From Bacteroidia bacterium (GTDB lineage: Bacteria > Bacteroidota > Bacteroidia > B-17B0 > Aurantibacillaceae), in contig JANWKZ010000229.1 of assembly GCA_025451115.1 (NCBI GenBank), positions 1 through 51,056 on the forward strand: a stretch of 51,056 nucleotides of DNA, in the 5' to 3' direction. This document shows positions 1-51,056 of the stretch, piece after piece. Both the position numbers and the translations under genes were made by a program. The notes below the pieces were generated by a model. That model ran no database searches and was not told the origin of the DNA. It worked only from the letters and a program-made list of their open reading frames with translations. Positions within the stretch are counted from its first letter, which is position 1. The number at the start of each line of letters is the position of its first letter.

Positions 1-183
1 ATAGATCTCCGTGAAGGTATATACCTGGTTCTTCATAGGAACAGTGAACCCTTCCTCGCAATAAACCTTCAGCACACCCGAGGTGGGCGTATTGGGCATA
101 TCGGCAGGTTTATTGCTTGTGTTACAGGAAAAAAGCGTGAAAACAACTGCGATCGCAGATAGTATTTTATTCCTCGACTTCAC
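1..183 (-). CDS. PstS-like substrate-binding lipoprotein (N-terminus only, cut by window edge)
   Basis: The minus strand encodes the first 61 residues of a protein that continues past base 1. It starts with GTG at 183, has a short basic N-terminus, a hydrophobic stretch and a lipobox ending at Cys20 (TLFSC), so it should be an exported lipoprotein. The mature part begins with a 'LKVYCEEGF.VPM..QVYTF' pattern typical of the PstS-like phosphate/periplasmic-binding proteins that follow tonB in many Bacteroidota. It overlaps the upstream gene by 17 bases, so it is probably translationally coupled to the TonB operon. Family assignment rests on a short N-terminus plus synteny; the lipoprotein call is firmer than the ligand. 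Confidence 0.6.
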   Translation of the reverse strand, partial: MKSRNKILSAIAVVFTLFSCNTSNKPADMPNTPTSGVLKVYCEEGFTVPMKNQVYTFTEIY

Positions 184-391
184 GTTGCATTTTTTTGAAC
201 CGGAAATATTGCCGCGCACCTCGATAGCCGGCATACACCAAAAGAAGTATGCCCAGCCATGTACGTTTAGGCTCCGGAAAATTATCGATCAGCACATCGG
301 TGCAGAGAAAAAGAAAGCCGCAGCATAAGAATGCTGCGGCCATTGCTGTGCCAAACCAAAACAAAGCTTTACCAGTGAGCTTGTCTTGCAT
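167..391 (-). CDS. Small two-helix membrane protein of the TonB operon
   Basis: A 74-residue protein with two hydrophobic segments (about residues 8-30 and 44-58), separated by a short polar loop, and a basic/acidic C-terminal tail (RFKKMQREVEE). No recognisable catalytic motif. It lies between tonB and the PstS-like lipoprotein, transcribed with both, and overlaps the latter by 17 bases. A small membrane protein at this position is common in Bacteroidota TonB clusters, but its role is unknown to me. It may be an accessory subunit of the ExbB/ExbD/TonB complex or simply a co-transcribed inner-membrane protein. Confidence 0.7.
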   Translation of the reverse strand: MQDKLTGKALFWFGTAMAAAFLCCGFLFLCTDVLIDNFPEPKRTWLGILLLVYAGYRGARQYFRFKKMQREVEE

Positions 392-416
392 GGCGTAATT
401 TTATTTGATGTGAATT

Positions 417-440
417 GATGTGTTTTTTATAAGACACATC
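417..440 (-). other. Inverted repeat between tonB and the small membrane gene
   Basis: GATGTGT (417-423) and ACACATC (434-440) form a perfect 7-bp stem with a 10-base A/T-rich loop in the 96-base gap between tonB and the next gene. No clean U-run follows on the minus strand, so it may be an mRNA processing or partial attenuation hairpin rather than a terminator. Confidence 0.4.
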
Positions 441-487
441 GAATTCGCCATGTTTTCATTTTTAATTCTTACGGGCATTGTCATGGC

Positions 488-1285
488 TCATTTCAACTGG
501 AACTTGATAGGCAGGTTCATTAAAACGCGCACGGGGCGACCGTTTTGTTTACCTATGCTCCAGTTAGGCATGCTTTTTACAACACGCATAGCTTCTTTAT
601 CGAGACCGGGGCCACCTTTTACACCTTTGGCAACTTCTACGTTAGAGATGACGCCATTGGGTTCTACCACGAATTTCACGTAGCAGGTTCCGGAGATATC
701 CGCTTCTTTTTCTACCTGTGGGTACTGGATGTTCTTCTGAATGAATTTCATCAGCTCGCCCATTCCACCTGGGAACGCAGGCATCTCTTCCACCACGGTA
801 AAGATCTCGGGCGCTTTTTCTTCTACAGGGCCTGTATTCTCCTGCGGAACAACAACCTCATCGCCGCTACCTTCCTGGGTTGTTGTACTAACCTGTGTAT
901 CGACCAATTTTTCCTGGGGAGGTGGTGGCTCATCTTCTACCGCATCGTCCTTAATTACAGGGGGGATGAATTTTATAGTTTCCATCACGGGCGGTGGAGG
1001 GGGCGGTGGAGGAGGAGGAGGCTCACTTTTGTCAACCGGAGGGGTCAGGTCGATCTGCGTCATGTCCAGTTTCGCGTCAGCAACCTCAACATCTGTTCCT
1101 TTCATGTCTAAAAGTATTTTCAGGCCATAGGATCCCAGGGAGAATACTAACATGCCACCAATGATGATGGCAACCAGCGTGGTATATCCCTTGCGTATCT
1201 GGTAAGCGCCATACGACTGGTTGCGTTCAGCAAACACAATGTCGGTGCGACTATCAGAAACAATGTTATTCCAACTTATTTCCAT
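488..1285 (-). CDS. tonB: Energy transducer TonB
   Basis: 265 residues. The N-terminal segment (DIVFAERNQSYGAYQIRK) is the signature preceding the single membrane anchor (about 35-54) in Bacteroidota TonB proteins. It is followed by a periplasmic linker with 11 consecutive prolines (89-99), more Pro/Glu-rich sequence, and a C-terminal TonB domain (about 170-265) with 'YP..EKEADISGTCYVKFVV..NG'. It transmits proton-motive-force energy from ExbB/ExbD to TonB-dependent outer-membrane receptors. It is the fourth gene of exbB-exbD-exbD-tonB, one base after exbD. No receptor gene lies nearby, so this looks like a general housekeeping TonB system. Confidence 0.95.
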   Translation of the reverse strand: MEISWNNIVSDSRTDIVFAERNQSYGAYQIRKGYTTLVAIIIGGMLVFSLGSYGLKILLDMKGTDVEVADAKLDMTQIDLTPPVDKSEPPPPPPPPPPPVMETIKFIPPVIKDDAVEDEPPPPQEKLVDTQVSTTTQEGSGDEVVVPQENTGPVEEKAPEIFTVVEEMPAFPGGMGELMKFIQKNIQYPQVEKEADISGTCYVKFVVEPNGVISNVEVAKGVKGGPGLDKEAMRVVKSMPNWSIGKQNGRPVRVLMNLPIKFQLK

Positions 1286-1286
1286 G

Positions 1287-1922
1287 TTATTTAGTTTTTT
1301 CGGTTAACAGTCCAAATTCGGGAGCCGACATATCAACGATCACATATTTACCCACCATACAGATGTTCATTTCGTCCACTACATCGATCACATCTTTGTA
1401 AGTAGCCTTGTCATCTGTTTTTAAGAGTACGGTAAGCGACAGTTTGTCTCCCTTCGCGTTCATTGCCAATCGCTTGAAAGTTGTATCGGCCATTTCTTTG
1501 CTCTTCACTTTCGCTTTTAACCCTGTGATCTCTTTATTCGCATATTCGTTATTTTCCATCAGGATCTTGTGCAGACCTTCTGAAGAAAAAGTAGTTTCGC
1601 TCAACTGGGTAGGTTCTTTTCCATCGGGATTACCTACCGCGTTAAATTGTCCTTTGTAATAAAAGATGCGATGATCTTTAGTCAGGATAACCGTTATACC
1701 ATTCTTAACCGGGGGTTGATCTTCGATCTTCTCCGGGGGAACAGGGAAGGTAATCTCCATCGACTTGGGTTTGTTGAACGTTGACGTTAGTACGAAGAAA
1801 GTTAACAGCAGGAACGCCAAGTCAACCATGGGCGTCATATCCACGCGGGTTGACTGCTTCTTGGCGCGTTTTTTACCGCCTTTTCCGTGGCCACCGCCAC
1901 CGCCTTCTGCAATTTCAGCCAT
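1287..1922 (-). CDS. exbD: ExbD/TolR-family biopolymer transporter, second copy
   Basis: 211 residues, longer than the ~140 of proteobacterial ExbD, as is usual in Bacteroidota. A Gly/Lys-rich cytoplasmic N-terminus (about 8-25) precedes 'VDMTPMVDLAFLLLTFFVLTS', the single transmembrane helix with the essential membrane aspartate (Asp34). The periplasmic part (about 50-211) should bind TonB or peptidoglycan. It forms the proton channel stator with ExbB. It starts 9 bases after the first exbD and runs 1 base before tonB, so stoichiometric co-expression is likely. The two ExbD proteins share the helix but differ strongly in the periplasmic part. Confidence 0.93.
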   Translation of the reverse strand: MAEIAEGGGGGHGKGGKKRAKKQSTRVDMTPMVDLAFLLLTFFVLTSTFNKPKSMEITFPVPPEKIEDQPPVKNGITVILTKDHRIFYYKGQFNAVGNPDGKEPTQLSETTFSSEGLHKILMENNEYANKEITGLKAKVKSKEMADTTFKRLAMNAKGDKLSLTVLLKTDDKATYKDVIDVVDEMNICMVGKYVIVDMSAPEFGLLTEKTK

Positions 1923-1931
1923 GTTTAATTT

Positions 1932-2621
1932 TTATTTTTTCGCTTCGGCAGGTGGTGGGGTGCTTGCTCCTCCTTCTAACGAAGTGATTAAGTTAAAACG
2001 ATAAATTTTCATGTCTGTAAAAGTTTTGATGATGTCTTTTACAGAAATATATTTTGCTGCTCCGTCGGCCTTGATGGCGTAACGGGGTTTTTCTCCTTTA
2101 AAATCCTTACCAAGTTCTTTTGCTTTATCCCGCTCGCGGATAAACACTCCGTTTGCTTCCTGGGCCGAGTAAAGGATCCAGTCGCGCAATTGCGGGTTCT
2201 TTAAAGAGTCATTGGGTACGCCTTTTTGAGGCTGGAATTTCAAACGCTCATTTTCCGTGGCATTGATGTACCGGGGCAGGTCTTTGATATCAACCCCGAA
2301 ACTTGACAAGCCACCGAACTTTTTGATCTGCTCGGGCGAGAAAGAGACCTTGTATTTATCGGCCATTTTCATCAGGGCGTTCACTTTAGCTTCAGCGTTA
2401 CTGATGCCAAAGAAAGGCCTTCCGATATCGTCCACGGTAACCATAATGGTATTTTCGGGCAATAATTTATCGGAGACAGATGAAGGTGGGTCTACTATAA
2501 CAGGCTCTGCCATGCGGAAAGAAGCGGTAAGCATAAAGAAAGTCACCAGCAGGAACGCAAGGTCCACCATCGGCGTCATGTCGATGGAGGGTGCGCTTTT
2601 GGGTACTTTAATTTTTGGCAT
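1932..2621 (-). CDS. exbD: ExbD/TolR-family biopolymer transporter, first copy
   Basis: 229 residues. The short cytoplasmic N-terminus is followed by 'SIDMTPMVDLAFLLVTFFML', with the conserved membrane aspartate at residue 20, then a long periplasmic domain. It ends in a Pro/Ala/Glu/Lys-rich tail. It lies 62 bases after exbB and 9 before the second exbD. Paired exbD genes are a known feature of Bacteroidota TonB systems and suggest that two different ExbD chains dimerise within the ExbB pentamer, which is inference. ExbD family is certain; the division of labour between the copies is not. Confidence 0.93.
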   Translation of the reverse strand: MPKIKVPKSAPSIDMTPMVDLAFLLVTFFMLTASFRMAEPVIVDPPSSVSDKLLPENTIMVTVDDIGRPFFGISNAEAKVNALMKMADKYKVSFSPEQIKKFGGLSSFGVDIKDLPRYINATENERLKFQPQKGVPNDSLKNPQLRDWILYSAQEANGVFIRERDKAKELGKDFKGEKPRYAIKADGAAKYISVKDIIKTFTDMKIYRFNLITSLEGGASTPPPAEAKK

Positions 2622-2683
2622 TGCTTAAGTTTTATTTGTTATTATGATGTATCCTTTTCTATGATTCCATAAACTTTCGGAAA

Positions 2684-3481
2684 CTATTTTCCGGAAGATT
2701 GGAACTCCTGAACGATCGAGAAACCAGCCTCATCCATTGCATAGGTAAGCTGGTCAACACGGTTAGAGAACAGGTTATAGAAAATGATAGCTAAAGCCGA
2801 TGATAAGATACCCACCAGGGTGTTTACAAGGGCCTCAGAGATACCCGTTGCAAGTGCAGAGGTGTCGGGAGTACCGGCGCTGGCCAGGGCACCGAAGGCG
2901 CGGATCATACCCACAACCGTACCGATCAGACCTACCAGTGTACCGATAGATGCGCAGGTGGAAATAATAACCATGTTCTTGGAAAGCATCGGTAATTCTA
3001 AAGCAGTTGCTTCTTCGATCGCTTTCTGGATAGCAGAAACTTTCGCTTCTTTATCCATGGCAGGGTCGTTCTGCACGAATTTATATTTTACAAGCCCTTC
3101 GTGAACCACATTGGCCAAAGAACCTTTTTGTTTGTTGCACTCTTCAATAGCGCCGTCCAGGTCGTGGTTGGCAACCATTGATTTGATCTTGGCAACAAAT
3201 TTGTCGGTTTGACCTTTGCCTGTAGCTTTCTGAATAGTGATGAAACGCTCGATAGCGAAAGTGATAACAGTTAAAAACACCCCTAAAAGGATAGGTACGA
3301 TGAAGCCTCCTTTGTACATGATGCCCAGGAAGTTTCCGGCTAGAGGATGACCTTCGGCGTCAAAGTTGCTAGGATTACCTAAAATGGTCATGTAAATGAA
3401 TACGCCCAGTCCCATACAAATGGCGATGGCAAGGAACGACACGATGAACGGAAAGCCGCCCGATGTTTTTGTGTTACTCAT
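2684..3481 (-). CDS. exbB: ExbB/TolQ/MotA-family proton channel
   Basis: 265 residues with an N-terminal helix (about 10-31), a second helix (about 53-76), a cytoplasmic helical stretch (about 90-155) and two C-terminal helices (about 165-190 and 210-232) containing 'ISTCASIGTLVGLIGTVVGMI', the conserved TolQ/ExbB channel signature. It forms the pentameric proton channel that powers TonB. It is the first gene of the minus-strand operon; a TAAGTTTG element (3523-3530) about 42 bases upstream of its ATG is the likely promoter for the whole cluster. Confidence 0.95.
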   Translation of the reverse strand: MSNTKTSGGFPFIVSFLAIAICMGLGVFIYMTILGNPSNFDAEGHPLAGNFLGIMYKGGFIVPILLGVFLTVITFAIERFITIQKATGKGQTDKFVAKIKSMVANHDLDGAIEECNKQKGSLANVVHEGLVKYKFVQNDPAMDKEAKVSAIQKAIEEATALELPMLSKNMVIISTCASIGTLVGLIGTVVGMIRAFGALASAGTPDTSALATGISEALVNTLVGILSSALAIIFYNLFSNRVDQLTYAMDEAGFSIVQEFQSSGK

Positions 3482-3522
3482 AGTTATTGATTTTTATTGT
3501 TTTTTAGATTTTTATAAGTTGC

Positions 3523-3530
3523 CAAACTTA
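3523..3530 (-). promoter_or_regulatory. exbB: Promoter -7 element of the exbB operon
   Basis: TAAGTTTG on the minus strand matches the Bacteroidota TAnnTTTG consensus. TTTC lies 19 bases upstream, where TTTG (-33) is expected. The leader would be about 38 bases and A/T-rich. Confidence 0.55.
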
Positions 3531-3684
3531 CTAAATATGTTTTGAATTTGAAAGCACCGTTCGGTTAAGTTTTGACCCTTCTTTAACGCTGATTTTCAGG
3601 GCAAAAATATACCCAAAACGGCTAAAGATCGGTGCCAATTGGTATCTGGTTGGGTTTGGCCGATAAGTGGTAAAAAACCCCTCT

Positions 3685-3729
3685 GTCTCGGGCTAAGCCG
3701 AGACGGTCTCCCCCTCAAAAAGGGGGAGA
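3685..3729 (-). terminator. Double hairpin downstream of cca
   Basis: Reading the minus strand past the cca stop, TCTCCCCCT/AGGGGGAGA (3707-3729) forms a perfect 9-bp stem with a 5-base loop. It is followed by GTCTCGG/CCGAGAC (3685-3704), which can extend to 9 bp with a bulge, and then a run of six T. This fits an intrinsic terminator for cca. Similar C/G-run hairpins recur in Bacteroidota intergenic DNA, so the first may be a dispersed repeat reused as a terminator. Confidence 0.6.
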
Positions 3730-3741
3730 GAGCAGCCTTCA

Positions 3742-5151
3742 TTATTCTGGCTTAAGATTGAGCTTTTTACCCTCTTCAATCATGAAATTGAAGGCCTCTT
3801 CGTAGTCGTTCTTTATGATGCCATCCAAAATGGCTTCACGGATAGCGGTTTTGATGATGCCCACCTCGCGGCCGGCCGGGATGTTGAAGGTTTTCATAAT
3901 GACCTCGCCGGTAACCGGTGGTTGCCAGTTGCGAATGCGGTCTTTTTCTTCGAGTTCTTTAAGTTTTTCGCGAACGATAGCGAAGTTGCGGAGATAACGC
4001 TCCTTTTTGGCGGAGCTTTTGGTTGTTATATCCGCATCACAGAGTGTCATAAGGTCGTCGATGTCGTCGCCGGCTTCAAATAAGAGGCGGCGCACAGCCG
4101 AGTCGGTGACTTCTGTTTTTGCTAACACGATGGGACGTAAATGAAGCAGTACGAGTTTTTGCACGTACTTCATTTTTTCGTTAAGCGGAAGTTTCAGATC
4201 GGCAAAGATCTTTGGCACCATGCGGGCACCTTTATCTTCGTGGCCGTGGAAGGTCCATCCCCTGCCCTCTTCAAACCGTTTGGTTGCAGGCTTTGCGATG
4301 TCGTGCAGAATGGCGCCCCAGCGCAACCACAAATTATCTGTGTTACGCGAAACATTATCAAGTACTTCAAGTGTATGATAGAAATTGTCTTTGTGCGCCT
4401 TTCCCTTGATACTTTCTACTCCCTGCAGGTTTGCCATGAGTGGAAAAATGAGTTGCAACAAGCCACTATCGAATAACAATTTAAATCCAATTGAGGGAAC
4501 CGGCGAAAGAATGATCTTGTTAAGTTCATCTGCAATACGCTCCTTTGAAACTATGTTGATGCGCTCCTTATTTTTTGTGATAGAATCAAAAGAATTTTTC
4601 TCAATAGTAAAATTGAGTTGTGAAGCAAAGCGAATAGCGCGCATCATGCGAAGCGGATCATCGCTGTAAGTGATGTCAGGATCTAAAGGAGTCCGGATGA
4701 TCTTATTCTCTATGTCAGAAACACCGCCAAAGGGATCGAGTAATTTTCCAAAATTATTTTTGCTTAGTCCGATCGCCAGCGCGTTGATGGTAAAATCGCG
4801 GCGGTTCTGATCATCCTCCAAAGTGCCATCTTCTACAACCGGTTTTCTTGAGTCGCGGCTGTAAGATTCTTTTCGCGCGCCCACAAATTCAATTTCCACC
4901 TCGCCCCATTTGATCTGCGCGGTACCAAAATTTTTGAACACAGAAAGATGAGCTTCTTCCCCTAATTTACTTTTTACGCATCCGGCAAGGTCGATTCCAC
5001 GACCAATAGCAACCACATCAATATCCTTTTTGTGTATGCGGTTGAGAAAGATATCCCGCACAAATCCGCCAATAACATACGCGTCTACACCCACTTCATC
5101 CGCGCAGGAAGAAATGAGTTTAAATACCGGGTTATCGAGGTGTTTTTGCAC
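3742..5151 (-). CDS. cca: CCA tRNA nucleotidyltransferase with HD domain
   Basis: 469 residues. The nucleotidyltransferase head has 'VIGGFVRD' (26-32) and the metal-binding DID at 43-45, then '[10 protein letters not shown]' and '[12 protein letters not shown]', the class II poly(A) polymerase/CCA-enzyme motifs. A C-terminal HD domain ('[11 protein letters not shown]') adds the phosphohydrolase fold. It adds or repairs the 3' CCA of tRNAs. The start is GTG at 5151: a TACCTTTG element ends only 4 bases before it, which fixes the start and predicts a leaderless transcript. A double hairpin follows the stop. Confidence 0.93.
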
Positions 5152-5155
5152 GGTG

Positions 5156-5163
5156 CAAAGGTA
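5156..5163 (-). promoter_or_regulatory. cca: Promoter -7 element abutting the cca GTG start
   Basis: TACCTTTG on the minus strand, 4 bases before the GTG codon; TTTA lies 19 bases further upstream in place of the -33 TTTG. Transcription would begin at or next to the start codon. Confidence 0.6.
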
Positions 5164-5181
5164 CGGGAAATTAAAAGAAGA

Positions 5182-5763
5182 TTAAAGTCGCTCTGCTTTA
5201 ACTTTAGGGATGATCTCCACACTTTTCAGTTTCACTTTCAGATCATCTATATCAAGATCTACCCCGCCATTTGGGTTCCAGCCAAAAACCCGCATCTCTG
5301 TCCCAAAAAGTTTGTTAATATACCCGGGAATCTGCGTGCTGTCAACCAGGCGTTGCCATTCTCCATTCCCTTTTAAATGACTTACACAAATTGGGATCCT
5401 ATAAATGATCGTATCATTATTTTCGAAAGAAACGACCAGGCTATGACCTGCATAATCGCCGGTTAATCTTATAGCACAATCAACATAGATCCGAAGATCC
5501 TTCCATAATAGTGAATCCGGAATAAGATAGGCGACCCCCGCCGAAACAGGTTCTTTTGCGCTAGCCCGGGCAAAGCATCTTCCGTTTGCTCCTGCTCCTT
5601 CAAAGATATTGATATTATTCGCAGAGTCCTCAAATGAAAGTTGCCAGCTTTTAATCAAGTTCAGCTTTTCAATAAAAGGTCTCTCACAACTCCATATGAG
5701 AGTACACAAAATAACCATCACCACACAGACATATTTTCCTGTTGAGCTTATCACGCCACCCAT
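5182..5763 (-). CDS. Hypothetical lipoprotein co-transcribed with the mannosyltransferase
   Basis: 193 residues. A hydrophobic N-terminal segment (about 11-25) ends at a lipobox-like LIWSC, so it should be an exported lipoprotein. The rest looks like a beta-rich carbohydrate-binding-like or jelly-roll fold (alternating strands, 'DLRIYVDCAIRLTGDYAGHSLVVSFE', shown only in part, and a C-terminal 'DLDIDDLKVKL'). No family recognised. It overlaps the PIG-V-like gene by 13 bases, so the two are translationally coupled. I infer that it acts at the envelope on or with the product of that glycosyltransferase. Confidence 0.7.
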   Translation of the reverse strand: MGGVISSTGKYVCVVMVILCTLIWSCERPFIEKLNLIKSWQLSFEDSANNINIFEGAGANGRCFARASAKEPVSAGVAYLIPDSLLWKDLRIYVDCAIRLTGDYAGHSLVVSFENNDTIIYRIPICVSHLKGNGEWQRLVDSTQIPGYINKLFGTEMRVFGWNPNGGVDLDIDDLKVKLKSVEIIPKVKAERL

Positions 5764-7073
5764 TTATTAGTAATGAACTGATTAAATACATATACTGCCA
5801 GCACAAGGTTAAATACATATAAAGCCCCGCCTATATACGGGCCCAGACGCTTATGCAATAGATAATAGAACCCGAAAACATAGCATGTAAGGAAAAGGAA
5901 AAATATAGTGGTTTTATGAGTGCTCTGAAACATGTCTGTTAAAAAATACAGTGGACGGCCTAATCCTAATGAGATCCAGACCAAAAGAGCCAAAGAAAAA
6001 TAAATGAGTGTGTTCTTACTGTTAAGAGAAAACGTGCTGAGTGCAGTATCTATAAATAACAGAAAAAAAGCGGAAGACATTAAATACCTGTTAATGCTGA
6101 TTAGGTCTACAGTTCCGCTATCGCTTTCAGGATTAAAAAAAAGGCAGTACGTGGTAACCATGACCAAATACATTGCGGAAAACCAAAATGTTCTATTTTT
6201 CAAGAGTATATGCGGGCTTTTGACACAGAATTTTACAAAAAAAACAATGAGCAGCAGGGCTGAGAAAATACCAAAGAAAAATGCAATCCCGTCAAGCCAT
6301 AAGATCTTATCGCCACCATGGGTTTCGAAAGGATAGTGCGGCCACGAAAATGTATGATGCCAGAATTTCATTTGCTGTTTGGCAAAAGCAAACCATTCAT
6401 ACGTTTGATAATATTGAATTAGAACCACCGTGAATAACCCCGCCAATGTAGCCGCCGTATAACATAAAATATTTTTAATGGCCGGCCAGGAAAGGGGTCT
6501 TCCGCCATTAAACAATTCCATGCAGATAATGGCCGGAATGAAGAACATGGCCGTAGCCCGTGTAAGCGAACTGAAAAAAAGACCCACGAGTATCATTTTC
6601 ATGTTATCTTTTTTGAGGCCGCACAAAAGAAGCGCACAGAAAAAAAAGAAAAGTGCCTCTGTATAGGGAAGAAAAAAGAAAATGGATGTGGGAAGTGACA
6701 GGAAGCAGAAAGTATATAAAGACCGGATCCTGAATGTACGTTGCAGCATATATAACGATACGATCAGTACACCCAGGTTGAAAACAGATATTCCTATTGC
6801 CCCTACATGAAGCCACCTCCACATATAGGAGAATAAAGGAAAGAAGGCGGAATTAGCAGGCCCATACCAGAAATATTGATATCCATAATCTTTTATGCTA
6901 CAATAAAACCCCGCGTCCCAGTGCACCAGGTTCGTTTCGTTGGGAAGAACATTAAAAAGTCCCACGAAAAAAAAGAAGAGATACATAAAGATAAAGGACG
7001 AAATATAGATTAGAGGAATAAAGCTGAATTCTTTATAAAATATCCTGAGTTCGTTAAGTACCCTTTCTTTCAT
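5751..7073 (-). CDS. GT-C fold membrane glycosyltransferase, PIG-V-like mannosyltransferase
   Basis: 440 residues with about ten predicted transmembrane helices. After the first helix comes 'HWDAGFYCSIKDYGYQY', with the WDxxxY...GY pattern and acidic residue of lipid-linked-sugar GT-C enzymes, then 'SAFFPLFSYMW' and 'FFFLPYTEALFFF', all typical of PIG-V (GPI mannosyltransferase 2)-like proteins in bacteria. It probably transfers a hexose from a polyprenyl-phosphate donor on the periplasmic side of the inner membrane. It begins 8 bases after nadK and overlaps the downstream lipoprotein gene. Substrate unknown. Confidence 0.75.
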   Translation of the reverse strand: MKERVLNELRIFYKEFSFIPLIYISSFIFMYLFFFFVGLFNVLPNETNLVHWDAGFYCSIKDYGYQYFWYGPANSAFFPLFSYMWRWLHVGAIGISVFNLGVLIVSLYMLQRTFRIRSLYTFCFLSLPTSIFFFLPYTEALFFFFCALLLCGLKKDNMKMILVGLFFSSLTRATAMFFIPAIICMELFNGGRPLSWPAIKNILCYTAATLAGLFTVVLIQYYQTYEWFAFAKQQMKFWHHTFSWPHYPFETHGGDKILWLDGIAFFFGIFSALLLIVFFVKFCVKSPHILLKNRTFWFSAMYLVMVTTYCLFFNPESDSGTVDLISINRYLMSSAFFLLFIDTALSTFSLNSKNTLIYFSLALLVWISLGLGRPLYFLTDMFQSTHKTTIFFLFLTCYVFGFYYLLHKRLGPYIGGALYVFNLVLAVYVFNQFITNKWVA

Positions 7074-7081
7074 AAATAGCG

Positions 7082-7960
7082 CTAATTCCGCTTATCCAAT
7101 CCCCACATCAGTTTATTGCGTAGGGTATTAAAGAAATGCTGGCCTTCGAGATTTATCATATTGAAAAGGTACGGGGCTTTTTTGAGTATCACCTCTTCCT
7201 CCGTTTGCACCGTGGCCATGCGCGAATCCATAGAAATAATGCTCTGCTTATCGCGGCCCCGGATCTTTAAATGGATCTCTGAATTACCACCAATTACGAT
7301 AGGACGCACGTTGAGATTATGCGGTGCAATAGGCGTTAGAATAAAACTATCGGAAGTAGGAACCAGTAAAGGCCCTCCGCAACTTAAAGAATAAGCGGTA
7401 GAACCAGTTGGAGTAGAAATGATAAGACCATCCGCCCAATACGAGTTTAAGAAAACGCCGTTGATCTCCACATCTATGCTCATCATAGAAGAAGAGTCTT
7501 TTTTGATAAGCGTGCATTCATTCAGCGCTACATTCAGCTCAAACAAATTCTTTGGTGCAACAAGCTGGAGCAACGCACGTGAGTCGAGCGTAAAGTTCTT
7601 ATTGATCAGTTTATTAATAGCGGCAGTAAAATCTTCCTTATATACACTCGCTAAAAATCCTAAACGACCTGTATTCACGCCAAGTACCGGAATTCCTGAA
7701 TCCCGCACAAGCTCAACGGTTTCAAGCATGGTGCCATCGCCGCCCAAAGAAATAAGATAATCAACTTTCTGCTTTTTAAGATCTTCGTGTGTTGTATAAG
7801 TAGCGATATCCAGATTGAATCCGTATTCCTTTTTAAGATACGCGTAGTAAACCGAATGAATGGTAAGGGTAATATTCTCTTTGTCCAACCGGGTGCTGAG
7901 TGTTTTCACATAGTCAGCGTGGTTGTCTTTTACCGGCCTTGCGTATAAAGCGATGGTCAT
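7082..7960 (-). CDS. nadK: NAD kinase
   Basis: 292 residues. The diagnostic GGDGT motif is at 73-77 ('YLISLGGDGTMLE'), followed by 'GVNTGRLGFLA', 'NECTLIKKDSSSM' and 'GLIISTPTGSTAYSLSCGGPL', the conserved NAD-binding segments of the family. It phosphorylates NAD to NADP in the cytoplasm. It is the first gene of a minus-strand group with the PIG-V-like enzyme and lipoprotein. A TACCTTTA element 10 bases before the ATG is its likely promoter. Length and motifs are all normal. Confidence 0.96.
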   Translation of the reverse strand: MTIALYARPVKDNHADYVKTLSTRLDKENITLTIHSVYYAYLKKEYGFNLDIATYTTHEDLKKQKVDYLISLGGDGTMLETVELVRDSGIPVLGVNTGRLGFLASVYKEDFTAAINKLINKNFTLDSRALLQLVAPKNLFELNVALNECTLIKKDSSSMMSIDVEINGVFLNSYWADGLIISTPTGSTAYSLSCGGPLLVPTSDSFILTPIAPHNLNVRPIVIGGNSEIHLKIRGRDKQSIISMDSRMATVQTEEEVILKKAPYLFNMINLEGQHFFNTLRNKLMWGLDKRN

Positions 7961-7970
7961 AATTCGAATA

Positions 7971-7978
7971 TAAAGGTA
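7971..7978 (-). promoter_or_regulatory. nadK: Promoter -7 element of nadK
   Basis: TACCTTTA on the minus strand, 10 bases before the ATG, in the 33-base gap after the upstream gene's stop. It predicts a leader of only a few bases. Confidence 0.45.
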
Positions 7979-7993
7979 GTGTTTTTTACCGAA

Positions 7994-9421
7994 TTAGAGG
8001 GGTGCGTTCAAATGCAGGAAAATACCGGGTTCCTGCCAGCGGTTCACCGAAAACTCCACCCTAAACACCAGGTCGTAATAAGCGATCAGGTCTATCCCTA
8101 TTCCGGTGCCTACCAGCCATTCGTTACTTAAAGCATTGTTCTTATAGAAATAATTATCCTTTACATAACCGGCGTCCATGAACGGGCCTACATACAACGC
8201 ATAAGAGATGTCGTTGAATTTTTTAAGTCTTTTTATTGGTACGCGTATAACGCGCGGCTTGATAACCTGGAAGCGTATGTTGCTTTTCAGCAAAGCGAAG
8301 CTTTGCCCGTCAACCACATAATACTCGTAACCACGCACCACTTCATTATACCCAAGTGCGCGGTTGAAATAATACATCGGTTCATATAAAGGCATGTAGC
8401 GGCCCTTCAGCGCGGTCATCATATACGTGCGATGAAATAATTTGAAATAGGTTTTCACGCTGCCAAACAAGGCCAGGTTATTGGTGGTTTCGTTCTTCAT
8501 CAAACCAAAGCCATCTTTAATAATGATCGCATCCAGCATATATCCTTTGGTAGGATAGGGTTTATAGTCACGGTAATCATAGGTAAATCGGTATTGCGCG
8601 CTGAAATAATCAATAGAAGTTTGATCCCTCGCGTAATAATTATCATTCAGCTTTGTAACAGTATCGAGCACCGTACTTTTCTTCAAAAAGACCTCCATAC
8701 TTTGCCGTATGTAGAGTTTGTGTCGGTGCGTGATGCCGATCTTTCCCTCCTGATCCTGCCTCACATAGTTCTTTTTATCGCGGTAGAATTTAAGATTGTC
8801 ATCCTCTGTGCGATACCACACTTCGTTGTTGCGGAAATAATTAAAGCTGGCCGTAAGGCCCAGGGTTTGTTTTTTATTAATGAAAGGAATACGATAACTG
8901 GCGCCATACTGCTCTGTATATCCTCTTCGAAACACCATGGTGAGTGTCTGGTTCAATCCAAACAAATTATAAACCGTTAAACTCACTCCGTAATTAATAC
9001 GGAAAAGATCTTTCGTTTCCCACCACGAATTAAAATTGCGGTCCTGTATCTCAAAAATAAGACCGGGCCATAAATACCAACGTTCCTGCACTTTTATTTT
9101 TATAACAGCGGTTTGCAGTGCGCTATCAAGCACGAAAGAAACCGTATCATGCACAAAGAGCGAGGTGTTCATCAGATTTTGCTGGGCGCGCTTGCATTTT
9201 GATCTGATCTGATCTTCCGTTAAAGAATCGCCCGGCCTTAAAGTAAGCTCGCGCAGAATGATGCGCTCTTTTGTTTTTTTATTCCCGTCGATACTTATTA
9301 AAGCGACAGCAAATTTTTTTGCTGTGAGCGAATCAGGTCTTTGAGCGAATAAAATAGCGGGAAATAAAAAAAGTAAGGGGATGAAATACCGCTTAAATAT
9401 TGAGGAAGCGCATAAATTCAT
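7994..9421 (-). CDS. POTRA-domain BamA/TamA-like outer-membrane protein
   Basis: 475 residues from the ATG at 9421 (a TTG lies one codon upstream). A signal peptide ends at 'LFPAILFAQ'. One POTRA-like domain follows (about 35-115: 'AVALISIDGNKKTKERIILREL'), then a C-terminal 16-strand-type barrel with alternating aromatic strands and 'GYEYYVVDGQ', ending in an aromatic-rich strand. A single POTRA is fewer than the five of BamA, so it is more like the Bacteroidota 'D15-like' outer-membrane proteins found beside nadK and a CBS gene. Role likely in outer-membrane protein or surface assembly. It overlaps the CBS gene by about 29 bases. Confidence 0.85.
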   Translation of the reverse strand: MNLCASSIFKRYFIPLLFLFPAILFAQRPDSLTAKKFAVALISIDGNKKTKERIILRELTLRPGDSLTEDQIRSKCKRAQQNLMNTSLFVHDTVSFVLDSALQTAVIKIKVQERWYLWPGLIFEIQDRNFNSWWETKDLFRINYGVSLTVYNLFGLNQTLTMVFRRGYTEQYGASYRIPFINKKQTLGLTASFNYFRNNEVWYRTEDDNLKFYRDKKNYVRQDQEGKIGITHRHKLYIRQSMEVFLKKSTVLDTVTKLNDNYYARDQTSIDYFSAQYRFTYDYRDYKPYPTKGYMLDAIIIKDGFGLMKNETTNNLALFGSVKTYFKLFHRTYMMTALKGRYMPLYEPMYYFNRALGYNEVVRGYEYYVVDGQSFALLKSNIRFQVIKPRVIRVPIKRLKKFNDISYALYVGPFMDAGYVKDNYFYKNNALSNEWLVGTGIGIDLIAYYDLVFRVEFSVNRWQEPGIFLHLNAPL

Positions 9422-10055
9422 CAAATTTGTTTTTAAGATCGTCTTCGTAACCGGCCTGGTGATACGAGGCTTTTACATTGTAGTTATAGCGATTGAAAGT
9501 TTGCAGAATACGGCTCAGCTCCTCGCGGTTTATCTTGAGCGTTACTTCGATCTTATTACTGTCGGGCGTAGAGGTTACATAACAGCTCAATATCTTGGCA
9601 TCGTTACCTTCTACAATACTTGCGATCTGTGTAAGCGAATAATCGTTCTTGTTCAGCTCCAGCTCAATAATGCCGCCCTGCTCCATAACCGAAGAGAAAC
9701 CGGCAATTTTATCAAGCACACTTTTTTGCGTTACGCTTCCAATATAATTATCGTTATCATCAAGAACAGGGATCAAAGTAAGGTGCATGCCGCTCATTAA
9801 CTTCAGCGCATCAAAAGCGTGCTGCTGTGGGTGAATGATAGGGCGCATAAATCGAAATTGATGATCGCCTATCTTTCCCTTGTTGTCATTCAAAGCCTGC
9901 AGATCGCTTTCAGATACAATTCCCGTTAGTGCTTTATGTGAAAGCACAGGAAGATGTTCTACCTTAAATTCTTCCATCCAGTCTAAAGCCTGTTCAATGG
10001 TATCGGCGGGTCTAAGCGCGGGAATATCGTGTGTTATAAGGTCGGCTATCAGCAT
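9393..10055 (-). CDS. CBS-domain protein
   Basis: 220 residues with a tandem CBS pair at the N-terminus ('LITHDIPALRPADTIEQALD', 'HLPVLSH..LTGIVSESDL', then 'FMRPIIHPQQHAFDALKLM' and 'LIPVLDDNDNYIGSVTQKSVL'), spanning about residues 1-125. The C-terminal part (about 130-205) resembles an ACT-like regulatory fold. CBS pairs bind adenosine nucleotides. No enzymatic domain is attached, so it is a stand-alone regulatory module. It lies directly upstream of the POTRA/barrel gene and overlaps it, an arrangement conserved with nadK in the phylum. Confidence 0.88.
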   Translation of the reverse strand: MLIADLITHDIPALRPADTIEQALDWMEEFKVEHLPVLSHKALTGIVSESDLQALNDNKGKIGDHQFRFMRPIIHPQQHAFDALKLMSGMHLTLIPVLDDNDNYIGSVTQKSVLDKIAGFSSVMEQGGIIELELNKNDYSLTQIASIVEGNDAKILSCYVTSTPDSNKIEVTLKINREELSRILQTFNRYNYNVKASYHQAGYEDDLKNKFDEFMRFLNI

Positions 10056-10112
10056 GAATGATACAAAAGTGCTGATTTTTTTTGGATTTCCCTAGAGTGG
10101 CGGGAAGAAGTG

Positions 10113-11033
10113 TTACACAAATGTGATGGGCTGTTTCTCAACAAATAAAGCAGGTTGCATGCGCCTGTACTCCCTTTCAATGGCGCGGTAGGCGCGTTTC
10201 CTGGCCATTCTCTTTTTGGCCTCCAGCCACTTTTTTCCCGCTAATTTATTGGCCAACTTATCAAGCGGCATAGCAATCCCTAAATTATACAGGCCCTCTG
10301 CTTTTGCAACAGGGCTATGCGCTAACTTTCGATAACTTACCGAAAAACCCGCTTCCAGATAGGTCATGTAATGCCAATATCCGCTCGGCATGAAAAGCGA
10401 ATCTCCGGGCTCGAGCACAAGATCGTAACCTTTTACAAGAAGCAAAGCCGGATGTTGTTTGTAGTCTGGTTTATCGGGGTCGATCAGTGAATAGGTATTA
10501 AACGGAAGGCAATATAAATGAGCGTTAAATTCAGGCGCTACCAAAACCACTCTTTTCCTTCCGCCAAAATGAGTATGCAACACATTCGACATATCTATAT
10601 CATAGTGAATTCTCACTGTGGCCTCTTTTCCCCCAAAGAACATGTGCGCCATCCCGTCTAAAAGCCCTTTAAATAATTCAGGGCAGGGAAATTCCTTTTT
10701 TAACTCGGGCCGAAGCCTGAACATGTTGAACAGAAAGATGCGAAAATCGGTATGTTCGCTCTTTGATATAAGATCAAGGTACTTGCTGAACTGCATTTTA
10801 AGGTCCGGGCGCGTAAATGCCGAGGCCGAACTGTTCAAATTACGATCATCGTAAAGGTCTACGTTAAAATTTCCCATGGTTTCCCTGAAATAGTTTATCG
10901 ACCAGTTCTTTCCTGCCTCGGTTTTATCAGCAATACCCTTGATAACAACCGGTTTTTGAGGTTTAAAGTAATCCCGGTAAAAGAGAGCGGGACTGATGTT
11001 CTGAACAGTGTCTATTTTAAGCGTGAGATCCAT
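10113..11033 (-). CDS. Cupin/JmjC-like 2-oxoglutarate oxygenase
   Basis: 306 residues. The N-terminal 'FYRDYFKPQKPVVIKGIAD' and 'NWSINYFRETMGNFNVDLYDDRN' segments, the HxD iron ligands ('IHYDIDMSN') and the distal His in 'LFMPSGYWHYMTYLE' identify a cupin-8/JmjC-like Fe(II) and 2-oxoglutarate-dependent oxygenase. Related enzymes hydroxylate Asn, Arg or His of proteins, for example in ribosomes. The substrate here is unknown. A Lys/Arg-rich C-terminal helix (about 268-290) may bind RNA or ribosomes. It is divergent from holB, with a TATTTTTG element at 11060-11067. Confidence 0.85.
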   Translation of the reverse strand: MDLTLKIDTVQNISPALFYRDYFKPQKPVVIKGIADKTEAGKNWSINYFRETMGNFNVDLYDDRNLNSSASAFTRPDLKMQFSKYLDLISKSEHTDFRIFLFNMFRLRPELKKEFPCPELFKGLLDGMAHMFFGGKEATVRIHYDIDMSNVLHTHFGGRKRVVLVAPEFNAHLYCLPFNTYSLIDPDKPDYKQHPALLLVKGYDLVLEPGDSLFMPSGYWHYMTYLEAGFSVSYRKLAHSPVAKAEGLYNLGIAMPLDKLANKLAGKKWLEAKKRMARKRAYRAIEREYRRMQPALFVEKQPITFV

Positions 11034-11059
11034 TAGTAGTGTTGTTTTTGTGTCTGAAA

Positions 11060-11067
11060 CAAAAATA
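11060..11067 (-). promoter_or_regulatory. Promoter -7 element of the cupin/JmjC gene
   Basis: TATTTTTG on the minus strand, 26 bases before the ATG at 11033, a perfect TAnnTTTG match. Confidence 0.5.
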
Positions 11068-11156
11068 TTCCCGTTTGAGGAGTGATCAGGTTTCTGTTCG
11101 TTGACTTGGCATTTTTCATAGCCGAAAAAGAAAGTCCCGGTGGTTTATTTAAATCC

Positions 11157-11164
11157 TATCTTTG
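11157..11164 (+). promoter_or_regulatory. holB: Promoter -7 element abutting the holB start
   Basis: TATCTTTG ends 4 bases before the ATG at 11169, so the transcript should begin at or next to the start codon. No clear -33 TTTG is seen. Confidence 0.6.
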
Positions 11165-11168
11165 CCTT

Positions 11169-12287
11169 ATGCTGTTTGCAGATGTTGCCGCCCCAGAAAG
11201 TATTAAGTCGCGTCTTACCGAATTGGCCGGCAATGGGCGTGTTGCACACGCTTTGTTATTTTTTGGCCAGGATGGTGGAGCCCAATTGCCCACGGCGGTT
11301 GCCTTTGCGCGCTATCTTTTTTGCGGGAACCGCGGCACGCAGGACAGCTGCGGCACCTGCGCGTCTTGTTTAAAGGTGAACAAGCTGGCGCATCCGGATC
11401 TTCACTGGGTATTTCCTATTGCGCTGAGCAAAGATGTAAGAAAAAGTGATGATGTGATCAGTGAGTTCCGCGAAGCTTTTTTGGAATTCCCCTATTTGGG
11501 GCTGAACGATTGGTTCAATAGCCTGGATGCCGAGAATAAGCAGCCCGTTATTGGTAAAGATGAGGCCAACGAGATCATCCGAAAACTGAATTATACAAGT
11601 TACGAAGGCCGCGGCAAGATCATGATCATCTGGATGCCCGAGAAGATGAACCACGAGGCGTCGAACAAGCTGTTAAAGATATTGGAGGAACCACCTGATG
11701 AAACCTTTTTCTTTTTGGTCTCTTCGGCCATAGAGCAATTATTGCCTACCATCCTTTCGCGCGTGCAGATGATCCAGGTGCACAACGCGAACGTGAGCGA
11801 GGTAGCGAAAGTGGTAGCGAAGAATTTTCAGTTAAACCAGCAGCAGGCCGAGCATGTGGCTGCTACCGCACAGGGAAATATCAAACAGGCTTTCCTGTTG
11901 GCGGATGATAATGTGTCGGGCAATATTTATCTTGATCTATACCGCAATTTCATGCGAAACGCCCTGCGTTTCGATCCTTTTAAGATAACTGGGTGGATAG
12001 ATGAGATCCAGGGGTTGGGCCGCGAGAAACAAAAACAGTTCCTTATCTATGCCCTGCAGATGTTTCGCAACAGTATTCTTATCAAGCATATCCCGCAGCA
12101 AATAACCGGCAGCCCCGAAGAGCGGGATTTCCTGCAAAAGTTCCATCCTTACATAACCACGCAGAACCACGAGGCCCTTACCGAAGAATTTGGCAAGGCT
12201 TCCTACCACATAGAGCGTAATGCCAATAGCAAGATCGTTTTTATGGACCTGGCGCTTAAAACAAATGAGCTTTTAAATAAAAAATAG
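11169..12287 (+). CDS. holB: DNA polymerase III subunit delta'
   Basis: 372 residues from the ATG at 11169, chosen because the promoter element ends 4 bases upstream; the reading frame stays open further upstream to 11082 but that part would not be transcribed. 'ARYLFCGNRGTQDSCGTCASC' (zinc-binding Cys cluster), 'RGKIMIIWMPEKMNHEASNKL' and 'LLKILEEPPDETFFFLVSS' are delta'/RuvB-like clamp-loader AAA+ motifs. The P-loop is degenerate ('FFGQDGGAQ'), as expected for delta'. It is part of the DnaX clamp loader that places the sliding clamp at replication forks. Divergent from the cupin gene. Confidence 0.92.
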   Translation: MLFADVAAPESIKSRLTELAGNGRVAHALLFFGQDGGAQLPTAVAFARYLFCGNRGTQDSCGTCASCLKVNKLAHPDLHWVFPIALSKDVRKSDDVISEFREAFLEFPYLGLNDWFNSLDAENKQPVIGKDEANEIIRKLNYTSYEGRGKIMIIWMPEKMNHEASNKLLKILEEPPDETFFFLVSSAIEQLLPTILSRVQMIQVHNANVSEVAKVVAKNFQLNQQQAEHVAATAQGNIKQAFLLADDNVSGNIYLDLYRNFMRNALRFDPFKITGWIDEIQGLGREKQKQFLIYALQMFRNSILIKHIPQQITGSPEERDFLQKFHPYITTQNHEALTEEFGKASYHIERNANSKIVFMDLALKTNELLNKK

Positions 12288-12288
12288 T

Positions 12289-12296
12289 TATTTTTG
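12289..12296 (+). promoter_or_regulatory. Promoter -7 element of the ribosomal protein THX gene
   Basis: TATTTTTG begins 2 bases after the holB stop and lies 19 bases before the ATG, leaving an A-rich leader (ACTAAAAAAACAATT) suited to SD-less initiation. Confidence 0.55.
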
Positions 12297-12315
12297 TTCA
12301 ACTAAAAAAACAATT

Positions 12316-12450
12316 ATGGGAAAAGGAGATCAACGTTCCAAGCGTGGCAAGATCCATGTAGGAACTTTCGGCAGATTACGCAAACGTAAGAAAGCTAAGA
12401 ATACCGCAAGTAAGGCCGGCACTAAAAAGGCGGCTAAAAAAGCGAAGTAA
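12316..12450 (+). CDS. 30S ribosomal protein THX
   Basis: A 44-residue, very basic protein that starts MGKGDQRSKRGKIHVGTFG, the THX family signature (first known from Thermus 30S subunits, where it sits in the head of the small subunit and stabilises 16S rRNA). The C-terminal half is a Lys/Ala-rich tail, as is usual in Bacteroidota homologues. It has its own TATTTTTG promoter in the gap after holB and a strong intrinsic terminator 8 bases after the stop, so it is a monocistronic unit. Confidence 0.9.
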   Translation: MGKGDQRSKRGKIHVGTFGRLRKRKKAKNTASKAGTKKAAKKAK

Positions 12451-12457
12451 ACCATTA

Positions 12458-12490
12458 AATGCCATCCTTGAAACGATGGCATTTTTATTT
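12458..12490 (+). terminator. Intrinsic terminator of the THX gene
   Basis: AATGCCATC and GATGGCATT form a perfect 9-bp stem with an 8-base loop (12458-12483), followed by a T-rich run. The loop TTG (12468-12470) also lies 20 bases upstream of the next gene's TATCTTTG, so it may double as that promoter's -33 element. Confidence 0.85.
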
Positions 12491-12498
12491 TATCTTTG
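12491..12498 (+). promoter_or_regulatory. Promoter -7 element of the T9SS type B protein
   Basis: TATCTTTG, 6 bases before the ATG at 12505, with TTG 20 bases upstream inside the preceding terminator loop. Predicts a leaderless or nearly leaderless transcript. Confidence 0.6.
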
Positions 12499-12504
12499 TG
12501 GGTC

Positions 12505-13326
12505 ATGCAAAAGGTAGCGGCATATTTTACGATCTTCTTTTTTTGCGCGTTTTTTTTAAAAGCCCAGCCCCCAACGGCCGAAGCGGGCCCTTACCAGAAA
12601 TTGTGTCCTACCATCTCGCCGGCCCCGCTTGGCGGAAGCCCTACGGCAACAGGTGGGATCCCACCTTATACTTATCAATGGCAACCCTCTACATCCGTTA
12701 GCAATCCGAATGTGGCCAACCCCACAGTAACAACAACGGTATCTACTACTTTCACTGTAACCGTAACCGCTTCTAATGGCGAAACCAAGAAAGATACCGT
12801 AACCGTTTACTTTTACAACTATTCTGTTTTCGCAGGTAATGATACCACCATTAAAGAAGGAGCAACTATTACCCTGCACGGCCAGGCACCAGGCGCTATA
12901 GGTACTTTTTGGCAGCCACCATCGGGTAATATCTATAACCAGAATTCCTTAACGCCAAATGTATTTCCGCATCAAACCACCACCTACACCTTGGCCGCGA
13001 CTTATCCCGGCGGCTGTACTTTGTATGATAAGGTAACGGTAACCGTTATTCCAAGTACTGAGCTTTTCTTTTTTAACACATTTACGCCCAACGCCGATGG
13101 CGTGAATGATTTTTTCTATATCGGAAACATTGAAAAATACCCGGATAACGTGTTGGAGATATATAACCGCTACGGGCAAAAAGTGTTCAATAAGGTTGGT
13201 TATGTGGGCGATTGGGATGGCAAATACCTCAACAATGAGTTGCCTGCCGGAACCTATTTCTACATATTGGATACGAAGAGCGAGACCGGGGGTAAATACC
13301 ACGGCCAGGTCACGATCATCAGATGA
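12505..13326 (+). CDS. Surface protein with T9SS type B (gliding-motility-associated) sorting domain
   Basis: 273 residues from the ATG at 12505; an in-frame TTG at 12496 lies inside the promoter and is rejected. A signal peptide (about 1-20, ending 'FFLKAQ') is followed by two Ig/PKD-like beta domains (about 25-105 and 110-185), and the C-terminal type B domain: 'FFNTFTPNADGVNDFFYIGN', 'LEIYNRYGQKVF' and 'LPAGTYFYILD..'. The protein should be exported by Sec and then by the type IX secretion system to the surface. No catalytic domain, so adhesion or a structural role is likely. It ends 8 bases inside the convergent dnaG gene. Confidence 0.88.
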   Translation: MQKVAAYFTIFFFCAFFLKAQPPTAEAGPYQKLCPTISPAPLGGSPTATGGIPPYTYQWQPSTSVSNPNVANPTVTTTVSTTFTVTVTASNGETKKDTVTVYFYNYSVFAGNDTTIKEGATITLHGQAPGAIGTFWQPPSGNIYNQNSLTPNVFPHQTTTYTLAATYPGGCTLYDKVTVTVIPSTELFFFNTFTPNADGVNDFFYIGNIEKYPDNVLEIYNRYGQKVFNKVGYVGDWDGKYLNNELPAGTYFYILDTKSETGGKYHGQVTIIR

Positions 13327-15325
13327 TCGTTCGGCCAAGCAATTTGTTGGCACGGCTCTTTAAAGCATCAAGTTTTTGAATATTAACCAGGAGGTTTTGA
13401 ACTTCTTCATCACCCGCAGCCGTTTTTAATTTTTCTTTCTCTTCCTTAAGTAATCGCTGCAGGCGTTTTTCCTTGTAGATGTAGAGATCGTGGTCTACCG
13501 TTTTCTTCAGGTTATCTGTCTCGTGGCCAATGTAAATGTTGTGTTTCTTTTTCCAGTTATCGCTTAACTGGTGGTTGCTGGCCAACAGATTTACCGCCGT
13601 GGTAGAAATATTGGGATTACCATGATTGGTGAAATACTGCGCGTTGGGCAACACTCCATCCTTCATTTGCAGGATGAATTCATAAAGGAACATTTGATAT
13701 ACGGGATCTATAAAAGAAAGTTCGTCGTGCAGCAATTCATTCAGAATGTATTCGGCAATAGAGATCTCGAGAGCGCCCTCTTCTCCCTCGTTATTTATAT
13801 GCGCTACCTCGATCAGTGTATTTCCGTAATTCAGCAATAAACGCACAAGGTTCTTTTCCTGCTCGCCGAAAGGATTGAGATCGGCCTCCAGTAATTTATC
13901 GAGCTCGCTTTTTACCTCTACATTGGTTTTCTCAGAAGCGTTCCTTTCATCCGGATTCTTTACAACCGGATCCTGGGTGGTTTTTGCCCGTTTCCTATCG
14001 CGGATATTTTTTACCTGGAAAACCAGCGTTTGCTCGTCGGTATGTAAAATATTACTGCAGGCAGTGATGTACTCATTACGCGTAATGGCATCCGGAATGA
14101 TAGAAATACTCTCGATGATCTCCTTGATAAGCGCGGCTTTCTGCGTAGGATTATTCTTTGCCTCTTCAAAAAGTAAATTGGTCTTGAACTTGATGAAATC
14201 CACCGAATTCTTTTTGATGAAGGCCCTTACCTCATCGCCACTGTGTTTTTTAGCATACGAATCAGGATCATCTCCATCGGAAAACAAAAGCACTTTTACA
14301 TTCATGCCTTCCTCAAGGATCAGATCTATCCCACGGAAGCTGGCTTTGATGCCGGCCGCGTCACCGTCATAAAGGATAGTGAGGTTATTTGTGAAACGGT
14401 GAATAAGCTTGATCTGCTCAACGGTAAGCGAAGTTCCCGATGACGAAACCACATTCTCAATACCGGCCTGGTGCATAGAGATCACATCGGTATAACCCTC
14501 CACCATGTAGCAGTTGTCTTCCTGTACAATTTGCTTTTTGGCAAAATACAGTCCATACAACACTTTACTCTTATCGTAAATATCACTTTGCGGCGAGTTT
14601 ACGTACTTGGCTAATTTTTTGTCGTTATTTAAAATGCGGCCTCCAAAACCAATAGGGCGACCGGTAACGTTGTGTATCGGAAAAATGACACGACCACTAT
14701 AGCGATCAAATAAATGATCGATCTTGATCTCACCCTCTTCGGGTTTGTATCTGTCAGATAAAATACTCAGCCCCGTCTTTACCATATAATCGGCCTTGTA
14801 ACCGGCATGCAGGGCCGCCTTGGTAAATGCTTTTCTTTCTTCGGAAGAAAATCCTAACTGGAATTTCTTGATGGTCTCATCCGTAAATCCGCGCTCGCGG
14901 AAATAACTAAGCCCAACCGACATTCCCTCATCGGTGGTCCAAAGATTCTCTGAAAAATGCTTTTGCGCAAAAGAGCTTACAATGAATAAACTCTCTCTTT
15001 CATTCTGTATAGCCTGGTCTTCGGGGGTAAGCTCTTTTTCTACAACTTCAATATTGTATTTTTTGGCGAGGTAGCGGAGCGCCTCCGGATAGGTCATGCT
15101 CTCATGCTCCATGATAAAGTTCACCGAGTTGCCTGCCTTACCGCAGCCGAAACATTTGTAAATGCCTTTAGCCGGAGAAACCGTGAACGACGGCGTTTTT
15201 TCGCCATGGAACGGGCAGAGACCCAGTAAATTGGCTCCGCGCTTTTTCAGCGTAATGAAATCGCCTACCACTTCCTCAACGCGGGCGGCCTCAACGATCT
15301 TGTCTATGGTGTCTTTTGGGATCAA
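13319..15325 (-). CDS. dnaG: DNA primase
   Basis: 668 residues. The N-terminal CHC2 zinc domain has 'LLGLCPFHGEKTPSFTVSP' and 'YKCFGCGKAGNSVNF' (C..H...C..C). The TOPRIM core contains 'CYMVEGYTDVISMHQAG' and 'LTILYDGDAAGIKASFRGID', with catalytic acids. It ends in a helicase-interaction region. It makes RNA primers for replication. The start is TTG at 15325: 'IPKDTIDKI..AARVEEVVGDF' directly follows, which is the usual DnaG N-terminus, and a TAATTTTG promoter element ends 7 bases upstream. It overlaps the convergent T9SS gene by 8 bases. Confidence 0.96.
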   Translation of the reverse strand: MIPKDTIDKIVEAARVEEVVGDFITLKKRGANLLGLCPFHGEKTPSFTVSPAKGIYKCFGCGKAGNSVNFIMEHESMTYPEALRYLAKKYNIEVVEKELTPEDQAIQNERESLFIVSSFAQKHFSENLWTTDEGMSVGLSYFRERGFTDETIKKFQLGFSSEERKAFTKAALHAGYKADYMVKTGLSILSDRYKPEEGEIKIDHLFDRYSGRVIFPIHNVTGRPIGFGGRILNNDKKLAKYVNSPQSDIYDKSKVLYGLYFAKKQIVQEDNCYMVEGYTDVISMHQAGIENVVSSSGTSLTVEQIKLIHRFTNNLTILYDGDAAGIKASFRGIDLILEEGMNVKVLLFSDGDDPDSYAKKHSGDEVRAFIKKNSVDFIKFKTNLLFEEAKNNPTQKAALIKEIIESISIIPDAITRNEYITACSNILHTDEQTLVFQVKNIRDRKRAKTTQDPVVKNPDERNASEKTNVEVKSELDKLLEADLNPFGEQEKNLVRLLLNYGNTLIEVAHINNEGEEGALEISIAEYILNELLHDELSFIDPVYQMFLYEFILQMKDGVLPNAQYFTNHGNPNISTTAVNLLASNHQLSDNWKKKHNIYIGHETDNLKKTVDHDLYIYKEKRLQRLLKEEKEKLKTAAGDEEVQNLLVNIQKLDALKSRANKLLGRTII

Positions 15326-15332
15326 GGGGTAC

Positions 15333-15340
15333 CAAAATTA
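15333..15340 (-). promoter_or_regulatory. dnaG: Promoter -7 element abutting the dnaG TTG start
   Basis: TAATTTTG on the minus strand, ending 7 bases before the TTG codon; predicts a leader of about 2-3 bases. No convincing -33 element. Confidence 0.5.
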
Positions 15341-15442
15341 ACATTAAGCCGTGCTTTGGCCCGAAATGTTGAAAAAGTTTTTTTGTTGATAAAAGCATAT
15401 TCGAAAATAGCCTGATTTACTTACTGTTACCTCGCCTGTCTA

Positions 15443-15491
15443 CCACTTACAAAGCGCGGCCTGCCACTTATCGTCTAAACAATGCCACTTA
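15443..15491 (+). promoter_or_regulatory. Three CCACTTA boxes at a 21-bp period
   Basis: CCACTTA occurs at 15443-15449, 15464-15470 and 15485-15491, an exact 21-bp spacing, i.e. two helical turns on one face of the DNA. The last box is about 30 bases upstream of a TACTTTG at 15519-15525 and 61 bases upstream of the T9SS serine hydrolase ATG. Direct repeats at this period are typical of LytTR-type or dimeric response-regulator activator sites; which regulator binds is unknown. Confidence 0.6.
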
Positions 15492-15551
15492 TTAGAAACC
15501 GGTGCCGGTACTACAGGTACTTTGTATCTTACGATCCCAAACCTACCTTAC

Positions 15552-17717
15552 ATGAAAAAACTTATACTCTGTCTTTGCTTATTTGCATTTACCTCTCTAA
15601 CAAAAGCCCAGATTCCGGCTGCGCTTGCCACACAACTTCAGAACGTGCTTAATGATGGAGTAATGAATAAAGGCATGAACGGAAACTCGGCCCATTTGAT
15701 ACTTGCGGGCGGACAAACCTGGACCGGAACCGCAGGTGTGAACGGGCAAAGTCAACCTATTACTGATTCAACGGTGTTCATTGCCGCCAGCATAAGTAAG
15801 CTGAACATAGCCCTTGTACTTCTATTGATGCAGGAAGACACGTTGATCGATCTGGATGATACCTGGCATAAATGGCTGCCCACACTCAATGTGGCCTTCG
15901 ATACCAATATCACCATCCGTCAATTGCTCAACCACACGAGCGGAATAACGGATTACCTCGAGGTTCCCTCGGCGGAAGGCTATATAACCTCTAATTTCAG
16001 TAATTTCTACACGCCCCAATATGTACTTGAGAACATTGTGGGCAGTACGCCTGATTTTCCAGCCGGTACAAATTTCAATTATTCCAATAGTAATTATTGC
16101 CTTGCCGCTTATGTGGCCGAAGCTGCTACAGCCAACTCGCTTAAAGACGAATTGCATGCCCGCATCTGGGATCCGCTCGGTATGAACCATACCTACTTTG
16201 GAGCTTATGAACCTATTAATGATCCAAGCGCCGGCAAATGGTGGCACTTTCAGGGTGGCAGTCCAGGCACTGCGAATTACAGCAATCAGAGCGATACCTC
16301 CACACTTAGTTTTGGCTATGGCACCGATAACGTGGTTACCTGTCCTACCGATCTCGCCAAGCTTATACACGCACTATCAAACAATCAAATACTGAGCGCG
16401 CAATCCATGGCCGAAATGCAAAGCTGGGTTCCGCAAAGCTCTATTCACTGGTGTGGGCTTTACGGATTGGGGATGCATCACCTTCTTGGCCAAACAGTTG
16501 ATACGGTAATAGGTCATAATGGAAAGTTCATGAACGAGTCGGACGTATTTCACAGCAATATGTGTGGCTTTACCTTGTGCAGCATGAGCAATACTTATGG
16601 GAACTGGGAGTGGCTCTATAACCAGATGTATAATGTGCTGAGGAACTATTACATGTGCAACGCTCTGCCAGTTGCCAATTTTTACGCCACACCAAAAACG
16701 ACTTGTGTTGGCCAAACCGTTTTTTTTGCGGATAGTTCTACTAACTGGCGGCCCACCTCTTGGAATTGGAGTTTTCCGGGCGGAACTTTGACGGGAGGCA
16801 CAACGGTTAGCGACTCAATGCCCAAAGTTTTTTACGCCAATCCCGGAACTTACGCTGTTTCTTACACAGCTACAGCCTCGGGAGGAAGTGATGTTATAAC
16901 TAAAAACAATTACATCAATATTAATTCTAGTGTTCCTGCCTACAACACAGCTTTCACAGAAGGTTTTGAAACAGCCACCTTACCAAATGCCGATTGGAGT
17001 GTGAGTAACACGGGTGGAACTAACTGGGCCGTAACCGGGATGGCCGCTGCTACCGGAACCAATTCGGCTTACATAGATAATTTCTCAAATACTTCCGGAA
17101 ATATCAGCAGCCTGATGAGCACCGTATTTGACATTTCAAATTTCAGTCAACCTAAATTCTCCTTTAAATTGGCTTACCGACAAAAAGCCTCAACTAACGT
17201 TGATAAACTGCAGGTGCTTACCTCAACAGATTGCGGAAATACCTGGACCATACGGTATACGCGTCAGGGAGCCATACTGGCAACAGTTACTCCTCCCAGC
17301 GTCACGCCTTTTGTTCCAACCTCTGCACAATTCACTACTTATACTGTGAACATCAATGGGGTTGTAGGAACCGGCAACCTTCGGTTCCTGTTCAAATTCT
17401 TTGCTGATGCAAATGGCCCTGGAAATAATATTTTCATTGACGATATAAATCTTTATGATGGCGCTGTTGGCGTTGACGCAAATGAACCGCAAATTGGTTT
17501 GACTATTTATCCGAACCCTTCTCCGGATCATGTTACTATTTCAAGCGCACAGGTGATCGATGAAATAAGTGTGAAAAATGTATTAGGACAAACTGTTTGC
17601 CAGGTTAAACCGAACGAGAAAAAAGTTTCTTTGAAGATCGATAAAGAGGGATTATATCTTGTAAGCGTAAGGTCGGGACAACAAACCGTAACCAAAAAAC
17701 TGATCATTAATAATTAG
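15552..17717 (+). CDS. Secreted serine hydrolase (class C beta-lactamase/DD-peptidase fold) with PKD and T9SS type A domains
   Basis: 721 residues from the ATG at 15552 ('MKKLILCLCLFAFTSLTKAQ' signal peptide). The hydrolase domain (about 25-365) has the nucleophile motif SISK ('FIAASISKLNIALVLL'), a YSN motif ('FNYSNSNYCLAAYV') and the third motif HNG ('VIGHNGKF'). A PKD domain follows (about 375-465), then a jelly-roll-like carbohydrate-binding or MAM-type region (about 475-645) and a type A sorting domain ('IYPNPSPDHVTI', ending 'KKLIINN'). It is probably a cell-surface or released esterase/peptidase. Preceded by the CCACTTA boxes; convergent with pth. Confidence 0.9.
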   Translation: MKKLILCLCLFAFTSLTKAQIPAALATQLQNVLNDGVMNKGMNGNSAHLILAGGQTWTGTAGVNGQSQPITDSTVFIAASISKLNIALVLLLMQEDTLIDLDDTWHKWLPTLNVAFDTNITIRQLLNHTSGITDYLEVPSAEGYITSNFSNFYTPQYVLENIVGSTPDFPAGTNFNYSNSNYCLAAYVAEAATANSLKDELHARIWDPLGMNHTYFGAYEPINDPSAGKWWHFQGGSPGTANYSNQSDTSTLSFGYGTDNVVTCPTDLAKLIHALSNNQILSAQSMAEMQSWVPQSSIHWCGLYGLGMHHLLGQTVDTVIGHNGKFMNESDVFHSNMCGFTLCSMSNTYGNWEWLYNQMYNVLRNYYMCNALPVANFYATPKTTCVGQTVFFADSSTNWRPTSWNWSFPGGTLTGGTTVSDSMPKVFYANPGTYAVSYTATASGGSDVITKNNYININSSVPAYNTAFTEGFETATLPNADWSVSNTGGTNWAVTGMAAATGTNSAYIDNFSNTSGNISSLMSTVFDISNFSQPKFSFKLAYRQKASTNVDKLQVLTSTDCGNTWTIRYTRQGAILATVTPPSVTPFVPTSAQFTTYTVNINGVVGTGNLRFLFKFFADANGPGNNIFIDDINLYDGAVGVDANEPQIGLTIYPNPSPDHVTISSAQVIDEISVKNVLGQTVCQVKPNEKKVSLKIDKEGLYLVSVRSGQQTVTKKLIINN

Positions 17718-17734
17718 AGATAGCGCAGCGGATA

Positions 17735-18301
17735 CTACTTACTGTTCATCGCATTCATCGTTTGCTGCAATCCCGCAAACACAAACATTTTAACTGCATC
17801 GGCAGCCAGTTTCACTCTTTCGGGTAAGAGTTTTCTTTCTTCGGCGTCCCATTTGCCAAGCACATAATCCACTTGCTTGCCTTTGCCGAATTGCGCGGCA
17901 ATGCCGAAGCGTAAACGGGCGTAGTTCTGAGTGCCTAAAGTTGCCTGGATATCTTTTAATCCGTTATGTCCGCCATCGCTTCCTTTGGGGTGAATACGAA
18001 TTTGTCCGAACGGAAAAGCGAGTTCGTCTACCAGCACCAATAAATTCTCCACTTTTATTCTCTCGGCCTGCAGCCAGTAATTGATGGCCTTGCCGCTCAG
18101 GTTCATATAAGTACTGGGCTTAATTAAAATGATCTGCTTGCCTTTGTATTTGAATTCGGCAACGCTGGCCAATCTATCATTCCGAAACAATACGCCCGCT
18201 TCCATAGCCAATGCATCGGCTACCTCAAAGCCCGCGTTATGCCGCGTACCGGCGTATTCCTCTCCAATATTGCCAAGGCCGGCTATTAAAAACTTACTCA
18301 T
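17735..18301 (-). CDS. pth: Peptidyl-tRNA hydrolase
   Basis: 188 residues. 'LIAGLGNIGEEYAGTRHNAGF' contains the catalytic His (residue 21) and the conserved Asn; 'LIKPSTYMNLSGKAI' and 'GSDGGHNGLKDI' complete the family motifs. It releases tRNA from peptidyl-tRNAs that fall off ribosomes. Divergent from pdhB across a 151-base intergenic region. The ATG at 18301 begins MSKFLIAG, the usual N-terminus. Confidence 0.95.
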   Translation of the reverse strand: MSKFLIAGLGNIGEEYAGTRHNAGFEVADALAMEAGVLFRNDRLASVAEFKYKGKQIILIKPSTYMNLSGKAINYWLQAERIKVENLLVLVDELAFPFGQIRIHPKGSDGGHNGLKDIQATLGTQNYARLRFGIAAQFGKGKQVDYVLGKWDAEERKLLPERVKLAADAVKMFVFAGLQQTMNAMNSK

Positions 18302-18336
18302 CAGATACGAATTACGAATAAACAGCTCCCGAATAT

Positions 18337-18348
18337 ACGAATATTCGT
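18337..18348. other. Palindrome in the pth-pdhB divergent intergenic region
   Basis: ACGAATATTCGT is a perfect 12-bp palindrome 36 bases from pth and 35 bases upstream of the pdhB promoter element. Additional ACGAAT words lie at about 18307-18319. It could be a regulator site, but the region is A/T-rich and chance is not excluded. Confidence 0.3.
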
Positions 18349-18382
18349 GCCCGCAAAAATTCGGTTTTCAGCGTAAAAAAGC

Positions 18383-18426
18383 TATTTTTGTTGTTCCTGT
18401 ATTCCTCCCTCTCCCGCGGGAGAGGG
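18383..18426 (+). promoter_or_regulatory. pdhB: pdhB promoter and GC-rich palindrome in its leader
   Basis: TATTTTTG (18383-18390) is a TAnnTTTG match 62 bases upstream of the ATG. CCCTCTCCCGCGGGAGAGGG (18407-18426) is a perfect 20-bp palindrome inside the predicted leader, followed by a second GGGGAGAGGG half. The element resembles dispersed repeats that sit between bacterial genes and would form a strong mRNA hairpin 26 bases before the start codon. Confidence 0.55.
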
Positions 18427-18452
18427 TTGGGGAGAGGGCCAAAATCATCCAT

Positions 18453-19433
18453 ATGAGAACCGTAGAATTCCGTGAAGCCCTGCGCGAAGCCATGAACGAA
18501 GAAATGCGCCGCGACGAAAAGATCCTTTTAATGGGCGAAGAGGTGGCCGAATACAACGGCGCCTACAAAGTGAGCAAGGGCATGCTGGCCGAATTTGGCG
18601 CCAAGCGCGTGATAGACACACCCATTGCCGAACTCGGCTTTGCAGGTATTGCCGTGGGAGCCTCCATGAACGGCCTCCGCCCCATTGTAGAATTCATGAC
18701 CTTTAATTTTTCCTTAGTTGCCATAGACCAGGTGATAAACTCGGCCGCGAAAATGTACAGCATGAGTGGCGGACAGTACAGTTGTCCTATCGTGTTCCGT
18801 GGACCTACCGCATCGGCGGGTCAATTGGGCGCGCAGCACTCGCAGGCATTTGAGAACTGGTATGCAAACTGTCCGGGTTTAAAAGTTGTGGTTCCTTCAA
18901 ATCCCATGGACGCAAAAGGGCTTTTGAAATCTTCCATTCGCGATAACGACCCGGTGATCTTTATGGAGAGCGAGCAGATGTATGGCGATAAAGGAGAGAT
19001 TCCTGAAGGAGAATATATTATTCCTATTGGCGTAGCAGATATAAAACGCGCCGGAACCGATGTTACCATTGCTACTTTTGGAAAAATCACCAAGGTAGCT
19101 TTGAAAGCCGCTGAAGAATTGGCAAAAGACGGCATCAGCTGCGAGGTCATTGATCTGCGTACTGTGCGTCCTATCGATTACAAGACCATCATCGAGTCGG
19201 TAAAGAAAACCAACCGTCTTGTAATTGTGGAAGAAGCCTGGCCGCTGGCCAGCATCTCTTCTGAAATAACCTATATGGTGCAGAAAGAAGCTTTCGATTA
19301 CCTGGATGCCCCGATACGTCGTATCACAAACGCCGACGTACCTCTTCCTTACGCTCCTACTCTTATTGATGTGGCGCTGCCCAACATCGTTAAAACGGTT
19401 AAGGCCGTAAAAGAGGTAATGTATCGTGCGTAA
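18453..19433 (+). CDS. pdhB: Pyruvate dehydrogenase E1 component, beta subunit
   Basis: 326 residues from the ATG at 18453 ('MRTVEFREALREAMNEEMRR'); the frame is open upstream but that part lies in the leader palindrome and promoter. 'ILLMGEEVAEYNGAYKVSKG', 'DTPIAELGFAGIAVGASMNG' and 'SAKMYSMSGGQYSCPIVFRG' are E1-beta transketolase-fold motifs. It pairs with PdhA to form the thiamine-diphosphate E1 component of the pyruvate dehydrogenase complex; pdhA is not in this window, so the subunits are encoded apart. Confidence 0.93.
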   Translation: MRTVEFREALREAMNEEMRRDEKILLMGEEVAEYNGAYKVSKGMLAEFGAKRVIDTPIAELGFAGIAVGASMNGLRPIVEFMTFNFSLVAIDQVINSAAKMYSMSGGQYSCPIVFRGPTASAGQLGAQHSQAFENWYANCPGLKVVVPSNPMDAKGLLKSSIRDNDPVIFMESEQMYGDKGEIPEGEYIIPIGVADIKRAGTDVTIATFGKITKVALKAAEELAKDGISCEVIDLRTVRPIDYKTIIESVKKTNRLVIVEEAWPLASISSEITYMVQKEAFDYLDAPIRRITNADVPLPYAPTLIDVALPNIVKTVKAVKEVMYRA

Positions 19434-19479
19434 AAGATTCCTGTAAGGTTTGATCTTGTTGTACGACTGATATAATTAG

Positions 19480-19487
19480 TATTTTTA
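19480..19487 (+). promoter_or_regulatory. Promoter -7 element of the propeller/SpoIIE gene
   Basis: TATTTTTA, 11 bases before the ATG at 19499, with TTG 21 bases upstream (19456-19458). Confidence 0.45.
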
Positions 19488-19498
19488 GCTACCTTTTT

Positions 19499-22400
19499 AT
19501 GTTTAAGAACCCTGTTCATACCTTCATTTCCTTCTTACTCATTTCATTCGTTGCGGTCTTTAGCTGGTCGTGCGGTTCAAAAACCGGCGCTGGAGCCGAG
19601 GAAGCCGTAGCCATCCCTGATTCTACTGCCGTTGGAACAACCACCTCGCTGGGCGGGTGCAAGCCCATTGTGCTTGAAGGTAAAGTAATAGAAGCAGGCG
19701 CTCCTACTGTTGTAAAAGCAGGAACACCTGAAATGACCGCAGGTTTCAGCAACATACACCCGGTTGGGCAATTAAAAGTTGTGGAAGATGTGAGTGGAAC
19801 AAAACTCAATCCCGACAGCGTTAAACCGCAGGTAATAAAAGCAAATCCAAAAATTGTTCCCTGTCTAACACCAAAAACTACGATAGCTCTTTCGCCTGCC
19901 ATGCGCGAGCAAAATCCTATCGGCTTTAAATTCTTCGATATCGCCCAGGGATTAAGTTCTTCTTATATCAGTTGCATGATGCAGGATGCCAACGGAAACA
20001 TTTGGTTTGGTACCAAAGGCGGCGGCGTTTGTAAATACGATGGAACAGACTTCATGAATTACACCGAGAAACAAGGTTTGCCCAACAACTTTGTAGTATG
20101 TATGGCTGAGGATAAAGACAAGAACCTCTGGTTCGGTACAGATGGCGGCGGCGTTTGTAAATACGATGGAAAAAATTTCACTATTCTAACTGAAAAAGAA
20201 GGTTTAATAAATAATGCCGTATGGGCTATGTTGTGCGACAAGAACAACAACATGTGGTTCGGCTCAGCCGGCGGCGGCGTTTGCAAATTTGACGGGGCCA
20301 ATTTTACAGCTTACAACAAAGATGATGGCTTTGCAAGTAATTACGTGATCAGCCTCGCCGAGGACCGTAAGGGAAATATCTGGATGGGAACCTATGGCGA
20401 TGGCCTCTATAAATTTGATGGAAAAGAATTTACCGGTTATACGGAAGACGATGGGCTGAGCAGCGGCATCATCACTTCGATCATTGAAGACAAGGGTGGG
20501 AACATCTGGATGGGCACCGATGGCGGCGGCGCTTGTCGTTTTAACGGCAATGCTTTTACACATTATACTGAGAACGCGGGTTTAATAAGTAATTCGATCA
20601 ACTCGGTGATAGAAGACAAGACCGGCAACATCTGGTTTGCTACAAACGATAAAGGTGTTTGCAAATACGATGGCAGTAGCTTTATCTGTTTCACAGAATT
20701 TGAAGGTTTGAGCGGCAGCTCTATTCTTTGTTTGCTACAGGATGGGAACGAAGATCTTTGGTTTGGTACAGGCGGGCACGGTGTTACCAAATACGACCGC
20801 AGTTGCTTCACGCATTTTACCAAGAAAGAAGGTTTGAGCAATAACGCGGTTTACAAAACATTTGAAGATCACGATCACAACCTTTGGTTCGGCACAAATG
20901 GCGGCGGGGTTTGTAAATACGCCGACGGAAATTTCTATAACTATACTGCACAACAGGGCTTGAACAATAACCGCATCTGGAGCATATTGGAAGACAGCAA
21001 GAACAACATGTGGTTTTGCACCAACGGCGATGGCGTTTGCCGTTTCGACGGAAAGAGTTTTTACCAGTACACCGAAGAGCAAGGTTTGAGTGGCAACCAG
21101 GTGTATTGCATGCTGGAAGATTGCAGGAACAATTTCTGGTTTGGTACCAACAGCGGCGGTGTTTGCTTTTTTGATGGAAAGAGTTTTACGCATTACACCA
21201 GCGAAGAAGGTTTTGGCAGCGATATCGTTTACTCCATCATGGAAGACACCGATCGTAATATCTGGTTCGGTACGGATGGCGGTGGCGCCATTCGGTTCGA
21301 TGGAAAAACATTTACGGCTTTCACAAAAAAAGAAGGCCTTGCAGGCAATGTGGTATACAGCATTATGCAGGATAACTATAAGAACATCTGGTTTGGGACA
21401 GATGAAGGCGGCGTGAGTAAGTTTGATGGAAAGAAATTCGTAACGTATTCAGAAAAAGAGGGACTAAGCAATAACCACGTGTGGAGTGTTGTTCAGGATA
21501 TGCACAACAATATCTGGTTGGGAACTGAGAGCGGGCTAACCAAGATCACACAAAGAAAAGATCGCAGCGCGCCTGAGTTTACCGTTTATGATCTCAGTGA
21601 TGGATTTTTAGGGAACGACGCTTTGCAAAATTCGGTTTACGAAGACAGCAAGGGTTATATCTGGTGGGGCACAGGAAAAATGCTGACGCGCTACGATCCT
21701 TCGCAGGACGTGCCGGATGATAAAGCACCTATCATGCACTTGAAGAACGTACGCGTGCATTTCGAAGAAATTCCCTGGCGCGATATCAGTGAAGGAAATA
21801 ACAAGGACAGCAAATTTTCGGGCGTAAAGTTCAGCGATGTGAACAAGTGGTACCCCGTACCTGAGAACCTGGAGCTTCCCTATGGCCACAACCACTTAAC
21901 TTTTAATTACGTGGGCATTAACTTTAAGAGTCAGAACAAGATCCTGTATCGTTACATGATGGATGGATTGGAAGATAAATGGACCCCAACCACACCAAAG
22001 ACGGAAGCGGTTTACGGTAACCTGCCCCCCGGCACCTATACACTCAACGTAAAAGCGCTGAACAAGGATGGCGTGTGGAGCAATTCTTTCACTTATGCTT
22101 TTACAATTCGTCCGCCCTGGTGGCAGACCTGGTGGTTCAGGATACTGGCCGCTGTGTTATTTTTGCTGGGTAGTTACACATTCTTCCGTGCCCGCACGGC
22201 CGCGCTGAGAAGAAGGCAAAAAGAACTGGAAGAAACAGTTCTGGAGCGTACTGCCGAGGTAGTTCATCAGAAAGAACTGGTGGAAGAAAAACAAAAAGAA
22301 ATTGTAGACAGTATCAATTACGCAAAAAGGATCCAGTTCAGCATCCTGCCGCCGCAAGATGAAATGAAGGAAGCGCTGGGCGATCACTTTGTGCTTTACA

Positions 22401-23071
22401 AACCTAAGGATATTGTAAGCGGCGACTTCTACTGGATGGTGCAGGTTAAACACAGCGCAACCGAAACTCCTTTGGCGGTAGTTGCCGCGGTTGATTGTAC
22501 GGGTCACGGAGTTCCCGGCGCTTTGATGAGTATTATCAGTAGTTCTTTATTGAGCCAGACCACTAAGAACGCAGACATCAATTCTCCGGCCGACGCGCTT
22601 AATTACCTTAACCAGGAGTTGCCCAAAAACATTAAGGCGCAGCAAAAAGGAGAGATCATTCGCGATGGCATGGACATCACCATGTGCGCTTTTGATTTTG
22701 CTACGCGCAAAATTGAATTCGCCGGTGCTAATAATTCACTGTATGTATTTACAGGAGGCGAGCTGAAAGAAATTAAAGCCGATAAACAGGCCATCAGTGG
22801 TTCTACCGATGATGTAAAGAAGCCTTATACAAATCATTCTGTTCAGCTGAACAAAGGCGATATGGTTTACCTCTTTACGGATGGTTATGCCGACCAGTTT
22901 GGTGGACCGAAAGGCAAAAAATTCAAACACAAACAGCTGGAACAGATCCTGGTTGAAATACACCAAAAACCCATGGCCGAGCAAAGGGCTGTTCTCGATA
23001 AACGCTTTGAAGACTGGCGCGGGACGCTGGAACAAGTAGATGATGTGACTGTTATTGGCGTAAGAGTTTAA
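19499..23071 (+). CDS. Periplasmic two-component-propeller sensor with cytoplasmic SpoIIE/PP2C phosphatase
   Basis: 1190 residues. An N-terminal hydrophobic segment ends 'VFSWSC' (signal or lipoprotein anchor). 14 two-component-regulator propeller repeats follow (about 168-730, 42-residue period, 'NIWFGTdGGGVCKYDG'), enough for two seven-bladed propellers. Then come a Y_Y_Y domain (about 795-870), one transmembrane helix (about 880-898), a coiled coil, the linker 'DSINYAKRIQFSILPP' and a PP2C/SpoIIE phosphatase (about 960-1190: 'DIVSGDFY', 'DCTGHGVPGALMS', 'DGMDITMC', 'FTDGYADQFGG', 'DDVTVIGV'). It should sense a periplasmic ligand and dephosphorylate an anti-sigma-antagonist-type target. Such hybrids, with a phosphatase in place of a kinase, are frequent in Bacteroidota. 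Confidence 0.92.
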   Translation: MFKNPVHTFISFLLISFVAVFSWSCGSKTGAGAEEAVAIPDSTAVGTTTSLGGCKPIVLEGKVIEAGAPTVVKAGTPEMTAGFSNIHPVGQLKVVEDVSGTKLNPDSVKPQVIKANPKIVPCLTPKTTIALSPAMREQNPIGFKFFDIAQGLSSSYISCMMQDANGNIWFGTKGGGVCKYDGTDFMNYTEKQGLPNNFVVCMAEDKDKNLWFGTDGGGVCKYDGKNFTILTEKEGLINNAVWAMLCDKNNNMWFGSAGGGVCKFDGANFTAYNKDDGFASNYVISLAEDRKGNIWMGTYGDGLYKFDGKEFTGYTEDDGLSSGIITSIIEDKGGNIWMGTDGGGACRFNGNAFTHYTENAGLISNSINSVIEDKTGNIWFATNDKGVCKYDGSSFICFTEFEGLSGSSILCLLQDGNEDLWFGTGGHGVTKYDRSCFTHFTKKEGLSNNAVYKTFEDHDHNLWFGTNGGGVCKYADGNFYNYTAQQGLNNNRIWSILEDSKNNMWFCTNGDGVCRFDGKSFYQYTEEQGLSGNQVYCMLEDCRNNFWFGTNSGGVCFFDGKSFTHYTSEEGFGSDIVYSIMEDTDRNIWFGTDGGGAIRFDGKTFTAFTKKEGLAGNVVYSIMQDNYKNIWFGTDEGGVSKFDGKKFVTYSEKEGLSNNHVWSVVQDMHNNIWLGTESGLTKITQRKDRSAPEFTVYDLSDGFLGNDALQNSVYEDSKGYIWWGTGKMLTRYDPSQDVPDDKAPIMHLKNVRVHFEEIPWRDISEGNNKDSKFSGVKFSDVNKWYPVPENLELPYGHNHLTFNYVGINFKSQNKILYRYMMDGLEDKWTPTTPKTEAVYGNLPPGTYTLNVKALNKDGVWSNSFTYAFTIRPPWWQTWWFRILAAVLFLLGSYTFFRARTAALRRRQKELEETVLERTAEVVHQKELVEEKQKEIVDSINYAKRIQFSILPPQDEMKEALGDHFVLYKPKDIVSGDFYWMVQVKHSATETPLAVVAAVDCTGHGVPGALMSIISSSLLSQTTKNADINSPADALNYLNQELPKNIKAQQKGEIIRDGMDITMCAFDFATRKIEFAGANNSLYVFTGGELKEIKADKQAISGSTDDVKKPYTNHSVQLNKGDMVYLFTDGYADQFGGPKGKKFKHKQLEQILVEIHQKPMAEQRAVLDKRFEDWRGTLEQVDDVTVIGVRV
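20000..21690 (+). repeat. Fourteen intragenic 126-bp propeller repeats
   Basis: The IWFGT-type segment recurs 14 times, mostly at 126 bases (42 residues). The last interval is longer because of an insertion before 'IWWGTGK'. Some adjacent copies share long DNA identity (for example the GGCGGCGGCGTTTGTAAATA block near 20028 and 20144), which suggests recent duplication or gene conversion. Confidence 0.9.
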
Positions 23072-23160
23072 TTTTTTGCATTAATAGTTTTGATTTTACA
23101 ATACGTACTCGAAAGGAAGAATTGGAAGGATCAAACAATATTTTATTCGAGGTTATACTT

Positions 23161-26121
23161 TTAAAAAACCTTGTACTGTATTGGGATCTTAAGTGTTACA
23201 CAAGTTCCTTTATCGGCATTTTTTCTAATGGAAAACTCCCCGCGCAGTATGCCGGCTCGTTCCTTCATTCCTAATAGCCCCAGGGAAGTTTTATTATTCT
23301 TTCTTTCTTCACTTATACCCTTCCCGTCATCCTCTATTTCGAGCACTAAGACGTTAGAGTCAACGCTGAGCTTTGCCCTTACCTCTTTTGCTTCTGCATG
23401 TCGGGCCACGTTTGTTAATGATTCCTGAAAGATCCGGAATACAGCAGTGTTAATGTCTCCCGAATAATCCTCTGACACTTCCTCAGCATCAACAAGGCAT
23501 TTTATCCCGGTTCTCTTTTCAAATTCAATCGCTTGCCATTCAATGGCCGCAGTAAGGCCAAGGTCATCAAGAATGCCGGGGCGAAGTTCTGTAGCTATTC
23601 TTCTTACAGTTTTAACAGTTTCATCAATAAGATGGGTCATTTTTTCCGTCTCCTTGATAATCTCCGGAAAAACTTTTTCATTTTTCCTTTTAAAGGAAAT
23701 AATATCCATTTTTAACCCGGTTAATTGTTGACCCAATTCGTCATGGATCTCACGGGCCATGCTTGTTCTTTCCTCTTCTCTTATACTTTGTAAATGTGAG
23801 GACAACAAACGTAACTGCTCGTTCATTTCTTTAAGTTCATTTTCGGCATTTTTACGCTCCGTTATATCACGGTAGTTTAATACAAATGCATTTACACTTT
23901 CGTTTTGAAGAAGATTGGTAACTGTTCCCTCCACCCAAATATAATTTCCATTTTTATGAAGGGTCCGTAACTGAAAGGGTATTGCAACGCTCGGTGATCT
24001 CTTAGAGTTATTTATAATATCGAGGCACTCATCCAACTCATCAGGATGCATCACTTGCAAAACAGTTCTGTCTTTATGGTCATGTAGCGTAAGGCCCGCT
24101 GTACGGATAAAAGACGGGCTCTGATAGACAACTTCTAATTTTTCGTTTATGAGAACGATAGTATCACTGATATTTTCAATAAGTGCCCGGTTTTTTTCTT
24201 CGTTTTGCTTCAATTTTTTTTCAGCCTCCTTACGCTCAGTAATATCACGTATAAACGCGCAGAAAAAATCATTATCTGTATCTTTCACTACAGCGATACT
24301 AAGCTCTACCGGAAACTCTTTGCCACTCTTGTGAAGCGCTGCTACTTCCATTGTTCTATTCAGCAAAGGTCCTTCGCCGGTCTTTGTGTAATGCGCAAGA
24401 CCCCGCTCATGATGCACGCGCTGTTGATGTGGAATAATGACCTCGCTCATTTTTTTGCCCAGTACCTCCTCCTCCTTCCATCCGAATATTCTTTCTGCCT
24501 GCGGTGTCCATATGGTCACTAGTCCTTCCTTATTCATGCCAACAATGGCATCCAGGGCAGAATTGATGATGTGTTTTCTTGTCTTTTCGCTGGCCCGTAT
24601 TCTCTCCTCCGCCTTTTTCTGTTCTGTAATATCTATATGTGTTCCCACCGTAAAATTGGTTAAATTTCCATTGATATCGCTTAGGGTTTGGCCGCGCGAC
24701 CAAATCCAAACCCAACTTCCATCAATATGCAACATCCGGAAATAATTTTCGTAGGTTCCAACCGAACCTTTTTTTAGGTACTCAGCAAAATGACCGATCG
24801 AACGTTCTCTGTCTTCGGGATGAAGAAGGTCTATCCAGGTCTCCTGAAGGTTTTTTGATCCTGAAATATTGTAGTCTGATTGTTTCCGGCCCAACATGCT
24901 AAAATACTCAGGGCTGCACCATAGATATTCCGAATTACCATGATATTCCCAGGCTCCTGTATTGGAAACGGAAATAATAGATCTATACCTTTCCTCACTT
25001 TCGCGGATCTTTTCTTCTGCTTTTTTGCGTTCTGTAATGTCTACGTTGATCGAAATTACCCCGACTATTTTTCCGCCTGTATCGTGCATAGGTATGCAAG
25101 AATTAAGGATCGTTTTGCGGTTTCCCTCGAAACCTTCAATCTCTGCTTCCTGGTTTATAACTGCTCTGTTTTCATTCAGGGCTACAGCCGCACCCCATTC
25201 GTGTGATTGTATTTCTTTACCATTGGGGAACCATCCTTTATATACATTATAGTCGCCTTTGCTTACATATTTTGCTCCTTCCCAAATTTGTTGCGCTGCC
25301 GGATTAAGAGAAAGCACTTTTCCCTGGCTATCTAATATAAAAACACCTACCGGCATATTTTCGAGCACCATATTAAGGAGTTTTTCATTGGCACTGATAT
25401 CATCGAGCATCTGGTTAAAGGCTGTTCCTAACTGGCTTATTTCTCCACTTCCCGAAGGCTCCGCTCTCAGATTTCGGTCACCGCTCCTAATTTTTCCTGC
25501 AACCGTTACCAATTTTTGCAAGCCCCTGCTAAGGCCTGAGGCAACAACTACCGCAAATAAGGAACCCGCGATAAGACTGATCAATATGAAAACTATTCCC
25601 CTGTTCCATATCTCAGTTATGTAGGGTTCGATATACTTTTGCGAAACACCTATTCGTGCCCATCCTACAATTTCATTGTGGTTAAGAATGGGCGTGGCAA
25701 TATCCAGGATGTTATTATCCTCCAATAGTATTTGTGTAGTGTTCACCGGTTTTAATTTCGCGCTTATAGCGTCCGTAGCTTTCAAGCCAAGATATTTTTT
25801 ATCACTGTGTGCCAACACAGTACCGTCATCTGATGTTACAAAGGCATATTCGAGGTTTGGGATCTCTTTATAAGTAGATACCAATTTCTGAAGGCGTGCC
25901 AGCTCGTAAGAAATTACGTAAGAATTTGCAGTGCTGGCCAGGTTGATGGAAAGTCCCAGGGTCCTGTCATGATTCAATTTCAGGAAGGAGGTTTTCTGCC
26001 TATCCATCATTTCCAATATAAATACCGACATCAATACTATGTTAACGATAGCTATGCCAAGGATCAACTGGGAGCGTATACTGGTAGGCTGTAGTTTTTT
26101 TATTATTTCTTTACTAGTCAT
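23161..26121 (-). CDS. Membrane histidine kinase with four PAS domains (NarX/DegS-type HisKA_3)
   Basis: 986 residues. TM1 about 17-38, a periplasmic sensor (about 40-170, 'YAFVTSDDGTVLAHSDKKYL', Cache-like), TM2 about 173-195, HAMP (about 195-245), four PAS domains each ending in a 'DITERKKAE' type PAC motif (about 245-372, 372-506, 507-635, 640-760), then HisKA_3 with phospho-acceptor His793 ('SMAREIHDELGQQLTGLKMD') and a HATPase domain ('FRIFQESLTNVARHAEA', 'LEIEDDGKGI', 'GLLGMKERAG'). No receiver domain is fused. HisKA_3 kinases normally pair with NarL/LuxR-type regulators such as the one encoded at 28721. Last gene of the operon, 15 bases after the PhnD-like lipoprotein. Confidence 0.93.
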   Translation of the reverse strand: MTSKEIIKKLQPTSIRSQLILGIAIVNIVLMSVFILEMMDRQKTSFLKLNHDRTLGLSINLASTANSYVISYELARLQKLVSTYKEIPNLEYAFVTSDDGTVLAHSDKKYLGLKATDAISAKLKPVNTTQILLEDNNILDIATPILNHNEIVGWARIGVSQKYIEPYITEIWNRGIVFILISLIAGSLFAVVVASGLSRGLQKLVTVAGKIRSGDRNLRAEPSGSGEISQLGTAFNQMLDDISANEKLLNMVLENMPVGVFILDSQGKVLSLNPAAQQIWEGAKYVSKGDYNVYKGWFPNGKEIQSHEWGAAVALNENRAVINQEAEIEGFEGNRKTILNSCIPMHDTGGKIVGVISINVDITERKKAEEKIRESEERYRSIISVSNTGAWEYHGNSEYLWCSPEYFSMLGRKQSDYNISGSKNLQETWIDLLHPEDRERSIGHFAEYLKKGSVGTYENYFRMLHIDGSWVWIWSRGQTLSDINGNLTNFTVGTHIDITEQKKAEERIRASEKTRKHIINSALDAIVGMNKEGLVTIWTPQAERIFGWKEEEVLGKKMSEVIIPHQQRVHHERGLAHYTKTGEGPLLNRTMEVAALHKSGKEFPVELSIAVVKDTDNDFFCAFIRDITERKEAEKKLKQNEEKNRALIENISDTIVLINEKLEVVYQSPSFIRTAGLTLHDHKDRTVLQVMHPDELDECLDIINNSKRSPSVAIPFQLRTLHKNGNYIWVEGTVTNLLQNESVNAFVLNYRDITERKNAENELKEMNEQLRLLSSHLQSIREEERTSMAREIHDELGQQLTGLKMDIISFKRKNEKVFPEIIKETEKMTHLIDETVKTVRRIATELRPGILDDLGLTAAIEWQAIEFEKRTGIKCLVDAEEVSEDYSGDINTAVFRIFQESLTNVARHAEAKEVRAKLSVDSNVLVLEIEDDGKGISEERKNNKTSLGLLGMKERAGILRGEFSIRKNADKGTCVTLKIPIQYKVF

Positions 26122-26136
26122 CCGGTGATTTTTATA

Positions 26137-27030
26137 TTAATGAATAACAGCGTCATACTTTTTTTTAAACTCCTTCATGGGCTTAAACGTATTATCATTT
26201 GCTTTTTCAAAGCCGCTGATATCAAGCTGACTCAGGGCCGTCTTACCCTCCTCCGTAGTTTGGATAGAAAAAAAAAGATTCGATAACTGATGGGCTATTT
26301 CGGTATCGGTAGTATTTTTGATCAGCAAAGCGTTGTTAATAAGTGGTGGCGTTTCCCATTTTACTTCTACCTTTTTTAAAATTTCGGGATGTTGCTTCAC
26401 ATAAACATTCCAATTCCGTTTCAGGCACAATCCCGCTTCACTTTTGCCCACATACGTGGTGATAATGGCCGATTCGAACGAAGCCACGTTCACCCGAAGA
26501 ATATCACGGTTAACATCCAGGCCGTGTTGATAAAGGTAATACAGTGTCATTAAGGTGGCGGGAATCGTTCTGTGAGGCACCAGTGATATTTTTTTTTCTT
26601 TTAGGTCATTTACTTTTTTTACGTCCGCATCTTTTCTTGTAAAAATTACACCGGAGTATTGACTGTCATCCTTGATCTTTCCAACAATAAAGTAGTCTTT
26701 ACTTTCCTTGTCGAGCGCTACAATACCATTGATCACTGTTAGATCGAACTTACTTTTAGATAGATTTTCAAGATATTCCTCATAAGAAACACAAGCTTTC
26801 ACTACGATATGTGCGCCCGATAAGCGTTTGTTAAGATACTTGACAAGTAGTTGAGCGTTTTCGCAATAGGAAAAACTGGGAAAACCCCAAATGAGTGTTT
26901 TATTTCCGGAAGTATCGACAGCAAATCCCGGCTTATACGCTGCAGTTGAGTCTTGATCGTTACAAGCAACAAGTGTTATGAATATTGCCAGGAAATAAAA
27001 AAAGGTTTTTATGAATTTAAATCTTTTCAT
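26137..27030 (-). CDS. PhnD-like substrate-binding lipoprotein, without ABC partners
   Basis: 297 residues. Signal with lipobox ending at Cys23 ('AIFITLVAC'). The mature protein has the PhnD/TauA-like type II periplasmic-binding pattern: 'GFPSFSYCENAQLLVKYLNK', 'FDLTVINGIVAL', 'VGKIKDDSQYSGVIFTRKD', 'SLVPHRTIPATLMTLYYL', 'VASFESAIITTYVGKSEAGL'. PhnD proteins bind phosphonates, phosphite or related oxyanions for ABC import, but no permease or ATPase gene is nearby. It lies 15 bases upstream of the PAS kinase, so a ligand-sensing role for that kinase is the better inference. The ligand is unknown. Confidence 0.85.
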   Translation of the reverse strand: MKRFKFIKTFFYFLAIFITLVACNDQDSTAAYKPGFAVDTSGNKTLIWGFPSFSYCENAQLLVKYLNKRLSGAHIVVKACVSYEEYLENLSKSKFDLTVINGIVALDKESKDYFIVGKIKDDSQYSGVIFTRKDADVKKVNDLKEKKISLVPHRTIPATLMTLYYLYQHGLDVNRDILRVNVASFESAIITTYVGKSEAGLCLKRNWNVYVKQHPEILKKVEVKWETPPLINNALLIKNTTDTEIAHQLSNLFFSIQTTEEGKTALSQLDISGFEKANDNTFKPMKEFKKKYDAVIH

Positions 27031-27093
27031 ATTAAATAGTAGGGTGTGATTCGTTCGGCTTATCCTGTTTAAATGTACTAATTTATTTCAATG

Positions 27094-27954
27094 CTATTTC
27101 CGGGTATAAGTTCTATTGAAGGTGTATATAAGGCTCGCATTCCAGATATATTGCTGGCTTCCGGGTATCCGCGTATCAATAGCCACATTCATGATCGTTT
27201 GAATAGAAAAAGGAAAATTCCTTTTTAACAAGGTTATTGTTGAGTTAAAGTAAACACCATCCTTTCCATCCTGGTACAGGTAATACAATTGCGGATTGAA
27301 CCTGGCAAAGCACTTAGTACCAAGCTTTATATTTGAAAAATTAACATTAAGGGAAACAAAGTGCGTGTTTTTTACAGCACGGTCACTCACACCGCAGAAA
27401 TACAAATACAGCGCCCCTATACTTATACCTTCTGTGATATGGAAATTGGGTTTGAATTCGCCACCCAGGTAACGCCTGTTTACCAGTTCTGTGGTTGAAA
27501 CTCCCTTAACCAGGTAAGTAACGCTTTTAAAATTCAGCAAGGGGCTTACACCTGCGGTCATTTGAAATTTACCGGTAGATCTTAGTTTGTACCGCACCGG
27601 AAAAAGAAAAGCCCAGGGCTCTCCATTGAGTGAAAAACGTAGTTGAGGCTCAAAAGATAATTTTTTGTTGCCCATAGACAGATCGAACAACACGGCGGGT
27701 TTGCCCAATGAAAGATTAGGTATGTATGAAATTCCTTTATTAGTAAGGGTGGCCGAAGCCTTCACGTAAAAGTTCTTTTTGGGGCTATTTATTGTTTGAG
27801 GTTTTGTTGTATCCGCCTTAGGAATTATACTATCTGTTTTTGCGGTGTTTAGGCTATCCCTTATTTGAGAACTTGTACTGTCGGCTTTTTGAGAAAAAGA
27901 ATAATTGGTACACATTATGAAAGTAAGAATGGACAAAACAACAATTTTATTCAT
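27094..27954 (-). CDS. Hypothetical outer-membrane beta-barrel protein of the sensor operon
   Basis: 286 residues from the ATG at 27954 (a GTG is one codon upstream). A signal peptide (about 1-20, ending 'TNYSFSQ') precedes a Ser/Thr/Lys/Pro-rich linker (about 21-55), then alternating amphipathic strands ('FYVKASATLTNKGISYIPNL', 'FLFPVRYKLRSTGKFQMTAG') and a C-terminal 'IWNASLIYTFNRTYTRK'. This looks like a small outer-membrane barrel of about 12 strands. No family recognised. It lies between the CheY-like regulator and the PhnD-like lipoprotein, so it may be the pore through which the ligand enters, which is inference. Confidence 0.7.
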   Translation of the reverse strand: MNKIVVLSILTFIMCTNYSFSQKADSTSSQIRDSLNTAKTDSIIPKADTTKPQTINSPKKNFYVKASATLTNKGISYIPNLSLGKPAVLFDLSMGNKKLSFEPQLRFSLNGEPWAFLFPVRYKLRSTGKFQMTAGVSPLLNFKSVTYLVKGVSTTELVNRRYLGGEFKPNFHITEGISIGALYLYFCGVSDRAVKNTHFVSLNVNFSNIKLGTKCFARFNPQLYYLYQDGKDGVYFNSTITLLKRNFPFSIQTIMNVAIDTRIPGSQQYIWNASLIYTFNRTYTRK

Positions 27955-28014
27955 CACAGTGGTCTTATTCAGCAGATAGTATAAATGATCTGTTTTTATG
28001 GGTTGACTAATCCA

Positions 28015-28398
28015 CTAACTTTCTTCATCGCTGCCTTTATCCTTTGCATTTAATAGCGTATGAACAATATCAAATTCGGTAGATTTATCAAAAAAATGAT
28101 CGGCGCCTCGTTTTTCCGCAGCCCGACGGTGGAAATCGGAGGCCATATTTGATAACATCATTACCACCACTGCGGGGTGATTGGTTTTGATCCATTTAAG
28201 AAAATTAAGCCCGTTGCCATCCGGTAAGTTAATATCGAGGATCACCGTGTTTATCTCTCCCCTATTCACTAATTCTGTGGCCTCGGCCAATGTACCGGCC
28301 GTTTCTATTCTATTTATGTTTTTAATGTCACTAAGCATTTTCTTCAATCCCGATATAATTATCTCAGAATCATCTACAAGCAATATATTGATCTTCAT
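28015..28398 (-). CDS. Stand-alone CheY-like response regulator
   Basis: 127 residues from the ATG at 28398; an A-rich AAAAAAAAGG precedes it, and the in-frame TTG five codons upstream is less likely. 'ILLVDDSEIIISGLKKML', phospho-acceptor Asp55 ('TVILDINLPDGNGL'), the conserved Ser/Thr ('VMMLSNMAS') and Lys ('FFDKSTEF') make a complete receiver domain. There is no output domain. First gene of the minus-strand operon that ends with the PAS kinase; it could be a phosphate sink or a protein-protein signalling output for that kinase. Divergent from the LuxR-type regulator. Confidence 0.9.
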   Translation of the reverse strand: MKINILLVDDSEIIISGLKKMLSDIKNINRIETAGTLAEATELVNRGEINTVILDINLPDGNGLNFLKWIKTNHPAVVVMMLSNMASDFHRRAAEKRGADHFFDKSTEFDIVHTLLNAKDKGSDEES

Positions 28399-28413
28399 CC
28401 TTTTTTTTAACAA

Positions 28414-28720
28414 ATTACGGTATATATCCGCTGGTAGTATGTAGTGTCAAAGGTCTGTTTTTTGTAGGGCGATCCCCTACAAAATTGCGTGTAGGGAAAA
28501 AGCCATTTATAACTGAAAAATGCGCTCAAACCGCCCCAGTTTAAAGATTTCCCTGCCAAATAGAGCAAAAAAGAGCGTTTTATAGGCCAAATCTTGCGTT
28601 TCCACCTTTTTTGAATTACTTTTATATTTACGAATATAGAATTTATGGCCGAAATTAAGGGCCCCCATGTAGTAAAGAAATCGTCCCCCTAATAACCCAT
28701 TCGATAAATAAAACTGTATT
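28414..28720. other. 307-base divergent intergenic region of the two response regulators
   Basis: Besides the operator at 28440-28496 the region holds no open gene. A GTAATTTG at about 28405-28412 on the minus strand is a weak match to the -7 element of the CheY-like gene. No perfect TAnnTTTG is seen in front of the LuxR-type gene; the DNA at 28610-28720 is A/T-rich. Confidence 0.5.
28440..28496. promoter_or_regulatory. Candidate operator: perfect TTTTGTAGGG inverted repeat plus extra half-sites
   Basis: TTTTGTAGGG (28460-28469) and CCCTACAAAA (28475-28484) form a perfect 10-bp inverted repeat with a 5-base spacer. A third TGTAGGG lies at 28490-28496 and TGTAGTGT at 28440-28447. It sits about 62-87 bases upstream of the CheY-like gene start and 225 bases from the LuxR-type gene. 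The same TTTTGTAGGG occurs at 32096. Two-fold symmetric sites of this size fit a LuxR/NarL-type dimer. Confidence 0.6.
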
Positions 28721-29347
28721 ATGAATATATTAATTGCAGATGATCACGCAATCGTACGCAAAGGCCTTATTGAAATTCTCAAAGAAGAGTATAGTTCGGC
28801 CAATATTACGGAAGCCAACGATAGTTCTGAAGTACAGGAGAAAATTAAAGGCAAAGTTTGGGATTTTATTCTTTTGGATGTTTCAATGCCCGGTAGAAAT
28901 GGAGTTGAGGTCCTGAAACAATTACGTGCCGATGGAATTAAAGCCCCTATACTAATGCTAAGCATGCACCCTGAAGAACAGTATGCTGTTCGTGCTTTAA
29001 AGGCGGGCGCATCAGGATTCTTAAATAAGAATAGTGCTACTGAGGAATTGGTGAATGCTGTTAGAAAAGTACTATCAGGCAAAAAATACATTACGTCCTC
29101 GCTGGCGGAACAATTGGCCGAAGGTATTGGCAATATTGAAAAACTACCGCATCAGCTACTTTCCGACAGGGAAATGCAGGTTTTTCAATTACTGGCGGCC
29201 GGAAAAACCGTTTCGGAAATAGCCGATGAAATTTCCTTAAGTGTCAACACGATCAGTACATACCGCGCAAGAGTTTTGGAAAAGACCCGTTTTTCAAATA
29301 ATGCAGATCTAACACGATATGCACTGGATAATGGATTGCTGGAATAA
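28721..29347 (+). CDS. NarL/LuxR-family response regulator
   Basis: 208 residues. Receiver domain 1-120 with 'ILIADDHAIVRKGLIEILKE', phospho-acceptor Asp53 ('FILLDVSMPGRNGVEV') and 'GASGFLNKNSA'. The C-terminal LuxR helix-turn-helix (about 140-205) has 'LSDREMQVFQLLAAGKTVSE' and 'LSVNTISTYRARVLEK'. It is the natural partner of the HisKA_3 kinase at 23161 and the best candidate to bind the repeats at 28460 and 32096. Convergent with the SpoIIE gene, 70 bases apart. Confidence 0.95.
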   Translation: MNILIADDHAIVRKGLIEILKEEYSSANITEANDSSEVQEKIKGKVWDFILLDVSMPGRNGVEVLKQLRADGIKAPILMLSMHPEEQYAVRALKAGASGFLNKNSATEELVNAVRKVLSGKKYITSSLAEQLAEGIGNIEKLPHQLLSDREMQVFQLLAAGKTVSEIADEISLSVNTISTYRARVLEKTRFSNNADLTRYALDNGLLE

Positions 29348-29417
29348 AACAATTCACCTCACTTGCGTCGGGCGACTTGTCCTTTAACTGTCTTTTTACA
29401 CCCGCATTTGTTTACTA

Positions 29418-30797
29418 TCAGGGTTGCACACCGATAACTAAAATATCATCTACCTGTTCAATTCCACCTTTCCATTTCTCGATAAAATTATCTAAGTATG
29501 CCTTCTGGTCTTGCATAGATTGACCCTGGATAGAGAGAAGGGTTTGTTTAAACCTTTTTATCATCAATTTTTTTTCTTCATTCCCACCAAAGGTATCCGC
29601 ATATCCGTCTGTAAAAATATAAAACCTGTCTCCCTGATTTAACTTAATTTCATGTTTCTCAAATGATTGATCGTTACTTGTGAAGCCTCCAATTGCTTTT
29701 TTCGTGGCCTTAATCTCCTCGATCGTTGTTTGCCCATTACGAATGATCCAAATGGGCCGGTTAGCGCCGGCGTATTTTACAATATTTGTTTTTGTGTCTA
29801 TAACGCAAAGGGCTATGTCCATTCCATCTTTACTGGAATTCTTGTCGCCGGATTGGCGCAAAGCGCTCTTTATTCCTTTATTTAACTTCTGTAAAATTTC
29901 GGATAGATCTGTACTTTGTGAAGTAGCATCTTCAAGTTTTTCTGAACAGATCATGCTCATTAGCGCACCCGGAACGCCGTGCCCTGTGCAGTCAGCAGCA
30001 GCAATAAAAATCAAATGGTCGAGCTTACGAAAAAAATAGAAATCTCCACTCACAATATCTTTCGACTTATAGAGAATGAAACTGTTAGGCAGTGCCGATT
30101 GAATTTCGTTTTGACAAGGCAGCATAGCCTGCTGTATCCTCTGTGCGTAATTCAAACTATCGGTAATAGCAGTGTTCCGTTCTTCTATTATTTCTTTCTG
30201 TTTTACGATGGTTTCCTTTGTACGACGTATAGTTTTGGTATGATTCCAAATAGCATAAGTGCCAAGTACAATAGGAATAAATATGGGAAGAACAGTCGAC
30301 TTTTCGGCTCCGGGCTGCACGATCCAATCCCAGGTTAATGCTCCGTTCAATTTTATGTTGAGGAGCACATAAAATAGCGGTAGCCATCCCAGGAAGCAGC
30401 AGAAAAGGACCCTGGCTAAACCTCTTTGAAGCAACGCACTCATTAAAATAAAGAACATCATCTTCGATACGCAAATTCCGTCCAGGCGCTGGGAGTTCAA
30501 CATCATGGTTGCCAGGAAAGTGGTGATCGTAACCACACTAAAGAAATAGTTGATCACATGATCCAGTTTCTTTACGTAACGGATAAGAAATGGCATGGAT
30601 CCCAGCAACAAAATGTCTATCGCGTGTTTGAAGGTGGCTTTATGGAACTCAAGCATAATATCAGTTGAGAGCTGAAGAAAAAAGATCAGAAAAAAGACAA
30701 TGCTGAATTGATAAAGTACAATGGCATTGGCCTGCTCAAAAGCATCGGCTGAATTAAGGAATTTCCCAATAAAATATTTTCTTATTTGTTGTTTCAT
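29418..30797 (-). CDS. Membrane SpoIIE/PP2C phosphatase
   Basis: 459 residues. About six transmembrane helices fill residues 25-190, followed by a short coiled coil ('TKETIVKQKEIIEERN'), the linker 'DSLNYAQRIQQAMLPC' and a PP2C/SpoIIE domain (about 225-459: 'DIVSGDFYFF', 'AADCTGHGVPGALMS', 'DGMDIALC', 'FTDGYADTFGG', 'EQVDDILVIG'). All acidic metal-binding motifs are intact. It should dephosphorylate a STAS-type or other target in response to a membrane signal. Last gene of a three-gene operon with a periplasmic protein and a barrel protein, which presumably supply that signal. Confidence 0.92.
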   Translation of the reverse strand: MKQQIRKYFIGKFLNSADAFEQANAIVLYQFSIVFFLIFFLQLSTDIMLEFHKATFKHAIDILLLGSMPFLIRYVKKLDHVINYFFSVVTITTFLATMMLNSQRLDGICVSKMMFFILMSALLQRGLARVLFCCFLGWLPLFYVLLNIKLNGALTWDWIVQPGAEKSTVLPIFIPIVLGTYAIWNHTKTIRRTKETIVKQKEIIEERNTAITDSLNYAQRIQQAMLPCQNEIQSALPNSFILYKSKDIVSGDFYFFRKLDHLIFIAAADCTGHGVPGALMSMICSEKLEDATSQSTDLSEILQKLNKGIKSALRQSGDKNSSKDGMDIALCVIDTKTNIVKYAGANRPIWIIRNGQTTIEEIKATKKAIGGFTSNDQSFEKHEIKLNQGDRFYIFTDGYADTFGGNEEKKLMIKRFKQTLLSIQGQSMQDQKAYLDNFIEKWKGGIEQVDDILVIGVQP

Positions 30798-30816
30798 TTT
30801 TACTTCTTTTTGAGGA

Positions 30817-31350
30817 TCATTTAGTAGCTGATCTGTATGTCTTTTTGATCAGGGCCGCAAATTTTTTATTGTAATCAAAAATTCCCTTTTCGTAGTTGTA
30901 ACATATGGCAGCCAACAGAATGCTTCTTGTTTCTTTCCTCCCCTTGTTCACCTTATGAATAGCTTCCTGGTTAACATTAAAATGAAACTTATTAACTACA
31001 TCGCCACCAACGCTTTCAAACAACCATGTTGAAATACAGACAACCTTATCAACTTTTCCGGGGCAAGAGATACGTATTGAATACTGCTTGTTCCTTTCAA
31101 GACTGAAATGGAAGGTCTGATTAGTACTAACCACAAGTGAATCCAGAATAACGCCCTCTTCCATCAACCTCACAAAGTTGCTCTCCTTAGAGTTTTTTTC
31201 ATGTCCGGTAATTGTTCCGGTGAATTCAAGGCATATGTTTTCGGTAGGTTGCCTTTGATCACTTTTGTCCGCATAAATAAATGCCGGTGTAATAAGGAGT
31301 AAAATTACCAGTAAAGCTCCTTTCGTTGTTTTAGTCATTTTGCTTTTCAT
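30817..31350 (-). CDS. Hypothetical secreted protein of the SpoIIE operon
   Basis: 177 residues. N-terminal signal peptide (about 8-28, 'GALLVILLLITPAFIYAD'). The middle ('CLEFTGTITGHEKN', 'VILDSLVVSTNQTFHFSLER', 'YSIRISCPGKVDKVVCIST') reads as a beta-sandwich similar to the small CNA-B/transthyretin-like domains that report 'tone' or stress in Bacteroidota, and the C-terminus is helical and basic. No family recognised. It lies 3 bases after the barrel gene and 19 before the SpoIIE gene, so it is a candidate periplasmic relay between them. Confidence 0.65.
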   Translation of the reverse strand: MKSKMTKTTKGALLVILLLITPAFIYADKSDQRQPTENICLEFTGTITGHEKNSKESNFVRLMEEGVILDSLVVSTNQTFHFSLERNKQYSIRISCPGKVDKVVCISTWLFESVGGDVVNKFHFNVNQEAIHKVNKGRKETRSILLAAICYNYEKGIFDYNKKFAALIKKTYRSATK

Positions 31351-31353
31351 TAA

Positions 31354-32022
31354 TTAGTTAAAAATTGCGCAGGTAATGCCTGTACGTAATTGTAAACCGA
31401 CATTTACCTTAGTATAGTACAATTCAAGTGCGTCAGGAAAATTAAAGGAGTAGTTACCACCTAATCCTACTGAGTTATCCCAGGTGAAACGCTTTAGGAA
31501 CTTTATGCGTAGCCCGGCTCCCGCAAATAATTCGGTCGATTGAAAATGTAACGAGCTCACGTGGTTTTCTGTTGCAGTTCTATTGGCCATGTATTCATTA
31601 CGTAAGTTTGTTTTTCCAAGTTTTGTATTGAAATTGTAGGCGCTGCTTACAAAAAAATAGAGTTCGGGCACATCTTCTTCCTTTCCCGGGATATTAGGCC
31701 CTGTAACCGCATAACTATAATTAAACTGAATTCCGGAAACAATCTTGCGGCATTTTTGAATATTAAAACCCACAGAAAAAGTCTGACGTGCGTTTTTATA
31801 AACCAGGGTCGGGATGCGCATGCTCCCATATCCATTTGCGCTTAATTGGCCATATAAGCTTACTCCAAAAGACCTGTTTGATCTGCGATCTTCCTGGGAA
31901 TTAACATTTAATGTCAATACCAATAACATAAGTGCCAGTGATTTTCTACCAATTAATGTGGCAATGATAAATTCAACTCTTTCTTTAACTGTAAGGACTG
32001 TGATTAGTGTTTTTGTTTTCAT
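31354..32022 (-). CDS. Hypothetical outer-membrane beta-barrel protein of the SpoIIE operon
   Basis: 222 residues from the ATG at 32022 (an upstream in-frame TTG at 32049 is less likely). The export signal is unusually long: about 25 polar and hydrophobic residues precede the actual 'RKSLALMLLVLTLNVNSQ' core. The mature part has alternating strands ('FGVSLYGQLSANGYGSMRIP', 'QTFSVGFNIQKCRKIVSGIQ') and ends in 'VGLQLRTGITCAIFN', an outer-membrane barrel pattern of about 8 strands. No family recognised. First gene of the barrel / periplasmic protein / SpoIIE operon; TTTTGTAGGG lies 74 bases upstream. Confidence 0.7.
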   Translation of the reverse strand: MKTKTLITVLTVKERVEFIIATLIGRKSLALMLLVLTLNVNSQEDRRSNRSFGVSLYGQLSANGYGSMRIPTLVYKNARQTFSVGFNIQKCRKIVSGIQFNYSYAVTGPNIPGKEEDVPELYFFVSSAYNFNTKLGKTNLRNEYMANRTATENHVSSLHFQSTELFAGAGLRIKFLKRFTWDNSVGLGGNYSFNFPDALELYYTKVNVGLQLRTGITCAIFN

Positions 32023-32095
32023 GCTTGTGTTTTTAAATTTATAAGGCAAAGAAAGGCACCGGGCGCTAGCCTCTTTATAGTGCGATACAGCGGAG

Positions 32096-32139
32096 TTTTG
32101 TAGGGAAGACCCTTTTGTTTGTAGTGTATATTACTACAA
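32096..32139. promoter_or_regulatory. Candidate operator upstream of the SpoIIE operon
   Basis: TTTTGTAGGG (32096-32105) is identical to the half-site at 28460. TTGTAGT (32119-32125) and ACTACAA (32133-32139) form a perfect 7-bp inverted repeat with a 7-base spacer. They lie 74-117 bases upstream of the barrel gene ATG (minus strand). A TTTCTTTG at about 32046-32053 (minus) is a weak -7 element between them and the gene, so the sites are in an activator position. Confidence 0.5.
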
Positions 32140-32235
32140 TCACAAATGAAAAAGAGGCCCCCGCTTTGAAGTAGAAGTTTTAAAAATTGTGCTCATTTAA
32201 TGCCGGAAACACCCTCAATAGCTTATAAGTTCGGC

Positions 32236-32513
32236 TTTAAAGAAGAATATATTTTAAGTATTCACATGTGCCAACTACATTATTTCTAGTCAGTCTATCG
32301 GCCTCTCGCATTTTCTTTACTGATTTGGCATCTGCTTCGCGAGATCTACCCCCTTATAGGTTTCTTATAATCATGGTTCCTTTCGGTCCAAAAGCCCTCA
32401 TTTATAAGGATTTCCAACGCGCTACCTTCCGGAAGATGTTCCGGTCTAATTTTCGGCTCTTGAATTTGCCTTTTTGAGATCATGCCAATTTTTGATCGTA
32501 TCAAAAGCAACAT
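32236..32513 (-). pseudogene. Decayed small gene, possibly a winged-helix protein
   Basis: On the minus strand an ATG at 32513 opens a 55-residue frame ending at a stop at 32346 ('RPEHLPEGSALEILINEGFW'). The protein-like sequence continues in a second frame ('VDLAKQMPN') and then a third ('VKKMREADRLTRNNVVGTCE', followed by YLKYILL and a stop at about 32236). Joining the three gives about 90 residues in the order helix, helix, 'L..L...G' helix, and a beta wing 'LTRNN..GTCEYLK', which looks like a winged-helix domain. The two frameshifts argue for a pseudogene. Family not identified. Confidence 0.4.
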
Positions 32514-32632
32514 ATTATGGAAAACATGAAGTTTTTGTCTCTAAATGTTAAAAGCTGTTATTATCGTCAAAAAGCCCTCCCTTGGTCAATAAAATGCCTT
32601 AAAATTCGTTACCTTTATGTCTCATTTCGTCA

Positions 32633-35600
32633 ATGAATAGTGTAGAAGGAAATATCATTCACCAGAAGCTCGACGAGTTCATACGTAAGTATTATAAGAA
32701 CCAGCTTATCCGCGGGCTTATCTATTCGGTTGGGCTGGTATTGCTTTTTTATATCGGCGTGAGTACGCTCGAGTATTTTGCGGAGTTCGGAACCACCGTG
32801 CGTACTATTCTTTTCTATAGTTTCCTTGCTACTTGCGGATACGTATTAACACGTTATATCGCTTTTCCGCTGGCAAAATTATACAGTTTCGGTTCTATCA
32901 TCAGCTACAACCAGGCGGCGGCTATAATCGGTAACCATTTTTCGAATGTACAGGATAAACTGCTGAACGTTTTACAGCTTCAATCGCTGAACGAAAATTA
33001 CGCTTCGGTTGAATTACTGAACGCGGGGATCAACCAAAAGATCACAGAGCTGAAACCAATTCCCTTTACTGCGGCCATCGATCTGAACGAGAACCGCAAA
33101 TACGCCAAGTACGCTTTGATCCCTATTCTTCTTTTATTTGGAATTTTGATAGTAGCGCCTAAAATTCTTTCTACCGGTACAAAACGACTGATCAATCACG
33201 GAACGTATTTTGAAAAAGAAGCGCCGTTCACATTCGAAATAGAGAATAAGGAACTGAAAGCCGTACAGCAACAGGATTTTGTGTTGAAAGTAAAAATCAA
33301 CGGAGACCAGGTTCCTGCCGAAAGTTTTATTGTCATTAATGGCAACGAGTTCAAGCTCGAAAAAGAAAATGCTACTTCCTTCACTTATGTCTTTAAAAAT
33401 GTGCAGAAGGATGTTGATTTCAATATTACGGGCGGCGGCTTTGCCTCTAAAGAATACAAACTTACCGCTCTTCCAAAGCCAACCTTACTTGGATTTGAAG
33501 CACAATTAAAATACCCAACCTATCTCAACCGTAAAGACGAAACCATTACAAACACCGGCGACATGCTGGTGCCGCAGGGAACCAAGATCACCTGGGTGTT
33601 CAACACACGCAACAGTGATGGCATTGCTTTACACTTTACCGATTCTTCTTTAAACCTCAGCCCGGTGGCTGAAAATAAATTCTCGTTCACCCGTCGTTTC
33701 ATGCAGAACGCGGCTTACAGCATCAATACCAACAATAAATTCGTACAAAAAGCAGATTCGGTAAATTATTCCATCAGCGTTGTTCCAGATGCCTATCCTA
33801 TTGTTGAACTCACTGAGCGTCGCGACTCCCTGAAGCCAAGCAATATCTATTTCTCAGGTCTCATTAAAGACGATTACGGTTTTAACCGTTTCGATTTTCA
33901 CTATAAAGTATTTACTTCCGATACCAACAGCCAGCCGGTTGAAAGAAAAGAAGAATTCAATATGCCACTGCAAAAAGGTCAGCTTACCCAGCCTTTTGTG
34001 CATTATATGGACATCTCGCGTTTTGAATTAAAGGCCGGCGATAAGATCGAGTACTATTTTGAAGTGTTTGATAACGACGGTGTGAACGGCTCTAAATCGG
34101 CCCGTAGTCACGTAATGTCTTTCAAAGCTCCTACACTTGAGGAATTGGATCAGAACACCGAAAAGAATAACAACAAGATCAAAGACGAGCTCGAAGAAAG
34201 CCTGAAAAAAGCCAAGGATCTTCAAAAGGACATTGCCGACCTCAACAAAAAACTGTTAGAGAAAAAACAATTGGGCTGGGAAGAGAAAAAGAAACTGGAG
34301 AATCTATTAGAGAAACAAAAAGAACTGGAAAAGAAAATTGAGAACACCCAGCAGGCCAATCAACAGAACAACCAGGAGCAGAACCAGTACAAGCAACAAG
34401 ATGAGAACATACTGGAGAAACAAAAGGAACTTGAAAAACTTTTCGAGAACCTGATGACCCCAGAAATGAAAAAGCTTTTTTCAGAACTGCAGAAGCTGAT
34501 GGAGAAAATGGACAAGCAGAAAGTACAGGAAACCCTCGAGAAATTAAAATTAAGTGATAAGGATATTGAAAAAGAATTAGATCGTACGCTTGAACAGTTC
34601 AAGCAAATGGAAGTAGAGAACAAAATGGAAGATGTGGCTAAGAAACTGGATGAGTTAGCACAGAAACAGGAAGAGCTGGCCAAACAAACTGAGAACAAGA
34701 AACCTGACGATAAGAGCAACGAACAAAAGAACGATCAAAAAAATAACGAGCAGAAGAATCCTGACCAAAAGAACAACGAACAGAAAAACCAGGAAAATAA
34801 ATCAAACGAGAATCCTGAGAATAAAAATCCTGACCAAAAGAACAACGAACAGAAAAACCAGGAAAATAAATCAAACGAGAATCCTGAGAATAAAAATCCC
34901 GACCAGAAGAACAACGAACAAAAAACACCCGATCAGAAATTAAGCAAGGAGCAGCTCCAGCAAAAACAGGAAGAGCTCACCAAGAAGTTCGACGACCTTA
35001 AGAAGGAAATGCAGGAGATGAAAGACCTGAACCAGAAATTGGAGCAGCCCATCCCCATGCCCGATACCAAACAAGGCGAACAGAAAGTAAGCGAGCAGCA
35101 GCAGAACGCTTCGCAACAATTACAGAAGAATAGCAAGAAGAAAGCCGCCGAATCTCAGAAAGAAGCCGCGGAGGAAATGGAAAAGATGGAGCAACAGATG
35201 CAGGAAGCCATTGAGCAGCAACAACAGGAACAGCAGGGAGAAGACATGCAGGCCATCCGCCAGATCTTAGAGAATCTTATCCGCGTTTCCTTCGACCAGG
35301 AAGAATTAGCCAAAGAAGTGCAGGTTACAAAAACCAGCAATCCCAAATACACCAACCTGGCCAAAAAACAAAAGCAATTACAGGACGATAGCCGGATGAT
35401 AGAGGACAGCCTGCTCGCATTAAGCAAACGCAACCCGAAGGTTTCTGCCGACATGAATCGCGAGATCAGCTCCGTTCAATCCAACATGCATAAAGCCATC
35501 AACGCTTTTGAAGAACGTAATTCGCCCGAAGCGCAATTACGTGGTCAGAATACCATGACCTCCATCAACAATCTCGCGTTAATGCTTAACGAAGCGCTTG

Positions 35601-36298
35601 ACCAAATGCAGAAATCGGAGCGCGAAGGAAAAAAGAAAAAAGGCAGCAAAAAAGGCGGGGGCAATTGCAAGAAACCCGGCAGCAGCAGCGGGCAGGGACA
35701 AAAACCCAGTATGGCCAACATGCGCCAAATGCAGGAGTCGCTCAACAAACAGATCGAGCAGATGAAGAAGATCCTCGAGCAGCAAGGCAAACAACAGGGC
35801 GGTAAAAAGCCCGGCGAGAAACCCGGCAAAGACGGCCAGGGAAAGAACGGAAGCAATCCTTACGGCAATATACCCGGCACCAGCGAGAGCCTGGCCAAAA
35901 TGGCGGCCGAGCAGGAAGCTATACGCAAAGCCGTGCAGGAAGCCCTCTCCAAGATGCAGAAGAACGGCGGCAACCAGCCCGGCGGCGATATTTTAAGTAA
36001 GATGGAAGAAACCGAGGCCGACCTCGTAAATAAGGCCATCACGCAGGAAACCATCAAACGCCAGCAGGAGATCATGACCAAGATGCTGGAAAGCGAAAAG
36101 GCCCAACGCGAACAGGAGCAGGACGAGCAGCGTAAAAGCAACGAAGCTAAACAGGAGACCTATACCAACCCAGCCATGTTCCTGGAGTACCAGAAGCTAA
36201 AAGAAAAGGAAACGGAGCTGCTAAAGACCATGCCTCCCAGCCTTACCCCCTACTACCGGGGCAAGGTAAACCAGTACTTTAATACGTTCGTAAAATAG
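32633..36298 (+). CDS. DUF4175-like giant membrane coiled-coil protein
   Basis: 1221 residues. Hydrophobic segments at about 25-45, 55-77 and 158-176 anchor the N-terminus; then beta-rich Ig-like sequence (about 185-490), and from about 500 to the end a Lys/Glu/Gln/Asn-rich coiled coil with a low-complexity centre (about 690-790) and a Gly/Lys/Pro-rich stretch (about 1005-1095). This order fits the DUF4175 family of Bacteroidota, whose function is unknown; the coiled coil may span the periplasm or contact the wall. TACCTTTA about 20 bases before the ATG is the likely promoter. Followed by an RsbW-like ATPase gene 60 bases on. Confidence 0.8.
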   Translation: MNSVEGNIIHQKLDEFIRKYYKNQLIRGLIYSVGLVLLFYIGVSTLEYFAEFGTTVRTILFYSFLATCGYVLTRYIAFPLAKLYSFGSIISYNQAAAIIGNHFSNVQDKLLNVLQLQSLNENYASVELLNAGINQKITELKPIPFTAAIDLNENRKYAKYALIPILLLFGILIVAPKILSTGTKRLINHGTYFEKEAPFTFEIENKELKAVQQQDFVLKVKINGDQVPAESFIVINGNEFKLEKENATSFTYVFKNVQKDVDFNITGGGFASKEYKLTALPKPTLLGFEAQLKYPTYLNRKDETITNTGDMLVPQGTKITWVFNTRNSDGIALHFTDSSLNLSPVAENKFSFTRRFMQNAAYSINTNNKFVQKADSVNYSISVVPDAYPIVELTERRDSLKPSNIYFSGLIKDDYGFNRFDFHYKVFTSDTNSQPVERKEEFNMPLQKGQLTQPFVHYMDISRFELKAGDKIEYYFEVFDNDGVNGSKSARSHVMSFKAPTLEELDQNTEKNNNKIKDELEESLKKAKDLQKDIADLNKKLLEKKQLGWEEKKKLENLLEKQKELEKKIENTQQANQQNNQEQNQYKQQDENILEKQKELEKLFENLMTPEMKKLFSELQKLMEKMDKQKVQETLEKLKLSDKDIEKELDRTLEQFKQMEVENKMEDVAKKLDELAQKQEELAKQTENKKPDDKSNEQKNDQKNNEQKNPDQKNNEQKNQENKSNENPENKNPDQKNNEQKNQENKSNENPENKNPDQKNNEQKTPDQKLSKEQLQQKQEELTKKFDDLKKEMQEMKDLNQKLEQPIPMPDTKQGEQKVSEQQQNASQQLQKNSKKKAAESQKEAAEEMEKMEQQMQEAIEQQQQEQQGEDMQAIRQILENLIRVSFDQEELAKEVQVTKTSNPKYTNLAKKQKQLQDDSRMIEDSLLALSKRNPKVSADMNREISSVQSNMHKAINAFEERNSPEAQLRGQNTMTSINNLALMLNEALDQMQKSEREGKKKKGSKKGGGNCKKPGSSSGQGQKPSMANMRQMQESLNKQIEQMKKILEQQGKQQGGKKPGEKPGKDGQGKNGSNPYGNIPGTSESLAKMAAEQEAIRKAVQEALSKMQKNGGNQPGGDILSKMEETEADLVNKAITQETIKRQQEIMTKMLESEKAQREQEQDEQRKSNEAKQETYTNPAMFLEYQKLKEKETELLKTMPPSLTPYYRGKVNQYFNTFVK
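34757..34925 (+). repeat. 69-bp tandem repeat inside the DUF4175-like gene
   Basis: Two copies (from 34757 and 34826) are identical over 69 bases, and a third partial copy starts at 34895. They encode a 23-residue NPDQKNNEQKNQENKSNENP-type unit. Identity at every synonymous position means the duplication is recent, so copy number probably varies between strains. Confidence 0.9.
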
Positions 36299-36358
36299 TT
36301 TCCAATTTTGAAACCTTTTGGTTTTTGTATCGTATAAATATTGTTTTTGCACAAAATT

Positions 36359-36766
36359 ATGTCGCAACAAGCTGAAAATCAAGTGAAAATAACAAAGCAA
36401 AATAACCCGGAAGGTGTGGTAGAACGCATGGTGGTAGGTCTTTGCGAGAAGATGAACATCAAAGAAGAGAAGTTTGGGAACATTTTATTAGCACTTACCG
36501 AGGCTGTTGACAACGCCATTGAGCACGGTAACCAAAACCACCCCGATAAAGCAGTTGAACTTAGCTATAAAGCCTCTTCAGAAGGCGTAACCTTTACCAT
36601 AGCCGACCAGGGTCAGGGTTTCGACCCCAACCACGTATCAGATCCTACACACCCCGAAAGCGTTTCAGAAGAAGGCCGCGGCCTATTCTTAATGAAACAT
36701 CTGGCCGATAAAGTGGCCTTTGAAGAGAACGGCAAAAAAGTAGTGCTGTCCTTCAATCTTAATTAA
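36359..36766 (+). CDS. RsbW/SpoIIAB-like ATP-binding protein (anti-sigma-factor type kinase)
   Basis: 135 residues from the ATG at 36359. A HATPase_c fold with N-box 'ALTEAVDNAIEHGNQ', G1 'IADQGQGFDP' and G2 'EEGRGLFLMKHLAD' motifs. Proteins of this type phosphorylate an STAS-domain antagonist and hold a sigma factor; SpoIIE-type PP2C phosphatases reverse the phosphorylation. Two such phosphatases are encoded in this window (19499, 29418), but no STAS or sigma gene is present, so the pairing is inference. Confidence 0.88.
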   Translation: MSQQAENQVKITKQNNPEGVVERMVVGLCEKMNIKEEKFGNILLALTEAVDNAIEHGNQNHPDKAVELSYKASSEGVTFTIADQGQGFDPNHVSDPTHPESVSEEGRGLFLMKHLADKVAFEENGKKVVLSFNLN

Positions 36767-36798
36767 TCTTTTCTTTCCTCAACCATTGGCAAACCGAG

Positions 36799-36816
36799 TC
36801 CCGATAGCTATCGGGA
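36799..36816. repeat. 18-bp perfect palindrome
   Basis: TCCCGATAGCTATCGGGA directly follows the RsbW-like gene. I recall CCCGATAGCTATCGGG as a recurrent intergenic palindrome in Bacteroidota genomes; within this window only this copy was seen. Confidence 0.6.
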
Positions 36817-37149
36817 TCGAGGTCCTCATGTTATTTTTTGTGCGTTGCCCTCGGCCCGGGCTACAAAAGGGTTCCGTTTTTGCCCATCTTACTCCTAATA
36901 TGATTTTCGCAAAATGTTTCTTTTTTCAAACTGCTTGGGCAAAGAACCCCTTCGGGCCTTTTGTATCCCCGCCTGACTTTGCGAGGGCTTGTGTGACGGC
37001 GGGCAGGCCTAACGCAAATACAAAACAGTGTTGCAATTCGAAAAGCTTAAGTTTAGAATAATGGTTCATTGAAATCGCGCGTTGGCCGGGCCGTCCGCCG
37101 AGCCGTGTGGCCCTGTGTGGCAGGGATCGGTCGGCCTTGATTTCTTTTG

Positions 37150-37179
37150 TTTCTTTTCTTCATCAAGGAAGAAAAGAAA
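37150..37179. repeat. Purine/pyrimidine hairpin repeat
   Basis: TTTCTTTTCTTC (37150-37161) and GAAGAAAAGAAA (37168-37179) form a perfect 12-bp stem with loop ATCAAG. It sits in a longer T/C-rich context and resembles a dispersed intergenic element of the phylum. Confidence 0.6.
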
Positions 37180-37277
37180 GTGCAGGGCTGCTCACATCGC
37201 TAAGACTCTTTGAAAGCAAAAGCCAGAACTTAGACTCTCTCACTTAATCAGTACAAACAACTGCGGGTCGAAATGAT

Positions 37278-37285
37278 TATCTTTA
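37278..37285 (+). promoter_or_regulatory. ybeY: Promoter -7 element of ybeY
   Basis: TATCTTTA, 6 bases before the ATG at 37292; predicts a leaderless or nearly leaderless transcript. Confidence 0.5.
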
Positions 37286-37291
37286 CCACAA

Positions 37292-37717
37292 ATGTCAATC
37301 ACATTCTCCGGCATCAAAACAAAAACCCCCTCAAAAACCATCCTCAAAAAATGGCTGGAGAAGATCGCGGCTAAAGAAAAAAGAAAGATCAATTCGCTGG
37401 CCTATAATTTTGTGAGTGACGAGGAGCTCTGGAAAATGAACAAACAATTCCTCAACCACAACACCTATACCGACATCATTACTTTTGATTACAGCGAGGA
37501 AGGGAAATTGAGCGGCGAGATCTACATCAGTGTTGACCGCGTAAAGGAGAATGCCGAAAAACACAAAGTAACTACGCAGGAAGAATTACTGCGCGTAATG
37601 GCCCACGGCCTTTTACATCTTTGCGGTTATAAAGATAAAAGCCCCATCCAGCAAAAAGAAATGCGCGCGGCGGAAGAGAGAGCTTTGAAGATGTTTAAGA
37701 ATTCACCAGCAGCTTAA
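37292..37717 (+). CDS. ybeY: Endoribonuclease YbeY (16S rRNA maturation)
   Basis: 141 residues. 'FVSDEELWKMNKQFLNHNTY' and 'TDIITFDYSEEGKLSGEIYI' match the family, and the metal site is 'MAHGLLHLCGYKDKSP'. Two His ligands are present; the third His of the proteobacterial H-x3-H-x5-H motif is replaced by the Lys-Asp usual for this phylum. It cleaves the 3' end of 16S rRNA precursors and takes part in ribosome quality control. It overlaps the convergent response regulator gene by 23 bases. Confidence 0.92.
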   Translation: MSITFSGIKTKTPSKTILKKWLEKIAAKEKRKINSLAYNFVSDEELWKMNKQFLNHNTYTDIITFDYSEEGKLSGEIYISVDRVKENAEKHKVTTQEELLRVMAHGLLHLCGYKDKSPIQQKEMRAAEERALKMFKNSPAA

Positions 37718-38396
37718 ACCCTTTTCCATGCACGTTCACGATCTCAACTTTTGGGTCGTGTTTTAAATACTTACGTAATTTGGTAATGTACACGTCCATG
37801 CTGCGGCTATTAAAATAGTTGTCATCGTGCCAAATGGTTTTTAGCGTGAAGGCGCGATCTACCACTTCGTTCTTGTTCAACACCAGTAACCTCAACAGCT
37901 GAACTTCCTTGGTGGTGAGCTTCATGATATGGTCATCGCAAACCAACGATTGTCTTTCGGTATTGAAGATATAACGACCAATGGTAAACTCAGCCGTATC
38001 GTTCTCTATCACCTGCGCTTTCATACTACGACGAAGTACAGCCTGAATACGCAACATCAATTCTTCCATACTGAAAGGCTTGGTGATATAATCATCCGCG
38101 CCGGCGTTAAAGCCTTCTATCGTATCTTCCTTCATTGATTTCGCGGTAAGGAAAATGATCGGGATCTGTTTATTACTTAAGCGAATTTCTTTCGCTAAAG
38201 TAAATCCGTCCTTCATCGGCATCATCACATCCAGCAGGCACAGATCGTATTCCTGCTTGCAGAAGAGATCGTAACCTTCCTTGCCGTTACGGGCCAGTTT
38301 TACGGAGTAGCCTTTGGCTTCGAGGTATTCCTGTAACAGCGCTCCCAGGTTCGCGTCGTCTTCGGCTAAGAGTACTTTTGCTTTTTCTGTGCTCAT
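37695..38396 (-). CDS. OmpR/PhoB-family response regulator
   Basis: 233 residues. Receiver domain with 'VLLAEDDANLGALLQEYL', phospho-acceptor Asp56 ('LCLLDVMMPMKDGF') and 'GADDYITKPFSMEEL'. The winged-helix output domain (about 135-233) has 'LTTKEVQLLRLLVLNKNEVV' and 'SRSMDVYITKLRKYLKHDP'. It is encoded immediately before its kinase (gap 91 bases). Target genes are unknown. It resembles the RprY-type regulators of this phylum. Confidence 0.94.
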   Translation of the reverse strand: MSTEKAKVLLAEDDANLGALLQEYLEAKGYSVKLARNGKEGYDLFCKQEYDLCLLDVMMPMKDGFTLAKEIRLSNKQIPIIFLTAKSMKEDTIEGFNAGADDYITKPFSMEELMLRIQAVLRRSMKAQVIENDTAEFTIGRYIFNTERQSLVCDDHIMKLTTKEVQLLRLLVLNKNEVVDRAFTLKTIWHDDNYFNSRSMDVYITKLRKYLKHDPKVEIVNVHGKGFKLLVNS

Positions 38397-38487
38397 GGTG
38401 TTTGTTTTAATTGTGACTATTTTCTTTATGATCCTGTTTATATAACCGTGTAGCGACGCGCCTGTATTCCCTGCGTCTGCTTCACGG

Positions 38488-40056
38488 TTATGTAGCTATT
38501 TCTATTCTAAATGGTATATAAACTTTGAACGTACTTCCTTTGCCCAGCTCGCTGTCAACCGTCACATCGCCGCCATGTTTCTGTACAATGGCTTTCACAT
38601 AACTCAATCCTAAACCAAAGCCGCGCACGTTATGCACATTGCCGGTTGATACGCGATAAAACTGGTCAAAAACTTTCTTCTGGTTCTCCTTACTGATCCC
38701 TATTCCGTTATCCTTCACACTCAGTACAATTCCCTGGTACATATTCTGAGTGCCAATGGTTATCTCCGGGTTTTCCTTCGAATACTTCATCGCGTTATCC
38801 AGCAGGTTGTAAACAATATTGGTGATGTGCACCTTGTCGGCAAACAACACCGCATTCTCCGCGTTCAAAGAAGCTTTCAGAGTTCCCTCCTTCTGCTCTA
38901 CCTGCAACTGCACTTTCTCTATCGCCGAATTGATCACGTCATGCAAATTGAACTCGGTTCGCTTCAGCTTAAAATCCCCTTTATCCAGCACCGCAGTCTG
39001 CAATACACTCTCCACCAACACACCCAATCGCTTATTCTCTTCCTGTATCATTTTCACAAAACGCTCCACCTTCTCCGGTGTTTTATTCACGCTGCTGTCG
39101 CCCAACATCTCGCCGGCAAGGGCAATGGTTGAGATCGGTGTTTTGAATTCGTGGGTCATGTTGCCGATAAAATCATTCTTCACCTGCGTGTACCGCTTTT
39201 GCTTGTGAAGGGTATTGATGGTATAATAGAACGCAACCGTAAGAACGATGATCACCAGGCCCGACATCGACAGCGTGAGCCAAAGTGTTTTCATCAGGTA
39301 ATTCTTTTGATGCGGAAAATGCAGTGTAAGGTACAGCGGCGTAATGAAAACGTTATTAGGAGACAGGTTCACTTTGAAAATGCGTTCCGTAGTATCAATC
39401 GCTACCATTGAATTCTCAAACTGTTTGAAATCGGCGCGCGGCAGTTCATTTACGGCATACACGAACTCTGCCTCTACTCCTTTCTTCTGCAATTCACTAC
39501 GCAAAAGCGAATCGAGCAAGAGCGAATCGATATTGGGTTTGTAATCTTTATAGATGTTAATGCTCACCAATTCATCAAAGATATCGTTGAACATAGCGGC
39601 TCTTTTTTCAATGAGCTCCATTTTCAGTTTGTCAAGGTCTGATGTAGTTTCTTTATACTGAGCCGGAAAATCCGAGATGCTTTGCGTAGAATCGCCCTCG
39701 TATTGATGTTCTTTGATCGAAGTGGTAACAACACCATTCGAGTCGATCGACAGCTCTTCAAGTATCTTCACCACGATCTTATCCTGCCCCAGCTTGCCGG
39801 TAGAATCGAGCAAGGTACTCAGCGTTTTTTGTGTGGCTACCTGTTTACGGAATTTTATTTTTTTGCGGATCTTGGCGGTGGTAGTGGCCTTTTCCAGGTC
39901 AAACACCAGGTCCTCGAGGGCCTCATGAACCGAACTGGTAAATTCTTCTTCTTTGAGCTGAACAGCATTCCTTATCCAGAAGATCTGCACCGCTATAAGG
40001 GCCACAAGGGCCACGGTAACAAGTGTGGTTATCAGCGATAAATTCTGCCGGATCAT
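38488..40056 (-). CDS. Sensor histidine kinase partner of the OmpR-type regulator
   Basis: 522 residues. TM1 about 6-28, a long periplasmic segment (about 30-255) with helical coiled-coil character, TM2 about 256-279, HisKA with His302 ('DFIGNMTHEFKTPISTIALA'), and HATPase with 'VYNLLDNAMKYSKENP', 'VKDNGIGISKEN' and 'GFGLGLSYVKAIV'. A complete class I kinase, RprX-like in layout. It is upstream of the response regulator in the same operon and divergent from etfBA. Confidence 0.94.
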   Translation of the reverse strand: MIRQNLSLITTLVTVALVALIAVQIFWIRNAVQLKEEEFTSSVHEALEDLVFDLEKATTTAKIRKKIKFRKQVATQKTLSTLLDSTGKLGQDKIVVKILEELSIDSNGVVTTSIKEHQYEGDSTQSISDFPAQYKETTSDLDKLKMELIEKRAAMFNDIFDELVSINIYKDYKPNIDSLLLDSLLRSELQKKGVEAEFVYAVNELPRADFKQFENSMVAIDTTERIFKVNLSPNNVFITPLYLTLHFPHQKNYLMKTLWLTLSMSGLVIIVLTVAFYYTINTLHKQKRYTQVKNDFIGNMTHEFKTPISTIALAGEMLGDSSVNKTPEKVERFVKMIQEENKRLGVLVESVLQTAVLDKGDFKLKRTEFNLHDVINSAIEKVQLQVEQKEGTLKASLNAENAVLFADKVHITNIVYNLLDNAMKYSKENPEITIGTQNMYQGIVLSVKDNGIGISKENQKKVFDQFYRVSTGNVHNVRGFGLGLSYVKAIVQKHGGDVTVDSELGKGSTFKVYIPFRIEIAT

Positions 40057-40181
40057 TCTTACAAAGGTAGGTAATACGGATGCCGCAGGGAGTGTTTAAC
40101 GTTTTTTAACTCCGCCCCAAAGGGGTGAAAAACAGGTCCGTCGGGGTATTCTTTTTGCATGAAAATGGGTCTCTTTTGCCG

Positions 40182-40212
40182 TTTGTAAACAAGGCTTATT
40201 TTAGTAAATTTG
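40182..40212 (+). promoter_or_regulatory. etfB: etfBA promoter (TTTG-N19-TAAATTTG)
   Basis: TTTG (40182-40185) and TAAATTTG (40205-40212) are separated by exactly 19 bases, a full match to the Bacteroidota -33/-7 consensus. Transcription would begin at about 40217, giving a 48-base leader. Confidence 0.8.
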
Positions 40213-40221
40213 CCCCTCTCA

Positions 40222-40245
40222 TCCCGGAAGGGACCCCTTCGGGGG
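40222..40245 (+). other. Two tetraloop hairpins in the etfB leader
   Basis: TCCC-GGAA-GGGA (40222-40233, GNRA-type loop) is directly followed by CCCC-TTCG-GGGG (40234-40245, UUCG loop). They lie at the 5' end of the leader, 20 bases before the ATG, followed by an A-rich unstructured stretch. Likely an mRNA-stabilising 5' structure; a regulatory role is not shown. Confidence 0.5.
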
Positions 40246-40264
40246 AAAACCAAAAAACAAAAAA

Positions 40265-41005
40265 ATGAAGATACTGGTAGCCATAAGCAATGTGCCCGAC
40301 ACAACCACCAAAATTGCTTTTTCAGATAACGATACAAAATTCAATACAGCCGGTGTACAGTTCATCATTAATCCTTATGATGAGTGGTACGCCCTGGTTC
40401 GCGCCCTCGAATTAAAAGAGACCGGAAAAGCCCAAACTGTTACATTATTCCACGTAGGATTGCCCGATAGCGAAGCTACCATCCGTAAAGGACTGGCTTT
40501 AGGGGCCGACGACGCAGTTCGTGTAAACGCTGAGGGTCCTGATGCATTTTTTGTGGCTTCAGAGATCGCTAAATATGCAAAAGAGAATGGCTACGAGCTT
40601 ATTTTGGTTGGAAAAGAGACCATCAATTACAACGGGTCTTCAGTAGGCGGAATGATTGCCGGAATTCTCGATCATCCTTTCGTTTCATTGGCCACAAAAC
40701 TCGAAATGAACGGATCTACCGCTACGGTTGAGCACGATGTGGATGGCGGAACGCAGGTTGTAGAATGTGCGGCGCCAATGGTAATTTCGTGTGCTAAGGG
40801 AATGGCAGAACAGCGCATCCCCAATATGCGCGGTATCATGGCAGCCCGTACAAAACCTATTAAAGTTGTGGAAGCAAGCAGCTCTGCACTTACCGGAATT
40901 AAGTCGTTTGCTTTAACTCCCGGTCGCACAACCTGCAAATTTATCGATCCTTCGAATGTAGAAGAACTTGTAAATCTCCTTCACAACGAAGCAAAAGTTA
41001 TCTAA
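40265..41005 (+). CDS. etfB: Electron transfer flavoprotein, beta subunit
   Basis: 246 residues. 'MKILVAISNVPDTTTKIAFS', 'INPYDEWYALVRALELKETG' and 'LALGADDAVRV' with 'YELILVGKETINYNGSSVGG' are ETF-beta motifs (AMP-binding subunit). With EtfA it carries electrons from acyl-CoA dehydrogenases to the ETF:quinone oxidoreductase. First gene of etfBA, 21 bases before etfA. Confidence 0.95.
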   Translation: MKILVAISNVPDTTTKIAFSDNDTKFNTAGVQFIINPYDEWYALVRALELKETGKAQTVTLFHVGLPDSEATIRKGLALGADDAVRVNAEGPDAFFVASEIAKYAKENGYELILVGKETINYNGSSVGGMIAGILDHPFVSLATKLEMNGSTATVEHDVDGGTQVVECAAPMVISCAKGMAEQRIPNMRGIMAARTKPIKVVEASSSALTGIKSFALTPGRTTCKFIDPSNVEELVNLLHNEAKVI

Positions 41006-41026
41006 GAATATTTTAAAAAATCAAGC

Positions 41027-42007
41027 ATGTCTGTTTTAGTATACATAGAGACCGGAAAAGGAAAAGTAAAGAAAGCTTCGTTGGAGGCCACTAATTACGC
41101 CGCACAGATCGCAGGACAATTAGGCACTTCGGTAACCGCCATCGCGTTCAACGCGGAAGGCGCGCACCTCGAAGAAGTTGGTAAAGCCGGTGCGAAAAAG
41201 ATCCTCAACGTAAAAGGCGAGCAATATAAAACCCACGATCCTATCTACCTGGCTGCCGCTGTAGAACAAGCCGCCAAAGCCGAGGGAAGCAAAGTTATTG
41301 TGATGTCGTTCGATGTGACCGGAAAAGCTTTAGCACCTCGTTTATCGGGCAAATTAAAAGCCGGTTTAGTAGCGGGCGCAGTTGACTATCCTGCCATGAA
41401 CGGAAACACACTGGAAGTAAAAAAGAACGTTTTTTCCGGTAAAGCCACCGCGATCTATACTATCAATTCAGATGTAAAGATCCTTTCTTTAATGCCAAAC
41501 TCATTCCCTGTAAAACTGGGCGATAACGCAGCAAGCGTTACGGACTTTGCTGTTGATCTGGGAAGTGTTAGCTCCAAAATTGTCGTAAAAGAAACCAAGT
41601 CAACCAACACCGGCGGCATGATCCCATTGCCCGAAGCCGAGCTTGTTGTATCTGCCGGTCGTGGCCTAAAAGGTCCCGAGAACTGGGGATTGGTAGAAGA
41701 GCTTGCAAAAGTGATCGGTGCCACCACCGCCTGTTCTCGCCCCGTGGCCGACATGCACTGGAGACCGCACCACGAGCACGTAGGACAGACCGGTATCGCC
41801 ATCCGCCCTAACTTATACATTGCCATTGGTATCTCCGGCGCCATCCAGCACCTGGCCGGTGTGAACGGAAGCAAGACCATTGTTGTGATCAATACCGATA
41901 AGGAGGCTCCCTTCTTTAAATCGGCCGATTATGGCATTATTGGCGACGCTTTTGAGGTACTGCCCAAGCTTACCGAAGCCATAAAAAAATTAAAAGCAAG
42001 CAATTAA
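41027..42007 (+). CDS. etfA: Electron transfer flavoprotein, alpha subunit
   Basis: 326 residues. The C-terminal FAD domain has 'LVVSAGRGLKGPENWGLVEE', 'ACSRPVADMHWRPHHEHVGQ', 'TGIAIRPNLYIAIGISGAIQ' and 'VVINTDKEAPFFKSADYGII', the ETF-alpha FAD-binding signature. It forms the heterodimer with EtfB. A bifunctional-nuclease gene follows 30 bases downstream and may be co-transcribed. Confidence 0.96.
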   Translation: MSVLVYIETGKGKVKKASLEATNYAAQIAGQLGTSVTAIAFNAEGAHLEEVGKAGAKKILNVKGEQYKTHDPIYLAAAVEQAAKAEGSKVIVMSFDVTGKALAPRLSGKLKAGLVAGAVDYPAMNGNTLEVKKNVFSGKATAIYTINSDVKILSLMPNSFPVKLGDNAASVTDFAVDLGSVSSKIVVKETKSTNTGGMIPLPEAELVVSAGRGLKGPENWGLVEELAKVIGATTACSRPVADMHWRPHHEHVGQTGIAIRPNLYIAIGISGAIQHLAGVNGSKTIVVINTDKEAPFFKSADYGIIGDAFEVLPKLTEAIKKLKASN

Positions 42008-42037
42008 AAAAATCGTAAATTAGGTGGCTCAGTTTCA

Positions 42038-42646
42038 ATGAAGAAGGTTCAGCTCGATATTGTAGGATTAAGTTACAGTCAAACCCAAACCGGTGCTTAT
42101 GCCCTGGTGCTTGGCGAAGTAAGCGGGAAGCGCAGGCTGCCTATCATCATCGGGGCATTTGAGGCGCAGGCCATCGCTATAGAGCTGGAAAAAATGACGC
42201 CCAGCCGTCCGCTCACACACGATCTTTTCAAGACCTTTGCCGAGACCTTTAACGTGAACGTTACCGAGGTGATCATCTACAACCTGGTGGAAGGTATTTT
42301 CTACGCCAAACTGATCTGCAACGATGGCACACAGGATTATGAAATAGACGCTCGTACCAGCGATGCTATTGCTTTGGCTGTACGTTTCGCCTGCCCTGTT
42401 TTCACTTACGAATTTATCCTGTCTACCGCCGGCATCATTTTAGAGGACGACGCTTCTGCCGGTACAGCTTCTGAGACAGAAGCAGCCGAAGAACACGCTA
42501 TTAAAAGCGGCGGAAGCGACGATAACGAGTATCACAACAAAAGCACCGAAGAACTCAAGACCATGCTCCAAACAGCATTGGACGACGAGCAATATGAATT
42601 GGCTTCAAAGATCCGCGACGAGCTGAACAACCGCAAGCAGTCTTAA
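42038..42646 (+). CDS. Bifunctional nuclease (DUF151) with UvrB/UvrC (UVR) motif
   Basis: 202 residues. The DUF151/BFN domain (about 1-130) has 'LPIIIGAFEAQAIAIELEKM', 'PLTHDLFKTFAETF' and 'DARTSDAIALAVRFACPVF'. A C-terminal UVR-like helix pair (about 165-202, 'LKTMLQTALDDEQYELASKI') follows an acidic linker. BFN proteins have DNase/RNase activity in plants; the bacterial role is unclear. Third gene after etfBA; its stop overlaps that of the convergent TPR gene by 4 bases. Confidence 0.9.
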   Translation: MKKVQLDIVGLSYSQTQTGAYALVLGEVSGKRRLPIIIGAFEAQAIAIELEKMTPSRPLTHDLFKTFAETFNVNVTEVIIYNLVEGIFYAKLICNDGTQDYEIDARTSDAIALAVRFACPVFTYEFILSTAGIILEDDASAGTASETEAAEEHAIKSGGSDDNEYHNKSTEELKTMLQTALDDEQYELASKIRDELNNRKQS

Positions 42647-44214
42647 CCCGCAGCCCTTAATCTTTTTAAATGTTTAGCAATGTAACTTTCGCTGGGTATC
42701 AGTGATCGCTGTATCCTCCTGGCGTAGTAAATGCTATCCATAATTTCCTTCTGTTTTTCTTCTACAACAGCCTTTTGCAATAATACCTCCTGGCGTTGTA
42801 TTTCAATGATCTTCCTTTGTTTGTTGGTCACCACAAACCGGTTCACCATAAATAGGGCGAATAGTCCAACCAGGCCCAGTCCGCCGTATAAAACCCTTCG
42901 CTGTGTCTTCTCACTTTTGAATTGAGCCTGTGCGATCTTTTTCTCTTCCCCGGCTTTTACGCTGTCTGCCGCCGCTTTCTTCCCGTATTCAAACTGCATC
43001 TCGCTCCGCAAAATGGAACGCCGGCTTACGTCGTTATCCAGGCTGTCGCGATAAATAATGTTCTTTTCCATGTACTCAAGCGCACGGGTATAGTTCCCTT
43101 TTGCCTTATATATTACGGCCAACTGGGCGTAGGTATCGCGCAAAGTGCCCGTCAGGTTTTCCTTAATTGCGTCAGGTAGATTAGCGAGATTCATCCGAAG
43201 GCATTCATCGTATTCTTTCAGATCGAAATATACGTCGGGTATCAAGGCTCTTGAACTTACAATACCATCACGGCTCCCGGAAGAAGCAAATTCCTTTATA
43301 GATCGATGAAGGACCCATAGTGCCGAATCATGTTTTCCAAGATTGATATACACGTGCCCCAGGCCATTGAGCACAATGCCGCTTCCATAACTATCCATCA
43401 GATCCTCATTCATTGCAAGGCTTTCCCTGTATAGCTTTAATGCCTCTTGTGCCTGACCCATACGCTCGTGGTTGGCAGCTCTGTTGGTAATGACCTGCGC
43501 GCTAAGTATGCCTTGCCCAAGCTCCCTGTACATATCCCCCGCCTTCTTATACTCCTCATTTGACCTGGAGTAATTACCGGTGTTCGAATAAGAGATGCCC
43601 AGGTTATTGTGTGAGTTGGCTATGAGTTGAAGGTCGTTCTCCGCTTCAGCCTTGGCCAGGCTCGCCAGGTGAAACTCTACAGCCTTGTCATAGAACTCCA
43701 TTTTTTGGTATGCATTTCCAATGTTTCCCAGTGCATAGGCCACGCCCAGGTTATCTTTCATTAGAGCGGCCCACGCGGCACTTTTTTTATTCATCTCAAT
43801 AGCCTCCGGAAATTTTCCCAACCGGTCCATAATATTTCCGAGGTTGAGGTAGGCAGACGATATGCCTATCGTGTCGTGGGCTTTTGTGCTCCAGTGTAAA
43901 GCAAGGTCTGTAAAATACCTTGCACTGTCTATCGTAGCATACAATTGATGTATAGCGCCAAGCCTGCGGTAAGCTTCGCCCATTATACGCGCATCGCCGG
44001 CCTTTTTCGAGAGTTGCAGCGCACGTTGGGCAAAAAGCAGGGCTGAATCCGCATTCCGATATAAAAAATTCTTCGCCAGGGCTGAGTTTGCCAATGCCTG
44101 CGCATGTGGGTCGCCGCTGGTACCGCCGGCTACTTTCAATAATGAATCTAAATTATTTTGTGCCGGCAGGATGTGCCAAACGAAAAGACATAGTATGATG
44201 AGTGTCTTCTTCAA
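42643..44214 (-). CDS. TPR/membrane/coiled-coil protein ending in a SpoIIE-type linker (copy 2)
   Basis: 523 residues from a TTG start at 44214 that overlaps the upstream TGA stop (TTGA), i.e. coupled translation. A signal peptide (about 1-19, 'LFVWHILPAQ') precedes about seven TPRs (about 35-375, e.g. 'AYLNLGNIMDRLGKFPEAIE'), one transmembrane helix (about 440-462), a basic coiled coil and the tail 'EEKQKEIMDSIYYARRIQRS' then LIPSESYIAKHLKRLRAAG and stop. The tail is the linker that precedes SpoIIE phosphatase domains in the proteins at 19499 and 29418, but no phosphatase follows. Paralogue of the upstream gene. Confidence 0.85.
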   Translation of the reverse strand: MKKTLIILCLFVWHILPAQNNLDSLLKVAGGTSGDPHAQALANSALAKNFLYRNADSALLFAQRALQLSKKAGDARIMGEAYRRLGAIHQLYATIDSARYFTDLALHWSTKAHDTIGISSAYLNLGNIMDRLGKFPEAIEMNKKSAAWAALMKDNLGVAYALGNIGNAYQKMEFYDKAVEFHLASLAKAEAENDLQLIANSHNNLGISYSNTGNYSRSNEEYKKAGDMYRELGQGILSAQVITNRAANHERMGQAQEALKLYRESLAMNEDLMDSYGSGIVLNGLGHVYINLGKHDSALWVLHRSIKEFASSGSRDGIVSSRALIPDVYFDLKEYDECLRMNLANLPDAIKENLTGTLRDTYAQLAVIYKAKGNYTRALEYMEKNIIYRDSLDNDVSRRSILRSEMQFEYGKKAAADSVKAGEEKKIAQAQFKSEKTQRRVLYGGLGLVGLFALFMVNRFVVTNKQRKIIEIQRQEVLLQKAVVEEKQKEIMDSIYYARRIQRSLIPSESYIAKHLKRLRAAG

Positions 44215-45506
44215 GCGGTTCTTTTCTTCAATTGTTTTTCAATATAGCGCTCGCTGGTAATAAGTGCGCGTTGTATCCTGCGTGCATAATAAATGGAGTC
44301 AAGTATCTCTTTCTGCTTTTCTTCCACAACATGTTTTTGTTGTTCCACTTCCCGCTTTTGCACCTCGATCACTTTCTTTTGTCTATGGGTCACTCTAAAC
44401 CTATTCACCATAAAAACGGCAAAAAGGGCAACCAAAGCAAGTCCACCGTAAAGCGCGTACCGTTGCGTTTGTTCGTGTTGCAGTTGCACCTGTACTACTT
44501 TTTTCTCTTCGGCAGTGCGCACAGAGTCAGCCGTGGCCTTTTTCTCGTATTCGTATTTTAACTGCGACTTGATACTTGCTTTTTTGTTCGACTCGCGGTT
44601 CAGGCTGTCGTGCATCTGGATATAGATCTCGTAATTGACAAGTGCCTCTTTGGCATTCCCCGTTATTTTATAAATGGAATAAAGGATCTTGGCCGAACTG
44701 CGGATCTTGTGTGGTTGGTTCAGTTCACGACTTATCCGCATAGCTTCGAGACCAGCTTCTATGGCCTCTTTTTGTTTCCCGGCACGAATATACACGTGAG
44801 CGAGGTTGGTAAGCGAAGCGGCCATCCCGCTTCTGTCGTGCATTATTTTTCTCAACGGAATGCTTGCCTTGAAATATTTTTCGGCTTCATCGAATTTTCC
44901 GGTGAGATAATAGAATGTGCCGAGGTTATTCAGCGACATCGCTATCCCAAAAGTATCTTTGATCGCATCGCGGATATTTTTACTTGCAGAAAAATATACA
45001 AGTGCAGAGTCATACATTTTTTTGTTCTGGAAAACGTGGGCCATGTTATTCAGCGCATCCGACTCGCCTTGTTTATCCTTTACTGATCGCAGAAGATCCA
45101 GGCCCTGCCGATAATACTTAAATGCGTTATCTACATCGCCCGAGGCTTCATGGATCTGGGCCAGGTCGTTCATGGAAGCCGCCCGCATTTGAGGATCACC
45201 AATAGCTTCAGCTATTTTTAAACTTTGCTCAAAGTAACCAATGGCCCTGGCAAAATCGCCGAAACGATCATAGGCCTGCCCAAGGTTCACAAGTGCCTGT
45301 CCTTTCAGGAGTTGGTAGGAACGGGTAGATTTTCCTTCTAACGTTTTTACTACGGATTCACTGAGATAAATGGATGAATCGGGATTTACATCCAACAGGT
45401 ATATCGCTCTTTGGTTCTGCGCCTTTAATTGTGTGGTATCCTGGGCTTGCACCTTTACGAAAAGGCATACCAGGATGGCGCAAAATATGCAAACCGAATG
45501 TCTCAA
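44211..45506 (-). CDS. TPR/membrane/coiled-coil protein ending in a SpoIIE-type linker (copy 1)
   Basis: 431 residues from a TTG start at 45506 (a TATCTTG element lies 7 bases upstream). Signal peptide about 1-21 ('AILVCLFVKVQAQ'), about six TPRs (about 35-290), one transmembrane helix (about 347-366), a coiled coil and the tail 'EEKQKEILDSIYYARRIQRA' then LITSERYIEKQLKKRTA and stop. It shares the C-terminal 90 residues closely with the downstream gene, the result of tandem duplication. The periplasmic TPRs would bind a partner and the cytoplasmic tail would act as output. Function unknown. Confidence 0.85.
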   Translation of the reverse strand: MRHSVCIFCAILVCLFVKVQAQDTTQLKAQNQRAIYLLDVNPDSSIYLSESVVKTLEGKSTRSYQLLKGQALVNLGQAYDRFGDFARAIGYFEQSLKIAEAIGDPQMRAASMNDLAQIHEASGDVDNAFKYYRQGLDLLRSVKDKQGESDALNNMAHVFQNKKMYDSALVYFSASKNIRDAIKDTFGIAMSLNNLGTFYYLTGKFDEAEKYFKASIPLRKIMHDRSGMAASLTNLAHVYIRAGKQKEAIEAGLEAMRISRELNQPHKIRSSAKILYSIYKITGNAKEALVNYEIYIQMHDSLNRESNKKASIKSQLKYEYEKKATADSVRTAEEKKVVQVQLQHEQTQRYALYGGLALVALFAVFMVNRFRVTHRQKKVIEVQKREVEQQKHVVEEKQKEILDSIYYARRIQRALITSERYIEKQLKKRTA

Positions 45507-45579
45507 GATACAGCAAGATAGTAAATTTTAAAGCGTCTGTCGAAGAACCCAGTTTAATTTAATTTCTTAAGGCAGTTCA

Positions 45580-45610
45580 TTTGGGAGACACGCCGTTCTT
45601 TGTAATTTTA
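45580..45610 (+). promoter_or_regulatory. Promoter of the dioxygenase operon (TTTG-N19-TAATTTTA)
   Basis: TTTG (45580-45583) and TAATTTTA (45603-45610) are 19 bases apart, and the ATG follows after only 4 bases, so the mRNA should be leaderless. Confidence 0.7.
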
Positions 45611-45614
45611 TTGT

Positions 45615-46496
45615 ATGAAACGCAGGGAATTCGTAAAAAATTCGCTCCTTAGTATCGCCGCTATGACATCCTTAAAAGACCTTCATAAATTATCTGATTC
45701 TTTCCCGGTTACCGAAGAGAAAATGCCCGTTCTGTTTGTGGGACACGGCAATCCCATGAACGCGATCGAAGAGAACGAGTTCAGTAAAAAGTGGGAAGCA
45801 ATGGGAAAAGAACTTGTTAAGCCCACTGCCATTCTCTGTATTTCTGCACACTGGGAAACGCGGGGTACTTTTGTTACCGCAATGGAAAAACCGCGGACCA
45901 TTCATGATTTCGGCGGCTTTCCGCAGGAGCTTTTTGATGTTCAGTACCCCGCTCCGGGGAATCCTGAGCTCGCCCAAACCATAAAACAGGAAATAAAGAA
46001 AACTGAACTAGGGCTCAATCAAGATTGGGGATTGGATCATGGCTCCTGGAGTGTGATAAGAAAGATCTATCCGAAGGCAGATATTCCGGTGCTGCAATTG
46101 AGTCTTGATTACACAAAACCTGCCCAATGGCACTACGATCTCGCAAAAGAACTGGCCGCATTACGAAAAAAAGGTGTTTTGATAGTAGGAAGCGGCAATA
46201 TGGTTCACAACCTGGGAATGGTGAACTGGAAAAACCTCAATGGTCCGGGTTACGACTGGGCCATAGAAATGAACGAGAAGTTCAAGAAGCTTATTACAGA
46301 AAACAATCACAAGGATCTCATCAATTACACATCTTTAGGCAAAGCGGCAGAGTTGGCGATTCCCAGCCCCGACCACTATCTACCCTTACTTTACACCCTT
46401 GCGTTAAAGGAAGAAAAGGATTCGATCAGTTTCTTTAATGATAAAACGTTGGCGGGCTCGCTTTCTATGACATCCGTAAAATTGCTACCTTCATAA
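45615..46496 (+). CDS. ygiD: Class III extradiol dioxygenase (DODA/YgiD-type) with Tat-like signal
   Basis: 293 residues. The LigB-type domain (about 35-293) has 'MPVLFVGHGNPMNAIEENEF', 'AILCISAHWETRG', 'YPAPGNPELAQ', 'DWGLDHGSWSVIRKIYPKAD' and 'VLIVGSGNMVHNLG', the His ligands and motifs of 4,5-DOPA-dioxygenase-like zinc/iron enzymes. Residues 1-20 (KRREFVKNSLLSIAAM) match a twin-arginine signal (RRxFxK), which the cytosolic YgiD lacks, so this form may be exported. Substrate unknown. First of three genes with a VOC and a DinB-like protein. Confidence 0.85.
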   Translation: MKRREFVKNSLLSIAAMTSLKDLHKLSDSFPVTEEKMPVLFVGHGNPMNAIEENEFSKKWEAMGKELVKPTAILCISAHWETRGTFVTAMEKPRTIHDFGGFPQELFDVQYPAPGNPELAQTIKQEIKKTELGLNQDWGLDHGSWSVIRKIYPKADIPVLQLSLDYTKPAQWHYDLAKELAALRKKGVLIVGSGNMVHNLGMVNWKNLNGPGYDWAIEMNEKFKKLITENNHKDLINYTSLGKAAELAIPSPDHYLPLLYTLALKEEKDSISFFNDKTLAGSLSMTSVKLLPS

Positions 46497-46507
46497 AAAT
46501 TTATCTC

Positions 46508-46915
46508 ATGGCAAAAAAAGTAACAGGCATAGGCGGCATTTTTTTTAAAAGCCAGGATCCTGAAAAAATGAAGGATTGGTACAACAAAAATTTAGGCATT
46601 CCCGCCGGGCCATACGGAGCAACCTTCGAATTCAGGCCCGTTGACAACCCGGAGAAAAAAGGAACAGTGGCATGGAATCCTTTTAAGCAGGAGACGAAGT
46701 ATTTCGAGCCTTCGAAAAAAGATTTCATGATCAATTACCGGGTGGAGAACATCGAGGAGCTTGTTACGGAATTGAAAAAAGCCGGTGTGACGATATGTGA
46801 TGAAATAGCGGCCTATGAATACGGCAAATTCGTACACATCCTCGATCCGGAGAATAATAAAATAGAATTATGGGAACCCATTGATGAATTTTTTACAGAG
46901 GAAAACAAAAAATAA
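46508..46915 (+). CDS. VOC/glyoxalase-superfamily protein
   Basis: 135 residues. 'GIGGIFFKSQDPEKMKDWYN' and 'LGIPAGPYGATFEFRP' then 'YRVENIEELVTELKKAGVTI' and 'GKFVHILDPENNKIELWEP' show the paired beta-alpha-beta-beta-beta VOC fold with the terminal metal-ligand Glu (IELWEP). Members include glyoxalases and antibiotic-resistance proteins; the substrate here is unknown. It begins 11 bases after the dioxygenase stop, and its stop overlaps the next start (TAATG). Confidence 0.85.
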   Translation: MAKKVTGIGGIFFKSQDPEKMKDWYNKNLGIPAGPYGATFEFRPVDNPEKKGTVAWNPFKQETKYFEPSKKDFMINYRVENIEELVTELKKAGVTICDEIAAYEYGKFVHILDPENNKIELWEPIDEFFTEENKK

Positions 46916-47409
46916 TGAACAAGGAATTCTTAGATAGCGTAACCAGGATCTTTTTGCAATATAAAAAGATGGCAGAGAAAGCCATGGAACAGGTTGAGCC
47001 CCAACAATTGTTCATCCAGGCTAACGATGATTCAAACAGCATGGCCATTGTGGTAAAGCACATGGCAGGCAATATGATCTCGCGCTGGACAGATTTCTTT
47101 ACTACCGACGGCGAAAAGCCCGACCGCAACCGCGACAGTGAGTTTGAGAACGATAGTAATGATAGAGCATTATTGATGAAGCGTTGGGAACAGGGCTGGA
47201 ATGTTTTTTTAGATACACTTACTTCCATAAAACCCGAAGACCTTTCGCGCACTATTTACATTCGTGGCGAAGCGCATACGGTTTTAGAGGCCATTAACCG
47301 CCAGATGGCGCATTATTCCTACCATGTGGGGCAAATTGTGTATTTGGCAAAAATGCTGAAAAGAACAGAATGGAATACGCTCTCCATTCCAAAAAAGAAA
47401 AAGAACTGA
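46915..47409 (+). CDS. DUF1572/DinB-like four-helix protein
   Basis: 164 residues, starting in the TAATG overlap with the VOC gene. Helical, with conserved metal-site-like histidines ('IVVKHMAGNMISRWTDFFTT' and 'INRQMAHYSYHVGQIVYLAK'), as in DUF1572/DinB-superfamily proteins. These are often thiol-dependent (bacillithiol or mycothiol) transferases or unknown metalloproteins. Probably one operon with the two preceding genes. The exact role is unknown. Confidence 0.85.
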   Translation: MNKEFLDSVTRIFLQYKKMAEKAMEQVEPQQLFIQANDDSNSMAIVVKHMAGNMISRWTDFFTTDGEKPDRNRDSEFENDSNDRALLMKRWEQGWNVFLDTLTSIKPEDLSRTIYIRGEAHTVLEAINRQMAHYSYHVGQIVYLAKMLKRTEWNTLSIPKKKKN

Positions 47410-47419
47410 TCGGGGCTTT

Positions 47420-47638
47420 TTAATATGTTCGGCGCGTTCTGTTACGTCTTAGTCTGCGAAGTTCGCTCTTGCTGTTGTGTCGCCTTAAAAAGTTCACTTT
47501 GATGATCAGTCTTACAAGCGACTGCTCGTAACATCTTCTCACTTCGGCGCCTTCCATGCTCTGCACGTAATTCTCAGAAAACAAATCACAATGATCTACA
47601 AGCCTTCTTTTCAGCTTGTACAGTTCCCGCTCACTCAC
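47420..47638 (-). CDS. Small basic hypothetical protein
   Basis: 72 residues from a GTG at 47638 placed just after the upstream T9SS gene stop; an ATG at 47677 would extend it by 13 residues inside that gene. The sequence is rich in Arg and Leu, helical ('VSERELYKLKRRLVDHCDLF', 'VRRCYEQSLVRLIIKVNFLR') and ends in an Arg-rich tail. No family recognised. It may be a genuine small nucleic-acid-binding protein or a spurious frame between convergent genes; no promoter or start signal supports it strongly. Confidence 0.35.
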   Translation of the reverse strand: MSERELYKLKRRLVDHCDLFSENYVQSMEGAEVRRCYEQSLVRLIIKVNFLRRHNSKSELRRLRRNRTRRTY

Positions 47639-47639
47639 A

Positions 47640-50429
47640 CTAATTTTTAATGATTTTAGTGGTTGTGCAAGATTCATTATCGCCTATTACGATCCGGAGT
47701 GTATACACCCCTTTTGAGATGTCCGCCAGGTTGATCCCCATCATTTGTTCTCCGGTTTGTATTTTTTTCTCTTCGAGCACACAGCGTCCCAAAGCATCAT
47801 ACAAGGTTACGGTCACTCCTGTTCCTTCTTCACAAACCACTTCAAAGTTCAGGTTTCCACTCGTAGGGTTCGGGTAAACATTGTATACGCCTGTTTTTTT
47901 ATCTCCCTCCTTACAAATAGCTTCCACAATATTGTAATATTTGAAATCTCCGTTAAGATCGGTTTGCTTAAGTCTGTAGTAATTTACATTCAGCGGCTCC
48001 TGATCAATATAACTGTATTGATGCGCCATAAGACTTGTCCCCGATCCGTTTATAACAGCCAGCGATGTCATATCCGATGGATTGCTTCCTCTCTCAACCG
48101 TAAAATTCTTATTGTTTGTTTCGGTAGCTGTACTCCAGCTCACAGTTACTTTTTTATTCAGGCATTTTGCTTCAAAGTTGGTAAGCTCAACCGGAAGGTT
48201 AGCCGTCATGGCGTTTACCGAGGCCAGCGTGTAATAGCCAGTGCCGGATTGAATGTCGGAATAAGGCACGGTGAAATAAATGGTGCCACCCGTAGCAGTG
48301 TATCCTGAGGTGGGAGAATACGTGTGCTCTCCTCCCGAACCGTTAGTGAAGTTTGCATCATCATCCACCAACAAACGGATGTCTGCATTTGCGTTGGTTC
48401 CGTATCCTGTAGGGCCATTTACCAGGTTCATGTCAAATCCCATGATGAGATTCCCGGAAGGAGTTCCGGTTTTTTGTGTCCTCCACACTCTTGATAATTG
48501 TTCTTCCAGCACAGTGGCAGGACCATTGTGTGTGAACGTAAGCATAACGGGCACGGCCAGTGATCCGTTGTTGTGGCCGCTGATAAGATAATCTCCATTA
48601 TTTGTCAGGGAGGTAGGTGAGGAAAAATTGCTATTCGCAAAAGTAACGAGGTCGAGCGGGCTATTTATAGAGCGCGATTTAGGCTGGTCAAGTGCCTCTG
48701 TCAGAAGGTCCTTACCAATGCCCATTACATCGTAATGATAGCCGGTATTTGAGTTCCAGATCGTGGTGCCGGTAGGCGAAGTATAGGCTAAGGTAGTGGC
48801 GCCATTTCCACCCAGCGTGATCCCGTATTTTACGGCCAGGTATGATTCGATCTTATTTGCCTGCGCTGTTGAAAGAGCACCCGAATACGCTATGATCTCT
48901 CCTACGGGACCGATCCAATCGCGTGTACGGCCATCAAAAGAGATACTCACCAGGTCTACCTGTCCTCCCATCAACACGTTTGTAGGAACAGCGCTTCCCC
49001 CTAGGGCTGTTACAATATCATAATTTCCGCTATGCGCGGTGTTATAAGTTGCCGCAGCCCCATTCTTACGCCATACTCCTGCCGACTGAAAATTACCACT
49101 TCCATAAGTAGCTTCATTGTATTGCGCAACCGCGCCACCGTTCTCTCCACCATGTATGGGACAAAGCGCACAGGGTTGCGATGTAGTAACATTATCATAC
49201 GTTGCCAGGTGCGTTGATTTTCGCGAAAGATTGTTAAGCTTTGCCACCCAAAAGAAAGATTGGAGGTAAGTTGTAGTAGGGATGCGCAGGTAATCGCCGC
49301 CATTACCCGAGCTTTGCGTGAAGTTAATGTAAGGATTAAAGTTGTACCCGGGATTGGTATAATCAGGGCTACCTGTAACAGTTACCGAAGTTACCGCAGT
49401 GCTTTGATCCGTCCAGCCTGTAACATTTACCCCTGATGTGCTAACCCCGGCATTAGGTTTAAGCCAAAGGGTGAGTCCGCTGGAAACTGAGCCCGGCGTT
49501 ACCGGACAGGCCGCTATTGTTCTTGATCCGGCGGGATTGTTTGCGGTTACTGTACGGGCCACACCTCCCACTGTTAATGCCGTAGCAGCTGAAGCGGGGA
49601 CCAACGCATCTACTGTATTACCGGTAGTGGCCGATGTATTCATATCATAAGCCACCCAAAAGTAATTTGTTCCCTGGCTTAAGGTTTGAGATCCGTTTAT
49701 AGTGATAGTTCCGGTAGCGGGTGTGGTTCCTGTGCCATCAAAAGCATTAGTTGCCGCAAACGTACTGGAGGTGCCCGTATAATAAATATGGATCTTGGAA
49801 ACATCAACCGTGGGATTTGTTCCTGCCATCACAAGTTTCAGCTGGGTAAACGACAAAGCATTGCATGAACCGGTTGCAGTAACTACCTGGATCTGTAAAA
49901 TGGCCTGGTCAACATCACATTTGTAAACAGTAGCTGTTGAAGCCTGCGCGGTAGTAGCCGAAGAATAGGTCATGTTAGCCGCGGCTGTATACTTATAGGC
50001 CAGGGTTGACGAAGTAGATGTAGCGCCGCAATAGTAGTTATTTATCAATACACGGTAGGTTCCGCCCGAAGTTGGTGTCCACGTAACATGAGATTGAGTA
50101 CCACAAAAGTCATCGTTGTAACCGCCACTAACTGCAACTCCCGAATTATCCAAAATAGTGATCTGCGTATCGTAACCGGCAGAGCCTCCATCCGCTGAGC
50201 AGAACGAAAAATCGTAGGTAGGCATGCAAGTACCCGGCACCACAAAAGTGTAATACCAGGTACCGGCAGGTACCGATTGCGTTTGATAGGAAGTGGTAGG
50301 CGTTATTGAACCGGCAACCGATCCTCCCGTACATTGCGCAAAAGAATCCTGGCCAATGAATAAATGCAGAAAAAAAATAAAAAGGCCCGTGGAGAGTTTA
50401 AGCGAAGAATAAAAATGATTCATATTCAT
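47640..50429 (-). CDS. Large T9SS type A surface protein
   Basis: 929 residues. Signal peptide about 1-32 ('GLFIFFLHLFIGQDSFAQ'). A PPC-like beta domain (about 33-150), a domain resembling the BNR-repeat neuraminidase N-terminal domain (about 160-305, 'YKCDVDQAILQIQVVTATGS'), a concanavalin/LamG-like domain with a following DUF8202-like region (about 315-765), an Ig-like 'VTVSWSTATETNNKNFTVER' domain (about 770-845) and the type A sorting domain (about 850-929, 'YNVYPNPTSGNLNFEVVCEE', ending 'TTTKIIKN'). Probably a secreted glycan-binding or adhesive protein anchored by the T9SS. Boxes CCACTTA lie 95-121 bases upstream. Confidence 0.88.
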   Translation of the reverse strand: MNMNHFYSSLKLSTGLFIFFLHLFIGQDSFAQCTGGSVAGSITPTTSYQTQSVPAGTWYYTFVVPGTCMPTYDFSFCSADGGSAGYDTQITILDNSGVAVSGGYNDDFCGTQSHVTWTPTSGGTYRVLINNYYCGATSTSSTLAYKYTAAANMTYSSATTAQASTATVYKCDVDQAILQIQVVTATGSCNALSFTQLKLVMAGTNPTVDVSKIHIYYTGTSSTFAATNAFDGTGTTPATGTITINGSQTLSQGTNYFWVAYDMNTSATTGNTVDALVPASAATALTVGGVARTVTANNPAGSRTIAACPVTPGSVSSGLTLWLKPNAGVSTSGVNVTGWTDQSTAVTSVTVTGSPDYTNPGYNFNPYINFTQSSGNGGDYLRIPTTTYLQSFFWVAKLNNLSRKSTHLATYDNVTTSQPCALCPIHGGENGGAVAQYNEATYGSGNFQSAGVWRKNGAAATYNTAHSGNYDIVTALGGSAVPTNVLMGGQVDLVSISFDGRTRDWIGPVGEIIAYSGALSTAQANKIESYLAVKYGITLGGNGATTLAYTSPTGTTIWNSNTGYHYDVMGIGKDLLTEALDQPKSRSINSPLDLVTFANSNFSSPTSLTNNGDYLISGHNNGSLAVPVMLTFTHNGPATVLEEQLSRVWRTQKTGTPSGNLIMGFDMNLVNGPTGYGTNANADIRLLVDDDANFTNGSGGEHTYSPTSGYTATGGTIYFTVPYSDIQSGTGYYTLASVNAMTANLPVELTNFEAKCLNKKVTVSWSTATETNNKNFTVERGSNPSDMTSLAVINGSGTSLMAHQYSYIDQEPLNVNYYRLKQTDLNGDFKYYNIVEAICKEGDKKTGVYNVYPNPTSGNLNFEVVCEEGTGVTVTLYDALGRCVLEEKKIQTGEQMMGINLADISKGVYTLRIVIGDNESCTTTKIIKN

Positions 50430-50515
50430 TCCAAATTAAGCGAAGCCCCGCTGTTGGCGTGGTTATCATGTGTTTGTAAATCAAAAATACCCACCCAAGG
50501 GCGGGTCTATACCTT

Positions 50516-50550
50516 CCACTTAATAAGTGGGAGCTATAAGGAATAAGTGG
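50516..50550. promoter_or_regulatory. CCACTTA/TAAGTGG boxes between the T9SS gene and the propeller gene
   Basis: CCACTTA (50516-50522) forms an almost-perfect inverted pair with TAAGTGG (50524-50530), and a second TAAGTGG lies at 50544-50550, 20 bases on. On the minus strand the last two read CCACTTAT at a 20-bp period in the direction of the T9SS gene, as in the 21-bp array at 15443. Candidate shared regulator site. Confidence 0.5.
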
Positions 50551-50637
50551 GCAATTAGGGTGCTTTCGAGGGAAAAACGGAAAGATTTATATATAGTTTG
50601 GCCGAAGTGGCTTACTTTAGCTTGTTTCCTCCAAAGT

Positions 50638-51056
50638 ATGCGTTTTGGCCCATTATTGATCCTTTTTATTTTAGTGGCCGCCCGGCCTGCCCGGGCTCAG
50701 ACTCTTTCTTTTATTTCAGAAAAAAGTCTGTCGCCAAAAAAGAAATATTCGATCCAATATTGGACAACCGAGAACGGCCTGCCTCAAAATTCAGTGAATG
50801 CCATAGAGCAAACCGCAGACGGTTATTTATGGCTGGCTACCTATGATGGACTTGTGCAGTTTGACGGCGTGAAATTCAGGGTTTTCAATTCTTCCAACAC
50901 GCCCCAATTAAAAACAAGCGGTATTCGGAGATTATTTGTAGATCCCAACGACCGGCTTTGGCTCATTACCAGCGAAGGGGCTTTGCTTTCCTATAAAAAG
51001 AATGTTTTTACAAATTATGTCCTCCCTCAAAAAATGGATTACATAAAAAATACCAT
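50638..51056 (+). CDS. Two-component-regulator propeller protein (N-terminus only, cut by window edge)
   Basis: The first 139 residues from the ATG at 50638 are seen. A signal peptide (about 1-21, 'LLILFILVAARPARAQ') is followed by 'YWTTENGLPQNSVNAIEQTA', 'GYLWLATYDGLVQFDGVKF' and 'DRLWLITSEGALLSYKKNVF', which is the first part of a two-component-regulator propeller. The missing C-terminus could be a histidine kinase, LuxR, LytTR, GGDEF or SpoIIE output. It is divergent from the large T9SS gene. Confidence 0.88.
   Translation, partial: MRFGPLLILFILVAARPARAQTLSFISEKSLSPKKKYSIQYWTTENGLPQNSVNAIEQTADGYLWLATYDGLVQFDGVKFRVFNSSNTPQLKTSGIRRLFVDPNDRLWLITSEGALLSYKKNVFTNYVLPQKMDYIKNT

Follow-up and report, generated by a model that had tools for sequence, protein, structure and literature searches.

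The window, i.e., the whole stretch of DNA analyzed, is a contig of 51,056 nucleotides from a member of the Bacteroidia. The four minus-strand genes that were listed there as an operon in an earlier, sequence-only reading are all present, and both their order (CheY-like receiver, barrel, PhnD-like protein, kinase) and the gap of 15 bases between the PhnD-like gene and the kinase gene were confirmed (Table 1). As an account of the operon, however, the list was not complete, as it left out a NarL-type response regulator and a SpoIIE-type phosphatase. The exact start of the receiver gene is uncertain because of its TTG start. PF12974, the Pfam family of the PhnD-like protein, occurs once in the whole assembly (2.75 Mb, 74% complete). 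No Rfam families or tRNAs were matched, and promoter and terminator scans performed no better than chance.

Table 1. Positions of the genes, kinase segments and inserted block in the window.
Feature	Position	Strand	Matches and remarks
CheY-like receiver, single-domain	28413-28015	-	Response_reg, E 2.6e-20
Outer-membrane-type protein (presumed barrel), 287 aa	27957-27094	-	No Pfam/NCBIfam match
PhnD-like lipoprotein, 297 aa	27030-26137	-	PF12974, E 6.4e-37
Kinase	26121-23161	-	sCache_3_2, HAMP, four PAS, HisKA_3, HATPase_c
Kinase sensory front end, residues 1-250: TM, sCache_3_2, TM, HAMP	25372-26121	-	
Remainder of kinase: four PAS, then HisKA_3 and HATPase_c catalytic end (residues 776-986)	23161-25371	-	
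NarL-type response regulator (REC and GerE)	28721-29347	+	Pfam; likely direct phosphotransfer partner
SpoIIE-type phosphatase	29418-30797	-	Pfam; probable part of the output set
Inserted signaling block	23161-32049	.	Between propeller-SpoIIE gene and DUF4175 gene

At the corresponding site, two congeners (G002 and G004; loci L217 and L218) lack the block that holds these genes. Its GC content is 0.396 versus 0.447 in the rest of the window, and GC3 amounts to 0.35-0.43 in all eight block genes versus 0.51-0.57 in seven other genes that were measured. The empty site in the congeners and the shift in GC content mark the block as an insertion.

Relatives of the PhnD-like protein were collected by scanning a species-level genome collection with a profile of PhnD only, and 80 loci, from at least 10 phyla and out of 113 confirmed relatives, were analyzed. 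At each of the 80, PhnD is followed by a gene for one and the same receptor front end with an sCache domain; the pairing that was noticed in the window is kept in all of these relatives. The two genes overlap or abut in 69 of the 80 loci and, as in the window, are separate genes in all of them. The sCache_3_2 domain was found in each of 78 scanned modules, the window included. The outputs behind this front end vary and comprise histidine kinases and GGDEF/EAL domains; their counts are lower bounds, because 71 of the 80 receptors, besides the window's, were scanned for outputs, many of them by their last 600 residues. The distances between the PhnD sequences agree with those between the receptors (Mantel r 0.72, n = 78, 0 of 999 permutations; the comparison covered the 78 of 80 receptors of sufficient length), a result that is also inflated by the kinship of the genomes. 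For the PhnD half and the sensor half alike, the same three loci (L055, L056 and L058) are closest to the window. In 13 of the 80 loci, PhnD was missed by the greedy ORF caller and was read from the matched frame instead, and three of the first 20 loci fetched had no PhnD ORF by BLAST. The 80 loci are not fully independent, since L036 and L123, which agree in length and place, are apparently one contig, and since both members of L057/L126, of L073/L090 and of L081/L107 come from a single assembly.

In 10 control loci, retrieved with the receptor sequence only, distant sCache kinases were found in other triads of PhnD, kinase and regulator (L150, L151 and L153), and kinases without PhnD were found in L148, L154, L155 and L157; the key gene was not located in L152 and L156. 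The front end is thus family-specific at high similarity only. The 617 ORFs around the 80 loci were also inspected for a conserved metabolic neighbor that could point to the ligand, and none recurs widely. With names assigned by eye, wide recurrence was limited to kinases, at 38 loci, and CheY-like receivers, at 12; an AmtB-like protein recurs beside four loci. The PhnD-sCache family was not described in the titles and abstract openings covered by a literature search.

The kinase in the window is a chimera. Its residues 1-190 match all 81 paired receptors and none of five kinases from cassettes in related genomes; conversely, residues 776-986 match all five cassette kinases, with a best identity of 60% to the one of G002, and two of the 81 paired receptors (best 28%). 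By sequence, a paired-receptor front end, of which a model (residues 1-250) reached a pLDDT of 93, is thus joined to a local catalytic end. The cassettes contain a NarL-type regulator in five, a CheY-like receiver in three and a SpoIIE-type phosphatase in three of the five cases, and equivalents flank the operon in the window. The NarL-type regulator of the window is 65% identical to the one beside the G002 cassette kinase, the CheY-like receiver shows 27-36% identity to the receivers beside the NarL homologues in three of the five cassettes, and the SpoIIE-type phosphatase shows 28-46% identity to the phosphatases of three of the five. By comparison with these relatives, the NarL-type regulator and the phosphatase appear to belong to the circuit of the kinase, and the former, rather than the CheY-like protein, is the likelier direct partner of the HisKA_3 kinase; as the regulator gene is divergently transcribed, this partnership rests on the relatives. 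A kinase with a diffusible receiver was originally proposed. The receiver is indeed there, but it is better explained as one member of a local kinase/NarL/CheY/SpoIIE set, the likelier direct partner having been omitted.

An outer-membrane pore was likewise proposed as a part of the sensing system, a role which the distribution of the barrel protein speaks against. Matches to this protein were found in 19 of 296 genomes of the phylum, the window's own included. Its gene was located in 14 of the 15 neighborhoods inspected (it was missing in L189), and there were no matches to PhnD, CheY or the kinase near it in these 14. The barrel family is an independent Bacteroidota protein without a conserved link to the PhnD module.

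The model of the PhnD-like protein (pLDDT 92) has PtxB, PhnD1, ArrX, XAC2383, PhnD and AioX as its nearest solved folds (Z 23-26). The gene has an intact reading frame, and its product retains the signal sequence and the Cys for lipid attachment; this residue, Cys23, aligns with a Cys in about 95% of the 80 relatives. The family is characterized by the near-invariant pocket motifs HPLHNP, PNP[WY]QT, TALAA and TWPxPW, and its members keep 73-89 of 89 near-invariant columns. The window protein keeps 34 of them, lacks the HPLHNP loop and matches the family majority at three of 11 contact-equivalent positions, its divergence extending beyond the pocket. Its end branch measures 3.12 versus a median of 0.31; that of the sensor half is also fast (1.66 versus a median of 0.36), and this half keeps 21 of 26 conserved columns, where members keep 20-26. 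Single-sequence scans of genome and viral contig collections with the window PhnD found no relatives, so its sequence is rare; the alignment-based scan succeeded where these scans failed. In the class, the family profile gave 312 bits with the window protein and at most 70 bits with others, any match being present in four of 325 genomes. The window itself accounts for the single high-scoring genome; with no second sequence of its PhnD subtype found in these scans, selection is not measurable. Plasmid searches yielded distant matches only (12 and 38 records, all below 60% identity).

A phosphonate-like or other small anion was suggested as the ligand. The anion site of PhnD, Ser-Thr-Ser/His, is replaced by Ala-Leu-Ala/Gln in the paired family and by Thr155-Ile156-Pro157/Phe185 in the window protein. 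Because the anion-site residues are missing in both, the phosphonate-like part of the suggestion is unsupported, and a phosphonate would be an unlikely ligand. A different anion is possible, since Arg154, Lys204 and Arg205 have newly appeared at or beside pocket positions. We infer that the pocket has been rebuilt for a ligand different from that of the relatives.

Among known systems, AioXSR/ArrXSR and XAC2383-XAC2382 are the closest in kind. The latter, from Xanthomonas citri, is reportedly a pair of a periplasmic receptor and a diguanylate cyclase, in which a PhnD-fold protein is said to be encoded beside a membrane receptor that carries a Cache domain in the periplasm and has variable cytoplasmic outputs. 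A pair of a PhnD-fold protein and a Cache-domain receptor is likewise present in the window, where it is known from genes and models, and the PhnD model superimposes on XAC2383 with a Z of 24.7 (rmsd 3.0, 251 residues). However, the paired family shows no greater sequence similarity to XAC2383 than to PhnDs of transporters (32.7 bits with the family profile versus up to 84.7, for PhnD1), a HisKA_3 kinase serves as the output in the window, and the pocket appears rebuilt. PhnD-like sensing for a histidine kinase is also found in the tetrathionate sensor kinase TtrS (NCBIfam NF040750), the model of which was matched by 80 of 81 family members (E up to 0.001). In TtrS, the PhnD-like binding domain is located within the kinase itself, whereas the binding protein in the window is a separate lipoprotein and its kinase has an sCache domain. 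With the importer proteins PhnD, PtxB and HtxB, the window protein shares the fold (PtxB Z 26.3) and PF12974, but unlike these phosphonate/phosphite importers it has no permease or ATPase gene in the window, and the S-T-S and His residues are replaced.

The protein might instead be an orphan serving an ABC transporter encoded elsewhere; the Pfam and NCBIfam family names refer to ABC transporters, and the assembly is just 74% complete. Yet, the claim that the window contains no permease or ATPase gene was borne out: tblastn detected neither phnC-like nor phnE-like genes in it, and no ABC ATPase or permease family scored above the cut-off in a Pfam scan of 40 window proteins, with which most other ORFs overlap in another frame. 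Similarly, none of the 80 homologues lies beside a gene for a phnE-type permease, whereas all six PhnCDE control loci, two of which were the source of the queries, have one. PhnC-like matches in seven of the 80 loci are to ABC ATPases of 23-31% identity, all without phnE, and those in L094, L098 and L114 lie within proteins of 541 to 706 aa that look ABC-F-like by eye. The window protein also scores far below the cut-off of the NCBIfam PhnD model (49.3 versus 261.1 bits). With the receptor pairing at 80 of 80 loci and the phnE-type gene at none, ABC import was rejected as extremely improbable, and the original proposal of sensing rather than uptake is supported. A sensor of arsenic oxyanions, similar to AioXSR/ArrXSR, is hardly more plausible. 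In AioXSR, ArxXSR and ArrXSR, too, a PhnD-fold protein signals to a histidine kinase, AioX and ArrX being signaling proteins and not transporter parts (PMC5908839). The same plan is seen in the window, with a binding protein, a kinase 15 bases downstream and a regulator nearby, and the fold is the same (Z 24.8 for ArrX and 23.6 for AioX). However, AioR and ArxR are AtoC-type regulators and the regulator in the window is NarL-type. Moreover, the arsenic pocket consists of Cys106, Ser161, Ser163 and His192 (PMC5908839), and the equivalent positions, mapped via E. coli PhnD, are Asn101, Thr155, Pro157 and Phe185 in the window protein. As these pocket residues are missing and no arsenic family was present among the 40 scanned window proteins, arsenic sensing was rejected as well.

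In the best explanation, to which we assign a probability of roughly 0.78, two genes of the module encode a periplasmic co-receptor that was grafted onto the bacterium's own two-component circuit. The PhnD-like lipoprotein would bind its ligand between its two lobes and dock on the dimeric kinase at the sCache domain. The signal would then pass via the second membrane helix, HAMP and the four PAS domains and reach the catalytic end with HisKA_3. This end would phosphorylate the NarL-type regulator, the gene of which is divergently oriented, and possibly also the CheY-like receiver. The SpoIIE-type phosphatase may act in the same circuit. Alternatively, the PhnD-like protein might have lost ligand binding and regulate the kinase in a purely structural or constitutive manner, or be decaying. 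The long branch, ten-fold longer than the median, could reflect decay, and the HPLHNP loop and 55 of the 89 near-invariant columns are lost; but the intact frame, signal sequence and lipid-attachment Cys, the confident model and the conserved columns retained by the partner sensor argue against this, and the basic residues gained at the pocket point to retuning. We consider such a loss of binding unlikely, albeit worth keeping in mind. Less probable still is the sequence-only reading as a whole, i.e., a pore, a binder and a kinase together forming a dedicated sensor of a phosphonate-like or other small anion. Its sensing part is supported by the pairing and the absence of phnE, and the three basic residues could form a new anion site, but the residues of the PhnD/PtxB anion site are absent and the barrel is unlinked to the module elsewhere.

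Bacteria of at least 10 phyla may read one common extracellular signal, which was not named in the literature searched. Tentatively, and with some doubt, a conserved PhnD-fold co-receptor with a near-invariant, non-anionic aromatic pocket would be fixed to an sCache front end that is swapped among kinase, GGDEF and EAL outputs; in the window, this front end would have been spliced onto a local kinase and the pocket rebuilt for a different ligand. It is the conserved pocket of the family that points to one common signal. The ABC-transporter label is misleading for the whole family across at least 10 phyla, and many proteins labeled as binding proteins of ABC transporters may be parts of receptors. 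Furthermore, one kinase gene visibly contains the natural join between a sensory front end and an output of a different kind, and this join offers a ready template for the building of sensors.

The four genes that the sequence-only reading had described as an operon, encoding a CheY-like receiver, a barrel protein, a PhnD-like lipoprotein and a kinase, are all present where it had placed them, and 15 bases separate the end of the PhnD-like gene from the start of the kinase gene. No phnC or phnE homologue was found in the window, and a Pfam scan of 40 of its proteins yielded no ABC ATPase or permease family above the cut-off. PF12974 occurs only once in the whole assembly and, among 87 genomes of the order, is above the cut-off in the window's own genome only.

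Features of the window and of one comparison locus
Feature	Position	Strand
Propeller protein (Reg_prop/Y_Y_Y) ending in SpoIIE phosphatase	19499-23071	
Inserted block	23161-32049	
Kinase	26121-23161	-
PhnD-like lipoprotein	27030-26137	-
Presumed barrel protein	27957-27094	-
CheY-like receiver	28413-28015	-
NarL-type regulator	28721-29347	+
SpoIIE phosphatase	29418-30797	-
Second signalling cluster	36341-40056	
Triad of distant PhnD, kinase and NtrC-like regulator (comparison locus L153)	160-5951	

The window PhnD is matched in 32 of 395 genomes of the phylum, its own included. The two best non-self matches (E 1e-36 and 4e-31; 28% and 26% identity) both directly precede a multi-PAS kinase, the N-terminal 250 residues of which match the window kinase. 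Remoter PhnDs are found in mixed contexts, i.e., six in PhnCDE loci, others in triads with a kinase and a regulator (e.g., L041, L049, and L050), and others alone. Therefore, the clade, and not the gene name alone, is the guide to function. The triad in L153 lies beside genes that appear by eye to be ACR3-like and arsenate reductase-like, an arrangement that looks like the one expected of an AioXSR-like arsenic sensor in Bacteroidota.

A profile built from the window PhnD and these two best matches, without any receptor sequence, was scanned against 84,980 species genomes and found 113 relatives, of which 80 loci (L055-L134) were obtained for analysis. All 80 have the same sensory front end at the start of the next gene (phmmer E of 5.2e-8 or lower). 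The two genes overlap or abut in 69 loci; the gap between them is 1-30 bases in another 10 and 79 bases in one. All 78 front ends scanned contain sCache_3_2, and 71 contain HAMP. According to record and tree labels, the pair is found in Pseudomonadota, Bacteroidota, Verrucomicrobiota, Hydrogenedentota, Elusimicrobiota, Chloroflexota, Nitrospirota, Thermodesulfobacteriota, Acidobacteriota, and Myxococcota. The outputs of the receptors vary, with HATPase_c in 39, HisKA in 33, GGDEF in 20, EAL in 16, and HisKA_3 in two of the 72 scanned, the window included; these counts are lower bounds, as many receptors were scanned by their last 600 residues only. The distance matrices of PhnD and receptor are correlated (Mantel r 0.72, 78 pairs, 0/999), to which the shared ancestry of the genomes contributes. 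None of the 80 loci was found to have a phnE-type permease; the same queries matched all six transporter loci, two of which were query sources. Together with the fixed pairing, this settles, as far as sequence can, that the system would serve sensing rather than uptake, as had been proposed. Over at least ten phyla, 89 PhnD columns are conserved at 90% or more, a non-anionic pocket among them. No characterized ligand of the family was found in the papers searched, and no widely recurring metabolic neighbor was found among 617 ORFs around the 80 loci; the most frequent one, a gene identified by eye as coding for an AmtB-like ammonium transporter, is present in four (L080, L099, L113, and L123).

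HisKA_3 kinases adjoining NarL regulators are found in the congeners G002 (two sets), G005, and G006 and in G093 of the same class, with CheY-like receivers in three of these five sets and SpoIIE phosphatases in three. Segments of the window kinase were compared with two groups, namely these five kinases and 81 paired receptors. Residues 1-190 matched all 81 receptors and none of the five kinases. Residues 776-986 matched all five kinases (at most 60% identity) and two of the receptors (at most 28%), and the PAS domains gave weaker matches to both groups. The window NarL regulator is 65% identical to the one adjoining the 60%-identical kinase. Judged from these matches, the window kinase is a chimera, whose front end belongs with the PhnD gene and whose rear end belongs with the local circuit, of which the NarL regulator, the CheY-like receiver, and the SpoIIE phosphatase are probably the remaining parts.

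The window pair is a member of the PhnD-receptor family, but an odd one. Its closest rows in both trees are L055, L056, and L058, from Verrucomicrobiota, Hydrogenedentota, and Elusimicrobiota, respectively. With these it forms a supported set in the receptor tree (99/98), and its position in the PhnD tree is unsure because of its long branch (end branch 3.12 vs. a median of 0.31; 1.66 vs. 0.36 for the receptor half). The window PhnD keeps 34 of the 89 conserved columns, as compared with 73-89 in members, and is gapped at four, at the HPLHNP loop of the family, whereas its receptor half keeps 21 of 26 (members, 20-26). Thus, change has been far greater in the binding half than in the receptor half.

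Ligand-contact residues of E. coli PhnD and AioX are listed in PMC5908839, and the family profile was aligned to E. coli PhnD. Ser127-Thr128-Ser129 is replaced in the family by Ala-Leu-Ala (79, 75, and 79 of 80) and in the window by Thr-Ile-Pro; likewise, His157 is replaced by Gln (77/80) and Phe, Asn175 by Trp (80/80) and Leu, Glu177 by Pro (65/80) and Arg, and Ser68 by Gln (80/80) and Val. Tyr47 is retained in the family (78/80) and the window, Asp205 is Asn in both (79/80), and Tyr93 is Phe in the family (80/80) and Tyr in the window. The S-T-S motif and the His are present in all five solved proteins with listed alignments, and their replacement speaks against the phosphonate ligand suggested earlier. 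These substitutions make the family pocket aromatic and uncharged at the place that the phosphorus group occupies in importers. The window pocket differs again, with new Arg154, Lys204, and Arg205. The mature protein has extra cysteines at 56, 80, and 202, those at 80 and 202 being unique to it among 81 aligned proteins. As the changes extend beyond the pocket, the window PhnD may also be decaying. Its structural model (pLDDT 92) fits PtxB best (Z 26.3), followed by PhnD1, ArrX, XAC2383, PhnD, and AioX, with little difference between the six.

The barrel had been read as the pore of the sensor, but this role found no support: it is matched in 19 of 296 genomes of the phylum, and no match to the window PhnD, CheY-like receiver, or kinase was found among the ORFs near it (15 neighborhoods inspected, gene located in 14). 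The barrel gene may simply have been carried along, or it may have been recruited recently. Its family often adjoins a conserved protein of ~300 residues with an N-terminus of the EEFY-K-F-WIPE type (L183, L184, L186, L187, and L192).

In the congeners G002 and G004 (L217 and L218), a single small gene separates the propeller-SpoIIE gene from the DUF4175 gene downstream, and the flanking neighbors on both sides are those of the window; the third congener checked, G006 (L219), has a different arrangement downstream of the propeller gene. This interval contains eight genes in the window. The GC content of this block is 0.396 vs. 0.447 for the rest of the window, and its GC3 is 0.35-0.43 vs. 0.51-0.57 in seven other measured genes. 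By synteny and composition, the block is evidently an insertion. Since GC contents of 0.35-0.37 occur in stretches of congeners, the block could plausibly have come from a low-GC relative. The propeller protein, which ends in a phosphatase and not a kinase, is retained at the same site in congeners with about 60% identity. The window also has a further signalling cluster, which codes for a HATPase_c_2 protein, YbeY, an OmpR-type regulator, and a HisKA kinase and is at least partly syntenic in congeners.

As a whole, the most likely mechanism would be ligand-dependent docking of the PhnD-like lipoprotein on the sCache dimer, after which the signal would run through HAMP and the PAS domains to the catalytic end of the kinase and from there to the NarL regulator, and perhaps to the CheY-like receiver too. 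A mechanism of a comparable kind has reportedly been proposed for XAC2383-XAC2382. One has also been proposed for AioX (PMC5908839). In the window system, the splice that joined a widespread sensory module to a local circuit is still visible.

Follow-up and report, generated by a model that had tools for sequence, protein, structure and literature searches.

Tandem TPR membrane proteins of Bacteroidia that end in a SpoIIE-type linker are probably receptor subunits of a split sensor phosphatase

The current understanding of bacterial PPM sensor phosphatases is, to our knowledge, that sensor and enzyme share one chain. Two neighboring genes in a 51,056-nt stretch of Bacteroidia DNA (the whole stretch is here called the window) encode proteins, P0001 and P0002, that carry the coiled-coil linker of such an enzyme and stop shortly after it. 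What does the linker do in a protein that lacks the catalytic domain, and with what does it work? A first-pass annotation of the window had suggested pairing with full-length SpoIIE phosphatases.

RESULTS

Two paralogues stop shortly after a phosphatase linker

The features of the pair, and of two full-length phosphatases of the window used for comparison, are as follows.

44211 to 45506, minus strand: P0002, 431 aa, TTG start; TPR array behind a signal peptide, a single TM helix, then a cytoplasmic coiled coil with the short tail and no phosphatase
44610 to 45383, minus strand: TPR solenoid of P0002, residues 42 to 299 (Pfam TPR_12 and others; AF2)
44403 to 44459, minus strand: predicted transmembrane segment of P0002, residues 350 to 368 (hydropathy)
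44214 to 44342, minus strand: short-tail module of P0002, QQKHVVEEKQKEILDSIYYARRIQRALITSERYIEKQLKKRTA (profile match of 83.8 bits plus class signature)
42643 to 44214, minus strand: P0001, 523 aa, tandem paralogue of P0002 with identical architecture; TTG start overlapping the P0002 stop
42829 to 42885, minus strand: predicted transmembrane segment of P0001, residues 444 to 462 (hydropathy)
42646 to 42780, minus strand: short-tail module of P0001, LQKAVVEEKQKEIMDSIYYARRIQRSLIPSESYIAKHLKRLRAAG (profile match of 89.8 bits plus class signature)
19499 to 23071, plus strand: full-length comparison protein; Reg_prop propeller, Y_Y_Y, linker DSINYAKRIQ, SpoIIE phosphatase
29418 to 30797, minus strand: full-length comparison protein; membrane sensor, linker DSLNYAQRIQ, SpoIIE phosphatase

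The C terminus of P0002 reads VVEEKQKEILDSIYYARRIQRAL-ITSERYIEKQLKKRTA and that of P0001 VVEEKQKEIMDSIYYARRIQRSL-IPSESYIAKHLKRLRAAG, each followed by the stop codon. The open reading frames bear out the earlier description that both proteins end in the segment that elsewhere enters a phosphatase, as it does in the proteins at 19499 and 29418, which run from the linker into SpoIIE domains. The early stop had been placed 17 to 20 residues past the linker; it is indeed early, and the distance needs correcting to 16 (P0002) and 18 (P0001) residues past RIQR(A/S)L. The two paralogues, which are 39% identical over 361 aa, thus end at a like place, as had been noted. The P0002 stop overlaps the TTG start of P0001 by 4 nt, and the gene at 42038 to 42646, which converges on P0001, has its 3′ end overlapping the P0001 stop, also by 4 nt, so that no phosphatase remnant can follow either stop. 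No PF07228 match was found in P0001 or P0002, which sets them apart from single-chain sensor phosphatases, and in both a coiled-coil linker with the DSxxYAxRIQ core lies downstream of the sensor and TM segment.

In the AF2 model of P0002 (pLDDT 87), the TPR solenoid is followed by a continuous helix (residues 307 to 415), a break, and a second helix (residues 419 to 430). The solenoid is expected to be periplasmic because it lies between the signal peptide and the TM segment. A tandem pair in another genome (G006) is not clearly orthologous, since it is 30 to 32% identical and has no flanking genes in common with P0001 and P0002.

The short tail is a conserved C-terminal module

A 45-position tail profile was applied to the window's own genome (G000). 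Short-tail proteins were defined as those scoring >67 bits, reaching position 42 to 44 of the 45, and then stopping with no PPM domain downstream; both P0001 and P0002 belong to this class. About 64 such proteins were found beside 31 linker-bearing SpoIIE phosphatases, and their scores lie clearly apart from those of the 31 phosphatase linkers. The distance from motif to stop is bimodal, being either 27 to 37 residues or at least 244. Short tails and phosphatase linkers have the DSxxYAxRIQ core in common, and the short tails differ in having L for T before DS, R at +7, and L for I at +12. Their full signature is L before DS, R at +7, L at +12, E at +16, Y at +18, K/R at +21, and L at +23 and +26, with the stop at +27 to +37.

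Some trends were apparent within the class. First, the sensors vary. TPR domains precede the tail in 54 of 61 proteins, and 7TMR-DISM and other membrane sensors are found in the same position; for example, the sensor type of the phosphatase at 29418 also precedes a short tail in L045:3782-4510 (28% identity). Second, the heptad pattern is unbroken from near the TM segment to the C terminus, and three members that appear soluble, with no TM segment, keep the tail. Third, pairwise identity is 64% for amino acids in the tail compared to 25% in the sensor part and 33% at four-fold synonymous sites. The tail is a distinct conserved module constrained at the protein level, and these values and the ~64 copies uphold the proposal that the linker is a genuine unit under selection even where no phosphatase is fused to it. 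Finally, the tails are neither rare, strain specific, nor unconserved, any of which would have spoken against a function: the class is present in >30 other genomes, with 1 to 83 short tails per genome in relatives.

The absence of an expected domain from two neighboring genes might point to decaying truncations or assembly artifacts of phosphatase genes. This reading is almost certainly wrong given ~64 constrained copies with consistent end points and overlapping neighbors, synonymous sites that are saturated while residues are conserved, and the occurrence of the class in so many other genomes. A pseudogene or frameshift origin of the P0001 and P0002 tails was rejected because the neighboring genes overlap the stops and because the tail is constrained throughout these copies.

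A free catalytic domain begins where the tails end

The genome that encodes P0001 and P0002 also carries the free, linker-less PPM gene that a split phosphatase would call for. It is the 32nd SpoIIE domain of the genome, located outside the window (G000:C135:7845-8549), and encodes an intact catalytic domain without linker or sensor. The protein starts M...K(N)FFILYKPKDIVSGDFYY, at the first strand of the fold, which is the point where the short tails end. An AF2 model of the 78%-identical G021 orthologue shows a complete PPM fold from the strand at residues 6 to 11 onward (pLDDT 92, pTM 0.90). The best structural matches to this model were the SiaA PP2C domain (6k4e; TM-score 0.82) and SpoIIE (5ucg), and RsbX (3w40) was also among the matches. 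The metal-site aspartates are invariant in the free domains (motifs GDFY, D.TGHG, TDG..DQ, and DD). Nested within the linker-bearing phosphatases, a single clade (97/96, 98% of bootstraps) takes in all 36 standalone domains, and the free domain has a single origin. The sister group of this clade is weakly supported and consists mostly of proteins with short-tail-like linkers.

Short tails and the free domain occur together

Among 87 genomes of the host's family, 31 have both short tails and the free subunit, 3 the tail only, 53 neither, and none the free subunit only (Fisher test, 1.7e-20, a value that overstates independence because the genomes are related and no species tree enters it). At completeness of at least 95%, the corresponding numbers are 21, 0, 30, and 0. 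In other words, short tails were found in 31 of 31 genomes with the free domain compared to 3 of 56 without it, and those three are incomplete drafts (G002, 58% complete; G488, 76%; G001, 93% in 720 contigs). A strict tail match alone was discarded as proof of a short tail: in genomes without the free gene, inspection of the DNA showed that such matches were mostly full-length phosphatases, and only G002, G001:C512, and G488:C160 were truly short-tailed. Five genera are polymorphic, and their states are concordant. Sparser cases occur in two other families (G051 and G043), which carry both short tails and the free domain. Across ~395 genomes of the phylum no other genome matched at the strict cutoff, a weak negative because at most 18 candidates were scored per genome.

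The two genes are also often neighbors. In 13 of 33 genomes the free PPM gene directly follows a short-tail gene of the same orientation, where at most 0.22 such genomes would be expected, and in four further public contigs the free gene is located beside or within short-tail arrays (L102, L119, L143, and L146). G000 itself has no short-tail gene next to its free gene.

These patterns bear on what the tails contact. One reading is that their coiled coils match those of full-length SpoIIE phosphatases, allowing the two to heterodimerize, and that the tails modulate phosphatase activity as dominant-negative forms or coreceptors. The common DSxxYAxRIQ core fits this, a C-terminally truncated RsbU co-elutes with full-length RsbU as a heterodimer (PMC12143880), and full-length phosphatases were found in every short-tail genome where both were counted, so that some contact is possible. 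However, five genomes rich in phosphatases (33 to 44 SpoIIE domains each in G012, G019, G032, G018, and G014) and without the standalone gene have no verified short tails, the class-specific core residues suggest insulation from the phosphatase linkers, and the adjacency and co-occurrence of the free gene would be left unexplained. We regard this reading, the partnership first proposed for the pair, as unlikely. Because full-length phosphatases are abundant in genomes without short tails while the free domain predicts them, the partner is more probably the free PPM subunit.

The free domain might instead be an RsbX-like constitutive or feedback phosphatase, with the tails acting on another partner and the two being inherited together as one network with no direct contact. 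Linker-less single-domain PPM phosphatases do exist, RsbX appears among the structural matches, and the two genes are apart in G000. Yet the free domain groups with the linker-bearing, RsbU-like phosphatases and not on its own, starts exactly at the end point of the tails, directly follows tail genes in 13 genomes, and is found without tails in 0 of 31, which makes this decidedly unlikely. It is very improbable that the tails are a self-contained oligomerization or membrane-anchoring module of TPR scaffolds, resembling the linker by ancestry only. The continuous heptad pattern and the AF2 picture, a long helix with a short basic one after it, would suit such a module, but not the operon-like adjacency and co-occurrence with a free phosphatase or the tails retained in apparently soluble members.

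DISCUSSION

We conclude that P0001 and P0002 are probably the receptor half of a split SpoIIE/RsbU-type sensor phosphatase, with one catalytic subunit serving between 1 and 83 sensors. How it may work we infer from the single-chain enzymes. In the ordinary enzyme, one chain runs from the sensor through a TM helix and a coiled-coil linker (DSxxYAxRIQxxLLP) to the PPM catalytic domain; the split form would have been cut just ahead of the first PPM strand. The sensor half would then have multiplied (to ~64 genes in G000), each copy ending in a coiled coil that is set off by a break from a short amphipathic helix of basic character, while the catalytic half would be the one free gene, here G000:C135:7845-8549. 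A ligand on the periplasmic TPR or other sensor domain may order or rotate the dimeric coiled coil; the pair of tails could then dock the free PPM domain onto its switch helices, α1 and α2, at the usual place of the covalent linker. Docking would dimerize and activate the domain at the membrane, and the active enzyme may dephosphorylate an anti-sigma-factor antagonist of the STAS type, with an RsbW-like kinase opposing it. The window holds a plausible candidate for this antagonist kinase, which would act downstream of the SpoIIE phosphatases:

36341 to 36766, plus strand: RsbW-like HATPase_c_2 protein beside ybeY, 141 aa; best RsbW-type match in G000

One strong HATPase_c_2 match was found in each of 12 genomes, and in G000 it is this protein.

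We also lean toward a more general form of this arrangement for these Bacteroidia, a hub and spokes, in which up to ~83 TM receptors per genome, mostly with TPR ectodomains and in tandem arrays, would each use the common docking tail of 30 residues to compete for a single free SpoIIE-type subunit. If so, a new input would require a duplicated receptor gene with a 30-residue tail and no new enzyme. This would account for the way TPR membrane proteins have expanded in tandem, species by species, in these bacteria, and dozens of proteins per genome that have no recognized output domain would gain a function. Activation of the PPM domain by the linker, intramolecular in RsbU studies, would become testable with separate purified parts. 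A search of open-licence literature returned the RsbU linker mechanism and no description of a split receptor-phosphatase.

Several known systems resemble parts of this arrangement. In chemoreceptor-CheA arrays, many membrane receptors feed one common enzyme through a conserved cytoplasmic tail. This is an analogy only: there is no homology, CheA is a kinase whereas the enzyme here is a phosphatase, and no adaptor was identified here. RsbX and other single-domain PPM phosphatases are likewise encoded alone, but the free domain described here falls within the linker-bearing phosphatases by tree and co-occurs with short-tail receptors. RssB of E. coli and P. aeruginosa is a phosphatase-type linker protein, and in E. 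coli a truncation of the PPM domain leaves the protein without PPM activity (PMC12143880); RssB keeps a partial PPM domain and is a protease adaptor, whereas in the short-tail proteins not even the first PPM strand is reached. A like order of parts is seen in RsbU/RsbP/SpoIIE-type phosphatases, with a sensor, an α-helical coiled-coil linker ending in ..IQ..LLP, and a SpoIIE-family PPM domain (PMC12143880). That the linker regulates the enzyme is established for RsbU, and linker coiled coils pack on α1 of the PPM fold and dimerize and activate RsbU-type domains (PMC12143880). Here, in contrast, linker and catalytic domain are in separate genes, with many receptors and one free domain, and activation would be in trans. 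Finally, RsbT is a separate protein that contacts the linker region of RsbU and switches the PPM dimer on; it binds a covalent linker, whereas here the separate receptor itself carries the linker-like segment.

Short tails form a large class of C-terminal modules

Two tandem genes of the window encode TPR membrane proteins with a short tail, i.e., a C-terminal linker module (DSIxYA...RIQ core) followed by a stop, with no PPM/SpoIIE domain downstream.

44211-45506, minus strand: P0002, 431 aa; hydrophobic N-terminus, TPR repeats, one predicted transmembrane (TM) segment, short tail
42643-44214, minus strand: P0001, 523 aa; hydrophobic N-terminus, TPR repeats, one predicted TM segment, short tail

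The open reading frames and domain content confirmed the first-pass annotation that both proteins end in a linker without a phosphatase and that the window proteins at 19499 and 29418 carry a SpoIIE domain after the same linker. The C-termini read VVEEKQKEI(L/M)DSIYYARRIQR(A/S)L, and the early stop is real, although it lies 16 or 18 residues further on rather than the 17 to 20 claimed. Because the stops are overlapped by the next start and by the end of a convergent gene, no phosphatase sequence is possible after them, as had been proposed. The AF2 model of P0002 (41 sequences) showed a TPR solenoid, a single helix (307-415) through the TM segment and coil, and, after a break (416-418), a short helix at 419-430, with moderate confidence in the tail (67-78).

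The observation is larger than first noted. BLAST with the P0002 tail found 95 places in its own genome (G000; a 2.75-Mb draft, 74% complete), which has 32 SpoIIE domains. A 45-position profile, built from tails, was used to split short tails from phosphatase linkers: 63 places scored at least 69.5 bits and one without a SpoIIE domain scored 65.5 bits, whereas the 31 phosphatase linkers all scored at or below 64.4 bits. Among proteins read off the retrieved contigs, 62 sequences stop 27 to 37 residues after the D of DSIxYA, and in the remainder the stop is at least 244 residues away. About half of these short-tail genes sit in tandem clusters of 2 to 5, and Pfam detected TPRs in 54 of 61 proteins. 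Among those without TPRs are proteins with 7TMR-DISM-like membrane domains and one whose membrane sensor is related (28% identity) to the sensor of the window phosphatase at 29418. Short tails on non-TPR sensors, these types among them, are as follows.

L045:3782-4510
L040:2640-3806
L057:1026-2519
L054:26-406

Given this variety of sensors, the short tail is a portable C-terminal module. Three short-tail TPR proteins lack a predicted TM segment and are probably cytoplasmic (L048:921-2147, L052:4436-5653, and L061:1869-3161). Successive TPR-TM-tail units are also found fused in frame with no stop between them, in L053:2467-5148 of the own genome (967 aa, two tails), L100 (1414 and 1053 aa), G469:C16 (2412 aa, several tails), and G462:C14 (2086 aa). 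Receptor number ranges from 0 to >60 among species of one genus (G000, G021, G036, and G026 versus G003, G015, G014, and G020), which suggests that the arrays are gained and lost rapidly.

The short tail is under its own constraint

Comparison by alignment column (61 tails; 20 phosphatases for the residue before DS) separated short tails from phosphatase linkers. First, the residue before DS is L in 54 of 61 tails and T in 14 of 20 phosphatases, and position +12 is L in all 61 tails but mostly I in phosphatases. Second, the tails have R at +7 (59/61), E at +16, Y at +18 (49/61), K/R at +21 (59/61), L at +26 (45/61), and a basic end, whereas phosphatases carry prolines at +14 and +24 and, where the PPM domain starts, F at +27. 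Third, hydrophobic positions of the tail form a heptad (-16, -9, -2, +5, +12, +19, +26). Finally, pairwise amino acid identity in the tail is 64%, compared to 33% at four-fold sites; counted over alignment columns, identity is 61% for the tail versus 25% for the N-terminal part. The short tail is thus under constraint of its own, and this large conserved class supports the proposal that the linker functions with no phosphatase fused to it. Among own-genome proteins, the TM-to-DSIxYA distances cluster at 31 residues; further values lie near 24, 38, 45, and 52. These are heptad steps, as expected of a signalling helix.

A free PPM domain accompanies the short tails

Only one SpoIIE domain of the own genome has no linker match.

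G000:C135:7845-8549 (L038:1346-2053): free PPM, a 235-aa ORF (MEANDSKNFFILYKPKDIVSGDFYY...) with an in-frame stop upstream

Pfam finds the PPM domain complete, and the alignment shows no variation in its metal-site aspartate motifs. Its start matches the point where short tails stop (full-length relative, ...LLTSENYFKKHL-SDFFILYKPKDIVSGDFYW). The G021 orthologue (78% identical) was modeled by AF2 with pLDDT 92.4 and pTM 0.90, the first strand at 6-11, and its best structural matches were the SiaA PP2C domain 6k4e (TM 0.82) and SpoIIE 5ucg. Most free PPM domains have an extra short stretch (ALSHKTTGSANEKFY) after GDFYYA (A5 columns 22-45) that is missing from most full-length relatives; it is not present in G004, G005, and G006.

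Among the first 60 relatives, 14 genomes had a free PPM (open frame, 232 to 254 aa), each with at least two strict tail matches. Across 87 family genomes, it was found in 30, plus one cut by a contig end (G486); strict tail counts were 2 to 81 in these 31, and the remaining 56 had a median of 0. Since some full-length phosphatases reach the strict cut-off, ambiguous genomes were relisted and the DNA around most matches was fetched, on which nearly all ambiguous matches proved full-length. A few low-scoring matches were classed by open-frame length and profile span, and one in G017 that runs off the contig end was scored as not short. In total, 31 genomes had both features, 3 tails only, none a free PPM only, and 53 neither (Fisher 1.7e-20; the genomes are related, so this is not an independent-sample value). 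The tails-only genomes were G002 (58% complete), G488 (76%), and G001 (93%, 720 contigs). At completeness of at least 95%, the counts were 21, 0, 0, and 30, again for related genomes. Five genera hold both states, with tails and free PPM concordant, and G051 and G043, from other families, have both.

The first-pass annotation had suggested full-length phosphatases as partners. Among the genomes checked, no verified short tails occurred in SpoIIE-rich genomes without a free PPM, which makes such pairing less likely. A dedicated free catalytic subunit is the more likely partner, and we consider it fairly probable that short-tail receptors and one free PPM make up a receptor-phosphatase split into separate chains.

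Genomic adjacency and origin

In 13 of 33 genomes, a short-tail gene directly precedes the free PPM on the same strand, compared to at most 0.22 expected from gene numbers (highest of 200,000 simulations, 4). The free PPM also lies beside or within short-tail arrays on four more public contigs.

L102: Flavobacteriales H5_BAC5
L119: Flavobacteriales SJ571
L143: nzgw125
L146: MAG-336

In a tree of 144 PPM domains, the 36 free ones grouped as a single clade (97/96; 98% of bootstraps) nested among the linker-phosphatases. Their weakly supported sister group comprises eight full-length proteins, all but one with short-tail-like linkers; L138 of this group has a stretch similar to the free-PPM insert. 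The tree is consistent with a single fission, after which the receptors multiplied.

Candidate kinase and comparison with RsbU

A plausible candidate for the antagonist kinase, judging by its domain, is encoded in the window.

36341-36766: RsbW-like HATPase_c_2 gene, between a DUF4175 gene and ybeY

Each of the 12 genomes analysed has one strong match to this kind of protein, whether or not it carries the proposed split system. In RsbU, the linker turns into a coiled coil and thereby joins the PPM domains as a dimer via alpha1/alpha2, and linkers pack on alpha1 of the PPM (PMC12143880). By analogy, short tails may act in trans on the free PPM as the RsbU linker does within its own chain.
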